Of a stretch of DNA of 64,000 nt, positions 1-64,000 are shown piece after piece. Every line of letters begins with the position of its first letter. The first letter of the stretch is position 1. The stretch spans positions 1 to 64,000 of the forward strand of contig NZ_CP046525.1 in assembly GCF_021497965.1 (NCBI RefSeq), in the 5' to 3' direction. The position numbers and the translations under genes were made by a program. The notes under the pieces are model-generated. The model worked only from the letters and a program-made list of their open reading frames with translations, made no database searches and was not told where the DNA came from. Source of the DNA: Streptococcus infantis. GTDB lineage: Bacteria > Bacillota > Bacilli > Lactobacillales > Streptococcaceae.

Positions 1-1359
1 TTGAAAGAAAAACAATTTTGGAATCAGATTTTAGAATTAGCTAAAGAGCGATTAACACGATCAATGTTTGATTTCTACGCAACACCTGCTGAATTAATAA
101 AGGTCGAGGGAAATGTAGCTACCATATTTTTGCCAAGATCTGAAATGGAAATGGTTTGGAGTACAAAACTCAATGATATTATTGTAGCTGTCGGTTTCCA
201 AATTTATGATACTGAGATAAAAGCGCAATATGTATTGACTAAGGAATATTCTGACTCCTCCAATACAACAACAACTGTTGAAAACAGTAGTCATCAAGAA
301 GAACAAACTATAAAATCTATCCCTTATTCAGAAACAGGATTAAGAGATATCTATACATTTGATAATTTTATCCAAGGTGATGGAAATATTTGGGCTAAAT
401 CCGCTGCTTTAGCTGTATCAGAAGATCCTGGACTAACTTATAATCCACTGTTTATATATGGGGGACCTGGTTTAGGAAAAACGCACTTACTCAATGCTTT
501 AGGGAATGAAATTCTCAAAAAAAATCCTAATGCGCGTGTAAAATACATCCCTGCTGAAACTTTTATTAATGAATTTTTAGATCATCTAAGACTTAATGAT
601 ATGGATAATTTTAAAAAAACATATCGAAGTATAGATCTCCTTCTTATTGATGACATTCAATCTCTTAGTGGAAATAAAGTGCAAACTCAGGAAGAGTTTT
701 TCAACACATTTAACAACCTTCATAGTAATAATAAACAGATCGTTTTAACAAGTGACCGTAGGCCAGAACAACTAGAAAATCTACCTGAACGACTTGTCAC
801 GCGCTTCTCATGGGGATTAACAACGGATATTACTCCACCTGATTTCGAAACTCGTATCGCTATCTTAAACAGTAAAACAGAGGATTTAGATTATCATTTT
901 CAACCTGACACAATCGAATATTTGGCTGGCCAGTTTGATTCAAATGTACGTGAATTAGAAGGTGCCCTCAAAGACATTAGTCTCATGGCTAAAGTCAAAC
1001 AAATCAACACTATAACTGTGGATATTGCATCTGAGGCTATACGTGCTAGAAAACAAAGCGTCAGCACCATGATTGTCATTCCGATTGAAAAAATCCAAGA
1101 GGAAGTCGGAAAATTTTATGATGTGAGCGTTAAGGAGATGAAGGGAACTAGACGTGTTCAGAATATTGTTCTAGCTCGCCAAGTTGCTATGTACCTAGCT
1201 AGAGAATTAACTGATAACAGTCTTCCAAAAATCGGAAAAGAATTTGGTGGTAAAGATCATACAACCGTCATTCATGCTCATGCAAAAATCAAATCTATGA
1301 TTGAAACTGATGATAAATTACGTATAGAAATCGAAACCATCAAAAAGAAAATAAAATAA
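1..1359 (+). CDS. dnaA: Chromosomal replication initiator protein DnaA
   Basis: DnaA binds DnaA boxes at oriC, melts the origin and recruits the DnaB helicase. The 452-residue product has the family's normal length and layout: an N-terminal helicase-interaction domain, a low-complexity Ser/Thr/Asn linker (about 84-105), an AAA+ ATPase with Walker A GGPGLGKT (154-161) and Walker B LLLIDDIQ (about 213-220), and the C-terminal DNA-binding domain with signature [14 protein letters not shown]. The start is a TTG at the first base of the window, the codon also used for pneumococcal dnaA. The upstream half of oriC lies outside the window. dnaN follows after a 158-bp gap holding DnaA boxes. Confidence 0.98.
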
Positions 1360-1517
1360 CTTGTGGATAAGTGTTTAAAATTTTACTGATTTATTAACAA
1401 ATTTTAAACAAGTATAACTTCTTGATTTTTCTAAACTAAACTTGGTTTTCCACAGATTTCACACAGCCTACTATTACTATTAACCTTCTAATAATAAAAA
1501 TAAATAAAGGAGATTCC
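1360..1517. promoter_or_regulatory. dnaA-dnaN intergenic region with DnaA boxes
   Basis: Two DnaA boxes are visible: a perfect one on the minus strand (TGTGGATAA, 1362-1370) and TTTTCCACA on the plus strand (1446-1454). The rest is AT-rich. DnaA binding here probably contributes to origin function or to control of dnaN. The dnaN ribosome-binding site AAGGAG lies just before its ATG. Confidence 0.8.
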
Positions 1518-2654
1518 ATGATTCATTTTTCTATTAATAAAAATTTATTCCTGCAATCATTAAATATTACTAAACGTGCTATTAGTTCAAAAAATGCTAT
1601 TCCTGTTTTATCAACTATTAAAATTGATGTGACTAACGAAGGAATTACATTAATTGGATCGAATGGTCAAATTTCAATTGAAAACTTCATTTCTCAAAAA
1701 GATGAAAATGCAGGTCTTTTGATTAACTCTTTAGGTTCTATCCTTCTAGAAGCTTCATTCTTTATCAATGTTGTTTCTAGTCTTCCAGATGTGACTCTTG
1801 ATTTTAAAGAAATTGAACAACATCAAATTGTATTAACAAGTGGGAAATCAGAGATTACCCTTAAAGGAAAAGACAGCGAGCAGTATCCACGTATCCAGGA
1901 AATTGCAGCAAGTAATCCTCTAGTTCTTGAAACAAAACTTCTTAAGAAAATTATCAATGAAACTGCCTTTGCTGCTAGTGTACAAGAAAGCCGTCCAATC
2001 TTGACTGGTGTACACTTTGTTTTAAGTAATCATCAAGAATTGAAAACAGTTGCGACAGATTCTCACCGTCTTAGTCAGAAGAAATTGACACTTGAAAAGA
2101 ATAGTGATAATTTTGATGTTGTCATCCCAAGTCGCTCTCTACGCGAATTTTCAGCTGTTTTTACTGACGATATTGAAACAGTAGAGATTTTCTTTGCAAA
2201 TAACCAAATTCTCTTTAGAAGCGAAAATATCAGCTTCTATACACGCCTCTTAGAAGGTAATTATCCTGATACAGATCGCTTAATTCCAACAGACTTTAAT
2301 ACGACAGTGACTTTTGATGTTGTGAATCTACGTCAATCTATGGAACGTGCACGTCTTTTATCAAGTGCTACTCAAAATGGAACTGTAAAATTAGAAATCA
2401 AACAAGGAGTAGTTACAGCTCATGTAAATTCTCCAGAAGTTGGTAAAGTAGATGAAGAAATCGATACAATTGCTGTATCTGGTGAAGATTTAACCATTAG
2501 CTTTAACCCAACCTACTTGATTGAAGCACTAAAAGCCTTGAATAGTGAAAAGGTAACAATCAGCTTCATTTCAGCAGTTCGTCCCTTTACCTTGGTACCA
2601 GCTGATACAGATGAAGATTTCATGCAGCTGATTACACCAGTTCGTACAAATTAA
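1518..2654 (+). CDS. dnaN: DNA polymerase III beta subunit (sliding clamp)
   Basis: The 378-residue product matches the bacterial beta clamp, a ring-shaped dimer that tethers DNA polymerase III and other repair factors to DNA. Length is normal for the family, and three similar clamp domains of about 125 residues can be followed through the protein. The C-terminus ends in the usual (M)QLITPVRTN-type tail. An AAGGAG ribosome-binding site precedes the ATG. It lies directly downstream of dnaA, the standard Firmicutes arrangement. Confidence 0.98.
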   Translation: MIHFSINKNLFLQSLNITKRAISSKNAIPVLSTIKIDVTNEGITLIGSNGQISIENFISQKDENAGLLINSLGSILLEASFFINVVSSLPDVTLDFKEIEQHQIVLTSGKSEITLKGKDSEQYPRIQEIAASNPLVLETKLLKKIINETAFAASVQESRPILTGVHFVLSNHQELKTVATDSHRLSQKKLTLEKNSDNFDVVIPSRSLREFSAVFTDDIETVEIFFANNQILFRSENISFYTRLLEGNYPDTDRLIPTDFNTTVTFDVVNLRQSMERARLLSSATQNGTVKLEIKQGVVTAHVNSPEVGKVDEEIDTIAVSGEDLTISFNPTYLIEALKALNSEKVTISFISAVRPFTLVPADTDEDFMQLITPVRTN

Positions 2655-2659
2655 TGGAA

Positions 2660-2696
2660 AGAGGTTGAGCTTAGCTCGCCTCTTTTATGATATAAT
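2660..2696 (+). terminator. dnaN terminator followed by a -10 element
   Basis: An interrupted hairpin (GAGG...GAGC-TTA-GCTC...CCTC) followed by TTTT ends the dnaA-dnaN transcript. A TATAAT (2691-2696) starts just behind it and probably drives the next small gene. Confidence 0.6.
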
Positions 2697-2720
2697 CGAA
2701 AATAGAAAAGGAGACTAGCT

Positions 2721-2915
2721 ATGTATCAAGTTGGAAATTTTGTTGAAATGAAAAAACCACACGCTTGTACAATCAAATCAACTGGTAAAAAAGCTAATCG
2801 TTGGGAGATTACACGTGTAGGGGCAGATATCAAAATCAAATGTAGCAATTGTGATCATGTGGTCATGATGAGTCGCTATGATTTTGAAAGAAAAATGAAC
2901 AAAATCATTGATTAG
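2721..2915 (+). CDS. DUF951 family small protein
   Basis: A 64-residue protein of the DUF951 family that follows dnaN in streptococci and related Firmicutes. It has a basic beta-rich N-terminal part and a CSNC motif in IKCSNCDHVVMMSR that could hold metal with another cysteine (the CTI near the N-terminus). An AAGGAG site lies nine bases before the ATG. A protein role is not established. Some annotations propose nucleic-acid or nucleotide binding, but nothing in this sequence decides it. Confidence 0.9.
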   Translation: MYQVGNFVEMKKPHACTIKSTGKKANRWEITRVGADIKIKCSNCDHVVMMSRYDFERKMNKIID

Positions 2916-2957
2916 AAACACTCACTTGGAGGGTTAGCAAGTTTTCCCTTTTTGTGT

Positions 2958-2963
2958 TATAAT
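2958..2963 (+). promoter_or_regulatory. Probable -10 element of ychF
   Basis: TATAAT 37 bases before the ychF start codon, after a short T-rich stretch that may end the preceding gene. A convincing -35 is not evident. Confidence 0.5.
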
Positions 2964-2999
2964 ATTGAAGATTGAAATGTGAACGGAGAATGAGAAACT

Positions 3000-4115
3000 A
3001 TGGCTTTAACAGCAGGTATCGTGGGTTTGCCAAACGTTGGTAAATCAACCCTATTTAACGCAATTACAAAAGCAGGAGCAGAGGCTGCAAACTATCCATT
3101 TGCGACGATTGATCCTAATGTCGGGATGGTAGAAGTTCCAGATGAACGACTTCAAAAATTAACTGAAATGATCACTCCTAAGAAGACAGTTCCAACAACC
3201 TTTGAATTTACAGATATTGCAGGGATTGTAAAAGGTGCGTCAAAAGGAGAAGGTCTCGGTAATAAATTCTTGGCCAATATCCGTGAAGTTGATGCCATTG
3301 TCCATGTGGTTCGTGCCTTTGATGATGAAAATGTCATGCGTGAGCAAGGTCGTGAAGATGCTTTTGTAGATCCACTTGCAGATATTGATACAATTAATCT
3401 AGAGTTGATATTAGCTGACTTAGAATCTGTGAATAAACGCTATGCGCGTGTAGAAAAGATGGCACGTACGCAAAAAGATAAGGAATCAGTTGCAGAATTT
3501 AACGTTCTCCAAAAGATAAAACCTGTCCTTGAAGACGGTAAATCAGCACGTACCATTGAATTTACAGATGAAGAGCAAAAGGTTGTCAAAGGTCTTTTCC
3601 TCTTAACCACTAAACCAGTTCTTTATGTAGCGAATGTGGATGAGGATGTTGTTGGAGACCCAGAATCTATCGATTATGTGAAGCAAATTCGTGAATTCGC
3701 AGCAACAGAAAATGCAGAAGTAGTAGTGATTTCTGCGCGTGCGGAGGAAGAAATTTCTGAGTTAGATGATGAAGATAAAAAAGAGTTTCTTGAAGCCATT
3801 GGTTTGACAGAATCAGGTGTGGATAAGTTGACGCGTGCAGCTTATCACTTGCTCGGACTTGGTACTTATTTTACAGCTGGGGAAAAAGAAGTTCGCGCTT
3901 GGACCTTTAAACGTGGTATGAAAGCTCCTCAAGCAGCTGGTATCATTCACTCTGATTTCGAAAAAGGATTTATTCGTGCTGTGACCATGTCTTATGATGA
4001 TTTGATTAAATATGGATCTGAAAAGGCGGTAAAAGAAGCTGGACGCTTGCGTGAAGAAGGAAAAGAATATGTCGTTCAAGATGGCGATATCATGGAATTC
4101 CGCTTTAACGTATAA
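3000..4115 (+). CDS. ychF: Redox-regulated ATPase YchF (Obg-family P-loop protein)
   Basis: The 371-residue protein is the universally conserved Obg-like ATPase YchF/OLA1, which associates with ribosomes. The P-loop GLPNVGKS (9-16), switch region and DxxG-type motif ([21 protein letters not shown]) are intact. NVDE replaces the NKxD guanine-specificity motif, the known reason this family prefers ATP. A coiled-coil stretch lies at about 130-200 and the TGS domain ends the protein ([19 protein letters not shown]). pth follows after a terminator, as in pneumococcus. Confidence 0.97.
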
Positions 4116-4140
4116 TCAACATTTTTAATAGTGTCAATTA

Positions 4141-4166
4141 GGTTGGAAAAAAATTCCAACCCTTTT
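4141..4166 (+). terminator. Rho-independent terminator after ychF
   Basis: An eight-base perfect stem, GGTTGGAA (4141-4148) with TTCCAACC (4154-4161), then C and TTTT. It lies 25 bases after the ychF stop and just before the pth ribosome-binding site. Confidence 0.8.
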
Positions 4167-4187
4167 GGCTTTTGAAAGGAAATTTTA

Positions 4188-4757
4188 ATGACAAAATTAC
4201 TTGTAGGATTGGGAAATCCAGGAGATAAATATTTTGAGACAAAGCACAATGTTGGTTTTATGTTGATTGACCAACTAGCAAAAAAACAGAATGTATCCTT
4301 TACTCATGATAAAATATTCCAAGCTGAATTAGCTTCATTTTTCCTTAATGGTGAAAAAATTTATCTAGTGAAACCAACAACTTTTATGAATGAAAGTGGG
4401 AAGGCAGTTCATGCTTTATTAACCTACTATGGTTTAGATATCGAAGATTTACTGATTATTTACGATGATCTTGACATGGAAGTAGGAAAAATTCGACTTC
4501 GCGCTAAAGGATCAGCTGGCGGTCATAATGGTATCAAGTCAATTATCCAACATATTGGTACACAGGTTTTTAATCGTGTAAAGATTGGTATCGGTAGACC
4601 TAAAAAAGGAATGTCAGTAGTTCATCATGTTTTGAGTAAATTTGATCAAGAAGATTATATTGGTATTTTACAGTCAATTGACAAGGTTGACGATGCTGTA
4701 AAGTACTATTTACAAGAGAAAAACTTTGAAAAGACAATGCAGAAATATAATGGGTAA
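4188..4757 (+). CDS. pth: Peptidyl-tRNA hydrolase
   Basis: Pth frees tRNA from peptidyl-tRNA that drops off the ribosome. The 189-residue protein has the family motifs GLGNPG (7-12), catalytic His20 in KHNVGF, FMNESG with Asn68, and YDD with Asp93, all at the positions seen in the E. coli enzyme. Its stop codon lies four bases before the most likely mfd start, so the two are probably co-transcribed. Confidence 0.97.
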
Positions 4758-4761
4758 GAAA

Positions 4762-7700
4762 ATGTCATTAATCGATTTCTTTTTAGAGAATAAGCAGATA
4801 CAATCATGGAATGAGCATTTATCTCTCAAACAGAGGGAATTACTACTAGGTCTTTCTGGTTCAGCAAAGTCTTTAGCTATTGCAAGTAGTGTTAAAAATC
4901 AGAACAAGATTTTAGTAATGACCTCTACATATGGAGAAGCTGAACGTCTAGTGAATGATTTAATTTCTATTTTGGGATCTGATATGGTCTATCCATTCTT
5001 GGTAGATGATTCACCTATGGTAGAATTTTTAGTATCATCTCAAGAAAAGATTTTTTCCAGAGTAGAAGCTTTACGATTTCTAAGAGATAAAACTCAAAGA
5101 GGAATTTTAGTTTGTAACGTCGCAGCAAGTCGTTTATTTTTACCAGATCCTCAAGTTTTTGATGATAGTATGTTAAAACTTGAAATTGGTCAAGAATGTG
5201 AACAAAACGAACTAAAAAATCAGTTGATTTCCTTAGGTTATAAGAAAGTTACTCAAGTTCAAAGTCAAGGTGAATTTAGTCTTCGAGGGGATATTTTAGA
5301 TATCTTTGAAACTTCACAACTATCTCCTTACCGAATAGAATTTTTTGGTGATGAGATTGATGGTATTAGAGAATTCGATGCAGATACACAGTTATCAAAG
5401 GAAAGTCTTTCTGAAATTTCTATATATCCAGCTAGTGATATTTTACTGAGTATTGAAGATTACCATCGTGGCCAACAGTTCTTAGAACATGAGATTGATA
5501 AAACTATCTCACCTACATTAAAGTCATATCTAGAAGAAGTTTTTAGTTGTGTAAAAGAGCAAGTTCTTCATACTGATATTCGTAATTTTTTGTCTGTTTT
5601 TATAGAAACAATGGACACTGTTAGATTATTTTACAACTAAGTACCTCTGATCTTTGATGATTTCAGGAAAAAATCATGAATCATGTATGATGTTCTTTGA
5701 TACAAGAAACAGCTAGCTAACTTTACAGAGGATTTACATAATCGTAAAGCTGTATCAAGTTTTGACATATTTTGGCTGATTAGAAAGGTCAGTATTAAAA
5801 AAATATTTACCAGCTAGCTTCTTTTCTAATTTCAAAAGGACTTGGAAATCTAAATTTGATCATCTTTATTTTATCGATTTAATCAATAGTCGCGTGTGTT
5901 GCTGTAAGAAGTGTCTTTCAATCAGTTTTCTTTCTGAAAGGAAGAATTGAGCGTTATAAAAATTAAATATAACAATTGTTCTTCATCAAGTACGAGAATT
6001 GAACTAAAAAATTGTCACGTATTTTATAGAGAATATGACATAAAAGTTGATAATATTAGTGCAATAAAGCTCTGTAAAGAGCTGTCAACATTGTTGGGGA
6101 ATTTCGTCACGGTTTCATTTTGTAGATGAAAAAACCTAGTATTCATCACTGAATATGAAAATTTTCAAAAAGAATATAAAAACGTAAATATAGTAAGACA
6201 AAATATTAGTAATGCTGAGCGAATTAAAGGACTATAATGAACTCCAAAAAGGAGAATATCTGTTCACCAATTCATGGTATTGGCCAATTATTTAGGAATC
6301 GAACGATTGAAATCAAAGGGATTCACCGAGATTATGGAGTGTCCAATATCAAAATGTGAGATCGGATTTCTATCCTGTGAGCAGATACAGACTCTTTCTA
6401 GTATGTTTCTAGTGATTGGTAAGGCTCCAAGTTAAATAAGTTAAAACGATGGACGGTTAAAAAAGCTAAGCAAAAAAGTAAAAAATCAATTTGACGACAC
6501 TGCAGATGATTAATTAAAAACCTTTTGCTGAGAGGAGCCAACTGAAAGGATAGCATTTTTCAAAAATGACAAGACCAGGTTGCTTTGATGAGGCTTTCCT
6601 TAGTGAAACAGAAGATCAACTTCGAAAGCATAGATGAAATTAAAAGGGCTATTGCAAATTCTAAACAATGGACGACTTTTAGTTGGAATGTTGGATTTGG
6701 TAAAACAGAGGAAGTTGCTATGAGGGTGCTTTTAAGGCTGTCAATAATCAGAAACAGGTTGTTGTGTTAGTACCTAGCTACAGTTTGGCGCCAGCAACAC
6801 TACAGTAATTTCATGAAAGATTTGAACATTTTGCTGTCAATGTTGATGTTTTGAGTCTTTTTTAGAAGTAAAAAAGAACAGACTGAAACACTTGAGTAAT
6901 GACAAAAAGGCAAGTTGATATCCTGAAGGAACCCATTCGAGTTTTTGTCCTAAAGATGTTGAATTTTTTTTTTTTTTATTTTTTTTTTTTTTTTTTGTTT
7001 TTTTTTTTTTTTTTTTGCAGATTTAGGATTGATCATCATCGATGAGGAACACGTTTTGGTGTTAAACATAAGGAACGTTTGAAGGAATTAAAAAAGAGGT
7101 TGATGTTTTACTTTGCAGCTACACCAATTCCTCGAAACTCTAACATATGTCCTATGCTAGGTTTCGAGATTTATCATTTCATAGAAAACACCCCCAACCA
7201 ATCGATTATCCTGTACAAACCTAGGTATCTTGACCGAATGATCGTGTCATTCGAGATGTCTGTATTGAGAGAATGGATCGTGGTGGTCAGGTTTTTATCT
7301 TTACATAAGTTGACCAATTGAAAAGAAGGTTTCAGAGTTACAAAGAATTGATTCCCTAAAGCTTCTATATGTTTTTGGTTCATGGTCAAAATGAGTGAAA
7401 TTGCCTTGGAGAATACCTACTTGATTTTCATTGAAGGAGAATATGATATTTTAAGTAACTACGACAATCATAAGACAGGAGTAGACATCCAAATGCCAAT
7501 CCTTGTTTAGCGAAACGCAGATCACATGGGTCTGTCAACTTGTAATCAATTAAGAGGTCGAGTTGGTCGTGTATCGGAATCACTTTGCTTATCCTCATGT
7601 AGCGACCAGACAAATCTTTGACAGAATTTCAGAAAAAGATTAGAAGCTATCAAAGGTTTTAAAACCCGATTAGGTTCTGGTTTCTAAATTGATATACGTG

Positions 7701-8310
7701 ATTTATTTATCCATTCGTGTGCAGGCAATCTTTTAGGGAGTTCGCAGTCTGGTTTTATCGATCCGTTGGTTTTGAATTGTCATTCTCATTTTACTTGAGA
7801 GCACTTGCTAAGAAAAATGGAACTGACAAGAACGTTAAAAAGGAAATGACTGAGTTAATTCTACAAATTGATGCCTATCTTCTCCCAAATGAGTACTTAT
7901 CAGATGACTCCATAAATTGAAATTTACAAGAGAATTCGTCAATTGACAACTCGTGTCAACTATGAGAATTACGATGAGTTGATGACACGATTTGGAGAAT
8001 ATCCAGATGTGGTTGCTTATCTTTTAGAATTGGTTAGCCAAAGCATATCTTTGACAAGTATTGGGTCAATCGTGTAGAAAGAAAGAATAATATAGCTTGT
8101 TCATTCATTTGAAAAAATATCGCAACAACTATTTTAACACAAGATTATTTCCAGGCTCTTCTCAGACAAATTTGAAGGCCAATATTTCAAGAAAATACAA
8201 GTTTAATAGACTTTGTTTTTGATATTCCGAAATAAAAAAGATTATGAGATTTTTAGATGGTATTTTAACTTTCGAGATCGGTGCAAAGATAAAAGAATCA
8301 AAAGATCACA
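4762..8310 (+). pseudogene. mfd: Transcription-repair coupling factor Mfd, frame broken by apparent sequence errors
   Basis: Mfd removes stalled RNA polymerase and recruits UvrA. Residues 1 to about 280 read cleanly from ATG 4762 (an in-frame ATG at 4750 would overlap pth). The frame first breaks near 5604, where TTTATAGAAACAATGG should continue as ...QWTLLDYFTTK, and stops at 5638. The remaining Mfd body is recognisable in shifting frames: RNA-polymerase-interaction region near 6200-6350, helicase motifs around 6690-7060, the VGRVGR-type motif near 7555, and the C-terminal repair domain to about 8310. The total length is close to an intact gene of about 1,170 codons, so this looks like many small indels and not gene decay. 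Confidence 0.85.
6964..7016. repeat. Artificial T-rich homopolymer run inside mfd
   Basis: About 53 bases of almost pure T with a single A and a single G interruption. It sits where intact mfd genes have a short run of about five T before GCAGATTTAGGATTG. It is most likely a base-calling or consensus artefact. Confidence 0.85.
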
Positions 8311-8375
8311 TTAGGAATTACCTTTTTCTCTATAAAAGGGATAAAAATGGTAAAAATAATATTTGAGGTATTAAG

Positions 8376-8657
8376 ATGAGATTAGATAAATATTTAAAGT
8401 ATCACGAATTATTACGCCGTACGGTAGCTAAGGAAGTTTTGCCAGATAAAGGGCGAATCAAGGTTGAAATGGCATCCTTGCCTAAAAGTTTCAACAGATT
8501 TAAAACTCAAATGATCAGGTTGAAATTCGCTTTGGGAATACTTGTTACTTGTAAAGTGCTGGAAATGAAGAGAGCACTAAAAAGAGATGCAGCTGGAATG
8601 TATGAATTATTAGTGAAACAAGGGGTAGAAGGCGAGTATAAAAAAATAGTCAAATGA
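8376..8657 (+). CDS. S4-domain RNA-binding protein (RqcP/YabO-like), with likely sequence errors
   Basis: The N-terminus MRLDKYLK and the terms TVAKEV...DKGRIKV are those of the small S4-domain protein between mfd and divIC in streptococci. Homologues are about 88 residues, assist 50S-subunit ribosome quality control, and bind RNA through the S4 fold. The middle (residues 35-60) and the tail deviate from family sequence in a way that frame slips explain, and the last residues read into the start of divIC. Coordinates are those of the open frame. The true stop is probably near 8640. Confidence 0.7.
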   Translation: MRLDKYLKYHELLRRTVAKEVLPDKGRIKVEMASLPKSFNRFKTQMIRLKFALGILVTCKVLEMKRALKRDAAGMYELLVKQGVEGEYKKIVK

Positions 8658-9003
8658 ATAACTACTTTTTATTTCAAATGAACACCACGACGTAAATACA
8701 TGATGGAAGAACGTCAAAACGTAATCGTTTTATGGGTTGGGTTTTGATTTTGATTATGTTATTATTTATTCTTGCCAACTTATAATTTAAGCACAAAGTT
8801 ACAACAATTACTAACACTTTCGTCAGCATTAACGGATTTGAAAAAAACAATACGCAGGATTTGAGCGATGAAAAGGATAAAGAAGCTAGTTTAGCAACTA
8901 CTAAAAGACGAATCCTTATGCCGCTAAATATCCCGTGCAAAATATTAGTTATTCGAAATCCATGTGGAGGGAGTTTATACATTCGTACTTGCTTCCTAGG
9001 TAA
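8638..9003 (+). pseudogene. divIC: Cell-division protein DivIC (FtsB-like), frame broken by apparent errors
   Basis: In shifting frames the stretch encodes an N-terminal RRKYMMEERQ-type basic region, one membrane segment (about 8735-8795, ILIMLLFILPTYNL-like), then a coiled-coil region with SDEKDKEASLAT and a C-terminal VYTI..LLPR-stop ending at 9003. That is the layout of streptococcal DivIC, which forms the FtsL-DivIB-DivIC septal complex. The start is uncertain, because the expected ATG near 8638 is altered. Confidence 0.7.
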
Positions 9004-9009
9004 TGTGAA

Positions 9010-9129
9010 ATGGAAATTTATTAAAGATTGTTGCAGCACTTTTTTAGTCATCAAGATGAAAAATTAGAGAATTATCTCAAAAATCCATCTGTTACGACTG
9101 CAAGAAGAAGAGGGAAAAAGAATGCGTAA
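9010..9129 (+). CDS. Short conserved protein between divIC and the beta-lactamase-like gene
   Basis: With one or two frame corrections this reads roughly as M-E-I-L-L-K-I-V...DEKLE-Y-L-KNPS...GKKNA-stop, about 39 residues. It corresponds to the tiny gene at this position in pneumococcus (SP_0009 position). Its stop overlaps the next ATG (ATGCGTAA). Function unknown. The sequence is unreliable in this segment. Confidence 0.45.
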
Positions 9130-10410
9130 ATTTTTAGTGATATATGGCTACTGTCCAATTTTCTAAAAAGTGTTCAGTTAGTCCGACTGAGACTCCAGTT
9201 ATCATTCCAAACAAGAAGTGTTATTTCCTTACCCACGCTTCGTATCATTTTTTATTATCAAGATGTTATAGAATCTCCAAATTTTATGTGAACGCCTGTT
9301 TTATTCTACATAAGCTTAATTAAGAGATCAGGAAAAGTCAAATGCAGATACAAATTTCTATTTAGGACAATGGCGATTAAATGAACAAGGACATCCTGTC
9401 TTAAAATTGTCTAATAATCCATTTGTGATTGTGATAAAACTACTTTTATACATAGTTCAATACGTCAAATTTCTCTAAAACGAGTGTGGTTAGAACCTGG
9501 ATTTGTTTGTCTAGGTAATATTCCTTATGATAAACAAGAATTAAAATCTACTTTGCACCTTATAAAGAGGTTGAAGCATACATGGTCTATTTTTGCTGAA
9601 GGTCGTGAATTCTTACATCTCAACAAGCTGGTTTGGATTTTGACGGATATAGTTCTAATGAATGATAATAGAATCCAGACAGTACAGATTTACTATCTGC
9701 AAATTATCAAAATGAACAGTTTTTCTTGTTATGTTAAACAATTGAGTACAGGCAGGAGCTGGGATTAACGAAGAGCAAAAAATGTACGCTGCTAGTGTTA
9801 TGAAATTACATTTATCTTTATTATGTTTTCAGGCAAGAACAATCAAGTGATTATCAACTTGACACGAAAAAATTAAAGTATGTGTTCTGAAGTTACTCGA
9901 TTTCCCTGTTCTTAGAAACCGGAAGAAGTGGAAGTCTCTCTAAAACACTGATATAAAGAATACACTATTAAAATTTAATTACAAAACAGCGAAAGAATCT
10001 GACAATGTGGCTCATAATATTCCTTTGGTTATTATATTACGAATAAATCAGATGACAGTCTTCAAAAAAGAGATGACTAGGGTTGCTGGTAATGAATGGA
10101 TGTAAATGATAAGTTTAGCTTCAGCTAAAATGGCTGGGCACGTTATTGAATCTATTTTATAATCAACTGGTTTTGTTTTAGAATCGCTAATCGCAGACTT
10201 CTTGTGATAATCAACGTATTGCTAACAATATTATCTTCTCTTCTGCTAAGGTAGCCCATAAAAATTGGGGATCGATGATTTAAACTGATGGTGGCGGTCG
10301 TCTATACGATTCTCCTTTCGTTTATTTCGTTTACTACTAAAAATTTCTGATTATGAACCTTTTTCAAATTTTCTCAAATTGCTAAGGATGTCTCGAAGGT
10401 CCTAAAATGA
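9122..10410 (+). pseudogene. Class A beta-lactamase-like serine hydrolase, frame broken by apparent errors
   Basis: The gene starts at ATG 9122 (MRKFLVI..., a signal-peptide-like N-terminus) and ends in a TGA overlapping the tilS ATG at 10407. In shifting frames it matches the streptococcal secreted serine-hydrolase-like protein of this locus: a WLESDFKLYN-type region near 9484, REFLH near 9606, a SxxK-like YAASVMKL near 9783, ESDNVAHN near 9996 (the SDN motif), and a KIG-type third motif near 10258. Length is about 425 codons. The family resembles class A beta-lactamases, but its physiological role is not known. Confidence 0.7.
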
Positions 10411-11678
10411 GAGACCGAGACTTTTAAATCATTTTTTTAGAAAATGTTATTTTAGCATCATTCAAGAGTCCTAACTAGCCTTTGGCTGGTGGGTATGGAT
10501 TCGATGTTTCGTCCTTCTCTCCTTTCAACGCTATCAAGAAGAACTTGGGTTGATTATTGTTTAGCTCATGTGAATCATAAACAACGACGCCTAATCAGTA
10601 TATTGAAGAAATGACTTAAGAAAACTGGCAGAACAAGTTGGAAGTTCCAATTTCTGTAGCTTGTTTCACTGAAATTTTTTCCGAAGCAATGCTCGTCATT
10701 TCGCTATGAATTTTTTTTGGAGATGTAATTGGCGAAACGTCTCTCGCTCTTGTGACACTCATCATGCAGGATGATCAGGCTGAGACGATTTTTTATGAGA
10801 ATAATTAGGGGTGTTAATTACAACACTATCTGCCATCAAAGAAAATACAAGAGTTTGATAGGGAGAGTTGATTCGTCCTTTGGCTATCTTTTTATAAGGG
10901 ATTTTCCCTGAATTGAGCATTTTGAAGATGCAACGAATAAGAAAATCATCTATCTTCGCATCGGTTCGCAACCTTCTATCTGCCACCGTTAGAAAAAGAA
11001 AATGTTCAGGTAAAAAAAGCAATTTTAGAGTTTGGAAAAGAGTTTCTGATTATCAAATTGCTCTGACTGTTATCTCAAGCGGTTGTGTAGAAGATTTAAC
11101 TCAGTTTTTTTTCTTTTAGTGGAAGCAAACGCAAACGAGTTTTACTACACAATCCTTATTCGTTTTGGCTGATTTAAATGTAACAAGAGAACATTTCAAG
11201 AAATTCATCATATTTTAAAACTAAGAGGTCAATATCGCCATAGTATAAAAATGGTTATGAACTTATAAAAGATACCAGCACTTTCAAATTGGTAAAATCA
11301 GACCAAAAGTCCTGATGAAAAAAGTAGTGAGTGTGTGTTAACTATCAAAATCAAGTTATTATGAAGGTTGTTCTTTTCATTTGGAATTCCCTCTGAAAGG
11401 GGCGTAAATGTTCAACAAATAAATGTTTCCCGTAAACATCATTGATTTTAGCATCGACGTCAGGTGATTAATTTGATAATAAATGGTCCATCGAAAACAA
11501 GTACAGCGACTTTTTATTGATTTAAAAATTCCTGTCAGAAACACGAAAAATGCGATTATGTTTAGCATTCCGGAAAGATTTTTTCAATTTATTAGGAATT
11601 GAACTCAGTGATTTGAGTATAAAAATGAAAAATGATATAATGAACACTGTACTTTATATAGAAAAAATAGATAGGTAA
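10407..11678 (+). pseudogene. tilS: tRNA(Ile)-lysidine synthase TilS, frame broken by apparent errors
   Basis: TilS makes lysidine at C34 of tRNA-Ile2 so that it reads AUA. The start MRE-(P)-DFLNHFL at 10407, the PP-loop serine-rich motif (around 10470-10510), ILAHVNH near 10560, ALVTAHHADDQAETI near 10750, and the C-terminal MKNDIMNTVLYIEKIDR-stop at 11676 can all be found, in changing frames. Overlap with the preceding stop (ATGA) and the position before hpt match pneumococcus. Several inserted or lost bases break it. Confidence 0.8.
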
Positions 11679-11681
11679 ATC

Positions 11682-12234
11682 CTGTTAGAACAAGATTATC
11701 AGAAGATTTTGATTTCACAGATGAAATTACAGAAGCGCTAGAAATTAGGTGCTCAATTAACAAAATATTATGAAGGGAAAAATCCAATTTTAGTTGGATT
11801 TTAATGGGATCTATTCCTTTCATGCAGAATTAGTTAAAATATATCGACACTCTCTTGAATGGATTTTAATGAATGGTTTCTAGGCTACCTGGTGGTACTG
11901 TAAGTACGGTGTTGATCAATAAATCAAACAAGAATGTAGAACTCAAGATATTAAAGGTAGACTTTGTTTTTGTGGAAGATATTATCGACACTGGCAAACC
12001 GTGAAAAGTTTGGAGAATAATGTTTACTGCTAGAGAAAGGGCATCTGTTAAGATTGTAACTATGTTAGATAACAGAAGGCCGTACTGTTGAAATCGAAGC
12101 AGATATACATGTTTTTTACAATTCCAAATGATTGTTGTAGGCTATGGTTTAGACTATAAGTGAAAATTATCGTAACCTTCCTTATGTAGGTGTATTGACA
12201 GAGGAGGGGGGTTTTTTACTCAAAAGAAGGGTAA
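11682..12234 (+). pseudogene. hpt: Hypoxanthine-guanine phosphoribosyltransferase, frame broken by apparent errors
   Basis: The start codon reads CTG (11682) where ATG is expected, followed by LEQD. Recognisable pieces are DEITEA...LGAQLTKYYEGKNP near 11720-11780, the PRPP loop VFVEDIIDTG near 11967-11997, and [24 protein letters not shown] near 12133-12200, ending SKEG-stop at 12234. The enzyme salvages hypoxanthine and guanine. Size and location (tilS-hpt-ftsH) fit an intact gene of 180 codons. Confidence 0.8.
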
Positions 12235-12241
12235 GTATTGA

Positions 12242-14169
12242 ATGCCAAAACAAAATAATGGTTTTAGAAAATCCTTTCTTTATTGTTGATGATTTTCTTG
12301 CTAGTGACGGGATTCCATACTTTCTTTGCCGGAAGGGCTCAGGGCTAGTCAACAATTAATTACTCAGATTGGTGCAAGGAAAATCACTACTGGACAATGT
12401 ACAGAAATGACCTACCAACCAAGTGTAGTGTTATCGAAGTGTCCTGGTGTTTATCAAACTGCTAAACGAAAAACCGGAAACATGGGAGTATTGCAGTTTT
12501 TCACACCATCGGCAACAAAGTAGAAACTTTACAAGTATTATTCTTCCATCGGATACTACTGTAGCAGATTTTTGCAAAAATTAGCTGGGGAACACCAAAC
12601 CAAATTTGAAGTGAAACACGAAAGCTCATTGGTATGTGGATTAATATCCTATTCTCAGTAATACCATTTGCATTTATTCTTCTTCCTATTTTTCTATGAT
12701 GGGCAATATGGGAGGAAATGCGGACGTAATCCGATGAGCTTTGGACGTAATAAAAGCTAAGGCTGCTATAGGAAGATATCAGTACGCTTTTCAGATGTGC
12801 AGGAGCTGCAGAAGAAAAAACAATAACTTGTTGAAGTTGTTGAATTTTGAAAGATCAAACGATTTACCAAATTGGGTGCGGGTCAGTCGTATTCCCGCTG
12901 GTGTTCTTTAGAAGGACCTCCGGGGACTGGTAAGACATTACTTGCCAAGCGGTTGCGGGAGAAGCTGGTGTACCATTCTTTAGTATTTCAGTTCCGACTT
13001 CGTGAAGATGTTCGTCGGTGTCCGTGCCAGTCGTGTACGTTCTCTAGTTGAGGACGCTAAAAAATCAAGCACCCAGCTATTACTCATTGATGAATTGTGC
13101 CTTTGTTCGCCCACGTGGTGTTGGTCTTGTGGTGGTAACGATGCACGTGAATCAACTTTGAACCAACTTTTGATTGAGATGGATGGTTTTGAAGGAAAAT
13201 GAGATTATCGTTATTGCGGCACAAACGTTCAGAATGTTCTTGATCCAGCCCTTCTCCGTCCGACGATTTGACAGAAAAGTGTTAGTAGGTCGTCCAGATG
13301 TTTAGGGACGCGAAGGCAATTCTGAAAGTACAATGCTAGACATAACCTTTAGTCAGAAGACGTGATTTGAAATTATTGGCACAACAACTCCAGGTTTGTT
13401 GGTGCTGATTGGAAATGTGTTAAACGAAGCAGCCTTAGTTGCAGCTCGTCGCAAATAAATCATTGTTGATTGTCTTCTGAATTGATGAAGCTGAGGATCG
13501 CGTTATTGCTGGACCATCTAAAAAAGATAAACATTTTCTCAAAAAGAACGTGAAATGGTTGCTTACCCACGAGCATGACACACTATTGTGTTTGGTCTTA
13601 TCAACGCACGTGTAGTGCATAATAAGTGACAATTGTTCCTCGTGGTCGTGCGGGTGGTTACATGATTGCTCTTCCAAGAAGATCAATGTTATATCATAAA
13701 GAAGATATGAAAGAACACTTAGCTGTTTGATGTGTGGAGACGTGTCGCTGAAGAATCATCTTTACCGTCAAACAACTGGAGCTTCAACAACTTTGAACAA
13801 GCTACACAGATGGCGCGTGCTATGGTTTACTGAGTATGGTTGAGTGAAAACTTGGACCTGTTCAATATGGGGCAATCATGCAATGTTTGGTGCTCAAACT
13901 CCACAAAAAATCGTTTCGAGCGTACAGCTTATGAAATTGATGAGAAGTCCGAGCGTTACTGAAATGAAGCACGTAATAAGGCAGCTGAATTATTCCAATC
14001 AAATCGCGAAAGCATAAATGATGCGGAAGCCTTGTTGAATATGAAACTTGGATAGTACAACAAATCAAAATCTCTTTATGAAACCAGGAAAATGCTGAGA
14101 AGTCGGAAGAAGAATCACGTGCGCTAATCTATGAATGAAGTCAAAATCAAAATGGCTGAAGAAAACTAA
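12242..14169 (+). pseudogene. ftsH: ATP-dependent zinc metalloprotease FtsH, frame broken by apparent errors
   Basis: FtsH is a membrane-anchored AAA+ protease. Starting at MPKQNNGF (12242), the N-terminal membrane segment, the extracellular domain (TYQPS near 12413, IQFFTPSATK near 12495), the second membrane segment (about 12640-12700), the AAA module with Walker A GPPGTGKTLLAK (near 12913) and second-region motifs (RVRSL, NQLLIEMDGFEG), the HExxH zinc site (near 13563) and the C-terminus ending at 14167-14169 are all recognisable but frame-shifted many times. The expected length of about 650 codons is preserved. Confidence 0.85.
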
Positions 14170-14331
14170 ATATTAGTGGCGGCTCAGATACAGAGTGGAT
14201 AACATCATATCTCTCTTCTTGTTTAAAAATACATATGAAAAAAATAGAAAAAAATTTCAGAAAAATAAACCCAAATATCTTGAAAAGCGTCCAAAAGTAG
14301 TATACTACGAAAAGAGTTAGAAAAAGCTCAG
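14170..14331. promoter_or_regulatory. ftsH to tRNA-Glu spacer with probable rRNA promoter P1
   Basis: About 160 bases with no ORF. TTGAAA (14280-14285) and TATACT (14301-14306) form a likely promoter; the 15-base spacer may have lost bases to sequence error. In pneumococcus comX1 lies in this spacer, and no comX-like sequence is present here. Confidence 0.55.
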
Positions 14332-14406
14332 GGGCCGTTTGGTCAGGGGTTTAAGACACCGCCTTTTCCCACGGCGGTAACACGGGTTAGACTCCCGTAC
14401 GGACTA
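14332..14406 (+). tRNA. tRNA-Glu (TTC), with sequence errors
   Basis: GACACCGCCTTTTC..ACGGCGGTAAC carries the anticodon arm with UUC, followed by ACGGG...CCCGTACGGACTA, which is the T arm and acceptor strand. The 5' end (GGGGCCGTTTGG for GGTCCGTTGG) and the T loop (TTAGACT for TTCGAAT) differ from any functional tRNA. This fits the error-rich segment. Confidence 0.85.
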
Positions 14407-14459
14407 TGGTGTAGCGCGGTTAATGTTGATAGGATTTTAAAAAAGTTAAAAACACCTGT

Positions 14460-14488
14460 TTGACAAGAGAAAAACGACTGTGTATACT
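14460..14488 (+). promoter_or_regulatory. Strong rRNA promoter P2
   Basis: TTGACA (14460-14465), a 17-base spacer and TATACT (14483-14488). It lies between tRNA-Glu and the 16S gene and is close to the sigma-A consensus. Confidence 0.85.
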
Positions 14489-14626
14489 AATATAGTTTGT
14501 CCGCAAGCGCGACAAGACCTTTGAAACTTAACACGCGAAACAATGTGCATGCACTATAACTAAGGTATAGTATCTGAACAATGAAAACAATAATCTGTCA
14601 TGACCAGAAATGATTGATAACTCAAC

Positions 14627-16177
<1,551 letters not shown>

Positions 16178-16221
16178 TAGGATAAGGAACACATTGGTCT
16201 TGTTAGTCTTGAGAGGTCTGT

Positions 16222-16319
16222 GGGGCCTTGAGCTCAGGCTGTGGAGCGTCTGCTTTGCAGCAGGGTCGCGGTTCGATCGCCCCCGCCCCAAAAAAAAAAA
16301 ACAGCCCCGCTAGGCTCCA
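16222..16319 (+). tRNA. tRNA-Ala (TGC) with an inserted C/A-rich run
   Basis: GGGGCCTTGAGCTCAG at the 5' end, CTGCTTTGCAGCAG as the anticodon arm (UGC), and CCCCGCTAGGCTCCA at the 3' end identify tRNA-Ala in the 16S-23S spacer. Between the T loop TTCGAT and the acceptor strand about 25 extra bases of C-rich and A-rich homopolymer are inserted, which makes the gene 98 bases long. This is almost certainly an artefact. Confidence 0.85.
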
Positions 16320-16440
16320 TTGGTGAGAGATTCACCAAGTAATGCACATTGAAAATTGAATACTATATCAAATAGTACAAGAACATAAACCAAAAGCTGT
16401 AGGTATTAATAAGAGTTTATGCTGAAAGGTCAAAAAGTAA

Positions 16441-19362
<2,922 letters not shown>

Positions 19363-19436
19363 TAACTGATAATGCGAAAGCGAAGTTTTTTCCTAAGTAG
19401 TTGATAGATTTCAATTTTGAGTAGGTCTTACTCAGA

Positions 19437-19552
19437 GTTCGTGACGATAGCCTAGGAGATAACACCTGTCCCCTGCCGAACACAGAGTTAAGCCCATAGA
19501 ACCGCGGAAGTAGTTGGGGTTTGCCCCCTGTGAGATATGGAAGTCGCTTAGC
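19437..19552 (+). rRNA. rrf: 5S ribosomal RNA, with sequence errors
   Basis: GTGACGATAGCCTAGGAGAT at the 5' side, CCGAACACAGAGTTAAGCCC in the middle (one base lost) and GTAGTTGGGG...CCCCTGTGAGAT near the 3' side are the streptococcal 5S hallmarks. It follows 23S by about 75 bases. Confidence 0.9.
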
Positions 19553-19557
19553 TGTTA

Positions 19558-19635
19558 TCCGCCATAGCTCAGTTGGTAGTAGCGCAAATGACTGTTAATC
19601 ATGATGTCGTAGGTTTGCGAGTCCTACTGGCTGGA
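19558..19635 (+). tRNA. tRNA-Asn (GTT), with sequence errors
   Basis: TCCGCCATAGCTCAGTTGGT opens the gene, ACTGTTAATC gives anticodon GUU, and GTCCTACTGGC.GGA closes it. Extra bases occur in the D-anticodon junction (GCAAATGACT), the T loop (GTTTGCGAG) and the acceptor strand. It is the last damaged element, and sequence after about 19635 reads cleanly. Confidence 0.88.
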
Positions 19636-19640
19636 TAGTA

Positions 19641-19664
19641 AACGTTCTAACGAACGTTTTTTTA
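19641..19664 (+). terminator. Rho-independent terminator of the rRNA operon
   Basis: A perfect seven-base stem AACGTTC-TAAC-GAACGTT (19641-19658) runs into seven T. It closes the rRNA-tRNA transcription unit and is error-free. Confidence 0.9.
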
Positions 19665-19788
19665 TTTATTTTGTTTATATAAATTTAATATTTTTGTATC
19701 ATTTTTCTGATCTGTTTTTACTTATTTTTTGTTTTAAGTTCGTTTAGCTTAAAATTTTAACTTTACAGAGATATTTTTCTTTTTAGTT

Positions 19789-19828
19789 AACCTTTCTGAT
19801 AAACTTATTTTATCAATAAGAAAGGTTT
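19789..19828 (+). promoter_or_regulatory. Hairpin sequestering the comW ribosome-binding site
   Basis: AACCTTTCT (19789-19797) is the exact complement of AGAAAGGTT (19819-19827). Inside it GATAAA (19798-19803) pairs with TTTATC (19809-19814), leaving loop CTTAT and a four-base bulge AATA. The right arm contains the only plausible Shine-Dalgarno of comW (AGAAAGG, eight bases before ATG), and TTTTT follows. The element could limit comW translation or act as a terminator for read-through from the rRNA operon. Confidence 0.65.
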
Positions 19829-19833
19829 TTAAT

Positions 19834-20070
19834 ATGCTCCAAAAGTATTATGATTATTGTTTTCTTTTTCTAAAACAAGTTGAAAAAGAATATTCATTTT
19901 TAGTTCAATCTAGTGATGATTGGGAGTCGCTTCATTTAAGATTTTTACTTTATTACTTAGTTCGTTTTAGGATAAAAGATGAGAAGGATTTTCTTCTCTG
20001 TCATTTTAGGGCTGCTTATCGTATCTATCTTAATCATTTACTTGGACAAACATTCAATTATTGTTCGTAG
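19834..20070 (+). CDS. comW: Competence factor ComW (ComX stabiliser/activator)
   Basis: A 78-residue protein located between the rRNA operon and purA, the site and length of pneumococcal comW. The core pattern DWESLHLRFLLYYLVR...DF..CHFRAAYRIYLNHL keeps the aromatic/basic spacing I recall for ComW (W.HVHFKFLIYYLVR...AYRLYL). In pneumococcus ComW is an early competence protein that protects the alternative sigma factor ComX from proteolysis and helps it engage RNA polymerase. The N-terminus (MLQKYYDYCFLFLKQVEKEY) is divergent. Upstream, no ComE direct repeat could be identified with confidence. Confidence 0.85.
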   Translation: MLQKYYDYCFLFLKQVEKEYSFLVQSSDDWESLHLRFLLYYLVRFRIKDEKDFLLCHFRAAYRIYLNHLLGQTFNYCS

Positions 20071-20197
20071 ATATAGTCATTTTCATTTATTACGAACGTT
20101 ATTTTGTTGTTAATAAAGAATATATAGAATAATCTTAAATTTTTCTTTTTTTATTTTAAAATCTAGCGAAAACCCTAATCTTTTCTAGTGTTTATCC
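20071..20197. other. AT-rich comW-purA spacer
   Basis: No ORF or convincing hairpin was seen between the comW stop and the purA promoter. A TACGAACG near 20091 resembles a ComX box (TACGAATA) at six of eight positions but lacks a gene immediately downstream. Confidence 0.5.
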
Positions 20198-20226
20198 TTG
20201 ATTAAATAGTTTTTTTTTCTTATAAT
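20198..20226 (+). promoter_or_regulatory. purA promoter
   Basis: TTGATT (20198-20203), exactly 17 bases, and TATAAT (20221-20226). A second TATAAT sits at 20238-20243. Transcription from the first would give a leader of about 75 bases. Confidence 0.75.
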
Positions 20227-20244
20227 GAATTGTAAGATATAATT

Positions 20245-21596
<1,352 letters not shown>

Positions 21597-21603
21597 GAGA
21601 TTT

Positions 21604-21636
21604 TTTAAGATTTGTTTAAGACAGGTCGGATATACT
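21604..21636 (+). promoter_or_regulatory. CiaR-type promoter (TTTAAG-N5-TTTAAG plus -10)
   Basis: TTTAAG at 21604-21609, five bases, TTTAAG at 21615-21620, ten bases, then TATACT (21631-21636). This spacing is the signature of promoters activated by the CiaRH response regulator in mitis-group streptococci. Confidence 0.88.
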
Positions 21637-21642
21637 ATAGAC

Positions 21643-21742
21643 AGTTACAAGAAGACCTCCTAACTTGTTGTAACAAATTTCCTAAACTTTTCTTTTTCAT
21701 AATAATCTCCCTATAAAGTCACCGCATTCGGTGGCTTTTTTT
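21643..21742 (+). ncRNA. Cia-dependent small RNA (csRNA)
   Basis: A CiaR box and -10 stand just upstream. The roughly 100-base transcript would have a 5' stem (GTTACAAG pairing with CTTG.TTGTAAC), an unpaired pyrimidine-rich stretch CCTAAACTTTTCTTTTTCAT, and a terminator stem. This is the architecture of pneumococcal csRNAs, whose single-stranded region pairs with Shine-Dalgarno/AUG regions of targets such as comC. No ORF is present. Which numbered csRNA it corresponds to cannot be said here. Confidence 0.85.
21717..21742 (+). terminator. csRNA terminator
   Basis: An eight-pair stem AGTCACCG-CATT-CGGTGGCT (one T-G pair) followed by seven T. Confidence 0.88.
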
Positions 21743-21795
21743 GTCTTCAAAAACGTGATATAATGATAGAATTGATAGCTAGGAAGAGAGAAGAG

Positions 21796-22263
21796 ATGGA
21801 TTATACACTTGAAGAAAAAGAAGCTTTTATGAGAGAGGCCTTAAAGGAGGCAGAACTCGCCTTAGAGCATGATGAAATCCCGATTGGTTGTGTGATTGTC
21901 AAGGACGGGAAAATCGTAGGGAGAGGCCATAATGCGCGCGAGGAATTGCAACGTGCAGTCATGCATGCAGAAATTATGGCTATAGAGAATGCTAATCTGA
22001 GCGAAGAGAGTTGGCGTTTGCTCGATTGTACGCTTTTTGTGACCATTGAGCCTTGTGTTATGTGTAGTGGGGCAATTGGTCTCGCACGGATTCCAAACGT
22101 GGTCTACGGGGCTAAAAACCAGAAATTTGGCGCCGCTGGGAGCTTGTACGATATTTTAACAGATGAGAGGCTCAATCACCGTGTGAACGTTGAAACAGGT
22201 GTTTTAGAGAATGAGTGCGCAGAGATTATGCAAGACTTTTTCCGAAATCGACGTAAAAAATAA
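21796..22263 (+). CDS. tadA: tRNA(adenine34) deaminase TadA
   Basis: TadA converts A34 of tRNA-Arg(ACG) to inosine. The zinc deaminase motif is intact: HAE (57-59) with the catalytic Glu, and PCVMC with Cys87 and Cys90. The product is 155 residues. ATG 21796 is chosen because homologues begin M-x-YTLEEKE and a purine-rich AGGAAGAGAGAAG site precedes it. An in-frame ATG at 21763 lies inside the -10 element (TATAAT 21759-21764) and is unlikely to be used. SRP RNA follows, as in pneumococcus. Confidence 0.96.
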   Translation: MDYTLEEKEAFMREALKEAELALEHDEIPIGCVIVKDGKIVGRGHNAREELQRAVMHAEIMAIENANLSEESWRLLDCTLFVTIEPCVMCSGAIGLARIPNVVYGAKNQKFGAAGSLYDILTDERLNHRVNVETGVLENECAEIMQDFFRNRRKK

Positions 22264-22292
22264 TTTCTCTTTAAAAATAGAGGAGAATGTGG

Positions 22293-22298
22293 TATAAT
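22293..22298 (+). promoter_or_regulatory. -10 element of the SRP RNA gene
   Basis: TATAAT placed seven bases before the predicted 5' end of the RNA. Confidence 0.7.
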
Positions 22299-22304
22299 AA
22301 CTAA

Positions 22305-22380
22305 CGGAGCAACAGTTCTGCGTGAAGCGGGTCAGGGGAGGAATCCAGCAGCCCTAAGCGAGTGTGAATTGTGTGCTCTT
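22305..22380 (+). ncRNA. ffs: Signal recognition particle RNA (small, 4.5S type)
   Basis: The conserved SRP domain GGGTCAGGGGAGGAATCCAGCAGCCCTAA, with its GGAA tetraloop and asymmetric internal loop, is unmistakable (given here in parts: GGGTCAGGGGAGGAA, then TCCAGCAGCCCTAA). GAGCA (22307-22311) pairs with TGCTC (22374-22378) to close the hairpin, and a T-run follows. The RNA binds Ffh and targets membrane and secretory proteins co-translationally. It sits between tadA and dut, the mitis-group position. Confidence 0.93.
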
Positions 22381-22393
22381 TTTTCGTGCTTTT

Positions 22394-22401
22394 TTCGAAT
22401 A
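22394..22401 (+). promoter_or_regulatory. ComX (SigX) cin-box upstream of dut-radA
   Basis: TTCGAATA matches the late-competence box TACGAATA at seven of eight positions and is preceded by a T-run, as in known boxes. It stands 48 bases before dut. In pneumococcus the dut-to-radA genes are late competence genes. Confidence 0.8.
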
Positions 22402-22448
22402 AATAAGATAAAATAGCCTAGAATATAAGATTTAAAAAGAGGGAAAAT

Positions 22449-22892
22449 ATGAAAATTCGTGGTTTTGAATTAGTTTCTAGTTTTACAGATGAAAATTTGC
22501 TACCCAAGCGTGAGACAGCACATGCAGCTGGTTACGATCTAAAAGTTGCAGAACGTACGGTTATCGCTCCAGGAGAAATTGTTCTCGTCCCAACGGGTGT
22601 TAAGGCCTATATGCAGCCGACTGAAGTGCTCTATCTTTATGACCGTTCATCAAATCCTCGTAAAAAAGGTTTGGTCTTGATTAACTCTGTTGGTGTTATT
22701 GATGGAGACTATTATGGTAATCCGGGAAATGAAGGCCATATCTTCGCTCAGATGAAAAATATTACGGACCAAGAAGTCGTTCTTGAAGTGGGAGAACGTG
22801 TGGTTCAGGCTGTCTTTGCTCCATTTTTAATCGCAGACGGAGATGAGGCAGACGGCGTGCGGACTGGTGGGTTTGGAAGTACAGGGAAATAG
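22449..22892 (+). CDS. dut: dUTP diphosphatase (dUTPase)
   Basis: Hydrolyses dUTP to dUMP and pyrophosphate, keeping uracil out of DNA. The 147-residue trimeric-type dUTPase motifs are in order: AAGYDLKVA, DRSSNPRKKGL, GVIDGDYYGNPGNEGHI, ERVVQAVF, and the C-terminal P-loop-like GGFGSTGK. It heads the ComX-driven operon that ends with radA. Its spacing to the next gene is nine bases. Confidence 0.96.
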   Translation: MKIRGFELVSSFTDENLLPKRETAHAAGYDLKVAERTVIAPGEIVLVPTGVKAYMQPTEVLYLYDRSSNPRKKGLVLINSVGVIDGDYYGNPGNEGHIFAQMKNITDQEVVLEVGERVVQAVFAPFLIADGDEADGVRTGGFGSTGK

Positions 22893-22901
22893 AGGAATAA
22901 A

Positions 22902-23357
22902 ATGGCAGACTATTTATTAGTTGTAGACATGCAGTCAGATTACGTTGCTGTAGGAAAAGCATATCATGAAGAACTGACTGCAGCTGTAAATGACAAAATT
23001 GCTACCTATCCTAGCGACCGAGTTATCTATATTCTCAATCGTTTTTTCTGGGAGAGAAAAGATAGAAAGAAGAAATTTGCGAACGGCTTGTTGGTTGTAT
23101 CTTCTCGTATTTTTGAGAAGCGCCGGGCTTCTTGCTTTACTAATCCAGATTTAAAAGATTTTTTAGAGGGAAACGATGCTAAAAGCATAGAGTTTATAGG
23201 GGTAGATGGGAATGGCTGTGTCAAGGCTTCCGTTTTGGCAGCTGTCAAGGAGAATTATCAGGTTTCTGTCGATTTGTCTGCTGTCGGAGTTGCCAACCAG
23301 AAGAAATTCTCTAAAACACTGAAGCAGTGGCAAGATTGCGGAATCAAGATTGGATAG
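22902..23357 (+). CDS. Isochorismatase-like cysteine hydrolase
   Basis: A 151-residue protein with the fold signature of the isochorismatase/nicotinamidase superfamily: VVDMQSDY with Asp9 near the N-terminus, a Lys in FEKRRASCF, and the nucleophile Cys106 in IGVDGNGCVKASVLAA. These supply the Asp-Lys-Cys triad. It is shorter than typical nicotinamidases (about 180), so the substrate cannot be assigned. It lies nine bases after dut, inside the competence-regulated operon, a place where pneumococcus has only one gene between dut and radA. Confidence 0.75.
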   Translation: MADYLLVVDMQSDYVAVGKAYHEELTAAVNDKIATYPSDRVIYILNRFFWERKDRKKKFANGLLVVSSRIFEKRRASCFTNPDLKDFLEGNDAKSIEFIGVDGNGCVKASVLAAVKENYQVSVDLSAVGVANQKKFSKTLKQWQDCGIKIG

Positions 23358-23375
23358 TTTTATGGGGATCTTAAT

Positions 23376-23915
23376 ATGAAGATTATCTTTGTCCGTCATG
23401 GGGAGCCAGATTATAGTATGCTTGATAAACTTGAAAATCCGCAACTCTATAGTGGTTTTGGTCGTGATTTAGCACCATTGACAGGAAAAGGTCGCAGTCT
23501 GGCAAAAGAAGTTGCTAAAACTGCATGTTTTGGAAAGGCAGAGATTATTATTTCATCGTCTGTGACGAGGGCTTTAGAAACAGCACATTATATAGCAGTT
23601 GAAACAGGATTGGACTTATTTGTAGAGCCGTTTTTTCATGAGTGGCGTCCAGACTTAGATGGCACTAACTCTGATTTAACTAGTGTATTGGTAGCTCATG
23701 AATATTATCTAGAACATCAAGGATCTTTATCTGAAGATTCTCCTTATCGCTATGAAACTGATCTAGAGATGCGTCATCGTTTTTTAAGAGCTTTGGAAAA
23801 ATATAAAAATTATAAAACTATTATCATTGTAACTCACGGAATGCTCATGCGCCAGTTTTTACCAAATGAGAAGATTGATTTTTGCCAAGTGATTGAATGT
23901 GAGATAGAGATATAG
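23376..23915 (+). CDS. Histidine phosphatase family protein
   Basis: The 179-residue product has the histidine-phosphatase (phosphoglycerate-mutase-like) RHGE motif at 7-10 and the second catalytic histidine in IIIVTHGMLMRQF. Acidic residues around HEWRPD supply the proton donor region. It corresponds to the gene between dut and radA in pneumococcus (SP_0022 position). Substrate unknown. It is co-directional with its neighbours and separated from them by 18 and 16 bases. Confidence 0.85.
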   Translation: MKIIFVRHGEPDYSMLDKLENPQLYSGFGRDLAPLTGKGRSLAKEVAKTACFGKAEIIISSSVTRALETAHYIAVETGLDLFVEPFFHEWRPDLDGTNSDLTSVLVAHEYYLEHQGSLSEDSPYRYETDLEMRHRFLRALEKYKNYKTIIIVTHGMLMRQFLPNEKIDFCQVIECEIEI

Positions 23916-23931
23916 AAAGAGGTACAATGAA

Positions 23932-24423
23932 ATGAGCTATAAGGATTTTCAAGCTTTTACCGCCGAGAATTGTCAAGGATATAAGAAAATTTATGAGATC
24001 AGTATTGGAGGTTTTCTTTACCTAGCATTTATCCCTGAGGCCTATCATCAAATTCTTTGCATTTCTTCAGATTACATGTCCATCATTGATAGTGAAAATG
24101 GGCAAGTCATTCCAATAGATGGCGATTACGATGAAATGGAATTAGTGGCCATGTGTGAGGGTTATGATTCACCTATTCCTATCGCTGGTCAATACGGTGG
24201 AAATCTCCCTCTGGATAATGGCAAAGACATCAGAGTGACAATGGATAAAGACCAATCTGAAGATTATCCGATTTTAACTATTTATTGGGAAAAGGATAAG
24301 GAAAATAGAAGTCAAATCTATAAAAGTTATTTACCCTATATTTTTGGATTTAGCCCTGATGGTCAGTATTATGTCCATGCGGATGATGGCGGGCTCACTG
24401 TTTTGAAAAGAAATAGTCATTAA
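23932..24423 (+). CDS. Hypothetical protein in the dut-radA operon
   Basis: A 163-residue soluble acidic protein, with no signal peptide and no membrane segment. It is rich in short beta-strand-like stretches (FLYLAFIPE, YPILTIYWEK, GQYYVHADDGGLTVLKRN), which suggests a beta-rich fold of the WD/propeller-blade type. I do not recognise a family. It is not in the pneumococcal version of this operon as I know it, so it is probably an accessory addition. Sixteen bases separate it from the phosphatase gene. Confidence 0.6.
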   Translation: MSYKDFQAFTAENCQGYKKIYEISIGGFLYLAFIPEAYHQILCISSDYMSIIDSENGQVIPIDGDYDEMELVAMCEGYDSPIPIAGQYGGNLPLDNGKDIRVTMDKDQSEDYPILTIYWEKDKENRSQIYKSYLPYIFGFSPDGQYYVHADDGGLTVLKRNSH

Positions 24424-24463
24424 TATAAAAATTAATAAGAGATTTTAAAATGAGAGGATTAGA

Positions 24464-25828
24464 ATCATAGCAAAGAAAAAAGCGACATTTGTATGTCAAA
24501 ATTGTGAATATAATTCACCCAAGTATTTAGGACGCTGTCCAAACTGTGGAGCCTGGTCTTCTTTTGTGGAGGAAGTTGAGGTTGCAGAAGTCAAAAATGC
24601 GCGTGTGTCCTTGACAGGTGAGAAAACCAAGCCCATGAAATTGGCTGAGGTGACTTCTATCAATGTCAATCGAACTAAGACTGAGATGGAGGAATTTAAC
24701 CGAGTGCTTGGTGGCGGTGTGGTGCCAGGAAGTCTTGTCCTCATTGGTGGGGATCCAGGGATTGGGAAATCAACCCTTCTCTTACAAGTATCAACCCAGT
24801 TGTCTCAAGTAGGAACAGTTCTCTATGTTAGTGGGGAGGAGTCTGCTCAACAGATCAAACTCCGTGCAGAGCGCTTGGGTGATATCGACAGTGAGTTTTA
24901 TCTCTATGCTGAGACCAATATGCAGAGCGTTCGTGCAGAAGTCGAACGTATCCAGCCGGATTTCCTTATCATCGATTCGATTCAGACCATTATGTCTCCT
25001 GAGATTTCAGGGGTGCAGGGGTCAGTTTCCCAGGTACGTGAAGTAACCGCTGAACTCATGCAGCTGGCTAAGACCAATAACATTGCTATCTTTATCGTAG
25101 GGCATGTTACAAAGGAAGGAACCTTGGCTGGACCTCGTATGTTGGAACATATGGTGGATACAGTGCTTTACTTTGAAGGGGAACGACACCATACCTTCCG
25201 TATCTTGAGAGCAGTCAAAAATCGTTTTGGCTCGACAAATGAGATTGGAATCTTTGAGATGCAGTCAGGTGGATTGGTTGAGGTTCTCAATCCAAGTGAG
25301 GTCTTTCTAGAAGAACGTTTGGACGATGCTACTGGTTCATCAATTGTTGTGACTATGGAAGGGACACGTCCGATTTTGGCGGAGGTTCAGGCTCTGGTGA
25401 CACCGACCATGTTTGGAAATGCTAAGCGTACGACGACAGGGCTTGATTTCAATCGCGCTAGTCTGATTATGGCTGTTTTGGAAAAACGTGCAGGGCTTCT
25501 CTTGCAAAATCAGGATGCCTATCTTAAATCAGCTGGTGGTGTCAAATTAGATGAGCCTGCTATTGACCTGGCTGTTGCAGTTGCTATTGCTTCGAGTTAC
25601 AAGGACAAACCAACCAATCCTCAGGAATGTTTTGTAGGAGAGTTGGGCTTGACGGGAGAGATTCGGCGCGTAAATCGTATCGAACAACGAATCAACGAAG
25701 CTGCTAAGCTTGGATTCACAAAAATCTATGTACCAAAAAATTCCCTAACAGGTATTAAGCCACCTAAGGAAATTCAGGTGATTGGGGTGACGACTATTCA
25801 GGAAGTCTTGAAAAAAGTATTCTCCTAA
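24464..25828 (+). CDS. radA: DNA repair/recombination protein RadA, probable ATC start
   Basis: RadA is a RecA-related, DnaB-like branch-migration ATPase needed for transformation. The first in-frame ATG (24566) would remove the N-terminal zinc finger that is plainly encoded upstream (CQNC...RCPNC: Cys11, 14, 25, 28). No ATG, GTG or TTG lies in frame before it, since a TAA is at 24446. GAGAGGA (24452-24458) is suitably spaced from ATC 24464 (then ATA-GCA-AAG), giving [11 protein letters not shown]. Walker [11 protein letters not shown], the RadA motif KNRFGS and the C-terminal Lon-like domain ([21 protein letters not shown]) follow. It is the last gene of the dut operon. Confidence 0.93.
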
Positions 25829-25898
25829 TCGTTTTACTCAGGTTTAGATTACTAATTATTTTATTGCTAACAATTATTAAAACAAGGAGGAATTTCTG

Positions 25899-26594
25899 AT
25901 GAAATTTTCTATGGACAGTCAAATGCAATTTCCTTTGGTAGAGTTGTCACTCAATCAAGGAGAAACCGTCTATATCCAGCGAGGTAGCATGGTCTACCAT
26001 ACACCCAATGTAAGTCTCAATACCCAGCTCAATGCTAGCGGATCTGGTTTAGGCCGTTTTGTCAAAGCTGTAGGGCGTTCAATGGTTTCTGGTGAAAGTA
26101 CCTTTATCACTCAAGCTGTTGCAGAGTCTGACAACGGGAACCTTGCTTTAGCACCAGATACTCCTGGTCAAGTGATTGCTCTTGAGCTAGGTGAAAAGCA
26201 ATATCGATTGAATGATGGAGCCTTTCTAGCTCTTGATGGTACAGCTTTCTATACAATGGAGCGCCAGTCTATTGGTAAAGCTCTGTTTGGAGGGCAAGGC
26301 GGTCTCTTTGTGATGACTACTCAAGGTCAAGGAACTCTTTTGGCCAATGCTTTTGGTTCGATTAAAAAAATTGAACTGCAAAACCAAGAAGTAACGATTG
26401 ATAATGCTCATGTGGTGGCTTGGAGCCAGTCTTTGGACTATGATATTCACCTAGAAAATGGCTTCTGGCAATCTATCGGTACAGGTGAAGGAGTGGTGAA
26501 CACCTTCCGAGGGACTGGTGAGGTCTATGTACAAAGTCTCAATCTTCAAAGCTTTGCAGGTTCTCTTAACAAGTATATCCAAAAAGGTTCATAA
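25899..26594 (+). CDS. AIM24 / TIGR00266 family protein
   Basis: A 231-residue protein of the AIM24 (TIGR00266) family, which forms a beta-barrel-like fold of repeated short strands. Recognisable parts are VYIQRGSMVYH near the start, SGLGRFVKAVGRSMVSGES, and GTGEGVVNTFRGTGEVYVQSL at the end. The biochemical role is unknown; a mitochondrial relative affects membrane organisation. An AAGGAGG site is well placed. A strong terminator follows, so it is probably monocistronic. Confidence 0.85.
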   Translation: MKFSMDSQMQFPLVELSLNQGETVYIQRGSMVYHTPNVSLNTQLNASGSGLGRFVKAVGRSMVSGESTFITQAVAESDNGNLALAPDTPGQVIALELGEKQYRLNDGAFLALDGTAFYTMERQSIGKALFGGQGGLFVMTTQGQGTLLANAFGSIKKIELQNQEVTIDNAHVVAWSQSLDYDIHLENGFWQSIGTGEGVVNTFRGTGEVYVQSLNLQSFAGSLNKYIQKGS

Positions 26595-26599
26595 TAATA

Positions 26600-26656
26600 A
26601 AAAAACTAGGACAGAAACCCAAGCTAGTTGCTGGATATCTCTGTCCCAGTTTTTTT
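26600..26656 (+). terminator. Terminator after the AIM24-family gene
   Basis: AAAAACTAGGACAGA pairs with TCTGTCCCAGTTTTT across a 26-base loop with a single G-T type mismatch, ending in a T-run. Its A-run and T-run ends would let it work in both orientations. Confidence 0.85.
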
Positions 26657-26756
26657 ATATGAAAGTTGACAGCTGACAAGACAAAGAAAAGATGGTAAGA
26701 TAGGAGATAAATAATTTGGTGTTCAAATTATCTGGCAGACTAGAAAGTGAGTTGTC

Positions 26757-27251
26757 ATGTCCTATTTTGAAAATTTTTTAAAAGCCAATCAAGCTTATGT
26801 AGAACTACATGGAGATTTGCATTTATCCATTAAACCTAAGACCAAGGTTGCAATCGTAACTTGTATGGATTCGCGTCTACACGTTGCGCCAGCTCTGGGC
26901 TTGGCTCTGGGAGATGCTCATATCTTGCGGAATGCGGGAGGTCGAGTGACGGAGGATATGATTCGCTCATTGGTCATTTCCCAGCAGCAGATGGGGACAA
27001 GAGAGATTGTAGTTCTTCACCATACTGACTGCGGGGCCCAAACCTTTAATAACGAGGACTTCCAAGAACACTTGAAATGTGAATTGGGAGTTGATGTATC
27101 TGGGCAGGATTTCTTACCGTTTCAAGACGTCGATGAGAGTGTCCGAGAGGATATGAAGTTGTTGCGAGAATGTCCCTTAATTCCAGATGATGTCATAATT
27201 TCAGGAGCTGTTTATGATGTAGATACAGGTAGTATGAGAGAGATATACTAA
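26757..27251 (+). CDS. Beta-class carbonic anhydrase
   Basis: Interconverts CO2 and bicarbonate. The 164-residue protein has the zinc ligands of the beta class, Cys36 in TCMDSR (with Asp38 and Arg40 of the catalytic dyad), then His89 and Cys92 in HHTDCG. RNAGGRV is intact. Length and position downstream of radA match pneumococcal SP_0024. It supplies bicarbonate for carboxylation reactions and growth in low CO2. Confidence 0.92.
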   Translation: MSYFENFLKANQAYVELHGDLHLSIKPKTKVAIVTCMDSRLHVAPALGLALGDAHILRNAGGRVTEDMIRSLVISQQQMGTREIVVLHHTDCGAQTFNNEDFQEHLKCELGVDVSGQDFLPFQDVDESVREDMKLLRECPLIPDDVIISGAVYDVDTGSMREIY

Positions 27252-27338
27252 CTTTCTATTGAAAAGCTTCTAGAGTAGCATGAAATAGGATGCTAAAATA
27301 GATAAATTTTTGCTTTACTATCACTAATATAAAATAGT

Positions 27339-27380
27339 ATAAGACAAGAGGATAAATGTCTACTCTTGTCTTATTTTTTA
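27339..27380 (+). terminator. Terminator between carbonic anhydrase gene and prs
   Basis: A perfect 12-base stem, ATAAGACAAGAG (27339-27350) with CTCTTGTCTTAT (27363-27374), followed by TTTTTT. Confidence 0.9.
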
Positions 27381-27466
27381 TTGAAAAATCAAGAAAAAAG
27401 CGCTACAATGGTAGATGGAAAATATTGTAAAAAAACACAAGTGATACATAAATACTGGAGGAAATC

Positions 27467-28435
27467 ATGTCTTTTTCTGATTTAAAGCTGTTTGCCCTTT
27501 CTTCAAATAAAGAATTGGCAGAACGTGTGGCACAAGAGATTGGGATAGAATTGGGAAAATCGACTGTTCGTCAATTTTCAGATGGAGAAATTCAAGTTAA
27601 CATCGAAGAATCTATCCGTGGGAAACATGTCTTTATCTTACAATCAACTAGCTCACCTGTAAATGACAATCTACTAGAGATTTTGATTATGGTTGATGCT
27701 TTGAAACGTGCCAGTGCAGAATCTGTCAACGTTGTAATGCCTTACTATGGTTATGCGCGTCAGGATAGAAAAGCGAGAGCACGTGAACCAATCACTGCAA
27801 AACTCGTGGCAAATATGCTTGAAGTAGCTGGAGTGGATCGTTTGTTGACGATTGATTTGCACGCTGCGCAGATTCAAGGATTCTTTGATATTCCTGTTGA
27901 TCACTTGATGGGTGCTCCTTTGATTGCGGATTACTTTGAGCGTCGTGGTATGGTTGGTTCTGACTATGTCGTTGTCAGTCCAGACCACGGTGGTGTCACT
28001 CGTGCTCGTAAATTAGCAGAGTTCTTGAAAACTCCAATTGCCATTATCGATAAACGCCGTAGCGTAGACAAAATGAACACTAGCGAAGTGATGAATATCA
28101 TTGGTAAGGTTGAAGGTAAAACTTGTATCTTGATTGACGATATGATTGATACAGCTGGAACTATTTGTCACGCAGCAGATGCCCTTGCTGAGGCAGGAGC
28201 TGTTGAAGTTTACGCAAGCTGTACGCACCCAGTTCTTTCAGGGCCAGCTATGGACAACATCCAGAAATCAGCTATTAAAAAATTGGTTGTTTTGGATACT
28301 ATCTACCTACCAGAGGAACGTTTAATTGATAAGATTGAGCAAATCTCTATCGCTCATCTGTTAGGCGATGCAATCATCCGTATCCACGAAAAACGTCCTC
28401 TTTCTCCATTGTTTAGTATTGAAAAGACTATTTAA
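27467..28435 (+). CDS. prs: Ribose-phosphate pyrophosphokinase
   Basis: Makes PRPP from ribose-5-phosphate and ATP for nucleotide, His and Trp synthesis. The 322-residue enzyme has [21 protein letters not shown], the catalytic flexible-loop region [25 protein letters not shown], and the PRPP-binding loop [19 protein letters not shown] site precedes the ATG. Two prs genes occur in streptococci; by its position after radA and the carbonic anhydrase this is the prs1 copy. Confidence 0.96.
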
Positions 28436-28706
28436 ATTTACAGTTGAGGAAATAAAAAACGCTTATAAATTCAGAACCCTATCGAACACAGAAGTCTGTA
28501 TTGTTCGGAGTTTAAATATTTTTGTATCAATTGTTTCAAGAATATTATTTGATTTTTTAAACTAGAGTGAATTTTACTTATTTTTTACCAGAAAAAATAA
28601 ATTTATTTTAAAAAAAGCTTGACAACTTAGATTTATATGATATAATTTGATGTAATAAGGGTTGTCCTTATAAATTAAATTTTAAAATTAAAGAGGAGAT
28701 AAAACA
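28436..28706. promoter_or_regulatory. Upstream region and promoter of the abpA-like gene
   Basis: TTGACA (28619-28624), 16 bases, TATAAT (28641-28646) gives a strong promoter 60 bases before the start codon, with an AGAGGAG ribosome-binding site. Upstream, an interrupted dyad CGAACA...TGTTCG (28483-28509) may end the prs transcript. An AAAAAACGCTTATA at about 28453 is only a poor cre match, and I do not count it. Nothing else seen. Confidence 0.7.
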
Positions 28707-29351
28707 ATGAAGAAAGTTTTATTATCATCAGTAGTAGCTCTTGCAGTATTTTCTGCAGCAGCTCCAGTTTTTGCACAAGGAGAAAATCCAGCTTCTTCTA
28801 ACCAATTGATCCAAAAGAAATATGTTTCATGGCGTGATGCAGCTGACGAAGCTGAAAACCTATTAAATGCTCATGATGCTGAAATCAAAGCAGAAGCTGC
28901 ACAACAACCTGCAGTAGTTGCTGCACAACAAGCTCTTGATGCATATGGTTCAGGTCACCTTTACGGTGAATATGTAGCTAAACGTGATGCTGCTTTCAAC
29001 GAAGCTTACAACGTGGTACGTAACATGTACCGTCAAAAATATGAAGAACAATACATCAAAGATGCTATGGCTCAAGGTAACTACTACAACGAAAATGGTG
29101 TAGAAGCTAACCGTACAAATGAACAACGTATCGCTGACGACCAAGCAGCACAAACTGGTAAAGCTCCTGTAGCATCAGCTAATCAAGCATCAGCTGACCA
29201 AGCATCAGCTGACCAAGCAGCAACTCAACCAGAAGGTGGCAAACCAGGTGCTGTAGACCAAGCTAAAAAAGCTGATGCAGCAGCTAAAAAAGCTGGTGCT
29301 TCTGCAAAAGCAGGTCAAAAAGCCCTTCCAAAAACACACGCTGTTAAATAA
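28707..29351 (+). CDS. abpA: Amylase-binding protein A-like secreted protein
   Basis: The 214-residue product starts with a signal peptide (KKVLLSSVVALAVFSAAAPVFA, cut after Ala23), followed by a helical Ala/Gln/Glu-rich domain with Tyr-rich segments (YGEYVAKRDAAFNEAYNVV), a short repeat NQASADQASADQ (about 167-178), a Lys/Ala-rich stretch and C-terminal LPKTHAVK. In S. gordonii AbpA is a small helical adhesin that binds salivary alpha-amylase and is anchored by sortase B. A sortase B gene follows directly here. No LPXTG-type hydrophobic tail is present. The assignment rests on the N-terminus, size, composition and this pairing. Confidence 0.75.
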   Translation: MKKVLLSSVVALAVFSAAAPVFAQGENPASSNQLIQKKYVSWRDAADEAENLLNAHDAEIKAEAAQQPAVVAAQQALDAYGSGHLYGEYVAKRDAAFNEAYNVVRNMYRQKYEEQYIKDAMAQGNYYNENGVEANRTNEQRIADDQAAQTGKAPVASANQASADQASADQAATQPEGGKPGAVDQAKKADAAAKKAGASAKAGQKALPKTHAVK

Positions 29352-29427
29352 TTTATTTATTTGGTGAAGTATACTATCACTGAAACTTTGTTTCAGTGAT
29401 TTTTTTAGTAAATAACGAGGTAGAAAA

Positions 29428-30270
29428 ATGAGTGGACACTCTAGAACAAAGAAAACACCAATTACTAAAATAATTGCTTCTATCGCAGCAGTAGCTATCG
29501 TTGCTTTGGGAGGCTTGTTTATATATAATAACAGCTTCTCAGCATCAAGTGAGAATAAGACGACTGAAACTACCGTTACCCAGGAAGCGTCAAAGCAAAC
29601 TTATACTGCTAGTAAGGAAGAAAAGGAATATCTCTCTAATAAATTTAAAGGTTTACTTGCAACAAACTCTGAAACTGTGGGGTATGTATATATTCCGGGT
29701 ACACAGTTAGATGAACCAGTCGTTCAAACAACGGATAATGCGACTTATTTAGATAAGCGCTTTGATGGGGTTAACGAGCCTTTAATGGGGACAGTCTTTA
29801 TGGACGCTGATAACAAAAAGGACTTTAGCGATCGATTAACTTGGTTATTTGGTCATGCCCGTGGTAGTAAAGTGGCTGACCACCGTATGTTTAAAGATGT
29901 GAACTATTTCAGTCGCCAAGATTATTTTGATGAGCATCCTTATGTAGTTATTGAAACTCCAGAGAGAAAGTACTATTATGAAGCTGTTGCCATGATTATT
30001 GTTCCAGAAGAAACAGCATTTTACCGTACTTCTTTTGATGATGATGCAGATTTTGAGAAACAGCTAACTACTATTTATGATACTGCAGAAGTTAAGAAAC
30101 CAAATGTTAAGATATCAGCTAAGGATAAATATCTTGTGCTTTCTACTTGTCGTGAAGAAGATGATACGATTCGTGCCAATCTCTACCTTCGACAAATTCC
30201 TGATTCAGAGATGAGTGACTTTGTCAAACAACACGGAGAAAGCCTTCAGTATAAACCAACAAGAGAATAA
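29428..30270 (+). CDS. srtB: Class B sortase
   Basis: A 280-residue type II membrane protein with one N-terminal membrane segment (about 12-32), then a linker and the sortase catalytic domain. The catalytic residues are His143 in FGHARGS, Cys241 in LSTCREEDD and Arg249 in TIRANLYL. The spacing between the Cys and Arg and the long insertion before the Cys fit class B. It lies 76 bases after the abpA-like gene, in the same direction. Between them is only a weak hairpin, so they are likely co-expressed and the abpA product is the probable substrate. Confidence 0.9.
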   Translation: MSGHSRTKKTPITKIIASIAAVAIVALGGLFIYNNSFSASSENKTTETTVTQEASKQTYTASKEEKEYLSNKFKGLLATNSETVGYVYIPGTQLDEPVVQTTDNATYLDKRFDGVNEPLMGTVFMDADNKKDFSDRLTWLFGHARGSKVADHRMFKDVNYFSRQDYFDEHPYVVIETPERKYYYEAVAMIIVPEETAFYRTSFDDDADFEKQLTTIYDTAEVKKPNVKISAKDKYLVLSTCREEDDTIRANLYLRQIPDSEMSDFVKQHGESLQYKPTRE

Positions 30271-30292
30271 TCTTTAAATAAAATCTTTATAA

Positions 30293-30341
30293 ATCCTCTT
30301 AAAATTAAATGAATAGTTTAATTTTGGGAGGATTTTTTGAT
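30293..30341 (+). terminator. Terminator after srtB
   Basis: AATCCTC..AAAATTAAA pairs with TTTAATTTT..GAGGATT across a seven-base loop and is followed by five T. Confidence 0.85.
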
Positions 30342-30411
30342 TTTTGTTTTTATAGTAAATTTCTGCAAACCCTTTCAAAATATGCTATAATGATGAAAAA
30401 GGAGGATTTTT

Positions 30412-30849
30412 ATGACTCAAGAATTTATCAATCCAAGTGATGGCGTAGTACGTCAGTATTTAACAACTAGCAAAACGGTAGCTGTAGTAGGTCTGTCGGA
30501 TCGCGAGGAAACAACTAGTAATCGTGTATCTAAGGAGATGCAGTCTCGAGGATATAGAATCATTCCAGTCAATCCGAAATTAGCAGGCCAGGAAATTCTT
30601 GGAGAAAAGGCTTATGCAAGTCTTGCTGAGATTCCTTTTCATGTAGATATTGTGGATGTTTTCCGTCGCAGTGAGTTTTTACCAGATGTCGCACGTGACT
30701 TTCTACAAGCAGATGCACAGATTTTCTGGGCTCAACTTGGTCTTGAAAATCAAGAGGCAGAAGAAATTCTCCGAGCTGGCGGATGTGAAGATATTGTGAT
30801 GAATCGTTGTATTAAGAAAGAACATACACGATTGATTCTTGAACAATAA
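30412..30849 (+). CDS. CoA-binding domain protein (YccU family)
   Basis: The 145-residue protein is a single Rossmann CoA-binding domain (YccU-like), with the nucleotide loop TVAVVGLSDREETTSNRVSK near residues 22-41 and the strand VDIVDVFRRSEFLP. It matches the gene next to polA in pneumococcus (SP_0033 position), although polA lies elsewhere in this genome. Function unknown. An AAGGAGG site precedes the ATG. Confidence 0.9.
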   Translation: MTQEFINPSDGVVRQYLTTSKTVAVVGLSDREETTSNRVSKEMQSRGYRIIPVNPKLAGQEILGEKAYASLAEIPFHVDIVDVFRRSEFLPDVARDFLQADAQIFWAQLGLENQEAEEILRAGGCEDIVMNRCIKKEHTRLILEQ

Positions 30850-30874
30850 AAAGGTAGCCTTTAGGCTACCTTTT
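30846..30874. terminator. Bidirectional terminator between convergent genes
   Basis: AAAAGGTAGCCT-TT-AGGCTACCTTTT is a near-perfect 12-base stem with A and T tails on both sides, serving the convergent CoA-binding and yeiH-type genes. Confidence 0.9.
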
Positions 30875-30877
30875 GTC

Positions 30878-31888
30878 TTAGATAATACCGATGAGTATTT
30901 GCATGCCAAGACTAGTCAGGATAATGGCAATCCAGCAGAGGGCTCCAAGGAGAATAGATTTACCGCTGGATTTGATCATGGTGATGAGATTGGTTTTGAG
31001 ACCGATAGCGCTCATGGCCATGATAATGAGGAATTTAGAGAGTTGTTTGAGAGGTGCAAAAAAGCTGTTGCTGACACCGAATGAAGTGAGAATAGTAGTT
31101 AGCAGAGAAGCTAGGATAAAGTAGAGAATGAAAACGGGGAAGATTTTTTTAAGCTTCACTCCTTGTTTGTTACCTTGTTGACGGCTCTGCCAGTAGGAGA
31201 GGAAGAGAGTAATAGGGATAATAGCCAGGGTACGGGTCAGTTTGACAATGGTTGCTGACTCAAGAGTGTTGGTGTGATAAAGACTATCCCAGGCGCTAGC
31301 TGTAGCTGTTACAGAGGAAGTATCGTTGACTGCTGTCCCTGCAAAAAGAGAAAAACCTTCGTTTGATAGGTGAAGCCAGCCTCCTAGGGTTGGGAAGATA
31401 AGCGCAGCTATGACATTGAAGAAAAAGATAACAGATATGGCTTGAGCGACTTCTTTTTCCTTAGCATGGATGACAGGAGCAGTTGCCGCAATGGCAGAGC
31501 CTCCACAGATAGAAGAACCTACTCCAATTAAGGTAGCCAGCTTTGTATCGAGGTCAAAAAAGCGTTGGAAGAGATAGGCTACAATTAAAGCTATAGAAAT
31601 AGTAGAAAGAATGACAGGGAGGGAAGATTTTCCAACTGCGAAAACTTGAGAGATATTGAGTCCAAATCCAAGCAAGATGACAGCGTACTGGAGTAATTTT
31701 TTAGAGCTATAAGTCAAACCAGCATCCAGTTGTTTATAGGAAGTGAGAAAGGGGTGGAGAATCATTCCGATAAAGATAGCAAAAACTGGCGCTCCTACAA
31801 CAGGTAAGAAGCCTCCTAAAACCCAAGAGATGATAGAAATGATAAGACAGACTAGAAGTCCGGTCCCATTTTTTGATAGAAATGACAT
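30878..31888 (-). CDS. YeiH family putative sulfate exporter (UPF0324)
   Basis: A 336-residue integral membrane protein with about ten hydrophobic segments and the family signatures [28 protein letters not shown] and [12 protein letters not shown]. The YeiH/UPF0324 family is annotated as a putative sulfate exporter on weak evidence. It matches pneumococcal SP_0034 in place. An AGGTTTTT stretch upstream of the start at 31888 contains the likely ribosome-binding site. Confidence 0.88.
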
Positions 31889-31981
31889 AAAAACCTCCGA
31901 AAATAAGCACTTCTTATTATAAGCTTGTCTATCAAAAAAGTAAAATAGAAAGTGGGAAATAGGCTGTGACTAAATGGATTT

Positions 31982-32010
31982 TTGCGGTCAAGGAGCTTTT
32001 GTAGTATAAT
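31982..32010 (+). promoter_or_regulatory. Promoter of the aminotransferase-recO-plsX-acpP operon
   Basis: TTGCGG (31982-31987), 17 bases, TATAAT (32005-32010), 32 bases before the start codon, which is preceded by AAGGAGG. Confidence 0.75.
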
Positions 32011-32042
32011 AGATATATGTTCTTTAATCAAGGAGGATATCT

Positions 32043-33212
32043 ATGGACCTAACCAAACGATTTAATAAACAATTAGATAAGATTCAAGTTTCCTTGATTC
32101 GTCAGTTTGACCAGGCTATTTCAGAGATTCCTGGAGTGTTACGTCTGACATTGGGAGAACCGGATTTTACAACACCAGATCATGTCAAGGAGGCTGCAAA
32201 GCGAGCCATTGACCAGAACCAATCCTATTATACAGGGATGAGCGGTTTACTGACCTTGCGTCAGGCGGCTAGTGATTTTGTAAAAGAAAAATACCAGCTA
32301 GACTATAATCCTGAAAATGAAATCTTGGTCACAATTGGTGCGACAGAGGCTTTGTCAGCTACCCTAACAGCTATCCTAGAAGAGGGAGACAAGGTTCTCT
32401 TGCCAGCTCCTGCCTATCCTGGCTATGAGCCGATTGTCAATCTAGTTGGGGCAGAGATTGTCGAGATTGATACAACTGAAAATGGCTTTGTCTTGACTCC
32501 TGAAATGCTGGAGAAGACCATTCTAGAGCAAGGTGACAAGCTTAAGGCTGTCATTCTCAACTATCCAGCTAATCCAACTGGTATCACTTATAGTCGCGAG
32601 CAATTAGAAGCCTTGGCAGATGTTTTACGCAAGTATGATATTTTCGTCGTCTGTGATGAGGTCTACTCAGAATTGACCTATACAGGGGGAAATCATGTCT
32701 CTTTGGGAACGATGCTGAGAGATCAAGCTATTATCATTAACGGCCTTTCTAAATCCCATGCCATGACAGGATGGCGTTTAGGTTTTATCTTTGCACCAGC
32801 AAACTTCACAGCTCAACTCATCAAGAGTCACCAATACTTGGTTACTGCTGCAAATACCATGGCGCAACATGCTGCAGTGGAAGCTTTGACAGCTGGTAAA
32901 GATGATGCAGAACCGATGAAGAAGGAGTATATCAAGCGTCGAGACTACATTATCGAGAAGATGACGGACCTTGGCTTTGAGATTATCAAACCAGATGGTG
33001 CTTTTTACATTTTTGCTAAGATTCCTGCAGGTTACAATCAAGATTCTTTTGCTTTTCTAAAAGATTTCGCTCATAAGAAGGCTGTTGCCTTTATCCCAGG
33101 TGCTGCCTTTGGTCAGTTCGGAGAAGGGTATGTTCGCCTATCTTATGCAGCCAGCATGGAAACGATTAAAGAAGCCATGAAACGACTTGAGGAGTATATG
33201 AAGGAAGCATGA
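32043..33212 (+). CDS. araT: Aromatic-type PLP aminotransferase
   Basis: A 389-residue fold-type I aminotransferase of class I/II. The PLP-lysine is Lys237 in [24 protein letters not shown] binds the cofactor/substrate, [10 protein letters not shown] carries the PLP-N1 aspartate, and the C-terminal Arg in YVRLSYA binds the substrate carboxylate. In pneumococcus the gene at this position (SP_0035) is annotated as an aromatic amino-acid aminotransferase. N-acetyl-diaminopimelate aminotransferase (PatA) is a related alternative. Its stop overlaps the recO start (ATGA). Confidence 0.85.
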
Positions 33213-33979
33213 TTCAGTCTATTACGAGTCAAGGCCTGGTACTCTACAATCGTAACTTTCGTGAGGATGATAAGCTGGTCAAAATCTTTACAGAGCAGGC
33301 TGGGAAACGGATGTTTTTTGTGAAACATGCTAGCAAATCTAAACTTGCTCCAGTCATTCAACCCTTGGTGCTGGCTCGTTTTCTCTTAAAGGTTAACGAT
33401 GATGGACTCAGCTATATCGAGGATTACCATGAGGTAAAGACTTTTCCGAAAATCAATAGCGACCTTTTTGTTATGGCATATGCAACCTATGTTGCAGCCT
33501 TGGCAGATGCGAGTTTGCAGGATAATCAGCAGGACGCACCCTTATTTGCTTTTTTGCAAAAAACTTTGGAGTTGATGGAAGAGGGCTTAGACTATCAGGT
33601 TTTGACCAATATTTTTGAAATTCAAATTTTGACACGTTTTGGGATTAGTCTGAATTTTAATGAGTGTACATTTTGCCACCGTGTGGGACAAGCCTTTGAT
33701 TTTTCTTTCAAGTACGGTGCCTGCCTTTGCCCAGATCATTATCATGAAGATGAAAAACGATGCCATTTGAATCCCAATATTCCTTATCTACTTAATCAAT
33801 TTCAAGCCATTGATTTTGAGATTTTGGAGACTATCTCGCTCAAGTCTGAAATCAAGCAGGACTTGCGTAAGTTTATAGATCAAATCTACGAGGAATATGT
33901 CGGTATTCACCTAAAATCAAAGAAATTTATTGATTCCCTAGCCGACTGGGGACAATTACTAAAAGAGGAAGACAAATGA
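33209..33979 (+). CDS. recO: DNA repair protein RecO
   Basis: RecO loads RecA on SSB-coated DNA in the RecFOR pathway. The 256-residue protein has the N-terminal OB fold (residues 1-80, [21 protein letters not shown]), a helical middle, and a zinc-like cysteine cluster CTFC...CLCPDH. Length is usual. It overlaps the genes on both sides by four bases, so it is translationally coupled. Confidence 0.95.
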
Positions 33980-34968
33980 AAAAAATCGCAGTAGACGCAA
34001 TGGGTGGCGATTATGCACCACAAGCTATTGTAGAGGGTGTCAATCAAGCCCTTGCTGACTTTTCAGATATTGAGATTCAACTTTACGGAGACGAAAGTAA
34101 AATCAAGCAATATCTAACAGCTACAGACCGCGTCAGCATTATCCATACAGATGAGAAAATTGACTCTGACGATGAGCCTACAAAAGCTATCCGCAAAAAG
34201 AAAAATGCTAGTATGGTCTTGGCGGCTAAGGCAGTTAAGGACGGAGAAGCAGATGCTGTTCTCTCGGCAGGAAATACAGGAGCTTTGTTAGCAGCAGGAT
34301 TTTTCATCGTTGGTCGTATCAAAAATATCGACCGACCTGGGCTTATGTCAACATTGCCAACGATTGATGGTAAGGGGTTTGATATGCTGGATCTCGGAGC
34401 TAATGCCGAAAATACAGCTCATCATCTGCATCAATACGCTATCCTAGGTTCCTTCTATGCCAAGAATGTTCGTGGTATTGCAAATCCCCGTATTGGCCTT
34501 CTTAACAACGGTACAGAAAGCAGTAAGGGAGATCCACTACGCAAGGAAGCCTATGACTTATTAGCAGCTGACGAGAGTTTGAATTTTGTCGGGAATGTGG
34601 AAGCACGTGACTTGATGGATGGTGTTGCAGATGTAGTCGTAACCGATGGTTTCACGGGAAACGCTGTTCTCAAAGCTATTGAAGGTACTGCTATGGGGAT
34701 CATGGGATTACTTAAGAATGCCATTGTAGGTGGTGGACTTAGAGCCAAGCTCGGCGCATTCCTCCTAAAGGATAATCTCAGAGGTTTGAAAAAACAGCTC
34801 AACTATTCAGATGTTGGTGGTGCCGTCTTGTTTGGCGTTAAGGCGCCTGTTGTTAAGACTCATGGATCAAGTGACGCTAAGGCTGTATACAGTACACTTC
34901 GTCAGATTCGTACCATGCTTGAGACAGATGTAGTTGCACAGACTGCGCGTGAATTTTCAGGAGAATAA
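33976..34968 (+). CDS. plsX: Phosphate acyltransferase PlsX
   Basis: PlsX transfers acyl groups from acyl-ACP to phosphate to give acyl-phosphate for phospholipid synthesis (with PlsY). The 330-residue enzyme begins [13 protein letters not shown] and has [27 protein letters not shown], and [15 protein letters not shown]. The acyl-carrier gene follows one base after the stop, a functional pairing for its substrate. Confidence 0.97.
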
Positions 34969-34969
34969 T

Positions 34970-35206
34970 ATGACAGATAAAGAAATTTTTGACCGTGTTG
35001 TTACGATTATCCAAGAACGTCAAGGGGAAGACTTTGTCGTAACCGAAAACTTGAGTTTGAAGGATGATTTGGATGCTGACTCTGTGGATTTGATGGAATT
35101 CATCTTAACAATCGAAGACGAATTTGGAATCGAAATCGGTGATGAAGAAATCGACAACCTCAATAGCGTCGCAGATGTATTAGCAATTATTAAAAATAGA
35201 ACATAA
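34970..35206 (+). CDS. acpP: Acyl carrier protein
   Basis: A 78-residue acidic four-helix carrier. The phosphopantetheine attachment serine is Ser38 in LDADSVDLMEF. ATG 34970 (MTDKEIFDR) is chosen because it follows an AGGAG site overlapping the plsX end. The longer open frame from 34934 would add non-homologous residues. Streptococci also have the ACP of the fab cluster; this is the plsX-linked one. Confidence 0.93.
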   Translation: MTDKEIFDRVVTIIQERQGEDFVVTENLSLKDDLDADSVDLMEFILTIEDEFGIEIGDEEIDNLNSVADVLAIIKNRT

Positions 35207-35241
35207 GAAAAAGCAACATGCTAGGCATGTTGCTTTTTCTA
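35206..35241. terminator. Bidirectional terminator between acpP and cysK
   Basis: AAAAAGCAACATGC-TAG-GCATGTTGCTTTTT: a perfect stem of at least 14 bases with A and T tails, serving both convergent genes. Confidence 0.92.
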
Positions 35242-35259
35242 ATTGGTGTATTTAGGAGA

Positions 35260-36186
35260 CTACACTTCAAATTCATAAAGTGCTGTGGATAGGTAACGTT
35301 CTCCGTTATCTGGTGCAAGTGCAAGGACTTTTTTACCTGCTCCAAGTTTTTTAGCGACTTCAATTGCTGCATAGATAGCTGCAGCAGAAGAAATACCTAC
35401 TAAGAACCCTTCTTTTCCACCGATTTCACGACCAAGTGCAAGAGCATTGTCTGATGTTACGCGAACGATACCATCGTAAGCTTTTGTGTCAAGTGTTTCT
35501 GGGATGAATCCAGCAGAGATACCTTGAATTTTATGAGGCCCAGGTTTTTCACCTGATAAGATAGCTGATTCGTCTGCCTCAACTGCAAAAACTTGAATGT
35601 TTGAATTCGCAGCTTTAAGAGCATGAGAAACACCTGAAATAGTTCCTCCAGTACCAACACCGGCAACAAAGGCATCTAAACCGTCAGCTCCGAAATCAGC
35701 TAGAATTTCAGCTCCTGTTGTTCTTTCGTGAACTTCTGGGTTAGCTTGGTTGATAAATTGCAAAGGTAGGAAACCATCACGTTCAGCAGCGATTTCTTCA
35801 GCTTTAGCAATAGCGCCTTTCATACCTTCACTTCCTGGAGTTAGAACGAGTTCAGCACCATATGCTTGGATGATTTTACGACGTTCCACACTCATTGTCT
35901 CAGGCATAACGATGACAACTTTGTAGCCTCTAGCAGCACCAACCCATGAAAGACCGATACCAGTGTTTCCGCTTGTTGCCTCTACAATAGTAGAACCAGG
36001 TTTAAGTTTGCCTTCTTGTTCAGCTTTTTCAATCATGCTTAGAGCAATGCGGTCTTTAACGGATGACCCTGGGTTAAATGCTTCTAGTTTTACGTAAACA
36101 TCTGCTGCACCCTCAGGTACGATGTTGTTCAATTTAACAATCGGTGTTCTACCGACAAGTTCAGTGATATTGTTATAAATCGCCAT
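35260..36186 (-). CDS. cysK: Cysteine synthase A
   Basis: O-acetylserine sulfhydrylase: makes cysteine from O-acetylserine and sulfide. The 308-residue enzyme has the PLP-lysine Lys44 in [11 protein letters not shown], the substrate loop TSGNTG (69-74), the phosphate loop GTGGTISG and C-terminal [13 protein letters not shown]. In pneumococcus the same gene neighbours yigZ and comFA. Its upstream region (36187-36330) holds a terminator for yigZ. Confidence 0.96.
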
Positions 36187-36251
36187 ATTAGCACCTCTAT
36201 ATATAAGATGCTACTAGTATAACGCTATCTTTTCCTTTTGTAAAATATAGA

Positions 36252-36281
36252 AATCCTATCGAAGTGATAGGATTTTTTTAT
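36252..36281. terminator. Terminator between yigZ and cysK
   Basis: TCCTATC-GAAG-TGATAGGA stem, then a T-run on the plus strand. On the minus strand the same stem is followed by only a few T, so direction is uncertain. Confidence 0.55.
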
Positions 36282-36332
36282 ACCGGATATAAAAGAGTAA
36301 GGTTAGATAAATAAGGCAGTATTTCCGTTATT

Positions 36333-36968
36333 TTATCCTAAGTTTATAGGAACCTCGACTTCTCGTAAACCTTGATCTGTTAAGGTGACTTTCCCATTGA
36401 AAAATTCTATAAGCGAAGATTTAATATCTTCTTTATCTTCCTTATCAACAAAGATGATTGTCTCAACTTGATCTGTAAAATTGGTTTCAAGTTCCATAAG
36501 ATTATGTTCTTTAAGAAAGTTTCCATATTCTTGATATTGGGCATAACTCATTTGAATTTGAATCCCTGCTTGTTCTTTAATTTCTACAATTCCAATTTCT
36601 TTAACAGCTAAAGCGACACTACCAGCATAAGCGCGAATGAGCCCCCCAGCACCTAGCTTAATACCACCGAAATAACGGGTAACAACTACACAGACATTGG
36701 TTAAATTATGATTTTCTAACACTCCAAGCATTGGTACTCCAGCAGTTCCGCTTGGTTCTCCATCGTCACTAGTTCGTTTAATTTCACTGCGCTCACCAAT
36801 AATAAAAGCAGAGCAGTTGTGGGTCGCTTTATAGTGTTCTTTCTTAATAGCAGTGATGAAGGCACGGGCTTCCTCCTCGCTATAGACACGCTTTGCATGG
36901 CAAATAAAGCGGGATTTTTTGATTTCTTCTTGGACTTGTCCGTCCTCTTTAATTGTTCTACATTCCAT
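36333..36968 (-). CDS. YigZ/IMPACT family protein
   Basis: A 211-residue protein of the YigZ (UPF0029) family. The N-terminal IMPACT domain has KKSRFICHAKRV, THNCSAFIIGER, DDGEPSGTAGVPMLGVLE, and VVVTRYFGGIKLGAGGLIRAY, all hallmarks. A DUF1949-type ferredoxin-like C-terminal domain follows. Role is unclear; nucleic-acid binding or translation-related functions have been proposed. It is divergent from comFA, 55 bases apart. Confidence 0.93.
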   Translation of the reverse strand: MECRTIKEDGQVQEEIKKSRFICHAKRVYSEEEARAFITAIKKEHYKATHNCSAFIIGERSEIKRTSDDGEPSGTAGVPMLGVLENHNLTNVCVVVTRYFGGIKLGAGGLIRAYAGSVALAVKEIGIVEIKEQAGIQIQMSYAQYQEYGNFLKEHNLMELETNFTDQVETIIFVDKEDKEDIKSSLIEFFNGKVTLTDQGLREVEVPINLG

Positions 36969-37008
36969 AATGTTATTGTACTAAAAATTAGGATAAAGTT
37001 CTAGATTT

Positions 37009-37016
37009 TACGAATA
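37009..37016 (+). promoter_or_regulatory. ComX (SigX) cin-box of comFA
   Basis: TACGAATA, a perfect match to the consensus, preceded by TTT. Only seven bases separate it from the annotated comFA start. As the box works at -10, transcription would begin at about the A of the ATG. Confidence 0.93.
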
Positions 37017-37023
37017 AAGAAGT

Positions 37024-38322
37024 ATGAAAATAAACCCAAATTATCTAGGTCGACTTTTTACTGAAGATGAATTAAGTATGGAAGAACATCAGTTAGCAGT
37101 GAAACTCCCAAGTATGCGAAAAGAGAAGGGAAAACTAGTTTGTCAACGATGTGATAGTGTGATTCAAGAAGAATGGTTATTGCCCATTGATGCATACTAC
37201 TGTCGAGAATGTCTGTTGATGAAGCGAGTTAGGAGTGATCAAGGTTTATATTATTTCCCTCAGGAAGAATTTCCAAAACAAGAGGTTCTTAAATGGCAGG
37301 GACAATTGACTCCATTTCAAGAGAAAGTATCAAAAGGATTACTTAAAGCTGTAGAAAGTCAGCAGCCAACTTTAGTTCATGCCGTGACTGGCGCTGGGAA
37401 AACAGAGATGATTTATGAAGTTGTGGCAAAAGTCATTAATGATGGTGGGGCAGTTTGTTTAGCGAGCCCCCGGATAGATGTTTGTTTGGAGTTATATAAA
37501 CGACTACAAAATGATTTTGCCTGTAAAATCGCGTTGTTACATGGGGAATCTGAACCATATTTTCGGACACCTCTAGTTGTTGCAACGACTCACCAGTTAT
37601 TAAAATTCTATCAAGCTTTTGATTTACTAATAGTTGATGAAGTTGATGCTTTTCCCTATGTTGACAACAAGATGCTTTACAAAGCTGTAAAGAATTGTGT
37701 AAAGGAAAACGGACTCAGCATTTTCCTTACAGCTACCTCTACAGATGAATTGGATAAAAAGGTTCGCTTAGGAGAGTTGAAAAGGTTAAGTTTACCAAGG
37801 CGGTTTCATGGTAACCCCTTAATAATTCCCAAACCAGTCTGGCTATCTGAATTGGACAATTACTTAGACAAACATCGTCTACCACCCAAATTAAAAAGCT
37901 ATATAGAAAAACAACGAAAATCAGGCTATCCATTACTCATTTTCGCTTCAGAGATTAAAAAAGGAGAGAAGTTAAAGGAAATCTTGCAGCTGCAGTTTCC
38001 AAATGAGAAAATAGGCTTCGTATCGTCTGTTACAGAAGATCGATTAGAACAAGTTCAAGCATTTAGAGATAGAGAATTAACCATCTTGATAAGTACAACA
38101 ATATTGGAACGTGGAGTTACCTTTCCATGTGTAGACGTAATGGTTGTCGAAGCAAATCATCGCCTCTTTACAAAATCGAGTTTAATTCAAATTGGAGGAC
38201 GAGTTGGACGCAGCATGGATAGACCAACTGGAGATTTAATTTTCTTTCATAATGGATTAAATCGTTCGATTAAAAATGCCATAAAAGAAATTAAGTTGAT
38301 GAATAAGGAGGCAGGTTTATGA
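37024..38322 (+). CDS. comFA: Competence helicase ComFA
   Basis: ComFA is a DEAD-like ATPase that drives single-stranded DNA uptake. The 432-residue protein has a zinc finger (Cys40, 43, 60, 63 in CQRC...YYCREC), Walker A AVTGAGKTEM, the DEVD box LLIVDEVDAFP, LTATST (motif III), and motif VI QIGGRVGRSMDRP. The start ATG 37024 has no proper Shine-Dalgarno and lies at the predicted transcription start. A downstream in-frame ATG exists at 37078, but homologues begin M-K-x-NPNYLGR, which supports 37024. Confidence 0.96.
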   Translation: MKINPNYLGRLFTEDELSMEEHQLAVKLPSMRKEKGKLVCQRCDSVIQEEWLLPIDAYYCRECLLMKRVRSDQGLYYFPQEEFPKQEVLKWQGQLTPFQEKVSKGLLKAVESQQPTLVHAVTGAGKTEMIYEVVAKVINDGGAVCLASPRIDVCLELYKRLQNDFACKIALLHGESEPYFRTPLVVATTHQLLKFYQAFDLLIVDEVDAFPYVDNKMLYKAVKNCVKENGLSIFLTATSTDELDKKVRLGELKRLSLPRRFHGNPLIIPKPVWLSELDNYLDKHRLPPKLKSYIEKQRKSGYPLLIFASEIKKGEKLKEILQLQFPNEKIGFVSSVTEDRLEQVQAFRDRELTILISTTILERGVTFPCVDVMVVEANHRLFTKSSLIQIGGRVGRSMDRPTGDLIFFHNGLNRSIKNAIKEIKLMNKEAGL

Positions 38323-38981
38323 CTTGCTTACTATGTGGACAACACTTGGGAAGTAATTTAACCTTTAGAAATCTTCTTTTTTTAAAAAAGGAGGCAGGTT
38401 CGCTCTGTTTTACGTGCTCCTCAAGTTTCGAAAAAATAGGAGAAGAACATTGTCCAACCTGCTATAAAGCAGGAGTGTCAACCTCGTGTCAAGATTGTCA
38501 ACTTTGGTGTAAAGAAGGGATTGATGTCAGTCATGAAGCGATTTTTACTTATAATCAAGCAATGAAGGATTACTTTAGCCGCTACAAGTTTGATGGAGAT
38601 TATATTCTTAGAAAGATTTTTGCTTCAATTTTAAAAGATAAACTGCGAAAGTATAAAGAGTTTCAAATCCTTCTCATTCCCTTGAGTCCAGAGAGATTCT
38701 CTAAAAGGGGATTTAATCAGGTTGAGGGCTTAATAGAAACTACAGGTTTATCCTATCTGGATTTATTAGGAAAAAGTGAAGTGAAAGCAAGCTCTTCAAA
38801 AAATCGTTCAGAACGTTTAGCCACAGAACTCCCATTTTTTATTAAAAACGGCGTTACGATCCCAAAGAAAATTTTATTAATTGATGATATTTATACGACA
38901 GGTGCGACTGTTAATCGTGTCAAGAGTATGCTAGAGAATGCAGGAGCAGAAGAGGTTAGAACATTTTCCCTCGTAAGATGA
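38319..38981 (+). CDS. comFC: Competence protein ComFC (phosphoribosyltransferase-like)
   Basis: A 220-residue ComF-family protein required for transformation. An N-terminal zinc-type cysteine cluster (CLLCGQHL, CFTC, CPTC, CQDC) precedes a PRTase domain with the PRPP loop LLIDDIYTTGATV. It overlaps comFA by four bases (ATGA), so it is translationally coupled and shares the cin-box. Confidence 0.96.
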   Translation: MTCLLCGQHLGSNLTFRNLLFLKKEAGSLCFTCSSSFEKIGEEHCPTCYKAGVSTSCQDCQLWCKEGIDVSHEAIFTYNQAMKDYFSRYKFDGDYILRKIFASILKDKLRKYKEFQILLIPLSPERFSKRGFNQVEGLIETTGLSYLDLLGKSEVKASSSKNRSERLATELPFFIKNGVTIPKKILLIDDIYTTGATVNRVKSMLENAGAEEVRTFSLVR

Positions 38982-38990
38982 GGAAAAAGA

Positions 38991-39019
38991 TTGCAATAAT
39001 TTTTTGAAAGCGTTATAAT
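38991..39019 (+). promoter_or_regulatory. hpf promoter with an overlapping cre-like site
   Basis: TTGCAA (38991-38996), 17 bases, TATAAT (39014-39019). TGAAAGCGTTATAA (39005-39018) lies across the spacer and -10 and fits the CcpA cre consensus at all but one position, so catabolite control of hpf is possible. Confidence 0.6.
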
Positions 39020-39060
39020 AAATATAGAAAAACAAATATGTTTAGAAAGAAGGTACTTAT

Positions 39061-39609
39061 ATGATTAAATATAGTATCCGTGGTGAAAACCTAGAAGTAA
39101 CAGAAGCAATTCGTGATTATGTAGTTTCTAAACTCGAAAAGATCGAAAAATACTTCCAAGCAGATCAAGAACTAGATGCACGTGTAAATTTGAAAGTGTA
39201 TCGTGAAAAGACTGCTAAGGTAGAAGTAACAATTCCACTTGGATCTATTACTCTTCGTGCAGAAGATGTTTCTCAAGATATGTATGGATCCATTGATTTG
39301 GTAACAGATAAGATTGAACGTCAAATTCGTAAAAATAAAACAAAAATTGAACGTAAGAACAGAAACAAAGTTTCTACTAGCCAATTATTTACAGATGCTT
39401 TAGTTGAAGATTCAGATGTTGCTCAAGCTAAAGTTGTTCGTTCAAAACATATTGATTTAAAACCAATGGACCTTGAAGAAGCACTTCTTCAAATGGATTT
39501 ATTGGGTCATGACTTCTTCATTTACATCGATGTTGAGGACGAAACAACTAATGTAATTTACCGTCGTGAAGATGGAGACATTGGCCTTCTTGAAGCAAAA
39601 GAATCATAA
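39061..39609 (+). CDS. hpf: Ribosome hibernation promoting factor, long form
   Basis: The 182-residue long HPF dimerises 70S ribosomes to inactive 100S in slow growth. N-terminal domain: SIRGENLEVTEAIRDYVVSKLEKIEKYF. After a charged linker comes the C-terminal dimerisation domain (KPMDLEEALLQMDLLGHDFFIYID...VIYRREDGDIGLLE). It follows comFC, as in pneumococcus. In pneumococcus gdpP is next; here a 10-kb block intervenes. Confidence 0.95.
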   Translation: MIKYSIRGENLEVTEAIRDYVVSKLEKIEKYFQADQELDARVNLKVYREKTAKVEVTIPLGSITLRAEDVSQDMYGSIDLVTDKIERQIRKNKTKIERKNRNKVSTSQLFTDALVEDSDVAQAKVVRSKHIDLKPMDLEEALLQMDLLGHDFFIYIDVEDETTNVIYRREDGDIGLLEAKES

Positions 39610-39629
39610 GATATTGTCGTTTAATATAT

Positions 39630-39657
39630 AAGTGGGCTGTTGAAAACAGCTCACTTA
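39630..39657 (+). terminator. Hairpin terminator after hpf
   Basis: AAGTGGGCTGTT-GAAA-AACAGCTCACTT, a 12-base stem with one G-T pair, followed by ATTTGATTTT. Confidence 0.75.
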
Positions 39658-39673
39658 TTTGATTTTACAAAGA

Positions 39674-39702
39674 TATAAGTTGGAGTATTAACTCAACTTA
39701 TA
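39674..39702. promoter_or_regulatory. Dyad TATAAGTT...AACTTATA upstream of the acyl-CoA operon
   Basis: TATAAGTT (39674-39681) and AACTTATA (39695-39702) are exact complements, with an inner GAGT/ACTC pair. The same half-sites occur in the promoter of the enoyl-CoA hydratase gene (43309-43329). This is a candidate operator for the LysR-type regulator of the cluster. Confidence 0.5.
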
Positions 39703-39731
39703 GGGCTATTTACTTTAATTAAGTAGACAAA

Positions 39732-39796
39732 AGAAAGCGCTTTAAGTTAAAATAGTCATGTCAACAAATATTGAGCGTAAAAATGTAAGCGCTCTA
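39732..39796. promoter_or_regulatory. Two cre-like sites upstream of the acyl-CoA dehydrogenase gene
   Basis: AGAAAGCGCTTTAA (39732-39745) and TGTAAGCGCTCTAA (39783-39796) each match the CcpA consensus TGWAARCGYTWNCW at about 12 of 14 positions. Two such sites in 65 bases imply carbon catabolite repression of the operon. Confidence 0.75.
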
Positions 39797-39825
39797 AAAT
39801 TAATTTATTACAAAGGAGTCCACAG

Positions 39826-41034
39826 ATGGCAACTAAAGAAGAAATCTTGCGCGAATTATATCCAGAGGATCTATTCCACTATGCAGATGGTTTAACATTG
39901 GGAGAAGCAGAAGTTTTACAAGAAACTCGTCGTTTGATTGAAAAACACCTTCGTCCTGTAATTAATGAATATTGGGAAGCACCTGATTTCCCATTCGAAC
40001 AATTTTACGCTGTAGCAAAAGGCGCACAAATCATGAACAACCCTAAATTGTTCGAAGGACGAGAAGGAAACTACAAACCATCAGAACTTTACATCGCATT
40101 CTTGTACCTTGAATTAGGTCGTTTCGATGCTTCTATGGCAACATTCTTCACAGTACATGGTGGACTTTGCTACAACACAATCTTGCTTGGTGGTGATGAG
40201 CGTCAACAAAAAGAATTCCTTCCTAAATTGGCTGCATTTGACTGGCAAGGATGTTTCGCTTTGACTGAGCCATTGTCAGGTTCTGACATCGCTGGTGGTC
40301 TTGCTACAACAGCTGAGCGCGTTGGAGACAAATGGATCTTGAACGGTGAAAAACGTTGGATCGGTGGATCAGACACAGCTGACGTTGTTCCAGTATTCGC
40401 TCGCGACGTTGAAGATGGACGCGTGAAATGTTTCATCGTTCGTAAAGGTGCTCCAGGATACCACGCTGAGCCAATCCCTCACAAAGTTTCTCTTCGTTGC
40501 GTACGTAATGGTCACATTACTATGAAGAATGTTGAAGTTCCAGATTCAGACCGTTTGGTAAACATCAACGGATTTGGCGACGTAGCTCGTATCTTGACAT
40601 TTACTCGTGCTGACGTTGCTCACATTGCAACTGCAATCACTTGTGGTTCATTTGTTGCAGCTCTTAAATACGCTAAAGACCGTCAACAATTCAAACGTCC
40701 AATTGCTTCATTCCAGATCGTTCAAGAAAAATTGGCTAGAATGCAAGCTAACGCAGTAGCAGCACTTTCTTACTCAGCTCGTATCGCAGAAATGCAAGAA
40801 GCTGGTAACGAATTGATGCTTAACTCTGCACTTGCTAAATTGCATAACTCATTGGTAATGCGTGAAACAGTTGCCCTTGCACGTGAAACATGTGGTGGTA
40901 ACGGAATCACTCTTGAAACTGACGTAGCTCGCTTCTTTGCAGATGCTGAAGCAATCTACACTTACGAAGGTTCTCACGAAGTGAACGCATTGATCGTTGG
41001 TCGTGAACTCACTGGTGTCGGTGCATTCGTATAA
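39826..41034 (+). CDS. Acyl-CoA dehydrogenase/oxidase, glutaryl-CoA-dehydrogenase-like subgroup
   Basis: The 402-residue flavoenzyme introduces a 2,3-double bond in short acyl-CoA. FAD/substrate motifs CFALTEPLSGSDIAGG and WIGGSD, and the catalytic-base motif TYEGSHEVNALIVGRELTGVGAF, place it in the GCDH/ACX4 subgroup (Glu of YEG present). The arginine that holds the glutaryl carboxylate in GCDH (YRSAMSVQ) aligns by eye with Ala in FDASMATFF, so glutaryl-CoA is an unlikely substrate. No etfAB lies nearby, which leaves an oxygen-using oxidase (as for ACX4) possible. It is the first gene of the cluster, after two cre sites and an AAGGAG site. Confidence 0.85.
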   Translation: MATKEEILRELYPEDLFHYADGLTLGEAEVLQETRRLIEKHLRPVINEYWEAPDFPFEQFYAVAKGAQIMNNPKLFEGREGNYKPSELYIAFLYLELGRFDASMATFFTVHGGLCYNTILLGGDERQQKEFLPKLAAFDWQGCFALTEPLSGSDIAGGLATTAERVGDKWILNGEKRWIGGSDTADVVPVFARDVEDGRVKCFIVRKGAPGYHAEPIPHKVSLRCVRNGHITMKNVEVPDSDRLVNINGFGDVARILTFTRADVAHIATAITCGSFVAALKYAKDRQQFKRPIASFQIVQEKLARMQANAVAALSYSARIAEMQEAGNELMLNSALAKLHNSLVMRETVALARETCGGNGITLETDVARFFADAEAIYTYEGSHEVNALIVGRELTGVGAFV

Positions 41035-41137
41035 TTCGTATAATAATGAATTTGGAACGGTTGCTTAGCATTTGCTGAAAGACCGTTCCGATTCTTTCTT
41101 TATAAACTTTATATATTAAAATGAATAGGAGAAAAAA

Positions 41138-41986
41138 ATGAGTATTTCTAAAGTAATGATCATTGGTTCTGGTCAAATGGGTAGCGGAATCGCGCAAGTA
41201 TTCGCTCAATCTGGTTTTACAGTATACCTTAATGACATTAAAGAAGAATTTGTACAAAGAGGGATTGATAATATCACTAAACAATTGGCTCGTTCAGTAG
41301 AAAAAGGACGTATGTCAGAAGAAGAAAAAGGAAAAATCTTGGGTAACTTGATTCCTTCAACTTCTTACGAAGATGCTAAAAACGTTCAATTGGTTATTGA
41401 AGCAGCTACAGAAAACAGAGATATCAAACTCAGCATCTTTAAACAATTGGATGAAATTACTGCTCCTGAAACAATTTTGGCTTCTAACACATCATCTCTT
41501 TCTATTACGGATATTGCTGCGGCTACAGTTCATCAAGAACGTGTAATTGGTATGCACTTCTTCAACCCAGCACCAGTTATGAAGTTAGTTGAAGTGATTC
41601 GTGCTCTTCAAACTTCAGATGAAGTTGTAAAAGCAGTTCGCGAATTGACTGAAAAAATTGGAAAAACTGCAGTTGACGTTAAAGACTCTTATGGATTTGT
41701 TGTTAACCGTGTGTTGATCCCAATGATTAACGAAGCTATCTTTATCCTGGGTGAAGGTGTTGCTTCTGCAGAAGAAATTGATGAAGCTATGAAATTGGGT
41801 GCAAACCATCCAATTGGCCCATTGGCACTTGCTGACTTGATCGGATTGGATGTATGTTTGGCAATCATGGGAGTATTGAATAACGGCTTCGGTGATCCTA
41901 AATACCGTCCAGCACCACTATTGAAGAAAATGGTTGAAGCTGGTAAACTAGGTCGTAAGACTAAAGAAGGATTCTTTAAATACTAA
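41138..41986 (+). CDS. hbd: 3-hydroxybutyryl-CoA dehydrogenase
   Basis: A 282-residue NAD(P)-dependent enzyme interconverting acetoacetyl-CoA and 3-hydroxybutyryl-CoA. It has the Rossmann motif [18 protein letters not shown] (about 8-25), the region [15 protein letters not shown], the catalytic His in [17 protein letters not shown], and C-terminal dimerisation domain with [12 protein letters not shown]. Length and sequence style are those of clostridial Hbd/PaaH. It lies 104 bases after the acyl-CoA dehydrogenase gene, with its own AGGAG site. Confidence 0.94.
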
Positions 41987-42004
41987 GATTATAAGGAGCA
42001 AATA

Positions 42005-43183
42005 ATGAAAGAAGCAGTTATTGTTGCAGCGGTTCGTACACCTCTAGGTGCCTTCGGTGGAAGCTTGAAAGATGTTCCTGCTGTTGATTTGGGAAGTTTA
42101 GTTATCAAGAGCGCTATCGAAAGAGCAAACTTGAAACCAGAACAAGTTGATGAAGTTATCATGGGTAACGTCCTTGGTGCAGGCCTTGGACAAAACGTTG
42201 CACGTCAAATGAGTGTTAACGCGGGTATCCCAGTTGCTTCTCCAGCATTCACTATTAACAAAGTTTGTGGATCTGGTTTGAAAGCAGTTCAATTGGCAGC
42301 TCAAGCAGTATTGTGTGGAGATGCTGATATCGTTGTAGCCGGTGGGGCTGAAAACATGAGCCAAGCTCCTTATGTCCTTCCAAACCAACGTTGGGGCGCC
42401 CGTATGGGAGACTCCCAAGTAGTAGACACTATGCTTCGTGATGGCTTGACAGATGCCTTTGGATCCTTCCATATGGGAATTACAGCTGAAAACGTTGCTG
42501 AACAATATGGCATTACACGTGAAGACCAAGATAACTTTGCTGTGCAATCTCAAAAACGTGCAGTTGCAGCTATTGAAGCTGGTCGTTTTAAAGAAGAAAT
42601 CGTTCCTGTTGAAATTCCGCAACGTAAAGGCGATCCTATCGTATTTGATACAGATGAATTCCCAAGAAAAGATGCTTCATTTGAAGGACTTTCTAAACTT
42701 CGTCCAGTATTCAAAAAAGATGGTACTGTAACAGCTGGTAATGCTTCAGGTATCAACGATGGTGCTGCAGCAGTTGTAGTTATGAGTGCTGAAAAAGCTA
42801 AAGAATTGGGAGTTCCAGTTTTGGCAACTATCAAATCTTACGCAAGCGCTGGTCTTGATCCAAAAGTGATGGGTTGCGGTCCAATCTACGCATCTCGTAA
42901 AGCACTTGAAAAAGGTGGATTTACAGTTGCAGATCTTGACTTGGTAGAATCAAACGAAGCATTTGCGGCTCAAGCGTGTGCAGTTGGTAAAGAACTAGGT
43001 CTTGACCCAGAAAAAGTTAACGTTAACGGTGGAGCTATTGCCCTTGGACACCCAATTGGTGCTTCAGGATGCCGTATCTTGGTTACTCTTCTTCATGAAA
43101 TGGAAAAACGTGATGCAAAACGTGGTCTTGCTACACTTTGTATCGGTGGAGGAATGGGTACTGCAGTTATCGTAGAACGTTAA
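42005..43183 (+). CDS. Acetyl-CoA acetyltransferase (thiolase)
   Basis: Interconverts two acetyl-CoA with acetoacetyl-CoA. The 392-residue thiolase has the acyl-cysteine in [14 protein letters not shown] (about residue 88), [15 protein letters not shown] with the catalytic His, and the second cysteine in [11 protein letters not shown]. The N-terminal [13 protein letters not shown] is typical of the biosynthetic/AtoB type. It lies 18 bases after hbd. A conventional mevalonate-type thiolase is usually found elsewhere in streptococci, so this is probably a second, pathway-specific copy. Confidence 0.95.
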
Positions 43184-43460
43184 TTCATACTTTATTCTAT
43201 TGACTAAAATTTATTATATCTTACCTGAAATCTCTTCGGAGAATTTTGGGTAAGATATTTTTTATTATAAATAATTAGAAGACTAAAGTATCAAAATAAA
43301 AGCGCTTTCCTATAAGTTAAACTTATAGGCATAAGCATAAATATTAAGTGGACGGTGGTTAATAAATAAGGTATTATTATAATGTAAGCACTTACATTAC
43401 TATCGGTACTTGTTGACGCAGTACTCTATACTCAAAATAACTTAAAGTAGGAGGAGAATA
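43184..43460. promoter_or_regulatory. Internal regulatory region of the acyl-CoA cluster
   Basis: From left to right: a weak hairpin ending the thiolase transcript (TATCTTACC...GGTAAGATATTTTTT, 43217-43263); cre-like AAAAGCGCTTTCC (43297-43310); a perfect dyad CCTATAAGTT-A-AACTTATAGG centred on 43319; TATAAT (43378-43383) with no clear -35; and cre-like TGTAAGCACTTACA (43383-43396) at the expected transcription start. An AGGAGGAG site precedes the next ATG. This reads as an activated promoter under CcpA repression. Confidence 0.7.
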
Positions 43461-44240
43461 ATGAGTAATACAGTTTTATTAGAGGTTAAAGATGGTATCG
43501 GTTATATCACCATTAACCGCCCAGCAGCTTTGAACGCGTTGAGTTCAGAGGTTTTGACGGATTTAAATCTTGTTTTAGATGAAGTAGAAAAACATGAAGA
43601 TATCCGTGTTGTTATTGTTAGTGGTCAAGGTGATAAGGCTTTTGTTGCAGGGGCTGATATTAAGGAAATGGACCAAATGTCTCCAATTCAAGCCTTCGAA
43701 TACATGACATATGCCAATGATACATTTACCCGTCTGTCTGATCTTACTCAACCGACTATTGCAGTTCTTAATGGATATGCTTTGGGAGGCGGTTTGGAGC
43801 TTGCACTCTCAACGGATATTAGAATTGGCTTTGAAAAGACGATGGTAGGATTCCCTGAAGTTGGCTTGGGTATCATTCCTGGTTTCGCAGGTACACAAAG
43901 AATGTCTCGTTTGATCGGTACTAGCAAGACAAAAGAATTGATCTACACTGCTAGAATCGTCAAAGGAAATGAAGCCTATGACCTAGGAATTTTGAACAAA
44001 CTTGTTCCAGCTGAGGAATTATTGTCATCTGCTGAAGAACTAGCTAAAAGCATCATGAAAAATGCTCCGTTGGCTGTTGAAAAAGCTAAGCATGTCATTC
44101 AAGTTGGTTCAGAACTTCCTCTTAAGAATGCAATTCGTTTAGAGACAGAAGCTGAAGCTCTTCTCTTCTCTACTGAAGACAAAGTTGAAGGAATGCGTGC
44201 TTTTGTTGAAAAACGTAAAGCCGTGTTCAACCGTAAATAA
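43461..44240 (+). CDS. crt: Enoyl-CoA hydratase (crotonase)
   Basis: Hydrates crotonyl-CoA to 3-hydroxybutyryl-CoA. The 259-residue enzyme has the oxyanion motif AGADIKEM, GGGLELALSTDIRI with the first catalytic Glu and FPEVGLGIIPGFAGTQRMSRLIG with the second. Length is typical of crotonases. It begins the second transcription unit of the cluster and is followed after 16 bases by the CoA-transferase genes. Confidence 0.94.
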   Translation: MSNTVLLEVKDGIGYITINRPAALNALSSEVLTDLNLVLDEVEKHEDIRVVIVSGQGDKAFVAGADIKEMDQMSPIQAFEYMTYANDTFTRLSDLTQPTIAVLNGYALGGGLELALSTDIRIGFEKTMVGFPEVGLGIIPGFAGTQRMSRLIGTSKTKELIYTARIVKGNEAYDLGILNKLVPAEELLSSAEELAKSIMKNAPLAVEKAKHVIQVGSELPLKNAIRLETEAEALLFSTEDKVEGMRAFVEKRKAVFNRK

Positions 44241-44256
44241 TAATTGAGGTGTTAGT

Positions 44257-44982
44257 ATGAAAGCTGTTTTATCATTACAAGAAGCTATTTCTAAAGTAAA
44301 ACCTGGTAATGTCGTAGGGATTTCAGGATTCCTTGCTGTTGGTGAACCTTTGGAGTTGATCGAAGAGTTGGTTAGACAAAATCAACAAGATTTGACTTTG
44401 GTTTCAGTTGTTACTTCACATCCAGGTAAAGAAGTGGGTGTTGGCCGCCTTTGTGAAAACCACCAAGTTAAAAAATATGTTGCTGCCCACATTGGTACAT
44501 CTCCTGCTGCTCAAAAAGCATACTTTAGTGGAGAAATGGAAGTAGAATTCACTCCAATGGGTACTGTTGTTGAACGTCTTCACGCTGCTGGAGCAGGTCT
44601 TGGAGGAGTTTTGACACCGACAGGAGTTGGTACTATTTTAGAAAATGAACATGAAAAAGTAGTTCGCAATGGTCGCGAGTACCTCATTTATGACCCGCTA
44701 AAACTTGACGTAGCATTGATTAAAGCTACAAAAGCTGATAAGTACGGAAACTTGTACATTGATGGTACAACTAAGAACATTTCATTGCAACTAGCTCTTG
44801 CAGCAGATACAGTTATCGTTGAAACAAATGAAATTGTTGAAGTTGGTGAAATTAAACCGGATGACATCTATATTCCAGGTATCCTTGTTGACTATGTAGT
44901 CCAAGGCTTAACTCCAGAAGAACACCACAAGATGATGGGTGACCTCTGGACAGAGACTAATAAATTAGCGGGGGTAAAATAA
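44257..44982 (+). CDS. CoA-transferase subunit A (AtoD/CtfA-like)
   Basis: The 241-residue alpha subunit of a family I 3-oxoacid/short-chain fatty acid CoA-transferase. It has the CoA-binding loop GISGFLAVGEPLELIEEL near the N-terminus, the block GGVLTPTGVGTILE, and KADKYGNLYIDGTTKN. It pairs with the next gene, one base away, to form the heterodimer that swaps CoA between acetyl-CoA and acids such as butyrate or acetoacetate. The exact acid cannot be told from sequence. Confidence 0.92.
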   Translation: MKAVLSLQEAISKVKPGNVVGISGFLAVGEPLELIEELVRQNQQDLTLVSVVTSHPGKEVGVGRLCENHQVKKYVAAHIGTSPAAQKAYFSGEMEVEFTPMGTVVERLHAAGAGLGGVLTPTGVGTILENEHEKVVRNGREYLIYDPLKLDVALIKATKADKYGNLYIDGTTKNISLQLALAADTVIVETNEIVEVGEIKPDDIYIPGILVDYVVQGLTPEEHHKMMGDLWTETNKLAGVK

Positions 44983-44983
44983 T

Positions 44984-45634
44984 ATGAAACCAAAAGAAAT
45001 TATTGCAAGACGTGTTGCTCTTGAATTTAAAGATGGTGATGTTGTAAACCTTGGATTTGGTATTCCAAATGCTTCTGCAGACTTCATCCCAGAAGGTGTT
45101 AACGTAATCCTTCAAGCAGAAAATGGTGCCCTTCGCTTTGGTGAAACACCAACTAAAGATAATTACAATCCAAACCTAGCAAACTCAGGTGGTGCACCAA
45201 TTACTCTCCTTCCAGGAGCAGCTTTGTTTGATTTGCAAACATCATTTGCAATTATTCGTGGTGGTCACGTTGATGCGACTGTTCTTGGAGCTCTTGAAGT
45301 AAGCCAAGACGGAAGCATTGCAAACTGGATTATCCCAGGAAAATTTGCACCAGGTATGGGTGGAGCGATGGACCTTTTGGTAGGTGCTAAACGCGTTATT
45401 GGAGCAATCCAACATACTACAGGTGGCGAATCTAAACTTTTGAAAGAGTGCACATTGCCTCTATCTGCTAAAGGAGTTTTAGATCTTGTCATTACAGAAC
45501 TAGCTGTTTTTGGATTCAAAGATGGTAAATTCTTGTTGAAAGAAGTTGCACCAGGTGTAACTGTAGAAGAAGTTCTCGAAAAAACAGCCGGTGACGTTAT
45601 TGTTGCAGAAGATGTGAAGACAATGCCTATCTAG
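44984..45634 (+). CDS. CoA-transferase subunit B (AtoA/CtfB-like)
   Basis: The 216-residue beta subunit carrying the active-site glutamate in QAENGALRFGE (the family's S/AENG motif, around residue 40). GFGIPN (the oxyanion loop, about 25-30), GGHVDATVLGALEVSQDG and IVDM-equivalent PGMGGAMDLL are intact. It completes the heterodimer with the previous gene. Confidence 0.93.
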   Translation: MKPKEIIARRVALEFKDGDVVNLGFGIPNASADFIPEGVNVILQAENGALRFGETPTKDNYNPNLANSGGAPITLLPGAALFDLQTSFAIIRGGHVDATVLGALEVSQDGSIANWIIPGKFAPGMGGAMDLLVGAKRVIGAIQHTTGGESKLLKECTLPLSAKGVLDLVITELAVFGFKDGKFLLKEVAPGVTVEEVLEKTAGDVIVAEDVKTMPI

Positions 45635-45681
45635 GCTAATATTGGCTATTTTCTTCTGAACATGATATTATATATGTAAAC

Positions 45682-45711
45682 GATACTATCGCCTTTTTAG
45701 GCGGTAGTATC
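45682..45711. promoter_or_regulatory. 12-base hairpin upstream of the LysR gene
   Basis: GATACTATCGCC (45682-45693) pairs with GGCGGTAGTATC (45700-45711), one G-T pair, loop TTTTTA. No T-run follows, so it is not a standard terminator. It may be an operator or an mRNA stabiliser between subunit B and the regulator gene. Confidence 0.5.
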
Positions 45712-45758
45712 AATTGGTATCTAAATGAAAAAATAAATGGAAGTAAGGTGATAGCTAA

Positions 45759-46667
45759 GTGGATATTATACAAATGAACTATTTCATTAATATAGTCGAA
45801 TGTGGTTGCAATCTTTCGATTGCAGCAAAGAAAATCCATATTAGTCAGTCAGCCTTAAGTCAATTTGTAACAAATTTTGAAGCAGCTGAGGGAATCCAAT
45901 TATTCAATCGAAAGAATGGTAGATTGGAAAGTTTGACTGAGGCAGGACGAAAGATTTATCGTTTTGCCACAGAAATTGTTAATCGTCACGAAGAGATGCT
46001 TTCAATGATTCATATTGAATCACAAAAGCAGAGAGGGACTATTAATCTTGGTATTCCTTCTTTGATATTAAGAACGTTCTTCTCAAACACTCTACCGCAT
46101 TTTTTGAGAAATAACCCTCACATCTATATTCAAGTTATAGAGGGTGGAGGGAAAGAAATTCACCAAAAAATGAGTGACGGTGATTTAAACCTAGCATTTT
46201 TAATTGAGCCAACGAACTTAGATGCACAAAAATTTGAACAACATATTATTCATTTAGACGAGTATGTTGCTTATATGGATAAACATCATCCATTAGCACA
46301 GAAAGAAGCGCTAGATTGGTCTGATCTTGCTGATTATGATTTAGCAATCTTTAATAAAACATTTACGACTTATGATTTGGTGGTTGAGAAACTTCGTTCA
46401 CAACGCATAAATACTAAATTTGCTTATTTATCATCTACTTGGGACTTTTTAATTGAGTCTACTTATCAAACAGATTTGATTACAATTTTACCAAAATCTG
46501 TTGAAACTCTTGTAGATAGTAGTCGCTTCCAAACTGTTCGATTTAATGACCCGATTCCTTTTAATGTTTGGTTCTGTAGACCGTACAAGGATTCCTACAA
46601 CGAGGTCGAATCCTATGTGTATGAAGAATTGTTAAAAGGGTATTATCAACCCTTGTCTGAGAATTAG
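45759..46667 (+). CDS. LysR-type transcriptional regulator
   Basis: A 302-residue LTTR with an N-terminal winged helix-turn-helix (MNYFINIVECGCNLSIAAKKIHISQSALSQFV, given in parts: NLSIAAKKIHISQSALSQFV) and a periplasmic-binding-like effector domain beginning at GTINLGIPSL. It starts at GTG 45759, with AAGGTGAT suitably upstream. Placed in the middle of the acyl-CoA cluster, it is the obvious candidate regulator. The dyads upstream of the two catabolic units contain an ATAA-N7-TTAT form (43312-43326) like that bound by the LTTR CcpC in Bacillus. Confidence 0.9.
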   Translation: MDIIQMNYFINIVECGCNLSIAAKKIHISQSALSQFVTNFEAAEGIQLFNRKNGRLESLTEAGRKIYRFATEIVNRHEEMLSMIHIESQKQRGTINLGIPSLILRTFFSNTLPHFLRNNPHIYIQVIEGGGKEIHQKMSDGDLNLAFLIEPTNLDAQKFEQHIIHLDEYVAYMDKHHPLAQKEALDWSDLADYDLAIFNKTFTTYDLVVEKLRSQRINTKFAYLSSTWDFLIESTYQTDLITILPKSVETLVDSSRFQTVRFNDPIPFNVWFCRPYKDSYNEVESYVYEELLKGYYQPLSEN

Positions 46668-46683
46668 CTTGGGGTGAAGAGTA

Positions 46684-47796
46684 ATGGTCTACAATGATAA
46701 CCTTGCTAAAAGGTATAATGCAGAGATAAGCAGTCTAATTGCAAGCTATTTTGAGTATAGAACAGATAAAAATCAATTTCCAAGAGAATTGTTCGATAAG
46801 TTTATTGAATCTTTTGATATATTTTCATCCATCGTAAGGGATGAAAATTCGATTTTAAGCGAAGAATTCATGACTTTTATTCGTTTAATCTCAAAAGAAT
46901 TTGCTGCTTTTTCGACAGTTTTATTAACCCAGGCTTGCTATGGGATTTATCCTATTATTCGATACGGTAGTCCCAAACAAAAAAGTCTATATCTTGAAAA
47001 ATTAATTAAAGGAGAGATATTGGCTGGTCTAGGTTTTTCTGAGGGGTATCTTGGCGAAAATCTAGAATTAGTGAATACAACTGCGACTAAAACAAGTAAT
47101 GGATGGCGTCTTTCAGGTAAGAAATCGATTGTTTCAAATTGCCGTTTTACGGATATACTTTTTATATTTGCCAAAGTAGAAAATGATGAAAAGAAACAGT
47201 CGTTTGGATTTTTTATCGTAGACACTAAGGACCCAGGTGTTTACTTTGGAGAAGATATCCCTAAACAAGGACTAAAAGGTTTACCAATCAGTTCAGTTAC
47301 TTTTGATAATATTGAATTATCAGAGGATAGTTTATTAGGGATGACTTTAGCTGGTCAAGAACAGTTAAATGACTTTGTTCGAAAGCTTCAATTAGGTTTA
47401 AGCGCAGTTTCTATTGGAATTTCCGAAGGAGCTTTTGAAAAAGGTTTATCTTTTCTAAAGGTGAAACGTGGTTTTGGTAAGAGGTTGATTGATGCGACGA
47501 TTTATCAACATCAATTTGCTGATTTATATACAAAACTATGTGCAGCAGAAGCGTATTTCAATTCATATAAAAATCAAATGTTAGATGATTCTTTGTATGT
47601 TTCACAGATTAAATTATTTACTACAAAAGTAGCTATTGAAATTTCTGAAGAGATTATCAGATTAATAGGTCCGCTACAAGCACAGGATAAAAGCCCGATT
47701 GATCGTTATTTAAAAGATGCTAAAACTATTGAAAGTTACGGGAAATCTGGAGACTCAATTCGAAAAAGAATAGCACACCAGTGGCTAAAGGAGTAA
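46684..47796 (+). CDS. Acyl-CoA dehydrogenase-like protein lacking the usual catalytic Glu
   Basis: A 370-residue protein with the acyl-CoA dehydrogenase fold: ILAGLGFSEGYLGENLELVNTTATK for the FAD/substrate region (in parts: LGFSEGYLGENLE), GWRLSGKKSIVSN, and KRGFGKRLIDATIYQHQFADL. At the C-terminus the canonical YEGTSEIQR is replaced by SYGKSGDSIRKR, so Gly stands where the catalytic Glu should be. TEP in the flavin motif is also changed (FSEGY). It may be an inactive paralogue, bind acyl-CoA without oxidising it, or use a base elsewhere. It starts 16 bases after the LysR stop. Confidence 0.8.
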   Translation: MVYNDNLAKRYNAEISSLIASYFEYRTDKNQFPRELFDKFIESFDIFSSIVRDENSILSEEFMTFIRLISKEFAAFSTVLLTQACYGIYPIIRYGSPKQKSLYLEKLIKGEILAGLGFSEGYLGENLELVNTTATKTSNGWRLSGKKSIVSNCRFTDILFIFAKVENDEKKQSFGFFIVDTKDPGVYFGEDIPKQGLKGLPISSVTFDNIELSEDSLLGMTLAGQEQLNDFVRKLQLGLSAVSIGISEGAFEKGLSFLKVKRGFGKRLIDATIYQHQFADLYTKLCAAEAYFNSYKNQMLDDSLYVSQIKLFTTKVAIEISEEIIRLIGPLQAQDKSPIDRYLKDAKTIESYGKSGDSIRKRIAHQWLKE

Positions 47797-47800
47797 TAAA

Positions 47801-48715
47801 ATGACAGAACTCAAGTTGCAAGAGTATCAATTTCACGATATGAAATTGACATGGCTACGAGGAGCTGATAAATTAACTGATGCAGGGACATTATTTGGTC
47901 CTGTTCCAAAAGTTGTGTGGTCTCGATACTATCCAACAAATGAAGACAATATGATGTCTGAGTTGACAGATCCGATCTTGATTCAATACAAAGGGAAGAA
48001 TTACCTGATGGATGCGAGTTTCGATACGGCAAAATTGTCTGAGAAACAAAGACGCAATCTAGGAATTTTATCTGAAAGTAAAATCGAAGAGAGTTTAGAG
48101 CTTTTAGGCTTGTCTCCAGAGAAGATTGATTATGTATTGATGACACATATGCACCATGACCATTCAGGTGGTTTAACACGCGTTAATTCTGAGGGCAATC
48201 TTGTTTCTAAGTTTCCAAATGCAAAGATTATTGTCAATGATATAGAATGGTACGAGATGAGAAATCCTAATAATCGTACTCGCGGAACTTACCTCAAAGA
48301 GAATTGGGAACCGATTCAAGATCAAGTTACAACCTTCTCAGATTCGATTGATATCATTCCAGAAATTCAAATGATTCATACAAGCGGACATAGTAATGGT
48401 CACTGTATTATTTTACTTAAACAAGGTGAAGATACAATGATTCACATGGGTGATTTGATGTTAACACACGCTCATCGAAATCCACTGTGGGTTCCGGCTG
48501 TAGATGATTATCCAATGAAGTCTATTTCAGCAAAAGAAAAATGGCTTAAGCAAGCCTTTGAAAATGGTTATAAATTCTTCTTCTATCATGATCAATTTTT
48601 TGCAGTTGCAGAATTTGATAAAGAAGGTAAAGAATTTGTGAACTATGTTTTGCGCTCACGTCCACCAGTGATTCCATTTACAGAACAGCAAGATCGTAGA
48701 CCAGATTTTTTATAA
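47801..48715 (+). CDS. Metallo-beta-lactamase-fold hydrolase (YtnP-like)
   Basis: A 304-residue MBL-fold protein. Metal ligands: HMHHDH in TMTHMHHDHSGG-type context (VLMTHMHHDHSGGLT), His in HTSGHSNGHC, Asp in HMGDLMLTH, and a distal His in FFYHDQFF. It resembles the YtnP/AHL-lactonase-like group. In this cluster a thioester or lactone substrate is plausible, but there is no direct evidence. It lies four bases after the acyl-CoA dehydrogenase-like gene, so it is co-transcribed. Confidence 0.85.
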   Translation: MTELKLQEYQFHDMKLTWLRGADKLTDAGTLFGPVPKVVWSRYYPTNEDNMMSELTDPILIQYKGKNYLMDASFDTAKLSEKQRRNLGILSESKIEESLELLGLSPEKIDYVLMTHMHHDHSGGLTRVNSEGNLVSKFPNAKIIVNDIEWYEMRNPNNRTRGTYLKENWEPIQDQVTTFSDSIDIIPEIQMIHTSGHSNGHCIILLKQGEDTMIHMGDLMLTHAHRNPLWVPAVDDYPMKSISAKEKWLKQAFENGYKFFFYHDQFFAVAEFDKEGKEFVNYVLRSRPPVIPFTEQQDRRPDFL

Positions 48716-48736
48716 TTATTGCGTATAAGGAGACAA

Positions 48737-48775
48737 ATGACTAAATTCTCTTGTTTGATAGATACAGGAAAATAG
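48737..48775 (+). CDS. Possible 12-codon leader ORF before the fabK-like gene
   Basis: ATG 48737 with an excellent AAGGAG site (48726-48731) opens MTKFSCLIDTGK-stop, ending 48 bases before the fabK-like start. It may be a regulatory leader peptide or a decayed gene start. Too short to judge by composition. Confidence 0.35.
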   Translation: MTKFSCLIDTGK

Positions 48776-48823
48776 CCTGTTGAATTTCAAACAAAACTGA
48801 ACCGAAAATAAAGGAGTAAACAT

Positions 48824-49762
48824 ATGTCTATTACTAAACTTTTGCAAATTAAATACCCTATTTTCCAAGGAGCTATGGCTCAAATTTCTCACTATCAACT
48901 TGCTGCTGCTGTTTCAGAAGCTGGAGGACTAGGAATTATTGCCTCTGGTGGTATGACAGGAGAACAACTTCGCGAAGAAATTCGTGAATTGAGAAAATTA
49001 ACTGACAAACCTTTTGGTGTTAACATCATGTTAATGATGAAAAATATCAAGGATATTGTAACAGTTATTATCGAAGAAAAAGTTCCAGTTGTTACTACTG
49101 GTGCAGGAACTCCAAAACATATTATGCCATATTTGAAAGAAGCTGGTGTTAAAGTGATTCCTGTAGTTGCTAGTGTAAAACATGCTCAAAAAATGCAAGA
49201 ACTCGGGGTTGATGCAGTTGTTGCTGAAGGTTCAGAAGCAGGAGGACACATTGGTGACACTAACACTATGGCTTTGATTCCTCAAATTGTAGATGCTGTT
49301 GATATTCCTGTCATCGCTGCGGGTGGTATTGCTGACGGTCGTGGATTGGCTGCTGCCTTTACACTTGGAGCTCAAGGTGTACAAATGGGTACTATCTTCT
49401 TGGCTTCAAACGAATGTCCAATTGCTGACGCTTATAAAGAAGCTGTCCTTGCAGCAAATGATACAGCAACTGCTGTTACTGGACGTATCGCAGGAGCTCC
49501 TGTTCGTTGTATTCGCAATGAAATGACAGACCACTACATCGAATTAGAACAAAAAGGTACAAACCGTGAAGAGCTTGAGGAAATTACTATCGGTTCACTT
49601 TCTAAAGCTGTTTACGAAGGTGATACTGTACACGGTTCAATGATGAGTGGACAAATTGCAGGTATGGTAAAAGAAATTAAACCATGTAAAGAAATCATCG
49701 AAACAATCGTGGCAGAAGCACAAGAACGTCTTAAACACGTTGAAATTTCAGTAGGCGAATAA
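48824..49762 (+). CDS. FabK-like enoyl reductase / nitronate monooxygenase family flavoprotein
   Basis: A 312-residue FMN-binding TIM barrel close to streptococcal FabK (enoyl-ACP reductase II): YPIFQGAMAQISHYQLAAAVSEAGGLGIIASGG, given in parts as YPIFQGAMAQ and AVSEAGGLGIIASGG; KPFGVNIMLM; VTTGAGTPKHIM; AEGSEAGGHIG with the catalytic-region His; and AAGGIADGRGLAAAF. The housekeeping FabK normally lies in the fab cluster, so this is probably a paralogue. With the crotonase and dehydrogenase genes it could reduce crotonyl-CoA with NAD(P)H. A nitronate monooxygenase is the alternative. Confidence 0.85.
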   Translation: MSITKLLQIKYPIFQGAMAQISHYQLAAAVSEAGGLGIIASGGMTGEQLREEIRELRKLTDKPFGVNIMLMMKNIKDIVTVIIEEKVPVVTTGAGTPKHIMPYLKEAGVKVIPVVASVKHAQKMQELGVDAVVAEGSEAGGHIGDTNTMALIPQIVDAVDIPVIAAGGIADGRGLAAAFTLGAQGVQMGTIFLASNECPIADAYKEAVLAANDTATAVTGRIAGAPVRCIRNEMTDHYIELEQKGTNREELEEITIGSLSKAVYEGDTVHGSMMSGQIAGMVKEIKPCKEIIETIVAEAQERLKHVEISVGE

Positions 49763-49811
49763 TCTATCCAACAGAGTAGATTCTTAAGGCAAATATAAAA
49801 GTATATCTATA

Positions 49812-49837
49812 GGAGGGCGATTTAATCGCCCTCTTTT
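49812..49837 (+). terminator. Terminator closing the acyl-CoA cluster
   Basis: GAGGGCGATT-TA-ATCGCCCTC: a perfect stem of nine to ten bases followed by TTTTG. Confidence 0.88.
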
Positions 49838-49942
49838 GTTCTTTAAAAACCTTTACAAAACACTTGTCTAATACCCTTGTAAACTTCCTTAAGTTCGCTT
49901 TTTGCCTATATTTATGGTATAATAATGCGCAAGAGGTTTGTA

Positions 49943-51916
49943 ATGAAAAAAAATGAAATGAATCCCTTATTTGTTTACTTATTTGTTGGGATTTCCTTTA
50001 TAATCATGACCGTATTGGTTGTTTTTCTTCAAAATAATCTAGTCACAATAGTATGTTTACTTTTCTTAATGGTAGCATTTCTTTTGCTATTTTATTTTCA
50101 GAAGAAATCTTATCAGAAAACTGAAATTGAACAAATCCAGTACGTAAATCATCAAGCGGAAGATAGTTTAAGTTCGCTCTTAGAACAAATGCCGGTGGGA
50201 GTTGTCAAACTAAACATGGAAAATAGCGAGATTGAGTGGTTCAATCCCTATGCAGAGTTAATGCTGACAACGGAAGATGGAGAAATTGACCATTCTCAAG
50301 TTCAAGAAATTATAAAAACAGCCATATCTTCGCCTGGAATTTATGCCAATGTGGGAGAAAAGCGTTATGCAGTGCATCTAGATAGAAATTCTGGTGTACT
50401 CTACTTTTTTGATGTTTCTGGAGAGTACGAAGCCACAGTGGAATTGGTGACGAGTCGTCCTGTTATTGGTGTTATTTCGGTAGATAATTATGATGATTTA
50501 GAGAATGAAACATCTGAATCTGATATCAGCCATATTAATAGTTTTGTTGCGAATTTTGTTGCAGAATTTACTGGAAAACATCAAATGTTCTCTCGTAGAG
50601 TGGCCATGGATCGTTTCTACTTGTTTACTGATTATACGGTTTTAGAACAATTGATGCAGGATAAATTTTCTGTAATTGATACTTTTCGTGAAGAAGCCAA
50701 ACAGAGAGATTTACCATTGACTATGAGTATGGGCTTATCATACGGTGATGGAGATCATGAGGGCATTGGTAAAGTTGCTTTATCAAATCTCAATCTTGCA
50801 GAAGTTCGTGGTGGAGACCAAGTTGTTGTCAAAGAAAATGATGAAACGAAGAATCCAATTTATTTTGGTGGTGGCTCTGCAGCTTCCATCAAGCGGACAA
50901 GAACACGTACTAGAGCGATGATGACGGCAATCTCTGAGAAATTGAAGAGTGTCGATTGTGTATTCGTTGTTGGTCATAAAAACTTAGACATGGATGCTTT
51001 GGGTTCTGCGGTTGGGATGCAATTGTTCTCTAGCAACGTCTTGGATGATAGTTATGTAGTCTACGACTCTGAGCAAATGTCTCCTGACATTCATCGAGCC
51101 ATTCAATTTTTAGAGAATGAGGGAGTAACAAAACTCATCCCTCTAACTCAAGCTATGGAAATGGTCACTAATCGTTCCTTGCTAGTGATGGTGGACCACT
51201 CTAAGACCGCTTTAACCTTGTCAAAAGAGTTTTATGATTTATTCACGCAAACGATTGTTATCGACCACCATAGACGAGATCAGGATTTCCCGGAAAATGC
51301 TGTTATCACCTATATCGAGAGTGGAGCAAGTAGCGCAAGCGAACTTGTAACAGAGTTGATTCAATTCCAAAACTCTAAGAAAGCACGCCTAAGTCGTATT
51401 CAAGCTAGTGTTCTCATGGGTGGTATAATGCTAGATACCAAGAATTTCACCTCTCGTGTGACCAGTCGAACATTTGACGTAGCTAGCTATCTAAGAACAC
51501 GTGGAAGTGATAGTGTTGTAATTCAGGAACTTGCGGCGACTGACTTTGAAGAGTATCGATTGGTGAATGAACTCATCTTACAAGGACAGGCTGTACAACC
51601 TTCTATTCTTGTCGCTCAGGCCAAGGATACTAAGGAATATGATACTGTAGTGATTAGTAAAGCAGCCGATACGATGCTGGCCATGTCAGGTATTGAAGCT
51701 AGTTTTGTCATTGCAAAAAACCGCCAAGGGGATATTTCCATTTCTGCACGAAGTCGTAGTAAGATTAATGTGCAACGGATTATGGAAGAATTGGGTGGCG
51801 GAGGCCACTTCAACCTGGCAGCTGCTCGACTTACAGATATGAGTCTGCAAGAAGCAGGTGATAAATTGAAAACCATTATTTCTAATGAACTTAGTGAAAA
51901 GGAGACAGAGGAATGA
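49943..51916 (+). CDS. gdpP: Cyclic-di-AMP phosphodiesterase GdpP
   Basis: GdpP hydrolyses c-di-AMP to pApA. The product is 657 residues: two membrane segments (about 8-55), a PAS-like domain ([14 protein letters not shown]...), a degenerate GGDEF domain ([15 protein letters not shown]), then DHH ([35 protein letters not shown]) and DHHA1 with [16 protein letters not shown] 49943 is chosen because AAGAGG sits six bases before it. The in-frame ATG at 49925 lies two bases after the -10 TATAAT (49918-49923) and would precede the transcript start. It overlaps rplI by four bases. Confidence 0.95.
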
Positions 51917-52365
51917 AAGTAATCTTTTTAGCAGATGTAAAAGGAAAAGGAAAAAAAGGCGAAATCAAGGAAGTGCCAACAGGTTATGCGCAAAACTTTT
52001 TGATTAAGAAAAACCTTGCTAAAGAAGCGACTTCTCAAGCAATTGGCGAGTTGCGTGGTAAGCAAAAATCTGAAGAAAAAGCACATGCTCAACTTCTTGC
52101 AGAAGCACAAGAAATTAAGGCAAAACTTGAAGCTGAAGAAACAATTGTTGAGTTTGTTGAAAAAGTTGGTCCAGATGGAAGAACTTTTGGTTCAATTACT
52201 AGCAAGAAAATTGCGGAAGAGCTTCAAAAACAATTTGGAATTAAAATTGATAAACGCCATATTCAAGTCCAATCTCCAATTCGTGCGGTTGGCTTGATTG
52301 ATGTTCCTGTAAAAATTTATCAGGATGTAACTGGCGTCATCAATCTTCGTGTAAAAGAAGGCTAA
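51913..52365 (+). CDS. rplI: 50S ribosomal protein bL9
   Basis: The 150-residue product is bL9, which bridges the ribosome and helps keep the reading frame. It has [30 protein letters not shown] (in parts: [21 protein letters not shown]), a long central helix and the C-terminal [25 protein letters not shown] domain. Its start overlaps the gdpP stop (ATGA), so the two are coupled. Confidence 0.97.
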
Positions 52366-52407
52366 TCTAGATTTGAGTAATTATGTTGTAAAAGGAAGGG
52401 AAATCTG

Positions 52408-53766
52408 ATGGCAGAAGTAGAGGAACTACGAGTTCAGCCCCAGGATATCTTGGCAGAACAATCTGTATTGGGAGCTATATTTATCGATGAGAGTAAACTC
52501 GTGTTTGTTCGAGAATATATAGACTCTCGAGACTTCTTTAAGTATGCTCACCGTTTGATTTTTCAGGCCATGGTTGACTTGTCAGATCGTGGCGAAGCCA
52601 TTGATGCAACGACTGTTCGCACGATCTTAGATGATCAAGGTGATTTGCAAAATATTGGTGGGTTGTCCTACCTTGTTGAGATTATCAACTCTGTACCAAC
52701 CTCTGCAAACGCTGAATACTATGCAAAGATTGTAGCAGAGAAGGCTATGCTTCGTCGCCTGATTGCTAAGTTGACAGAATCTGTCAATCAAGCTTATGAA
52801 GCGTCTAGTCCTGTGGATGAAATTATTGCTCAGGCAGAAAAGGGCTTGATTGATGTTAGCGAAAATGCCAATCGTAGTGGGTTTAGAAATATTCGTGATA
52901 TCCTAAACCTAAACTTTGGAAATTTGGAAACTCGCTCACAACAAACATCTGATATTACAGGAATTGCTACTGGTTATCAAGATTTGGATCATATGACTAC
53001 AGGTTTACACGAGGAAGAGTTGATTATTATAGCAGCTCGTCCTGCTGTTGGTAAGACGGCTTTTGCTTTAAATATTGCTCAAAACATTGGAACTAAGCTA
53101 GACAAGACTGTTGCAATTTTCTCTCTCGAGATGGGTGCAGAGAGTCTGGTCGACCGTATGTTGGCTGCCGAAGGGCTAGTAGAGTCTCACTCTATTCGTA
53201 CTGGACAACTTACTGAAGAAGAATGGCGCAAATATACGATTGCTCAGGGGAATCTTGCTAAAGCAAGCATCTATATTGACGATACACCTGGAATCCGAAT
53301 TACAGAGATTCGATCACGCGCCAGAAAATTGGCTCAGGAAACAGGCAATCTTGGATTGATCTTGATTGACTACCTGCAGCTAATTACAGGGACTGGTCGT
53401 GAAAATCGTCAACAAGAGGTTTCAGAGATATCACGTCAGTTGAAAATTCTGGCCAAGGAATTGAAGGTTCCCGTTATCGCGCTAAGTCAGTTGTCACGTA
53501 GTGTTGAACAACGTCAAGATAAAAGACCGGTGCTATCAGATATTCGTGAGTCGGGATCTATCGAGCAGGATGCGGATATCGTAGCCTTTCTTTATCGTGA
53601 TGACTATTACGAGCGTGGTGGGGAAGAAGAGGAAGGTCTTCCTAATAACAAGGTAGAAGTGATTATCGAGAAAAACCGTAGCGGTGCACGTGGAACGGTA
53701 GAATTGATTTTCCAAAAAGAGTATAACAAGTTTTCAAGCATTTCGAAGAGAGAGGAACAAAGATGA
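52408..53766 (+). CDS. dnaB: Replicative DNA helicase
   Basis: The 452-residue hexameric helicase loaded at oriC (called DnaC in Bacillus). The N-terminal domain (PQDILAEQSVLGAIFID) precedes a RecA-like C-terminal domain with Walker A RPAVGKTAFALN, LEMGAESLVDRML, LILIDYLQL (Walker B) and LSDIRESGSIEQDADIV. The veg gene starts four bases before its end. The order gdpP-rplI-dnaB is standard for streptococci. Confidence 0.97.
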   Translation: MAEVEELRVQPQDILAEQSVLGAIFIDESKLVFVREYIDSRDFFKYAHRLIFQAMVDLSDRGEAIDATTVRTILDDQGDLQNIGGLSYLVEIINSVPTSANAEYYAKIVAEKAMLRRLIAKLTESVNQAYEASSPVDEIIAQAEKGLIDVSENANRSGFRNIRDILNLNFGNLETRSQQTSDITGIATGYQDLDHMTTGLHEEELIIIAARPAVGKTAFALNIAQNIGTKLDKTVAIFSLEMGAESLVDRMLAAEGLVESHSIRTGQLTEEEWRKYTIAQGNLAKASIYIDDTPGIRITEIRSRARKLAQETGNLGLILIDYLQLITGTGRENRQQEVSEISRQLKILAKELKVPVIALSQLSRSVEQRQDKRPVLSDIRESGSIEQDADIVAFLYRDDYYERGGEEEEGLPNNKVEVIIEKNRSGARGTVELIFQKEYNKFSSISKREEQR

Positions 53767-54029
53767 CAGATGCATTTACAGATGTAGCCAAGATGAAAAA
53801 AATCAAAGAGGAAATCAAGGCACATGAAGGACAAGTCGTGGAAATGACCTTAGAAAATGGTCGTAAACGCCAAAAGAATCGCTTAGGAAGACTCATTGAA
53901 GTTTATCCATCGCTCTTTATCGTTGAATTTGGAAATGTTGAAGGGGACAAACAGGCCAATGTCTATGTTGAATCCTTCACCTATTCAGATATTTTAACGG
54001 AAAAGAATTTGATTCACTATTTGGATTAA
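53763..54029 (+). CDS. Veg family protein
   Basis: An 88-residue protein of the Veg family. MKKIKEEIKAHEGQVVEMTLENGRKR (residues 11-36) and IVEFGNVEG are typical. In Bacillus Veg influences biofilm formation, and the molecular role in streptococci is unknown. It overlaps dnaB by four bases and precedes cbpD, as in pneumococcus. Confidence 0.92.
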   Translation: MTDAFTDVAKMKKIKEEIKAHEGQVVEMTLENGRKRQKNRLGRLIEVYPSLFIVEFGNVEGDKQANVYVESFTYSDILTEKNLIHYLD

Positions 54030-54034
54030 GGTTG

Positions 54035-54059
54035 AAAGTGAGAGTATTCTCACTTTTTT
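54035..54059 (+). terminator. Terminator after veg
   Basis: AAAGTGAGA-GTAT-TCTCACTTT, a perfect nine-base stem, then more T. Its T-run continues into the T-rich stretch preceding the cbpD cin-box. Confidence 0.88.
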
Positions 54060-54067
54060 CTTTTTCT

Positions 54068-54075
54068 TTCGAATG
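54068..54075 (+). promoter_or_regulatory. Probable ComX cin-box of cbpD
   Basis: TTCGAATG matches TACGAATA at six of eight positions, behind a long T-rich tract, 48 bases before the cbpD start. Pneumococcal cbpD is a late competence gene. Confidence 0.6.
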
Positions 54076-54123
54076 ATATAAATGAGGTTAACCTCAAAAA
54101 TTTATCTATTCGAAGGAGAATGA

Positions 54124-55244
54124 ATGACATATAGTAAAAAGGGAACTTTTCTAAAGAGAACGACGGTGGGTACAGCATCATTATTGCTAGCAGGTGCTTT
54201 TTTGTTTGGTGGAGGAACTGTTCATGCCAATCAGGTAAACAATGGCTCAAAGGCACGTGGAGATGATTATCCCTATTATTATAAAAATGGGAATCAAAAT
54301 ATTGATAAATGGCGCCTATACTCAAGACAGTGCACATCTTTTGCAGCTTTTCGATTAAGTAGTGTTAATGGATTTGAACTACCAGCTGCTTATGGGCATG
54401 CGAAAGAATGGGGCTATCGAGCTCAAAAGAAGGATATCGTGTAGATCAGAGACCAGCGATTGGGGCTATTGCTTGGAGCACGAGGGGAACGCATGGTCAT
54501 GTAGCTTGGGTTTCTAACGTGATTGGAGACATGATTGAAATCGAGGAGTACAATTACGACTATACAGAAACGTATCATCGTAGGACAGTAAAAGCAAGTT
54601 CTATGACTGGATTCATTCATTTTAAAGATGTAGGGAATGCTAGTGTAGGAAATTATCAATCTGTACTAGCCTCTAGTGGAACACATTATTTTACAGAAAA
54701 AGCAGCTATTATGAATCAGCCATCATTGACATCTACTATCATCGACTACTACGAACCTGGAATGAGTGTTCATTATGATCAAACTCTTGAAAAGGATGGT
54801 TATAGATGGATTAGTTATATGTCACGAAGTGGGAATAGACGTTATATCCCGTTAATTAAAACGGCAACCTCTAAGAATGGATGGGAAAAACAGGGGACAA
54901 TCTGGTACTACTATGAAAATGACAAAGTGGCTCTTGGTTGGAAAAAAATAGACGGAAGTTGGTACTATTTCCAAACAAGTGGTGCCATGAGAACAGGATG
55001 GCTAAAAGACGGATCTAAGTGGTACTACTTGAAATCATCTGGAGAAATGCAGACGGGATGGTTAAAGGATAAGGGCATTTGGTATTACCTCGAAAGCTCA
55101 GGTGCTATGAAGTCTAGTCAGTGGTTCCAGGTTTCAGGGAAATATTATTACGTAAACGTATCTGGAGAATTGGCAGTAGATACGACAATAGATGGTTTCC
55201 AAGTCGACAGTAACGGTGCGCGAGTAGAAAAATCAACTCAATAA
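54124..55244 (+). pseudogene. cbpD: Choline-binding murein hydrolase CbpD, frameshifted
   Basis: CbpD is the secreted competence-induced lysin that kills non-competent sibling cells. Order here: signal peptide (to VHA, about residue 35); CHAP domain with catalytic Cys in SRQCTSFAAFRL and His in GTHGHVAWV; one SH3b-like domain (THYFTEKAAIMNQPS...RRYIPL; pneumococcal CbpD has two); and about four choline-binding repeats (GSWYYFQTSGAMRTGW, SKWYYLKSSGEMQTGW and others). The frame breaks at about 54425: AAAA should be AAAAA to read RAQKEGYRVD. The first frame ends at 54444 and the second runs 54408-55244. One added A gives 373 residues. This could be a sequencing slip, a true mutation or slippage phase variation. 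Confidence 0.9.
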
Positions 55245-55296
55245 GCCTTCTCCTATAATCTAACTCTTAGCAATGGTATTTTTCCCTGCTTTCCTT

Positions 55297-55302
55297 TATA
55301 AT
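55297..55302 (+). promoter_or_regulatory. -10 element of polA
   Basis: TATAAT ends six bases before the polA ATG (55309), so the transcript would start at or next to the start codon. Confidence 0.6.
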
Positions 55303-55308
55303 GGGTGT

Positions 55309-57942
55309 ATGGACAAGAAAAAATTATTACTAATTGACGGTTCTTCAGTTGCTTTCAGAGCATTCTTTGCGCTTTATCAGCAACTGGATCGTTTTAAAAA
55401 TGACAATGGACTTCATACCAATGCAATCTACGGTTTTCACCTGATGCTAAATCATCTGTTGGAGCGTATTCAACCGAGTCATATCTTGGTTGCTTTTGAT
55501 GCGGGGAAGACGACTTTCCGTACAGAGATGTATGCAGATTATAAGGGTGGTCGTGCCAAGACTCCGGATGAGTTTCGGGAGCAATTTCCTTTTATCCGTG
55601 AGTTGCTAGACCATCTGGGGATTCGCCATTATGAGTTGGCCCAGTATGAAGCAGATGATATCATTGGTACCCTGGGTCGCTTGGCTGAAAAGGAATCTTT
55701 TGATGTAACTATCGTCAGTGGAGACAAGGATTTAATTCAGTTGACGGATGAGCATACGGTGGTTGAGATTTCCAAGAAAGGTGTAGCTGAGTTTGAGGCA
55801 TTTACACCGGATTATCTCATGGAAAAGATGGGCATCACACCAACTCAATTTATCGATCTTAAGGCTCTCATGGGAGATAAGTCGGATAATATCCCTGGCG
55901 TAACTAAGATTGGTGAAAAGACAGGTATTAAGCTTTTGCTTGAACATGGCTCACTTGAAGGGATTTATGAAAATATCGATAGTATGAAGGCTTCTAAGAT
56001 GAAGGAAAATCTTGTCAATGACAAGGAACAAGCCTTCCTATCTAAAACACTAGCAACTATCGATACGAAAGCACCGATTGAGATTGGACTGGATGATTTG
56101 GTTTATAGCGGTCCAGATGTGGAAAACCTTGGTAAATTCTACGATGAGATGGGCTTCAAACAACTGAAACAGGCCTTGAATGCTTCTCAGACCAATCAAA
56201 CTGAAGCATTGAACTTTACTATGGTTGATAAAGTGAGCGAAGATATGCTTAGCGCCGACTCCATTTTTCACTTTGAGCTCTTTGGGGAAAACTACCATAC
56301 AGATGAATTGATTGGTTTTGCATGGTCATGTGGGGATCAGCTCTACGCTACAGATAAGTTGGAACTGCTGCAGAATCCGATTTTTAAAGATTTTCTAGAA
56401 AAAACACCTCTAAAAGTGTATGATTTTAAGAAAGCAAAAGTTCTCTTAAATCGTTTTAGTTTGACTTTGCAGGCCCCTGCTTTTGACAGTCGTTTAGCCA
56501 AATATCTTCTATCGACAGTAGAGAACAATGAAATTTCAACCATTGCTAGTCTTTATGGCCAAACTTACCTAGTCGATGATGAAACCTTCTACGGTAAAGG
56601 TGTCAAAAAAGCTATCCCAGAGCGAGAGAAATTCTTGGAACACTTGGCTCGTAAGGTTGCTGTATTGGTTGAGACGGAGCCTGTCTTACTTGAGAAATTA
56701 AGTGAAAACGGGCAACTAGACCTCCTCTATGACATGGAGCAACCTCTGGCCTTTGTCCTTGCTAAGATGGAAATCGCTGGGATTAAGGTTAAAAAAGAAA
56801 CCTTAATGGAGATGCAAGCTGAAAATGAGCGGGTCATTGAAAAACTGACGCAAGAAATTTATGAGCTGGCTGGTGAAGAGTTTAATATCAATTCACCCAA
56901 GCAATTAGGAGAACTACTCTTTGAAAAGTTAGGTCTTCCTCTAGAATATACTAAGAAAACCAAGACAGGTTACTCAACAGCAGTAGACGTCTTGGAGCGT
57001 TTAGCCCCAATTGCACCAATTGTCAAGAAAATTCTTGATTACCGTCAGATTGCTAAGATTCAATCCACTTATGTGATTGGTTTACAGGACTGGATTTTAG
57101 CTGATGGCAAGATTCACACGCGCTATGTACAAGATTTGACTCAGACAGGGCGTCTGTCTAGTGTGGATCCAAACTTGCAAAATATTCCTGTTCGTTTGGA
57201 GCAAGGGCGACTTATCCGTAAGGCTTTCGTGCCAGAATGGGAGGATAGTGTCCTTCTCAGCTCGGACTACTCACAGATTGAGTTGCGAGTTTTAGCCCAT
57301 ATCTCTAAAGATGAGCACTTAATCAAGGCCTTTCAAGAGGGGGCTGACATCCATACCTCAACAGCTATGCGGGTCTTTGGAATTGAACGTCCTGAGGATG
57401 TAACTCCAAATGACCGTCGCAATGCCAAGGCTGTTAACTTTGGAGTGGTCTACGGAATTTCAGATTTTGGTTTATCGAATAATCTGGGCATCAGCCGTAA
57501 AGAGGCTAAGGCTTACATTGATACCTACTTTGAACGCTTCCCAGGAATCAAAAACTACATGGATGAAGTAGTACGTGAGGCACGTGATAAGGGTTATGTA
57601 GAGACCCTCTTCAAACGTCGCCGTGAGTTGCCAGATATCAATTCACGTAACTTTAACATTCGTGGTTTTGCAGAACGTACAGCGATCAATTCACCTATCC
57701 AAGGATCGGCTGCAGATATTCTCAAAATCGCTATGATTCAGCTGGATAAAGCCTTAGTTGCAGGTGGTTATCAGACCAAGATGCTGTTACAAGTACACGA
57801 TGAAATTGTTCTTGAAGTGCCTAAGTCAGAATTAGCTGCTATCAAAAAACTCGTCAAACAAACCATGGAAGAAGCAATTCAACTGAGTGTTCCATTGATT
57901 GCTGATGAGAATGAAGGCGTGACTTGGTATGAAGCCAAGTAA
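55309..57942 (+). CDS. polA: DNA polymerase I
   Basis: The 877-residue product replaces RNA primers and fills repair gaps. N-terminal 5'-3' exonuclease: LLLIDGSSVAFRAFFAL, YEADDIIGTL, SGDKDLIQL, GDKSDNIPG. The middle 3'-5' exonuclease-like domain is degenerate, as in pneumococcus. The polymerase domain has DPNLQNIP, SSDYSQIELR, RRNAKAVNFGVVYGIS and VHDEIVLEVP. ATG 55309 (MDKKKLLLIDG) matches homologues; the longer open frame from 55273 runs through the promoter. Pneumococcus has polA next to the CoA-binding gene; here it follows cbpD, so the order has been rearranged. Confidence 0.97.
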   Translation: MDKKKLLLIDGSSVAFRAFFALYQQLDRFKNDNGLHTNAIYGFHLMLNHLLERIQPSHILVAFDAGKTTFRTEMYADYKGGRAKTPDEFREQFPFIRELLDHLGIRHYELAQYEADDIIGTLGRLAEKESFDVTIVSGDKDLIQLTDEHTVVEISKKGVAEFEAFTPDYLMEKMGITPTQFIDLKALMGDKSDNIPGVTKIGEKTGIKLLLEHGSLEGIYENIDSMKASKMKENLVNDKEQAFLSKTLATIDTKAPIEIGLDDLVYSGPDVENLGKFYDEMGFKQLKQALNASQTNQTEALNFTMVDKVSEDMLSADSIFHFELFGENYHTDELIGFAWSCGDQLYATDKLELLQNPIFKDFLEKTPLKVYDFKKAKVLLNRFSLTLQAPAFDSRLAKYLLSTVENNEISTIASLYGQTYLVDDETFYGKGVKKAIPEREKFLEHLARKVAVLVETEPVLLEKLSENGQLDLLYDMEQPLAFVLAKMEIAGIKVKKETLMEMQAENERVIEKLTQEIYELAGEEFNINSPKQLGELLFEKLGLPLEYTKKTKTGYSTAVDVLERLAPIAPIVKKILDYRQIAKIQSTYVIGLQDWILADGKIHTRYVQDLTQTGRLSSVDPNLQNIPVRLEQGRLIRKAFVPEWEDSVLLSSDYSQIELRVLAHISKDEHLIKAFQEGADIHTSTAMRVFGIERPEDVTPNDRRNAKAVNFGVVYGISDFGLSNNLGISRKEAKAYIDTYFERFPGIKNYMDEVVREARDKGYVETLFKRRRELPDINSRNFNIRGFAERTAINSPIQGSAADILKIAMIQLDKALVAGGYQTKMLLQVHDEIVLEVPKSELAAIKKLVKQTMEEAIQLSVPLIADENEGVTWYEAK

Positions 57943-57967
57943 AAAATGAATTAGCAGACAAAAAGGA

Positions 57968-58006
57968 ATCCCCTTTGAATAGTATTGTTCAAAGGGGATT
58001 TTTGCT
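57968..58006 (+). terminator. Terminator after polA
   Basis: AATCCCCTTTGAA pairs perfectly with TTCAAAGGGGATT, followed by TTT. It lies between the convergent polA and permease genes. Confidence 0.88.
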
Positions 58007-58059
58007 GAGAAAATTTTGCAAGCAAAGATAAAAATGATGTTATCTAGCTGGTAGTAGCA

Positions 58060-59508
58060 TTATTTAATGTCTTTCTTTTGTTCTTTTTTGGCAAGTACTG
58101 GTAGAATCACACCTAATCCAATCAGAATAATTGGGGTCAAGATGTTTGTAAGAAGAGAGAATTGCCAAGCAGTTGGATTCTCAGCATAGCTAATTTTTGG
58201 AACCATACCAAGGATACAAGCAAAAGCAGTGAAGAGGAAGCACCAAGTGCCGATAACAAAGCCAAGCTTAGGATTATTCACAAACTTGTATTCAGCATTT
58301 TTGTATGTTTTCCAAGCACGGTTGAGCATCATATAGGCAAGGAATACCCAAAGATAACGCATCGGCATCACGATAGAATTGAGGTTGGTCATCCATTTTA
58401 CAAGTCCGTCAATTTCCTGAATACCAAAAATTGGAAGGATGATGATAAGGCTAACGAGGACGCCTGTAAGGAGGTAACCGTTAATGAGGACACCTTTTTC
58501 AGTACGTTTACGAAGCCAGCTTGGGATGTAGTTTTCGTCAGCGTTATTGAGTAGGATTTGTAATGGTGCGTCAATAGAGAAGGCAAGTGCTGCGATTTGT
58601 CCGACCATGTTTGTAAGAGCATAGATTACGACAAAGAGGTTTCCAACGCCCCAATAATTTCCTAACATTTGGAAGGCTTGATAAGCACCATTACGCATGA
58701 GGTCTTCAGGGATATTATTGCCATCAAATAGCATTCCCATGGCAACAGAACCGAGGATAGCAGAGAGACCGACCATGATGGCCATGACAATCATACCTTT
58801 TGGAAATTCTTTTGCAGGATTGCGAGTCTGATTCACATAAGGGGAAATTTTTTCACAACCACCAACTGCAAAGACTAGTAGTGAAATCGTTGTAAAATAA
58901 GAAAAATCAAAGTTTGGAATGTAGGTGCTTAGTTGATCCATGTGTGGTGTCGCAAACTGAATATCTGGCTTGATGAAAGGCAGACCGACAGCCAAAAGCA
59001 CGAAGAGTAAAGACATAACCAACATAGCACTTCCTGCCAAGCTACCGATGACTTTTAGAGTTGCCAATCCCTTTGTAGAAAGGTAGAGGAAAAGTCCAAA
59101 GATAAGTAAGCAGAGAATAACGATCCAGTGGATGTCGATTTGTTTAAGGAATTGTCCGTTACCTTGCAAGGCCCATCCAAGCGGAATCAGGATCCCTTGT
59201 GGTTTTTGTGCGAGGTAAGGAATGTGAACAACCCAGTAAGTCCAAGCAGCAAAGTAGGCGAGACGTTTGGTTGATGTTTTTTCAACCCAGTCACTAACAC
59301 CACTTCCGCTTTCCTTAAAGGTAGAGCCTAGTTGTCCGACAATGAGGGAATAAGGGATAAAATAGAGTGTGAGGATTAAAACCCAAGATACGACGACAGA
59401 AATTCCCTGTTGAGAATAGTTGTTGACGACGTTTCCTAGCCCCCAAACCATGTTGAAGGCAATCAGAGAAACCATCAGCCAATTAAGTTGGTGTTGATCT
59501 TTTTTCAT
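58060..59508 (-). CDS. APC-family amino acid permease (glutamate:GABA-antiporter-like)
   Basis: A 482-residue membrane protein with about twelve hydrophobic segments, of the amino acid-polyamine-organocation superfamily. AFNMVWGLGNVVNNYSQQG in the first segment carries the substrate-binding unwound glycines, FAVGGCEKISPYVNQTRNPAKEFPKG is the conserved central motif (in parts: VGGCEKISPYVNQTRNP), and the N-terminal half resembles GadC-type and YjeM-like transporters. The substrate is not determined by sequence. It starts at ATG 59508 with an AGGAGA site, and a cre-like GAAAGCGCCTAA lies upstream near 59552. Confidence 0.85.
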   Translation of the reverse strand: MKKDQHQLNWLMVSLIAFNMVWGLGNVVNNYSQQGISVVVSWVLILTLYFIPYSLIVGQLGSTFKESGSGVSDWVEKTSTKRLAYFAAWTYWVVHIPYLAQKPQGILIPLGWALQGNGQFLKQIDIHWIVILCLLIFGLFLYLSTKGLATLKVIGSLAGSAMLVMSLLFVLLAVGLPFIKPDIQFATPHMDQLSTYIPNFDFSYFTTISLLVFAVGGCEKISPYVNQTRNPAKEFPKGMIVMAIMVGLSAILGSVAMGMLFDGNNIPEDLMRNGAYQAFQMLGNYWGVGNLFVVIYALTNMVGQIAALAFSIDAPLQILLNNADENYIPSWLRKRTEKGVLINGYLLTGVLVSLIIILPIFGIQEIDGLVKWMTNLNSIVMPMRYLWVFLAYMMLNRAWKTYKNAEYKFVNNPKLGFVIGTWCFLFTAFACILGMVPKISYAENPTAWQFSLLTNILTPIILIGLGVILPVLAKKEQKKDIK

Positions 59509-59933
59509 AATGTCTCCTTTTCTGATAATTTCAGTATATCATGTTTTTTTGAAAGCGCCTAACAAAATTTGAAATTTACTATAAAAAAAGTAAAACCTAG
59601 CTAACAGATCGGAGGAAGGTTTTGTTGGTTGAGAAAAAGGTTATCCACAATTTGTGGAAAAGTCAATACCTACAGATTCGAAATATTTTAATAGTTTTGG
59701 TTCGGGAGAAATAGAAGAAATTGAGGAGTAACATCAGATAAAAAACCAGTATAATGCTTGATGTAGCACAGTTTGTTGGCTGTTTTCTATTCTAAATCAT
59801 AGAGAATGGAATTGGAAAGATATTTTGGAAAATCTTGAAAATATTTTCCGAAGAAAGTTTGAAGGTTATTCACAACTTGTGGATAACTTTGTATGAATAG
59901 GAAACCCCTTTGCGCGTGACAAAGGGGCTTAGT
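59509..59933. other. 425-bp gap with two inverted DnaA-box doublets
   Basis: No ORF was found. Doublet 1: TTATCCACA (59641-59649) and TGTGGAAAA (59653-59661). Doublet 2: TTATTCACA (59866-59874) and TGTGGATAA (59878-59886). In both, two nine-base DnaA boxes face each other across three bases. The copies TTATCCACA and TGTGGATAA are perfect, and the others differ by one. This looks like a DnaA-binding locus outside the immediate origin. Confidence 0.7.
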
Positions 59934-62021
59934 TTATTGATGGTTTGGTAGCCAACTGAGAGTAAAGTCAAGGGTTTGAGCATTAAGCAGTTCCTGATGA
60001 CTGATGGTTTGTTTTTCTTTCCCGTCCAATTGACAGTCTTGTACAAAGTGGAAATGTTCATGGTTTTGATGCGCGTGAATATCCAACCACTGTTTTTTTT
60101 CTGCCAGATAGACACGCAGGTGATCAAAGAGTGGAATCCCAAGGTCGTAAGACGCTTTACCTGGACAGGTTGGATAAAGCCCAAGAGCAGACCAGACATA
60201 CCAAGCAGAGAGGCTCCCGTTATCCTCATCACCTGGATAGGCATCCCAGCCAGCTCGAAAGGCTTTTTGACGGAGAGTTTTGATTAAGAGACTGGTGTAC
60301 TGAGGATAATTACTGTAACGGAATAGATAAGGGATGTGGAAGCTTGGTTGGTTTGAAATGGCTAGTTGACCAAATGGCGCTGTTGCCATTTCGCTCATCT
60401 CATGGATTTCACAGCCATAACCTGTCGTTTCAAAGAGAGGTAAACTTTGGCAAGCTTTTAAGAGATAGTCGCTAAAGGCTTCTTTTCCACCCATTAGTTG
60501 GCTCAGCCCAGAAATGTCATGTAAGACACCGAGACTGGCCTGAATAGCTGAGCATTCGGCGTAGTCCCGTCCCCAACTATAAGGAGAAAAGTCAGGACGG
60601 AAGTTTCCATCTACATCACGCGCCCTCATGTAGCCTGTTTCAGAGTCAAAGAGGTTCTGATAATTCTTAGCATATTGAGCATAAGTCTGGGCTAGCTCTT
60701 CTTGACCTAATCTTGCTGCACAAGTAGAGATGCAAAAATCACTGTAAGCATAGTCCAGTGTGTGGCTGACACTTTCATGGAAGTCTGTGGATAGGTAGCC
60801 TAGCTCTTGGTATTGGCTTAGACCGTGTCTTCCGTTGATAGCTTTTGAATCAGCCTTAGTCGCAGTTTCAAGCATAGCTTTGAGAAATTCCTCTTCAAGT
60901 TCAGGTGCCATGTCTTTACTAGCACTATCAGCTATCAAACCATCAATCAAGGTGCCAGGCATCATTCCTCTTTCGTCAGGTGCAAGCCACTTAGGGAGGT
61001 ATCCGGTGTCACGATAGCTATTGAGGAAGCCTTCTAGAAACTGACGATAGCGCTCTGGAATAATCAAGGCAAAGAGTGGGAATGAAGTACGGAAGGTATC
61101 CCAAAAGCCATTGTTGGTAAAGAGTAGACCAGGCTTGATAGTTCCTGAAGCTAGATCCATATGGATGTTTTCGCCTTGCTCATTTACCTCATAAAAGGTT
61201 TGCGGGAAGAGGAAAAGTCTGTAGAGGCAGTGGTCAAAAAATGTTCGATCTACTGGCCCAGTTTCCACGACATCAAAATGACCTAGAAGATCTTCCCAAC
61301 TCGCTTTGGCGTTTGTTTGCGTGTCTTCAAAATCTTGTTTAGGAAGATTTAAGAGGGCTTGTTCTTTGGAAATAAAGGAAGTCGCTAGTTGAACCTGAGC
61401 TTCCGCTCCAGCCAAATCAATACGCCAGTCCTGTCCCTCTTGCTTGATAGATAAGATTTCTACTGAAAATGTGAGGGCAGTGAACATGACTAGGGGACTC
61501 TTATTTGTTTCTGTTAGTCCACTTTGTTCAAGGCTTAGAGTACGTTCATCCACTTGTTTCACTGTTAAATCATCAATCGCGTGCAGATAGAGTGAGAGGT
61601 TCTTGCCTTGTGTTTGTCTTAGTTGAATAGAAGCTCCATAGCAAGTAGGACTTAGCTGCGTTTCAATCTGGAAACGCTCTGAAAAAATCTTGAGATAATG
61701 GGGATTGAAAATGGCACGCTCCAAGTTATAGGAAGACTGACGATGGAAGAGCGAGTCGCCGCTGATTTCTCCTGTTACTGGTGTCAGCAAGAGCCAAGAA
61801 TAGTCGCCAATCCAAGGGCTAGGCTGGTGAGTTAGTCGAATACCCTGAAAGATAGGAAGATGGGGATCAAAGAACCAGGATCCTTCTTGATCACTGGTTT
61901 GAGGAACATAATAATTCATGCCGAAAGGAACTCCTGTGTAAGGTAGGGTATTTCCTCGTGAAAATGCATGTTTACTAGCTGTTCCAAAACGTGTATCAAT
62001 GGTTTCAAGTAGAGGTTGCAT
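59934..62021 (-). CDS. GH92 alpha-mannosidase
   Basis: A 695-residue cytoplasmic exo-alpha-mannosidase of glycoside hydrolase family 92, calcium-dependent. Family features: the N-terminal beta-sandwich (FGMNYYVPQTSDQEGSWFF, HQPSPWIGDYSWLL), NGFWDTFRTSFPLF with the sugar-binding region, GDEDNGSLSAWYVWSALGLYPTCPG near the C-terminus carrying the acid/base Glu. No signal peptide. Pneumococcus has GH92 and GH125 enzymes together in an N-glycan-degradation locus, and here they flank a membrane-protein gene. Probably it trims mannose from imported N-glycans. Confidence 0.92.
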   Translation of the reverse strand: MQPLLETIDTRFGTASKHAFSRGNTLPYTGVPFGMNYYVPQTSDQEGSWFFDPHLPIFQGIRLTHQPSPWIGDYSWLLLTPVTGEISGDSLFHRQSSYNLERAIFNPHYLKIFSERFQIETQLSPTCYGASIQLRQTQGKNLSLYLHAIDDLTVKQVDERTLSLEQSGLTETNKSPLVMFTALTFSVEILSIKQEGQDWRIDLAGAEAQVQLATSFISKEQALLNLPKQDFEDTQTNAKASWEDLLGHFDVVETGPVDRTFFDHCLYRLFLFPQTFYEVNEQGENIHMDLASGTIKPGLLFTNNGFWDTFRTSFPLFALIIPERYRQFLEGFLNSYRDTGYLPKWLAPDERGMMPGTLIDGLIADSASKDMAPELEEEFLKAMLETATKADSKAINGRHGLSQYQELGYLSTDFHESVSHTLDYAYSDFCISTCAARLGQEELAQTYAQYAKNYQNLFDSETGYMRARDVDGNFRPDFSPYSWGRDYAECSAIQASLGVLHDISGLSQLMGGKEAFSDYLLKACQSLPLFETTGYGCEIHEMSEMATAPFGQLAISNQPSFHIPYLFRYSNYPQYTSLLIKTLRQKAFRAGWDAYPGDEDNGSLSAWYVWSALGLYPTCPGKASYDLGIPLFDHLRVYLAEKKQWLDIHAHQNHEHFHFVQDCQLDGKEKQTISHQELLNAQTLDFTLSWLPNHQ

Positions 62022-62168
62022 AGTGATTTCCTTCTGTAGGACTTTTGTATTCAGTATAACACAAAAATAAAGAAAGACATCTAAAAGTTGAAATAGTGTA
62101 TAAATATATATTTAAAATTTACAAATATGAGCTTTTTTGCTAGAATGAGGGTAAGAAAGGAGATTATT

Positions 62169-63566
62169 ATGAGTAATATTGATGAACACTCTACTAATGA
62201 AGAGTTAGTAGAAAAAGAGGAGTTGCAATCTGCAGAATCAGTAGAAGAGGTTGTAAAAGAGGAAGAAACACCAACCTCAGAAACAGCAGAACCTACTGTT
62301 GAGAAAGAAGAAGCCTCATCTTCTACGGAAGCGTCTGATCCTGTAGCTGAGGAGCCGGCAAAAGAGGCAGTGGCTACACCTACAGCTACTAAAGGTTTTG
62401 ATGTAAATGAACTTGTGGAAAAAGCAAAAGATTTATTCCAAAAGAGAAAAATTGCTGTTATCGGTGTTCTTGCAGCAGTTGCTGTACTGATTGTTGCACT
62501 TGTTGGTTTCAAGGTATATGATTCTCAACCAAAGAGCTTGCTAGATGTTGTTCAGGTACAATTTTCAGGATACGAAGAATCTGGAACATTGACATACAAC
62601 AGTGATGAAGTCACAGCTAAACTTCAAGAAATAGCTTATAAAAAAGCTGGATTTAGCTCCAAACAAGCAGCAGGTTTGGCACAAAAAGACCCAGTTACTT
62701 TTTCAGAAGTCACTAGAGATCCAAAACTAGCATCAAAATATGGCAAGGCAGATGCTTTGATTAGAAGTGTCCAATTTAGCTTTGATAAAACAAGTGACCT
62801 AAAAAATGGAGATGAGGTTACTTTCAGCGTTGTGACCACTTCAAAGAGTGCACCGGTTAAGGCTGAAAAGAAAACCTTCAAAGTTGAAAATCTTAAAGAA
62901 TATGAAAAAGTTTCAGCTTCTGATTTGTTGACAGAAACACCTGTAACATTCGCTGGACTTAACGGCTATGGTACTGTTTCAATCGCTAAAAATTCTAAGA
63001 ATGAAACTTACTTCGATTTTGAAAATGGTGAACGTCCAAAGAATTTGAAAAACGGCGATAAAGTTACTTTGAAAGTGAATGATGCTTATATTAATTCTTT
63101 GAAATCATCTGGTAAAATGGTAGATTCTAAGACTGTCGAAGTGACTGTCGAAGGACTTAAAGACTTGAAAGATGTGAAGAACTTTGCTGATTTGTTGAAG
63201 AAGAATGAAGACTACAGCAAGTCAGAACACAAGAATGATTCATATACTACGTATACTTTAGAGTCACAAGGAAGCTACTTGAAAGTGATTCCTGGCGAAG
63301 ACAAAAATTCAAGTGCGAAAATCTCCTTAATCACTGTCTACAAAGTAACAAAGACAAGCTCTGGATTTTCAAACTCAACAACTGTCCGCTACAAATACTT
63401 CGGCTATGATGCCTTCCTATTGAAGGACGGAAACTTGGATCTTAATACGGCTTCGAAAGTATCTGACAGTTGGGGAACTGAAGATTATGAAGGTTTGAAA
63501 TCAGAATTGTTGACGAACGGATATAAAGAATTCGATAATAAAAAAGACAATAAGAAAAGTGAATAA
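62169..63566 (+). CDS. Single-pass membrane protein with internally duplicated extracellular domain
   Basis: The 465-residue product has an acidic Glu/Ser/Thr-rich N-terminal tail (about 1-80), one membrane segment (KIAVIGVLAAVAVLIVALVG, about 95-115) and an extracellular part in which two units look alike: one with SFDKTSDLKNGDEVTFSV and one with FENGERPKNLKNGDKVTLKV, each beginning with a (V)QF/TF.G...GT.. strand. No family recognised. ATG 62169 (MSNIDEHSTNEE) follows an AAGGAG site; the longer frame from 62127 overlaps the promoter region. It reads away from the divergent GH92 gene. Confidence 0.75.
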   Translation: MSNIDEHSTNEELVEKEELQSAESVEEVVKEEETPTSETAEPTVEKEEASSSTEASDPVAEEPAKEAVATPTATKGFDVNELVEKAKDLFQKRKIAVIGVLAAVAVLIVALVGFKVYDSQPKSLLDVVQVQFSGYEESGTLTYNSDEVTAKLQEIAYKKAGFSSKQAAGLAQKDPVTFSEVTRDPKLASKYGKADALIRSVQFSFDKTSDLKNGDEVTFSVVTTSKSAPVKAEKKTFKVENLKEYEKVSASDLLTETPVTFAGLNGYGTVSIAKNSKNETYFDFENGERPKNLKNGDKVTLKVNDAYINSLKSSGKMVDSKTVEVTVEGLKDLKDVKNFADLLKKNEDYSKSEHKNDSYTTYTLESQGSYLKVIPGEDKNSSAKISLITVYKVTKTSSGFSNSTTVRYKYFGYDAFLLKDGNLDLNTASKVSDSWGTEDYEGLKSELLTNGYKEFDNKKDNKKSE

Positions 63567-63594
63567 AAAGTTGGGCTTGCCCAACTTTTTTTCA
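63565..63594 (+). terminator. Terminator after the membrane-protein gene
   Basis: AAAAAGTTGGGC-TT-GCCCAACTTTTT, a perfect 12-base stem with a T-run. Confidence 0.92.
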
Positions 63595-63693
63595 TAAGTT
63601 TGTTTCAAAACGACTTTAGTTTGTGTATATCTTTTGGACCTATTTTTTCTTATACTGAAAATGAATATTTGTTTGAAAGAGGCAAAACAGTTT

Positions 63694-64000
63694 ATGGTTT
63701 ATTCAAAAGAAATTGTCAGAGAGTGGCTAGATGAGGTAGCGGAGCGTGCTAAAGATCATCCGGAATGGGTGGATGTCTTTGAACGTTGCTACACAGACAC
63801 TTTAGACAATACAGTTAAAATCTTAGACGACGGCTCAACTTTTGTATTGACTGGAGATATCCCAGCTATGTGGCTTCGTGACTCAACTGCTCAGCTTAGA
63901 CCTTATCTTCATGTGGCTAAAAGAGACCCTCGTTTGCGTCAGACCATCGCTGGTTTGGTCAAACGCCAGATGACCTTGATCCTCAAGGATCCCTATGCCA
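63694..64000 (+). CDS. GH125 exo-alpha-1,6-mannosidase, 5' part
   Basis: The first 102 residues of a GH125 enzyme, which releases alpha-1,6-linked mannose. EWLDEVAERAKDHPEW, TLDNTVKILDDGSTFVLTGDIPAMWLRDSTAQLRPYL (in parts: GDIPAMWLRDSTAQLRPYL) and RQTIAGLVKRQM are diagnostic. The gene is open to the window end and continues beyond it. ATG 63694 follows a weak AGAGGCAAAA site. It likely works with the GH92 enzyme on N-glycan mannose. Confidence 0.92.
   Translation, partial: MVYSKEIVREWLDEVAERAKDHPEWVDVFERCYTDTLDNTVKILDDGSTFVLTGDIPAMWLRDSTAQLRPYLHVAKRDPRLRQTIAGLVKRQMTLILKDPYA

Follow-up and report, generated by a model that had tools for sequence, protein, structure and literature searches.

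What would a streptococcus do with a set of genes for C4 acyl-CoA interconversion, and in which direction would such genes work? The question is raised by a locus in Streptococcus infantis, which lies in a stretch of 64,000 nucleotides (the window). An initial annotation had described ten genes inserted between hpf and gdpP, and had left it open whether they degrade short fatty acids or run the other way to butyryl-CoA.

Genes of the block

The ten-gene block is real. Ten intact open reading frames, all on the forward strand, occupy positions 39826-49762 between hpf (39061-39609) and gdpP (49925-51916), and their families were confirmed against Pfam and NCBIfam. A predicted terminator 3' of hpf (39628..39658, forward strand; 14 pairs and a T-rich tail) forms the upstream edge, and another is predicted 3' of the last gene (49811..49835, forward strand). 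The region has 12 terminator-like sites, against a mean of 6.9 in shuffled sequence.

The C4 acyl-CoA set claimed for this block is also supported. The first gene, ACD1 (39826..41034), encodes an ACX4/FadE-type enzyme of the acyl-CoA dehydrogenase (ACAD) fold, which we propose to be a short-chain acyl-CoA oxidase. It is followed by the 3-hydroxybutyryl-CoA dehydrogenase HBD (41138..41986; NF004474, 455.1 bits, cut-off 408), the thiolase THL (acetyl-CoA C-acetyltransferase, 42005..43183; PF00108/PF02803; TIGR01930, 509.9 bits, cut-off 240.55) and the crotonase CRT (enoyl-CoA hydratase, 43461..44240; PF00378), whose best NCBIfam match, NF004475, scores 306.3 bits and is below its cut-off of 394. 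Next come the two subunits of a butyrate/acetoacetate-type CoA-transferase, CtfA (alpha, 44257..44982; PF01144; TIGR02429, 178.1 bits, cut-off 128.5) and CtfB (beta, 44984..45634; TIGR02428, 266.1 bits, cut-off 243.55). With both models over their cut-offs and an ENG motif seen by eye, CtfAB fits the two-subunit family I CoA-transferases, and the nearest solved relative of CtfB is the butyrate-acetoacetate CoA-transferase 8k9h.

The remaining members are a LysR-type regulator with a GTG start (45759..46667; PF03466/PF00126), a second ACAD-fold protein, ACD2 (46684..47796; PF02770/PF00441), a lactonase-like hydrolase of the MBL fold (47801..48715; best PDB match 3esh) and FabK2 (48824..49762), a paralogue of the FMN enoyl-ACP reductase FabK. 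All of these genes are on the forward strand. The nearest NCBIfam model of the LysR protein is CidR, at 152 bits far under the cut-off of 415. Inspection of the translations by eye revealed NKVCGSGLK and ALGHPIGAS in the thiolase, THMHHDH in the hydrolase, AGGHIG in the FabK paralogue and YTYEGSHE in ACD1; like ENG in CtfB, we take these to be active-site motifs of the respective enzymes.

ACD2 had been called degenerate. Its catalytic Glu is indeed gone, but the gene is more than a decaying copy: none of the 23 aligned rows has the Glu (the window's row and 22 of the 37 further available rows, other genera included), and the predicted structure has a confident fold over its full length (mean pLDDT 86.7). 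Given these observations and the open frame, we rejected the possibility that ACD2 is a pseudogene in the window. Mycobacterial FadE enzymes form heteromeric pairs, and our guess is that ACD2 is a non-catalytic partner subunit of ACD1.

ACD1 as a candidate oxidase

ACD1 scores 652.9 bits against NF052270, the Staphylococcus FadE equivalog model (cut-off 600). Its best PDB match is the plant acyl-CoA oxidase ACX4 (2ix5, 292.7 bits), ahead of the glutaryl-CoA dehydrogenase 2eba (223.9 bits). In a tree with a single plant row and with three glutaryl-CoA dehydrogenases representing the dehydrogenases, ACX4 groups with 25 ACD1-family rows in a clade (support 100/96) that is separate from those three. 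The flavin-site motif K-[RK]-W-[IV]-G is present in 125 of 125 ACD1-family rows, a count that includes many genes twice, and reads KRWIGG in the window. ACX4 also has Gly in this motif, whereas the alignment shows K-M-W-I-T for the three glutaryl-CoA dehydrogenases. Because of the grouping with ACX4 and the Gly where dehydrogenases have Thr, ACD1 looks like an oxidase of the ACX4 type. The catalytic Glu is retained (E381, invariant in 25 rows). A dehydrogenase with a single Thr-to-Gly change at the flavin-site position is reported to have significant but low oxidase activity (PMC6017585).

The likeness to ACX4, a peroxisomal short-chain acyl-CoA oxidase of plants, thus extends to fold family, clade and flavin-site Gly. 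The two proteins are about a third identical, as judged by eye from the alignment, and while ACX4 is an oxidase according to its PDB record, the oxidase activity of ACD1 is our proposal from its sequence.

We considered other possible destinations for the electrons. ETF (PF01012) was found neither in this genome nor in the 29 further streptococcal carriers of ACD1 (0 of 30). Only 2 of 197 streptococci have ETF, each with another ACAD adjoining it (motif K-M-F-I-S or K-I-F-I-T). Outside Streptococcus, ETF is over cut-off in 2 of 13 Bacillota carriers (Aerococcus sp. 1KP-2016 and Carnobacterium jeotgali) and in 3 of 4 actinobacterial carriers, in a search that covered 47 of the 48 named carrier genomes; a second survey, with partly the same genomes, was positive for 7 of 53 carriers. 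Since the ACD1 rows of the five ETF-bearing carriers from the first of these searches have the same Gly, this residue marks the clade and not the absence of ETF. It is possible that the electrons of ACD1 go to an acceptor other than O2; E. coli FadE, which is of another type, may feed electrons directly into the respiratory chain, according to PMC11495604. A relay from ACD1 to NAD through FabK2 was rejected on redox grounds, given the potentials reported for butyryl-CoA (-10 mV) and NAD(P)H (-320 mV) (PMC12288474).

No fatty-acyl-CoA ligase (FadD) was found in the genome. As DltA is the sole AMP-binding enzyme found, CtfAB is the only activation route that we found for free acids. The genome is estimated to be 93% complete, so the apparent absence of a gene might reflect an unsequenced stretch; in the case of ETF, the 29 other carriers agree.

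Distribution and transfer

ACD1 of this type occurs in 30 of 197 Streptococcus genomes, so the block is not universal and the accessory status that had been suggested for it is supported. Literature searches returned no description of the block in streptococci. Its position between hpf and gdpP holds for the window but is not the only site: among 21 sampled streptococcal genomes with ACD1 of at least 91% identity, hpf lies at most 1.5 kb upstream in 8 and not in the other 13. In two relatives (G001 and G002) the block is absent and hpf directly adjoins gdpP. The block is 90-100% identical to that of S. timonensis and the flanks are 68-92% identical; because the identity of the block exceeds that of the flanks, it appears to have been transferred recently between species. 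We rejected carriage by a plasmid or phage, as a megablast search with the block found nothing among 72,556 plasmid and 50,697 phage records.

Regulation

A cre-like site (CcpA) with one mismatch is located at 39784..39797 on the forward strand, 42 bases upstream of ACD1. All 14 close streptococcal loci examined have a one-mismatch site 37-49 bases upstream of ACD1, whereas the background, taken from 19 streptococcal loci, is 0.06 sites per 260 bases. Exact cre-like sites precede ACD1 in one Aerococcus, two Ligilactobacillus and S. gallinarum, and no site was found within 260 bases upstream of ACD1 in 7 of 11 more distant loci (L145, L146, L148, L149, L150, L050 and L060). Upstream of FabK2 there is no cre-like site in the window, and such sites are the exception. 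Because a scan of the whole window gave no excess (10 matches, versus 8.5 in shuffles), the case for cre rests on the conserved position. Judging from these sites, the block is probably under CcpA repression.

A palindrome, TGTAAGCACTTACA, is found at 43383..43396, 78 bases upstream of the crotonase gene. The form TGTAAGNNCTTACA is present 77-80 bases upstream of this gene in 13 of 13 close loci examined that have the gene. We propose that the palindrome is the operator of some regulator, or else a variant cre.

Proposed function and alternatives

The likely role of the block, as an accessory module exchanged horizontally, is to oxidize short-chain acids with O2 to acetyl-CoA and acetate; butyrate and acetoacetate are the most probable substrates, and caproate may be another. 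CtfAB would transfer CoA from acetyl-CoA to butyrate, and ACD1 would oxidize butyryl-CoA to crotonyl-CoA, passing the electrons straight to O2 and forming H2O2. Crotonase, HBD (with formation of NADH) and thiolase would then convert crotonyl-CoA into two acetyl-CoA, one of which would repay the CoA-transferase while the second could give ATP via acetyl phosphate. Among the observations in favour of this role, the operon of L145, a member of the 64% clade, includes a transporter that passes the L-lactate MFS cut-off, and a homologue over this cut-off is at 74763 of the present genome. When sugar is present, CcpA would repress the block, and the LysR protein would probably sense a pathway intermediate. 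The C4 module and the accessory status given in the initial annotation are supported, but it missed traits that matter for the mechanism (no ETF, an oxidase-type ACAD, no ligase) as well as the restriction of the FabK paralogue to carriers and the recent transfer between species.

The FabK paralogue is a reason to consider the opposite direction. FabK2 is not the housekeeping FabK, a possibility that we rejected since the genome has a second FabK, at 355874, with which it shares 50% identity; it also falls short of the FabK enoyl-ACP reductase model TIGR03151 (428.2 bits, cut-off 453.1), its GGHIG motif is intact, and we propose that it is an NADH-dependent enoyl-CoA reductase. Such a reduction is the reverse of the ACD1 step, and the block might make butyrate: thiolase, HBD and crotonase would lead from acetyl-CoA to crotonyl-CoA, FabK2 would reduce it with NADH, and CtfAB would release the acid, in a fermentation that dispenses with butyryl-CoA dehydrogenase and ETF and serves as an NADH sink at low oxygen. 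An orthologue (E <= 1e-105) is present in 25 of 197 streptococcal genomes, and all 25 are among the 30 ACD1 carriers, although it is a separate gene in the two genomes checked (G053, matching S. anginosus J4206, and the S. cristatus-like G166), and this count ignores shared ancestry. FabK2 is also near ACD1 in Erysipelothrix and in L145 and L146. However, five carriers have no FabK2 at this threshold, sugar repression would ill suit a sink for sugar fermentation if the cre-like sites work, and there would be no need for ACD1, which is nevertheless strongly constrained (dN/dS 0.025-0.067 relative to six more distant loci). We view butyrate formation as unlikely. The most conserved gene of the block is not ACD1. 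The retention of ACD1 and FabK2 together in 25 of 30 carriers might instead mean that the directions alternate, with oxidation by ACD1 in air and reduction by FabK2 without it, or that the two work as a cycle in which NADH and O2 are consumed and H2O2 is formed. A simultaneous cycle would waste NADH, and we found no regulatory sign of a switch, which makes this less likely again.

The downstream enzymes would be unchanged if the substrate were another short acid or a lactone, such as 3-hydroxybutyrate, isobutyrate, crotonate or a lactone that the MBL hydrolase would open. In Fundicoccus, Carnobacterium and Aerococcus the cluster is accompanied by relatives of this YtnP-like gene, and the Fundicoccus cluster has a membrane protein that resembles, by eye, a GntP-type permease. 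Against such a substrate, which we find improbable, the hydrolase scores under the cut-off of the YtnP quorum-quenching lactonase family (NF047919, 372.4 bits, 425 required), and the butyrate-acetoacetate enzyme is nearest to CtfB among solved structures.

We give very little credence to a decaying import of little function, even though some copies of the block may be broken, because 3 of 18 named streptococcal loci have one catalytic gene split over two frames (the HBD gene of L033 and of L045, the thiolase gene of L038). Partial copies also exist: G006 and G018 have nothing but the thiolase at the site, and S. oralis AZ_3a has only ACD1-HBD-THL; ACD2 is split into two frames in G022, and its raw dN/dS against S. 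timonensis is 0.40, from few changes. On the other hand, the window's copy has ten open reading frames out of ten, and the six catalytic genes have dN/dS values of about 0.02-0.09 relative to six more distant loci, where dS could be computed.

Beyond O2-dependent oxidation itself, we put forward a broader proposal with more doubt than conviction. The block might be a self-contained pathway around a one-enzyme butyryl-CoA oxidase, independent of ETF and a respiratory chain, that turns waste acids from anaerobes nearby into acetyl-CoA and H2O2; it would have been swapped among oral streptococci and gained several times, the same chemistry would explain ETF-less staphylococcal beta-oxidation, and FabK2 would provide reversibility at low oxygen. 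If this is true, mouth streptococci would gain a further, fatty-acid-fed source of H2O2, and could use butyrate from anaerobes such as Fusobacterium, so that cross-feeding and chemical competition would be linked. The electron destination in ETF-less Bacillota with this FadE type, including the three Staphylococcus genomes examined, would be explained as well; our literature searches found no paper on that destination.

Comparison with known systems

The clostridial butyrate pathway comprises thl-hbd-crt-bcd-etfAB with a CoA-transferase. The block has the four carbon steps and the CoA-transferase in common with it, but ETF was not found in the window's genome and an ACAD of apparent oxidase type replaces Bcd. 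What is new here is that the first ACAD of the block looks like an oxidase. In another oral bacterium, Fusobacterium nucleatum, butyryl-CoA is reported to be oxidized at the expense of O2 by BOOR (butyryl-CoA oxygen oxidoreductase), described as a Bcd-EtfA-rubredoxin fusion with a flavodiiron protein that yields water (PMC12288474), whereas ACD1 would be a single flavoenzyme yielding H2O2.

Similarities to Staphylococcus fadXDEBA include the NF052270 score of ACD1, a CoA-transferase, and the lack of ETF over cut-off in three Staphylococcus genomes (one sub-cut-off match). ACD1 shares 47-49% identity with the Staphylococcus rows. The likeness to S. aureus FadE is drawn via S. gallinarum, whose counterpart is an ACD1 relative with an NF052270 score of 725. 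The S. aureus operon is reported to be repressed by CcpA and to encode FadD as well as a FadB in which crotonase and dehydrogenase are fused (PMC12369327), and its degradation of fatty acids was reported from work on a strain that lacks two intergenic regions (PMC13170264). The window has neither FadD nor a fused FadB; HBD and crotonase are separate, and there are in addition a two-subunit CtfAB, LysR, ACD2, the MBL hydrolase and FabK2. We rejected reading "misannotated", as applied to S. aureus FadD/FadE, as a hint of an oxidase, as the term refers to swapped names in PMC12369327. Finally, the premise that lactic streptococci are not beta-oxidizers was too broad: one streptococcal genome (G077) has a staphylococcus-like fad operon with FadD, and two more (G177 and G193) have the same gene order.

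Gene content of the block

Translation of the window gives ten open reading frames on one strand (39826-49762, +), flanked by hpf and gdpP, and a terminator scan predicts terminators at both ends of this block. Family profiles identify them, in order, as ACD1 (39826..41034, an enzyme of the acyl-CoA dehydrogenase, or ACAD, fold), a 3-hydroxybutyryl-CoA dehydrogenase (HBD), a thiolase, a crotonase, the CoA-transferase subunits CtfA and CtfB, a LysR regulator, ACD2 (46684..47796, a second ACAD-fold paralogue), an MBL-fold hydrolase and FabK2, a FabK paralogue. The initial annotation's C4 acyl-CoA cluster is present between hpf and gdpP, and its chemistry is correct in outline; all carbon steps from a C4-acyl-CoA to two acetyl-CoA are encoded in the block. 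What that annotation overlooked is the absence of the electron acceptor on which such enzymes usually depend. Among the matches listed in a literature search, in which subscription journals are largely outside coverage, there was no account of the block in streptococci, and no oxidase-type FadE was reported for staphylococci.

The genome measures 1.71 Mb, with an estimated completeness of 93%. In a scan of named genomes, the closest record by ACD1 and its flanks was S. infantis SK970, from a mitis-group species. By eye, a hairpin with a T-rich tail is visible between ACD1 and HBD (41053-41095), which is missing from the terminator scan; it may reduce read-through into the remaining operon.

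ACD1 and the missing electron acceptor

Acyl-CoA dehydrogenases normally require ETF. A profile search (PF01012) found no ETF in this genome, nor in any of the 30 streptococcal genomes that carry ACD1. These belong to a survey of 48 carrier genomes, 47 of which were searched; ETF scored above the cut-off in Aerococcus sp. 1KP-2016 and Carnobacterium jeotgali, two of the 13 Bacillota carriers outside Streptococcus, and in three of four actinobacterial carriers, while S. gallinarum had one match under the cut-off. In a second, overlapping set of 53 Lactobacillales carriers, ETF was above the cut-off in 7 and not in 46.

The best solved relative of ACD1 is Arabidopsis acyl-CoA oxidase 4 (ACX4). 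In our tree, which includes a single plant row and one ACD2 row on a long branch, ACX4 groups with 25 rows of the ACD1 family in a single clade (support 100/96), and three glutaryl-CoA dehydrogenases lie outside it. At the flavin-site motif K-x-W/F-I-T, the ACD1 family has K-[RK]-W-[IV]-G in 125/125 rows, many of which are the same gene fetched twice; ACX4 has KRWIG, and the three glutaryl-CoA dehydrogenases have KMWIT. A study of methylsuccinyl-CoA dehydrogenase describes three single changes, of which only Thr to Gly at this position gave significant oxidase activity, and that activity was very low relative to the dehydrogenase activity of the wild type (PMC6017585). The Gly also occurs in the ACD1 rows of the five ETF-bearing carriers of the 48-genome survey, and it is therefore a clade marker that does not on its own prove that an enzyme works independently of ETF. 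Judged from sequence, ACD1 likely carries out an oxidase step, and it is this step that makes the block worth testing; we infer the direction of flow, the production of H2O2 and the substrate.

The genus provides a natural control for the motif. Only two of 197 Streptococcus genomes have ETF, and in both an ordinary ACAD adjoins the ETF genes (L171:5871-8843 and L172:5889-8836), with K-M-F-I-S and K-I-F-I-T at the flavin site. One of these ACADs was also the match at 27% identity in our ACD1 search; its best NCBIfam models, all under cut-off, are prodigiosin- and prolyl-carrier-protein dehydrogenases. By eye, locus L171 has acyltransferase-, FkbH- and HBD-like genes near the ETF genes and the adjoining ACAD, which gives it the look of a natural-product cluster.

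ACD2

The initial annotation took the second ACAD for a degenerate copy, but the gene is not simply decaying: the catalytic Glu is absent in all 23 aligned ACD2 rows (the window's row plus 22 of 37 found), and the predicted model has a complete ACAD fold. The rows span Streptococcus, Fundicoccus, Candidatus Atopostipes, Ligilactobacillus, Carnobacterium and two further lineages. ACD2 evolves fast, with dN of 0.22-0.40 against six more distant loci, for which dS is saturated in all but one (ratio 0.16); against S. timonensis the raw ratio is 0.40, based on few changes. Our guess is that ACD2 may be a partner subunit.

Distribution and variants

The initial annotation had called for a check of the block across streptococci. 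With ACD1 as the query, 197 Streptococcus genomes yielded 31 matches: 21 at 91-100% identity (this genome included), five at 64%, four at 48-52% and the one at 27%. Since the last is a different enzyme, 30 of the 197 are carriers. Among the 21 closest, hpf lies within 1.5 kb upstream in eight and not in 13. We compared 18 named streptococcal loci, using the species names given in their records. Nine have the ten-gene order behind hpf. In eight, from S. cristatus, S. anginosus and their kin, nine block genes are at another site, and the retrieved sequence does not include FabK2. The remaining locus, of S. oralis AZ_3a, retains just ACD1, HBD and thiolase. A catalytic gene is in two frames, through a break or a sequencing error, in three of the 18: HBD in S. 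infantis SK970 (L033:11304-12148) and S. oralis AZ_3a (L045:11296-12151), and thiolase in S. cristatus DD08 (L038:12170-13358). ACD2 likewise lies in two frames, through a break or a sequencing error, in genome G022 (L160:11834-12855).

In two related genomes (G001 and G002) hpf directly adjoins gdpP. Two others (G006 and G018) have a lone full-length thiolase there (L164:5876-7051 and L165:6184-7359), 81-84% identical to that of the block, which may be a remnant of the block or a first step towards its gain.

Across the order Lactobacillales, streptococci included, ACD1 relatives (E <= 1e-90) occur in 55 of 395 sampled genomes and 23 of 80 genera. Clusters akin to the block, combining ACD1, LysR, thiolase, HBD and crotonase, are also found outside Streptococcus: ACD2 accompanies these genes in Fundicoccus, Carnobacterium and Ligilactobacillus, and the MBL gene does so in Fundicoccus, Carnobacterium and Aerococcus. 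Genome G077 (L152) has a fad operon of another kind, which resembles that of Staphylococcus; its FadD scores above the cut-off of NF052269, and its dehydrogenase and crotonase are fused. The gene order is the same in G177 (L151) and G193 (L153).

Transfer between species

Along the block (39800-49800), identity to S. timonensis is 90-100% in each of 25 400-base windows and 97-100% in 20 of them, whereas windows just outside (35400-39400 and 49800-50600) are 68-92% identical, and farther upstream of 35400 there is no alignment. Synonymous divergence is 0.78 for hpf, but 0.02-0.07 for eight block genes, 0.16 for the MBL gene and 0.26 for thiolase. This pattern is the signature of a block that was recently replaced or gained through recombination between flanks common to both genomes. 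In the ACD1 tree, streptococcal rows fall at four places (the main clade, beside an Aerococcaceae bacterium, beside Staphylococcus and one apart), and streptococci have therefore probably acquired such genes several times. A megablast search of the block against 72,556 plasmid and 50,697 phage records gave no match.

FabK2 and regulatory sites

FabK2 orthologues occur in 25 of the 197 streptococcal genomes, all ACD1 carriers (hypergeometric 5e-27, which ignores shared descent and is descriptive only). Two genomes in which FabK2 lies away from the block, G166 (S. cristatus-like) and G053 (contig match: S. anginosus J4206), were examined, and in both it is a separate gene. The tie between a flavin enoyl reductase and this pathway suggests enoyl-CoA reduction, so that flow towards butyrate might occur without air.

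A cre-like site with one mismatch lies 37-49 bases before ACD1 in 14/14 close loci examined (background 0.06 per 260 bases), and ACD1 has an exact match ahead of it in one Aerococcus locus, two Ligilactobacillus loci and S. gallinarum. No such site was found in the 260 bases before ACD1 in L145, L146, L148, L149, L150, L050 or L060. A one-mismatch site precedes FabK2 in two of eight loci examined (G053, L188, and G164, L189), and a two-mismatch site is visible by eye in G166 (L187); there is none before FabK2 in the window. The S. aureus fad operon is CcpA-repressed (PMC12369327). In addition, all 13 close loci examined have the palindrome TGTAAGNNCTTACA (43383-43396 in the window) 77-80 bases upstream of crotonase.

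Substrate entry and transport

We found no fatty-acyl-CoA ligase in this genome, where DltA is the sole AMP-binding enzyme found, and CtfAB is therefore the likely entry point, for short acids. The nearest solved structure to CtfB is a butyrate-acetoacetate CoA-transferase. In L145, from the clade with ACD1 about 64% identical, a transporter above the L-lactate MFS cut-off is encoded between thiolase and crotonase, and L149 has a reading frame matching it in length and place; this genome encodes a transporter above the same cut-off at 74763. Near the L145 block is an alpha/beta hydrolase (L145:11878-12948) with weak PhaC/PHB-depolymerase similarity. In Fundicoccus, a 444-residue membrane protein without a Pfam match (L050:17736-19070) occupies the place of the CoA-transferase in other clusters and looks, on visual inspection, like a GntP-type permease.
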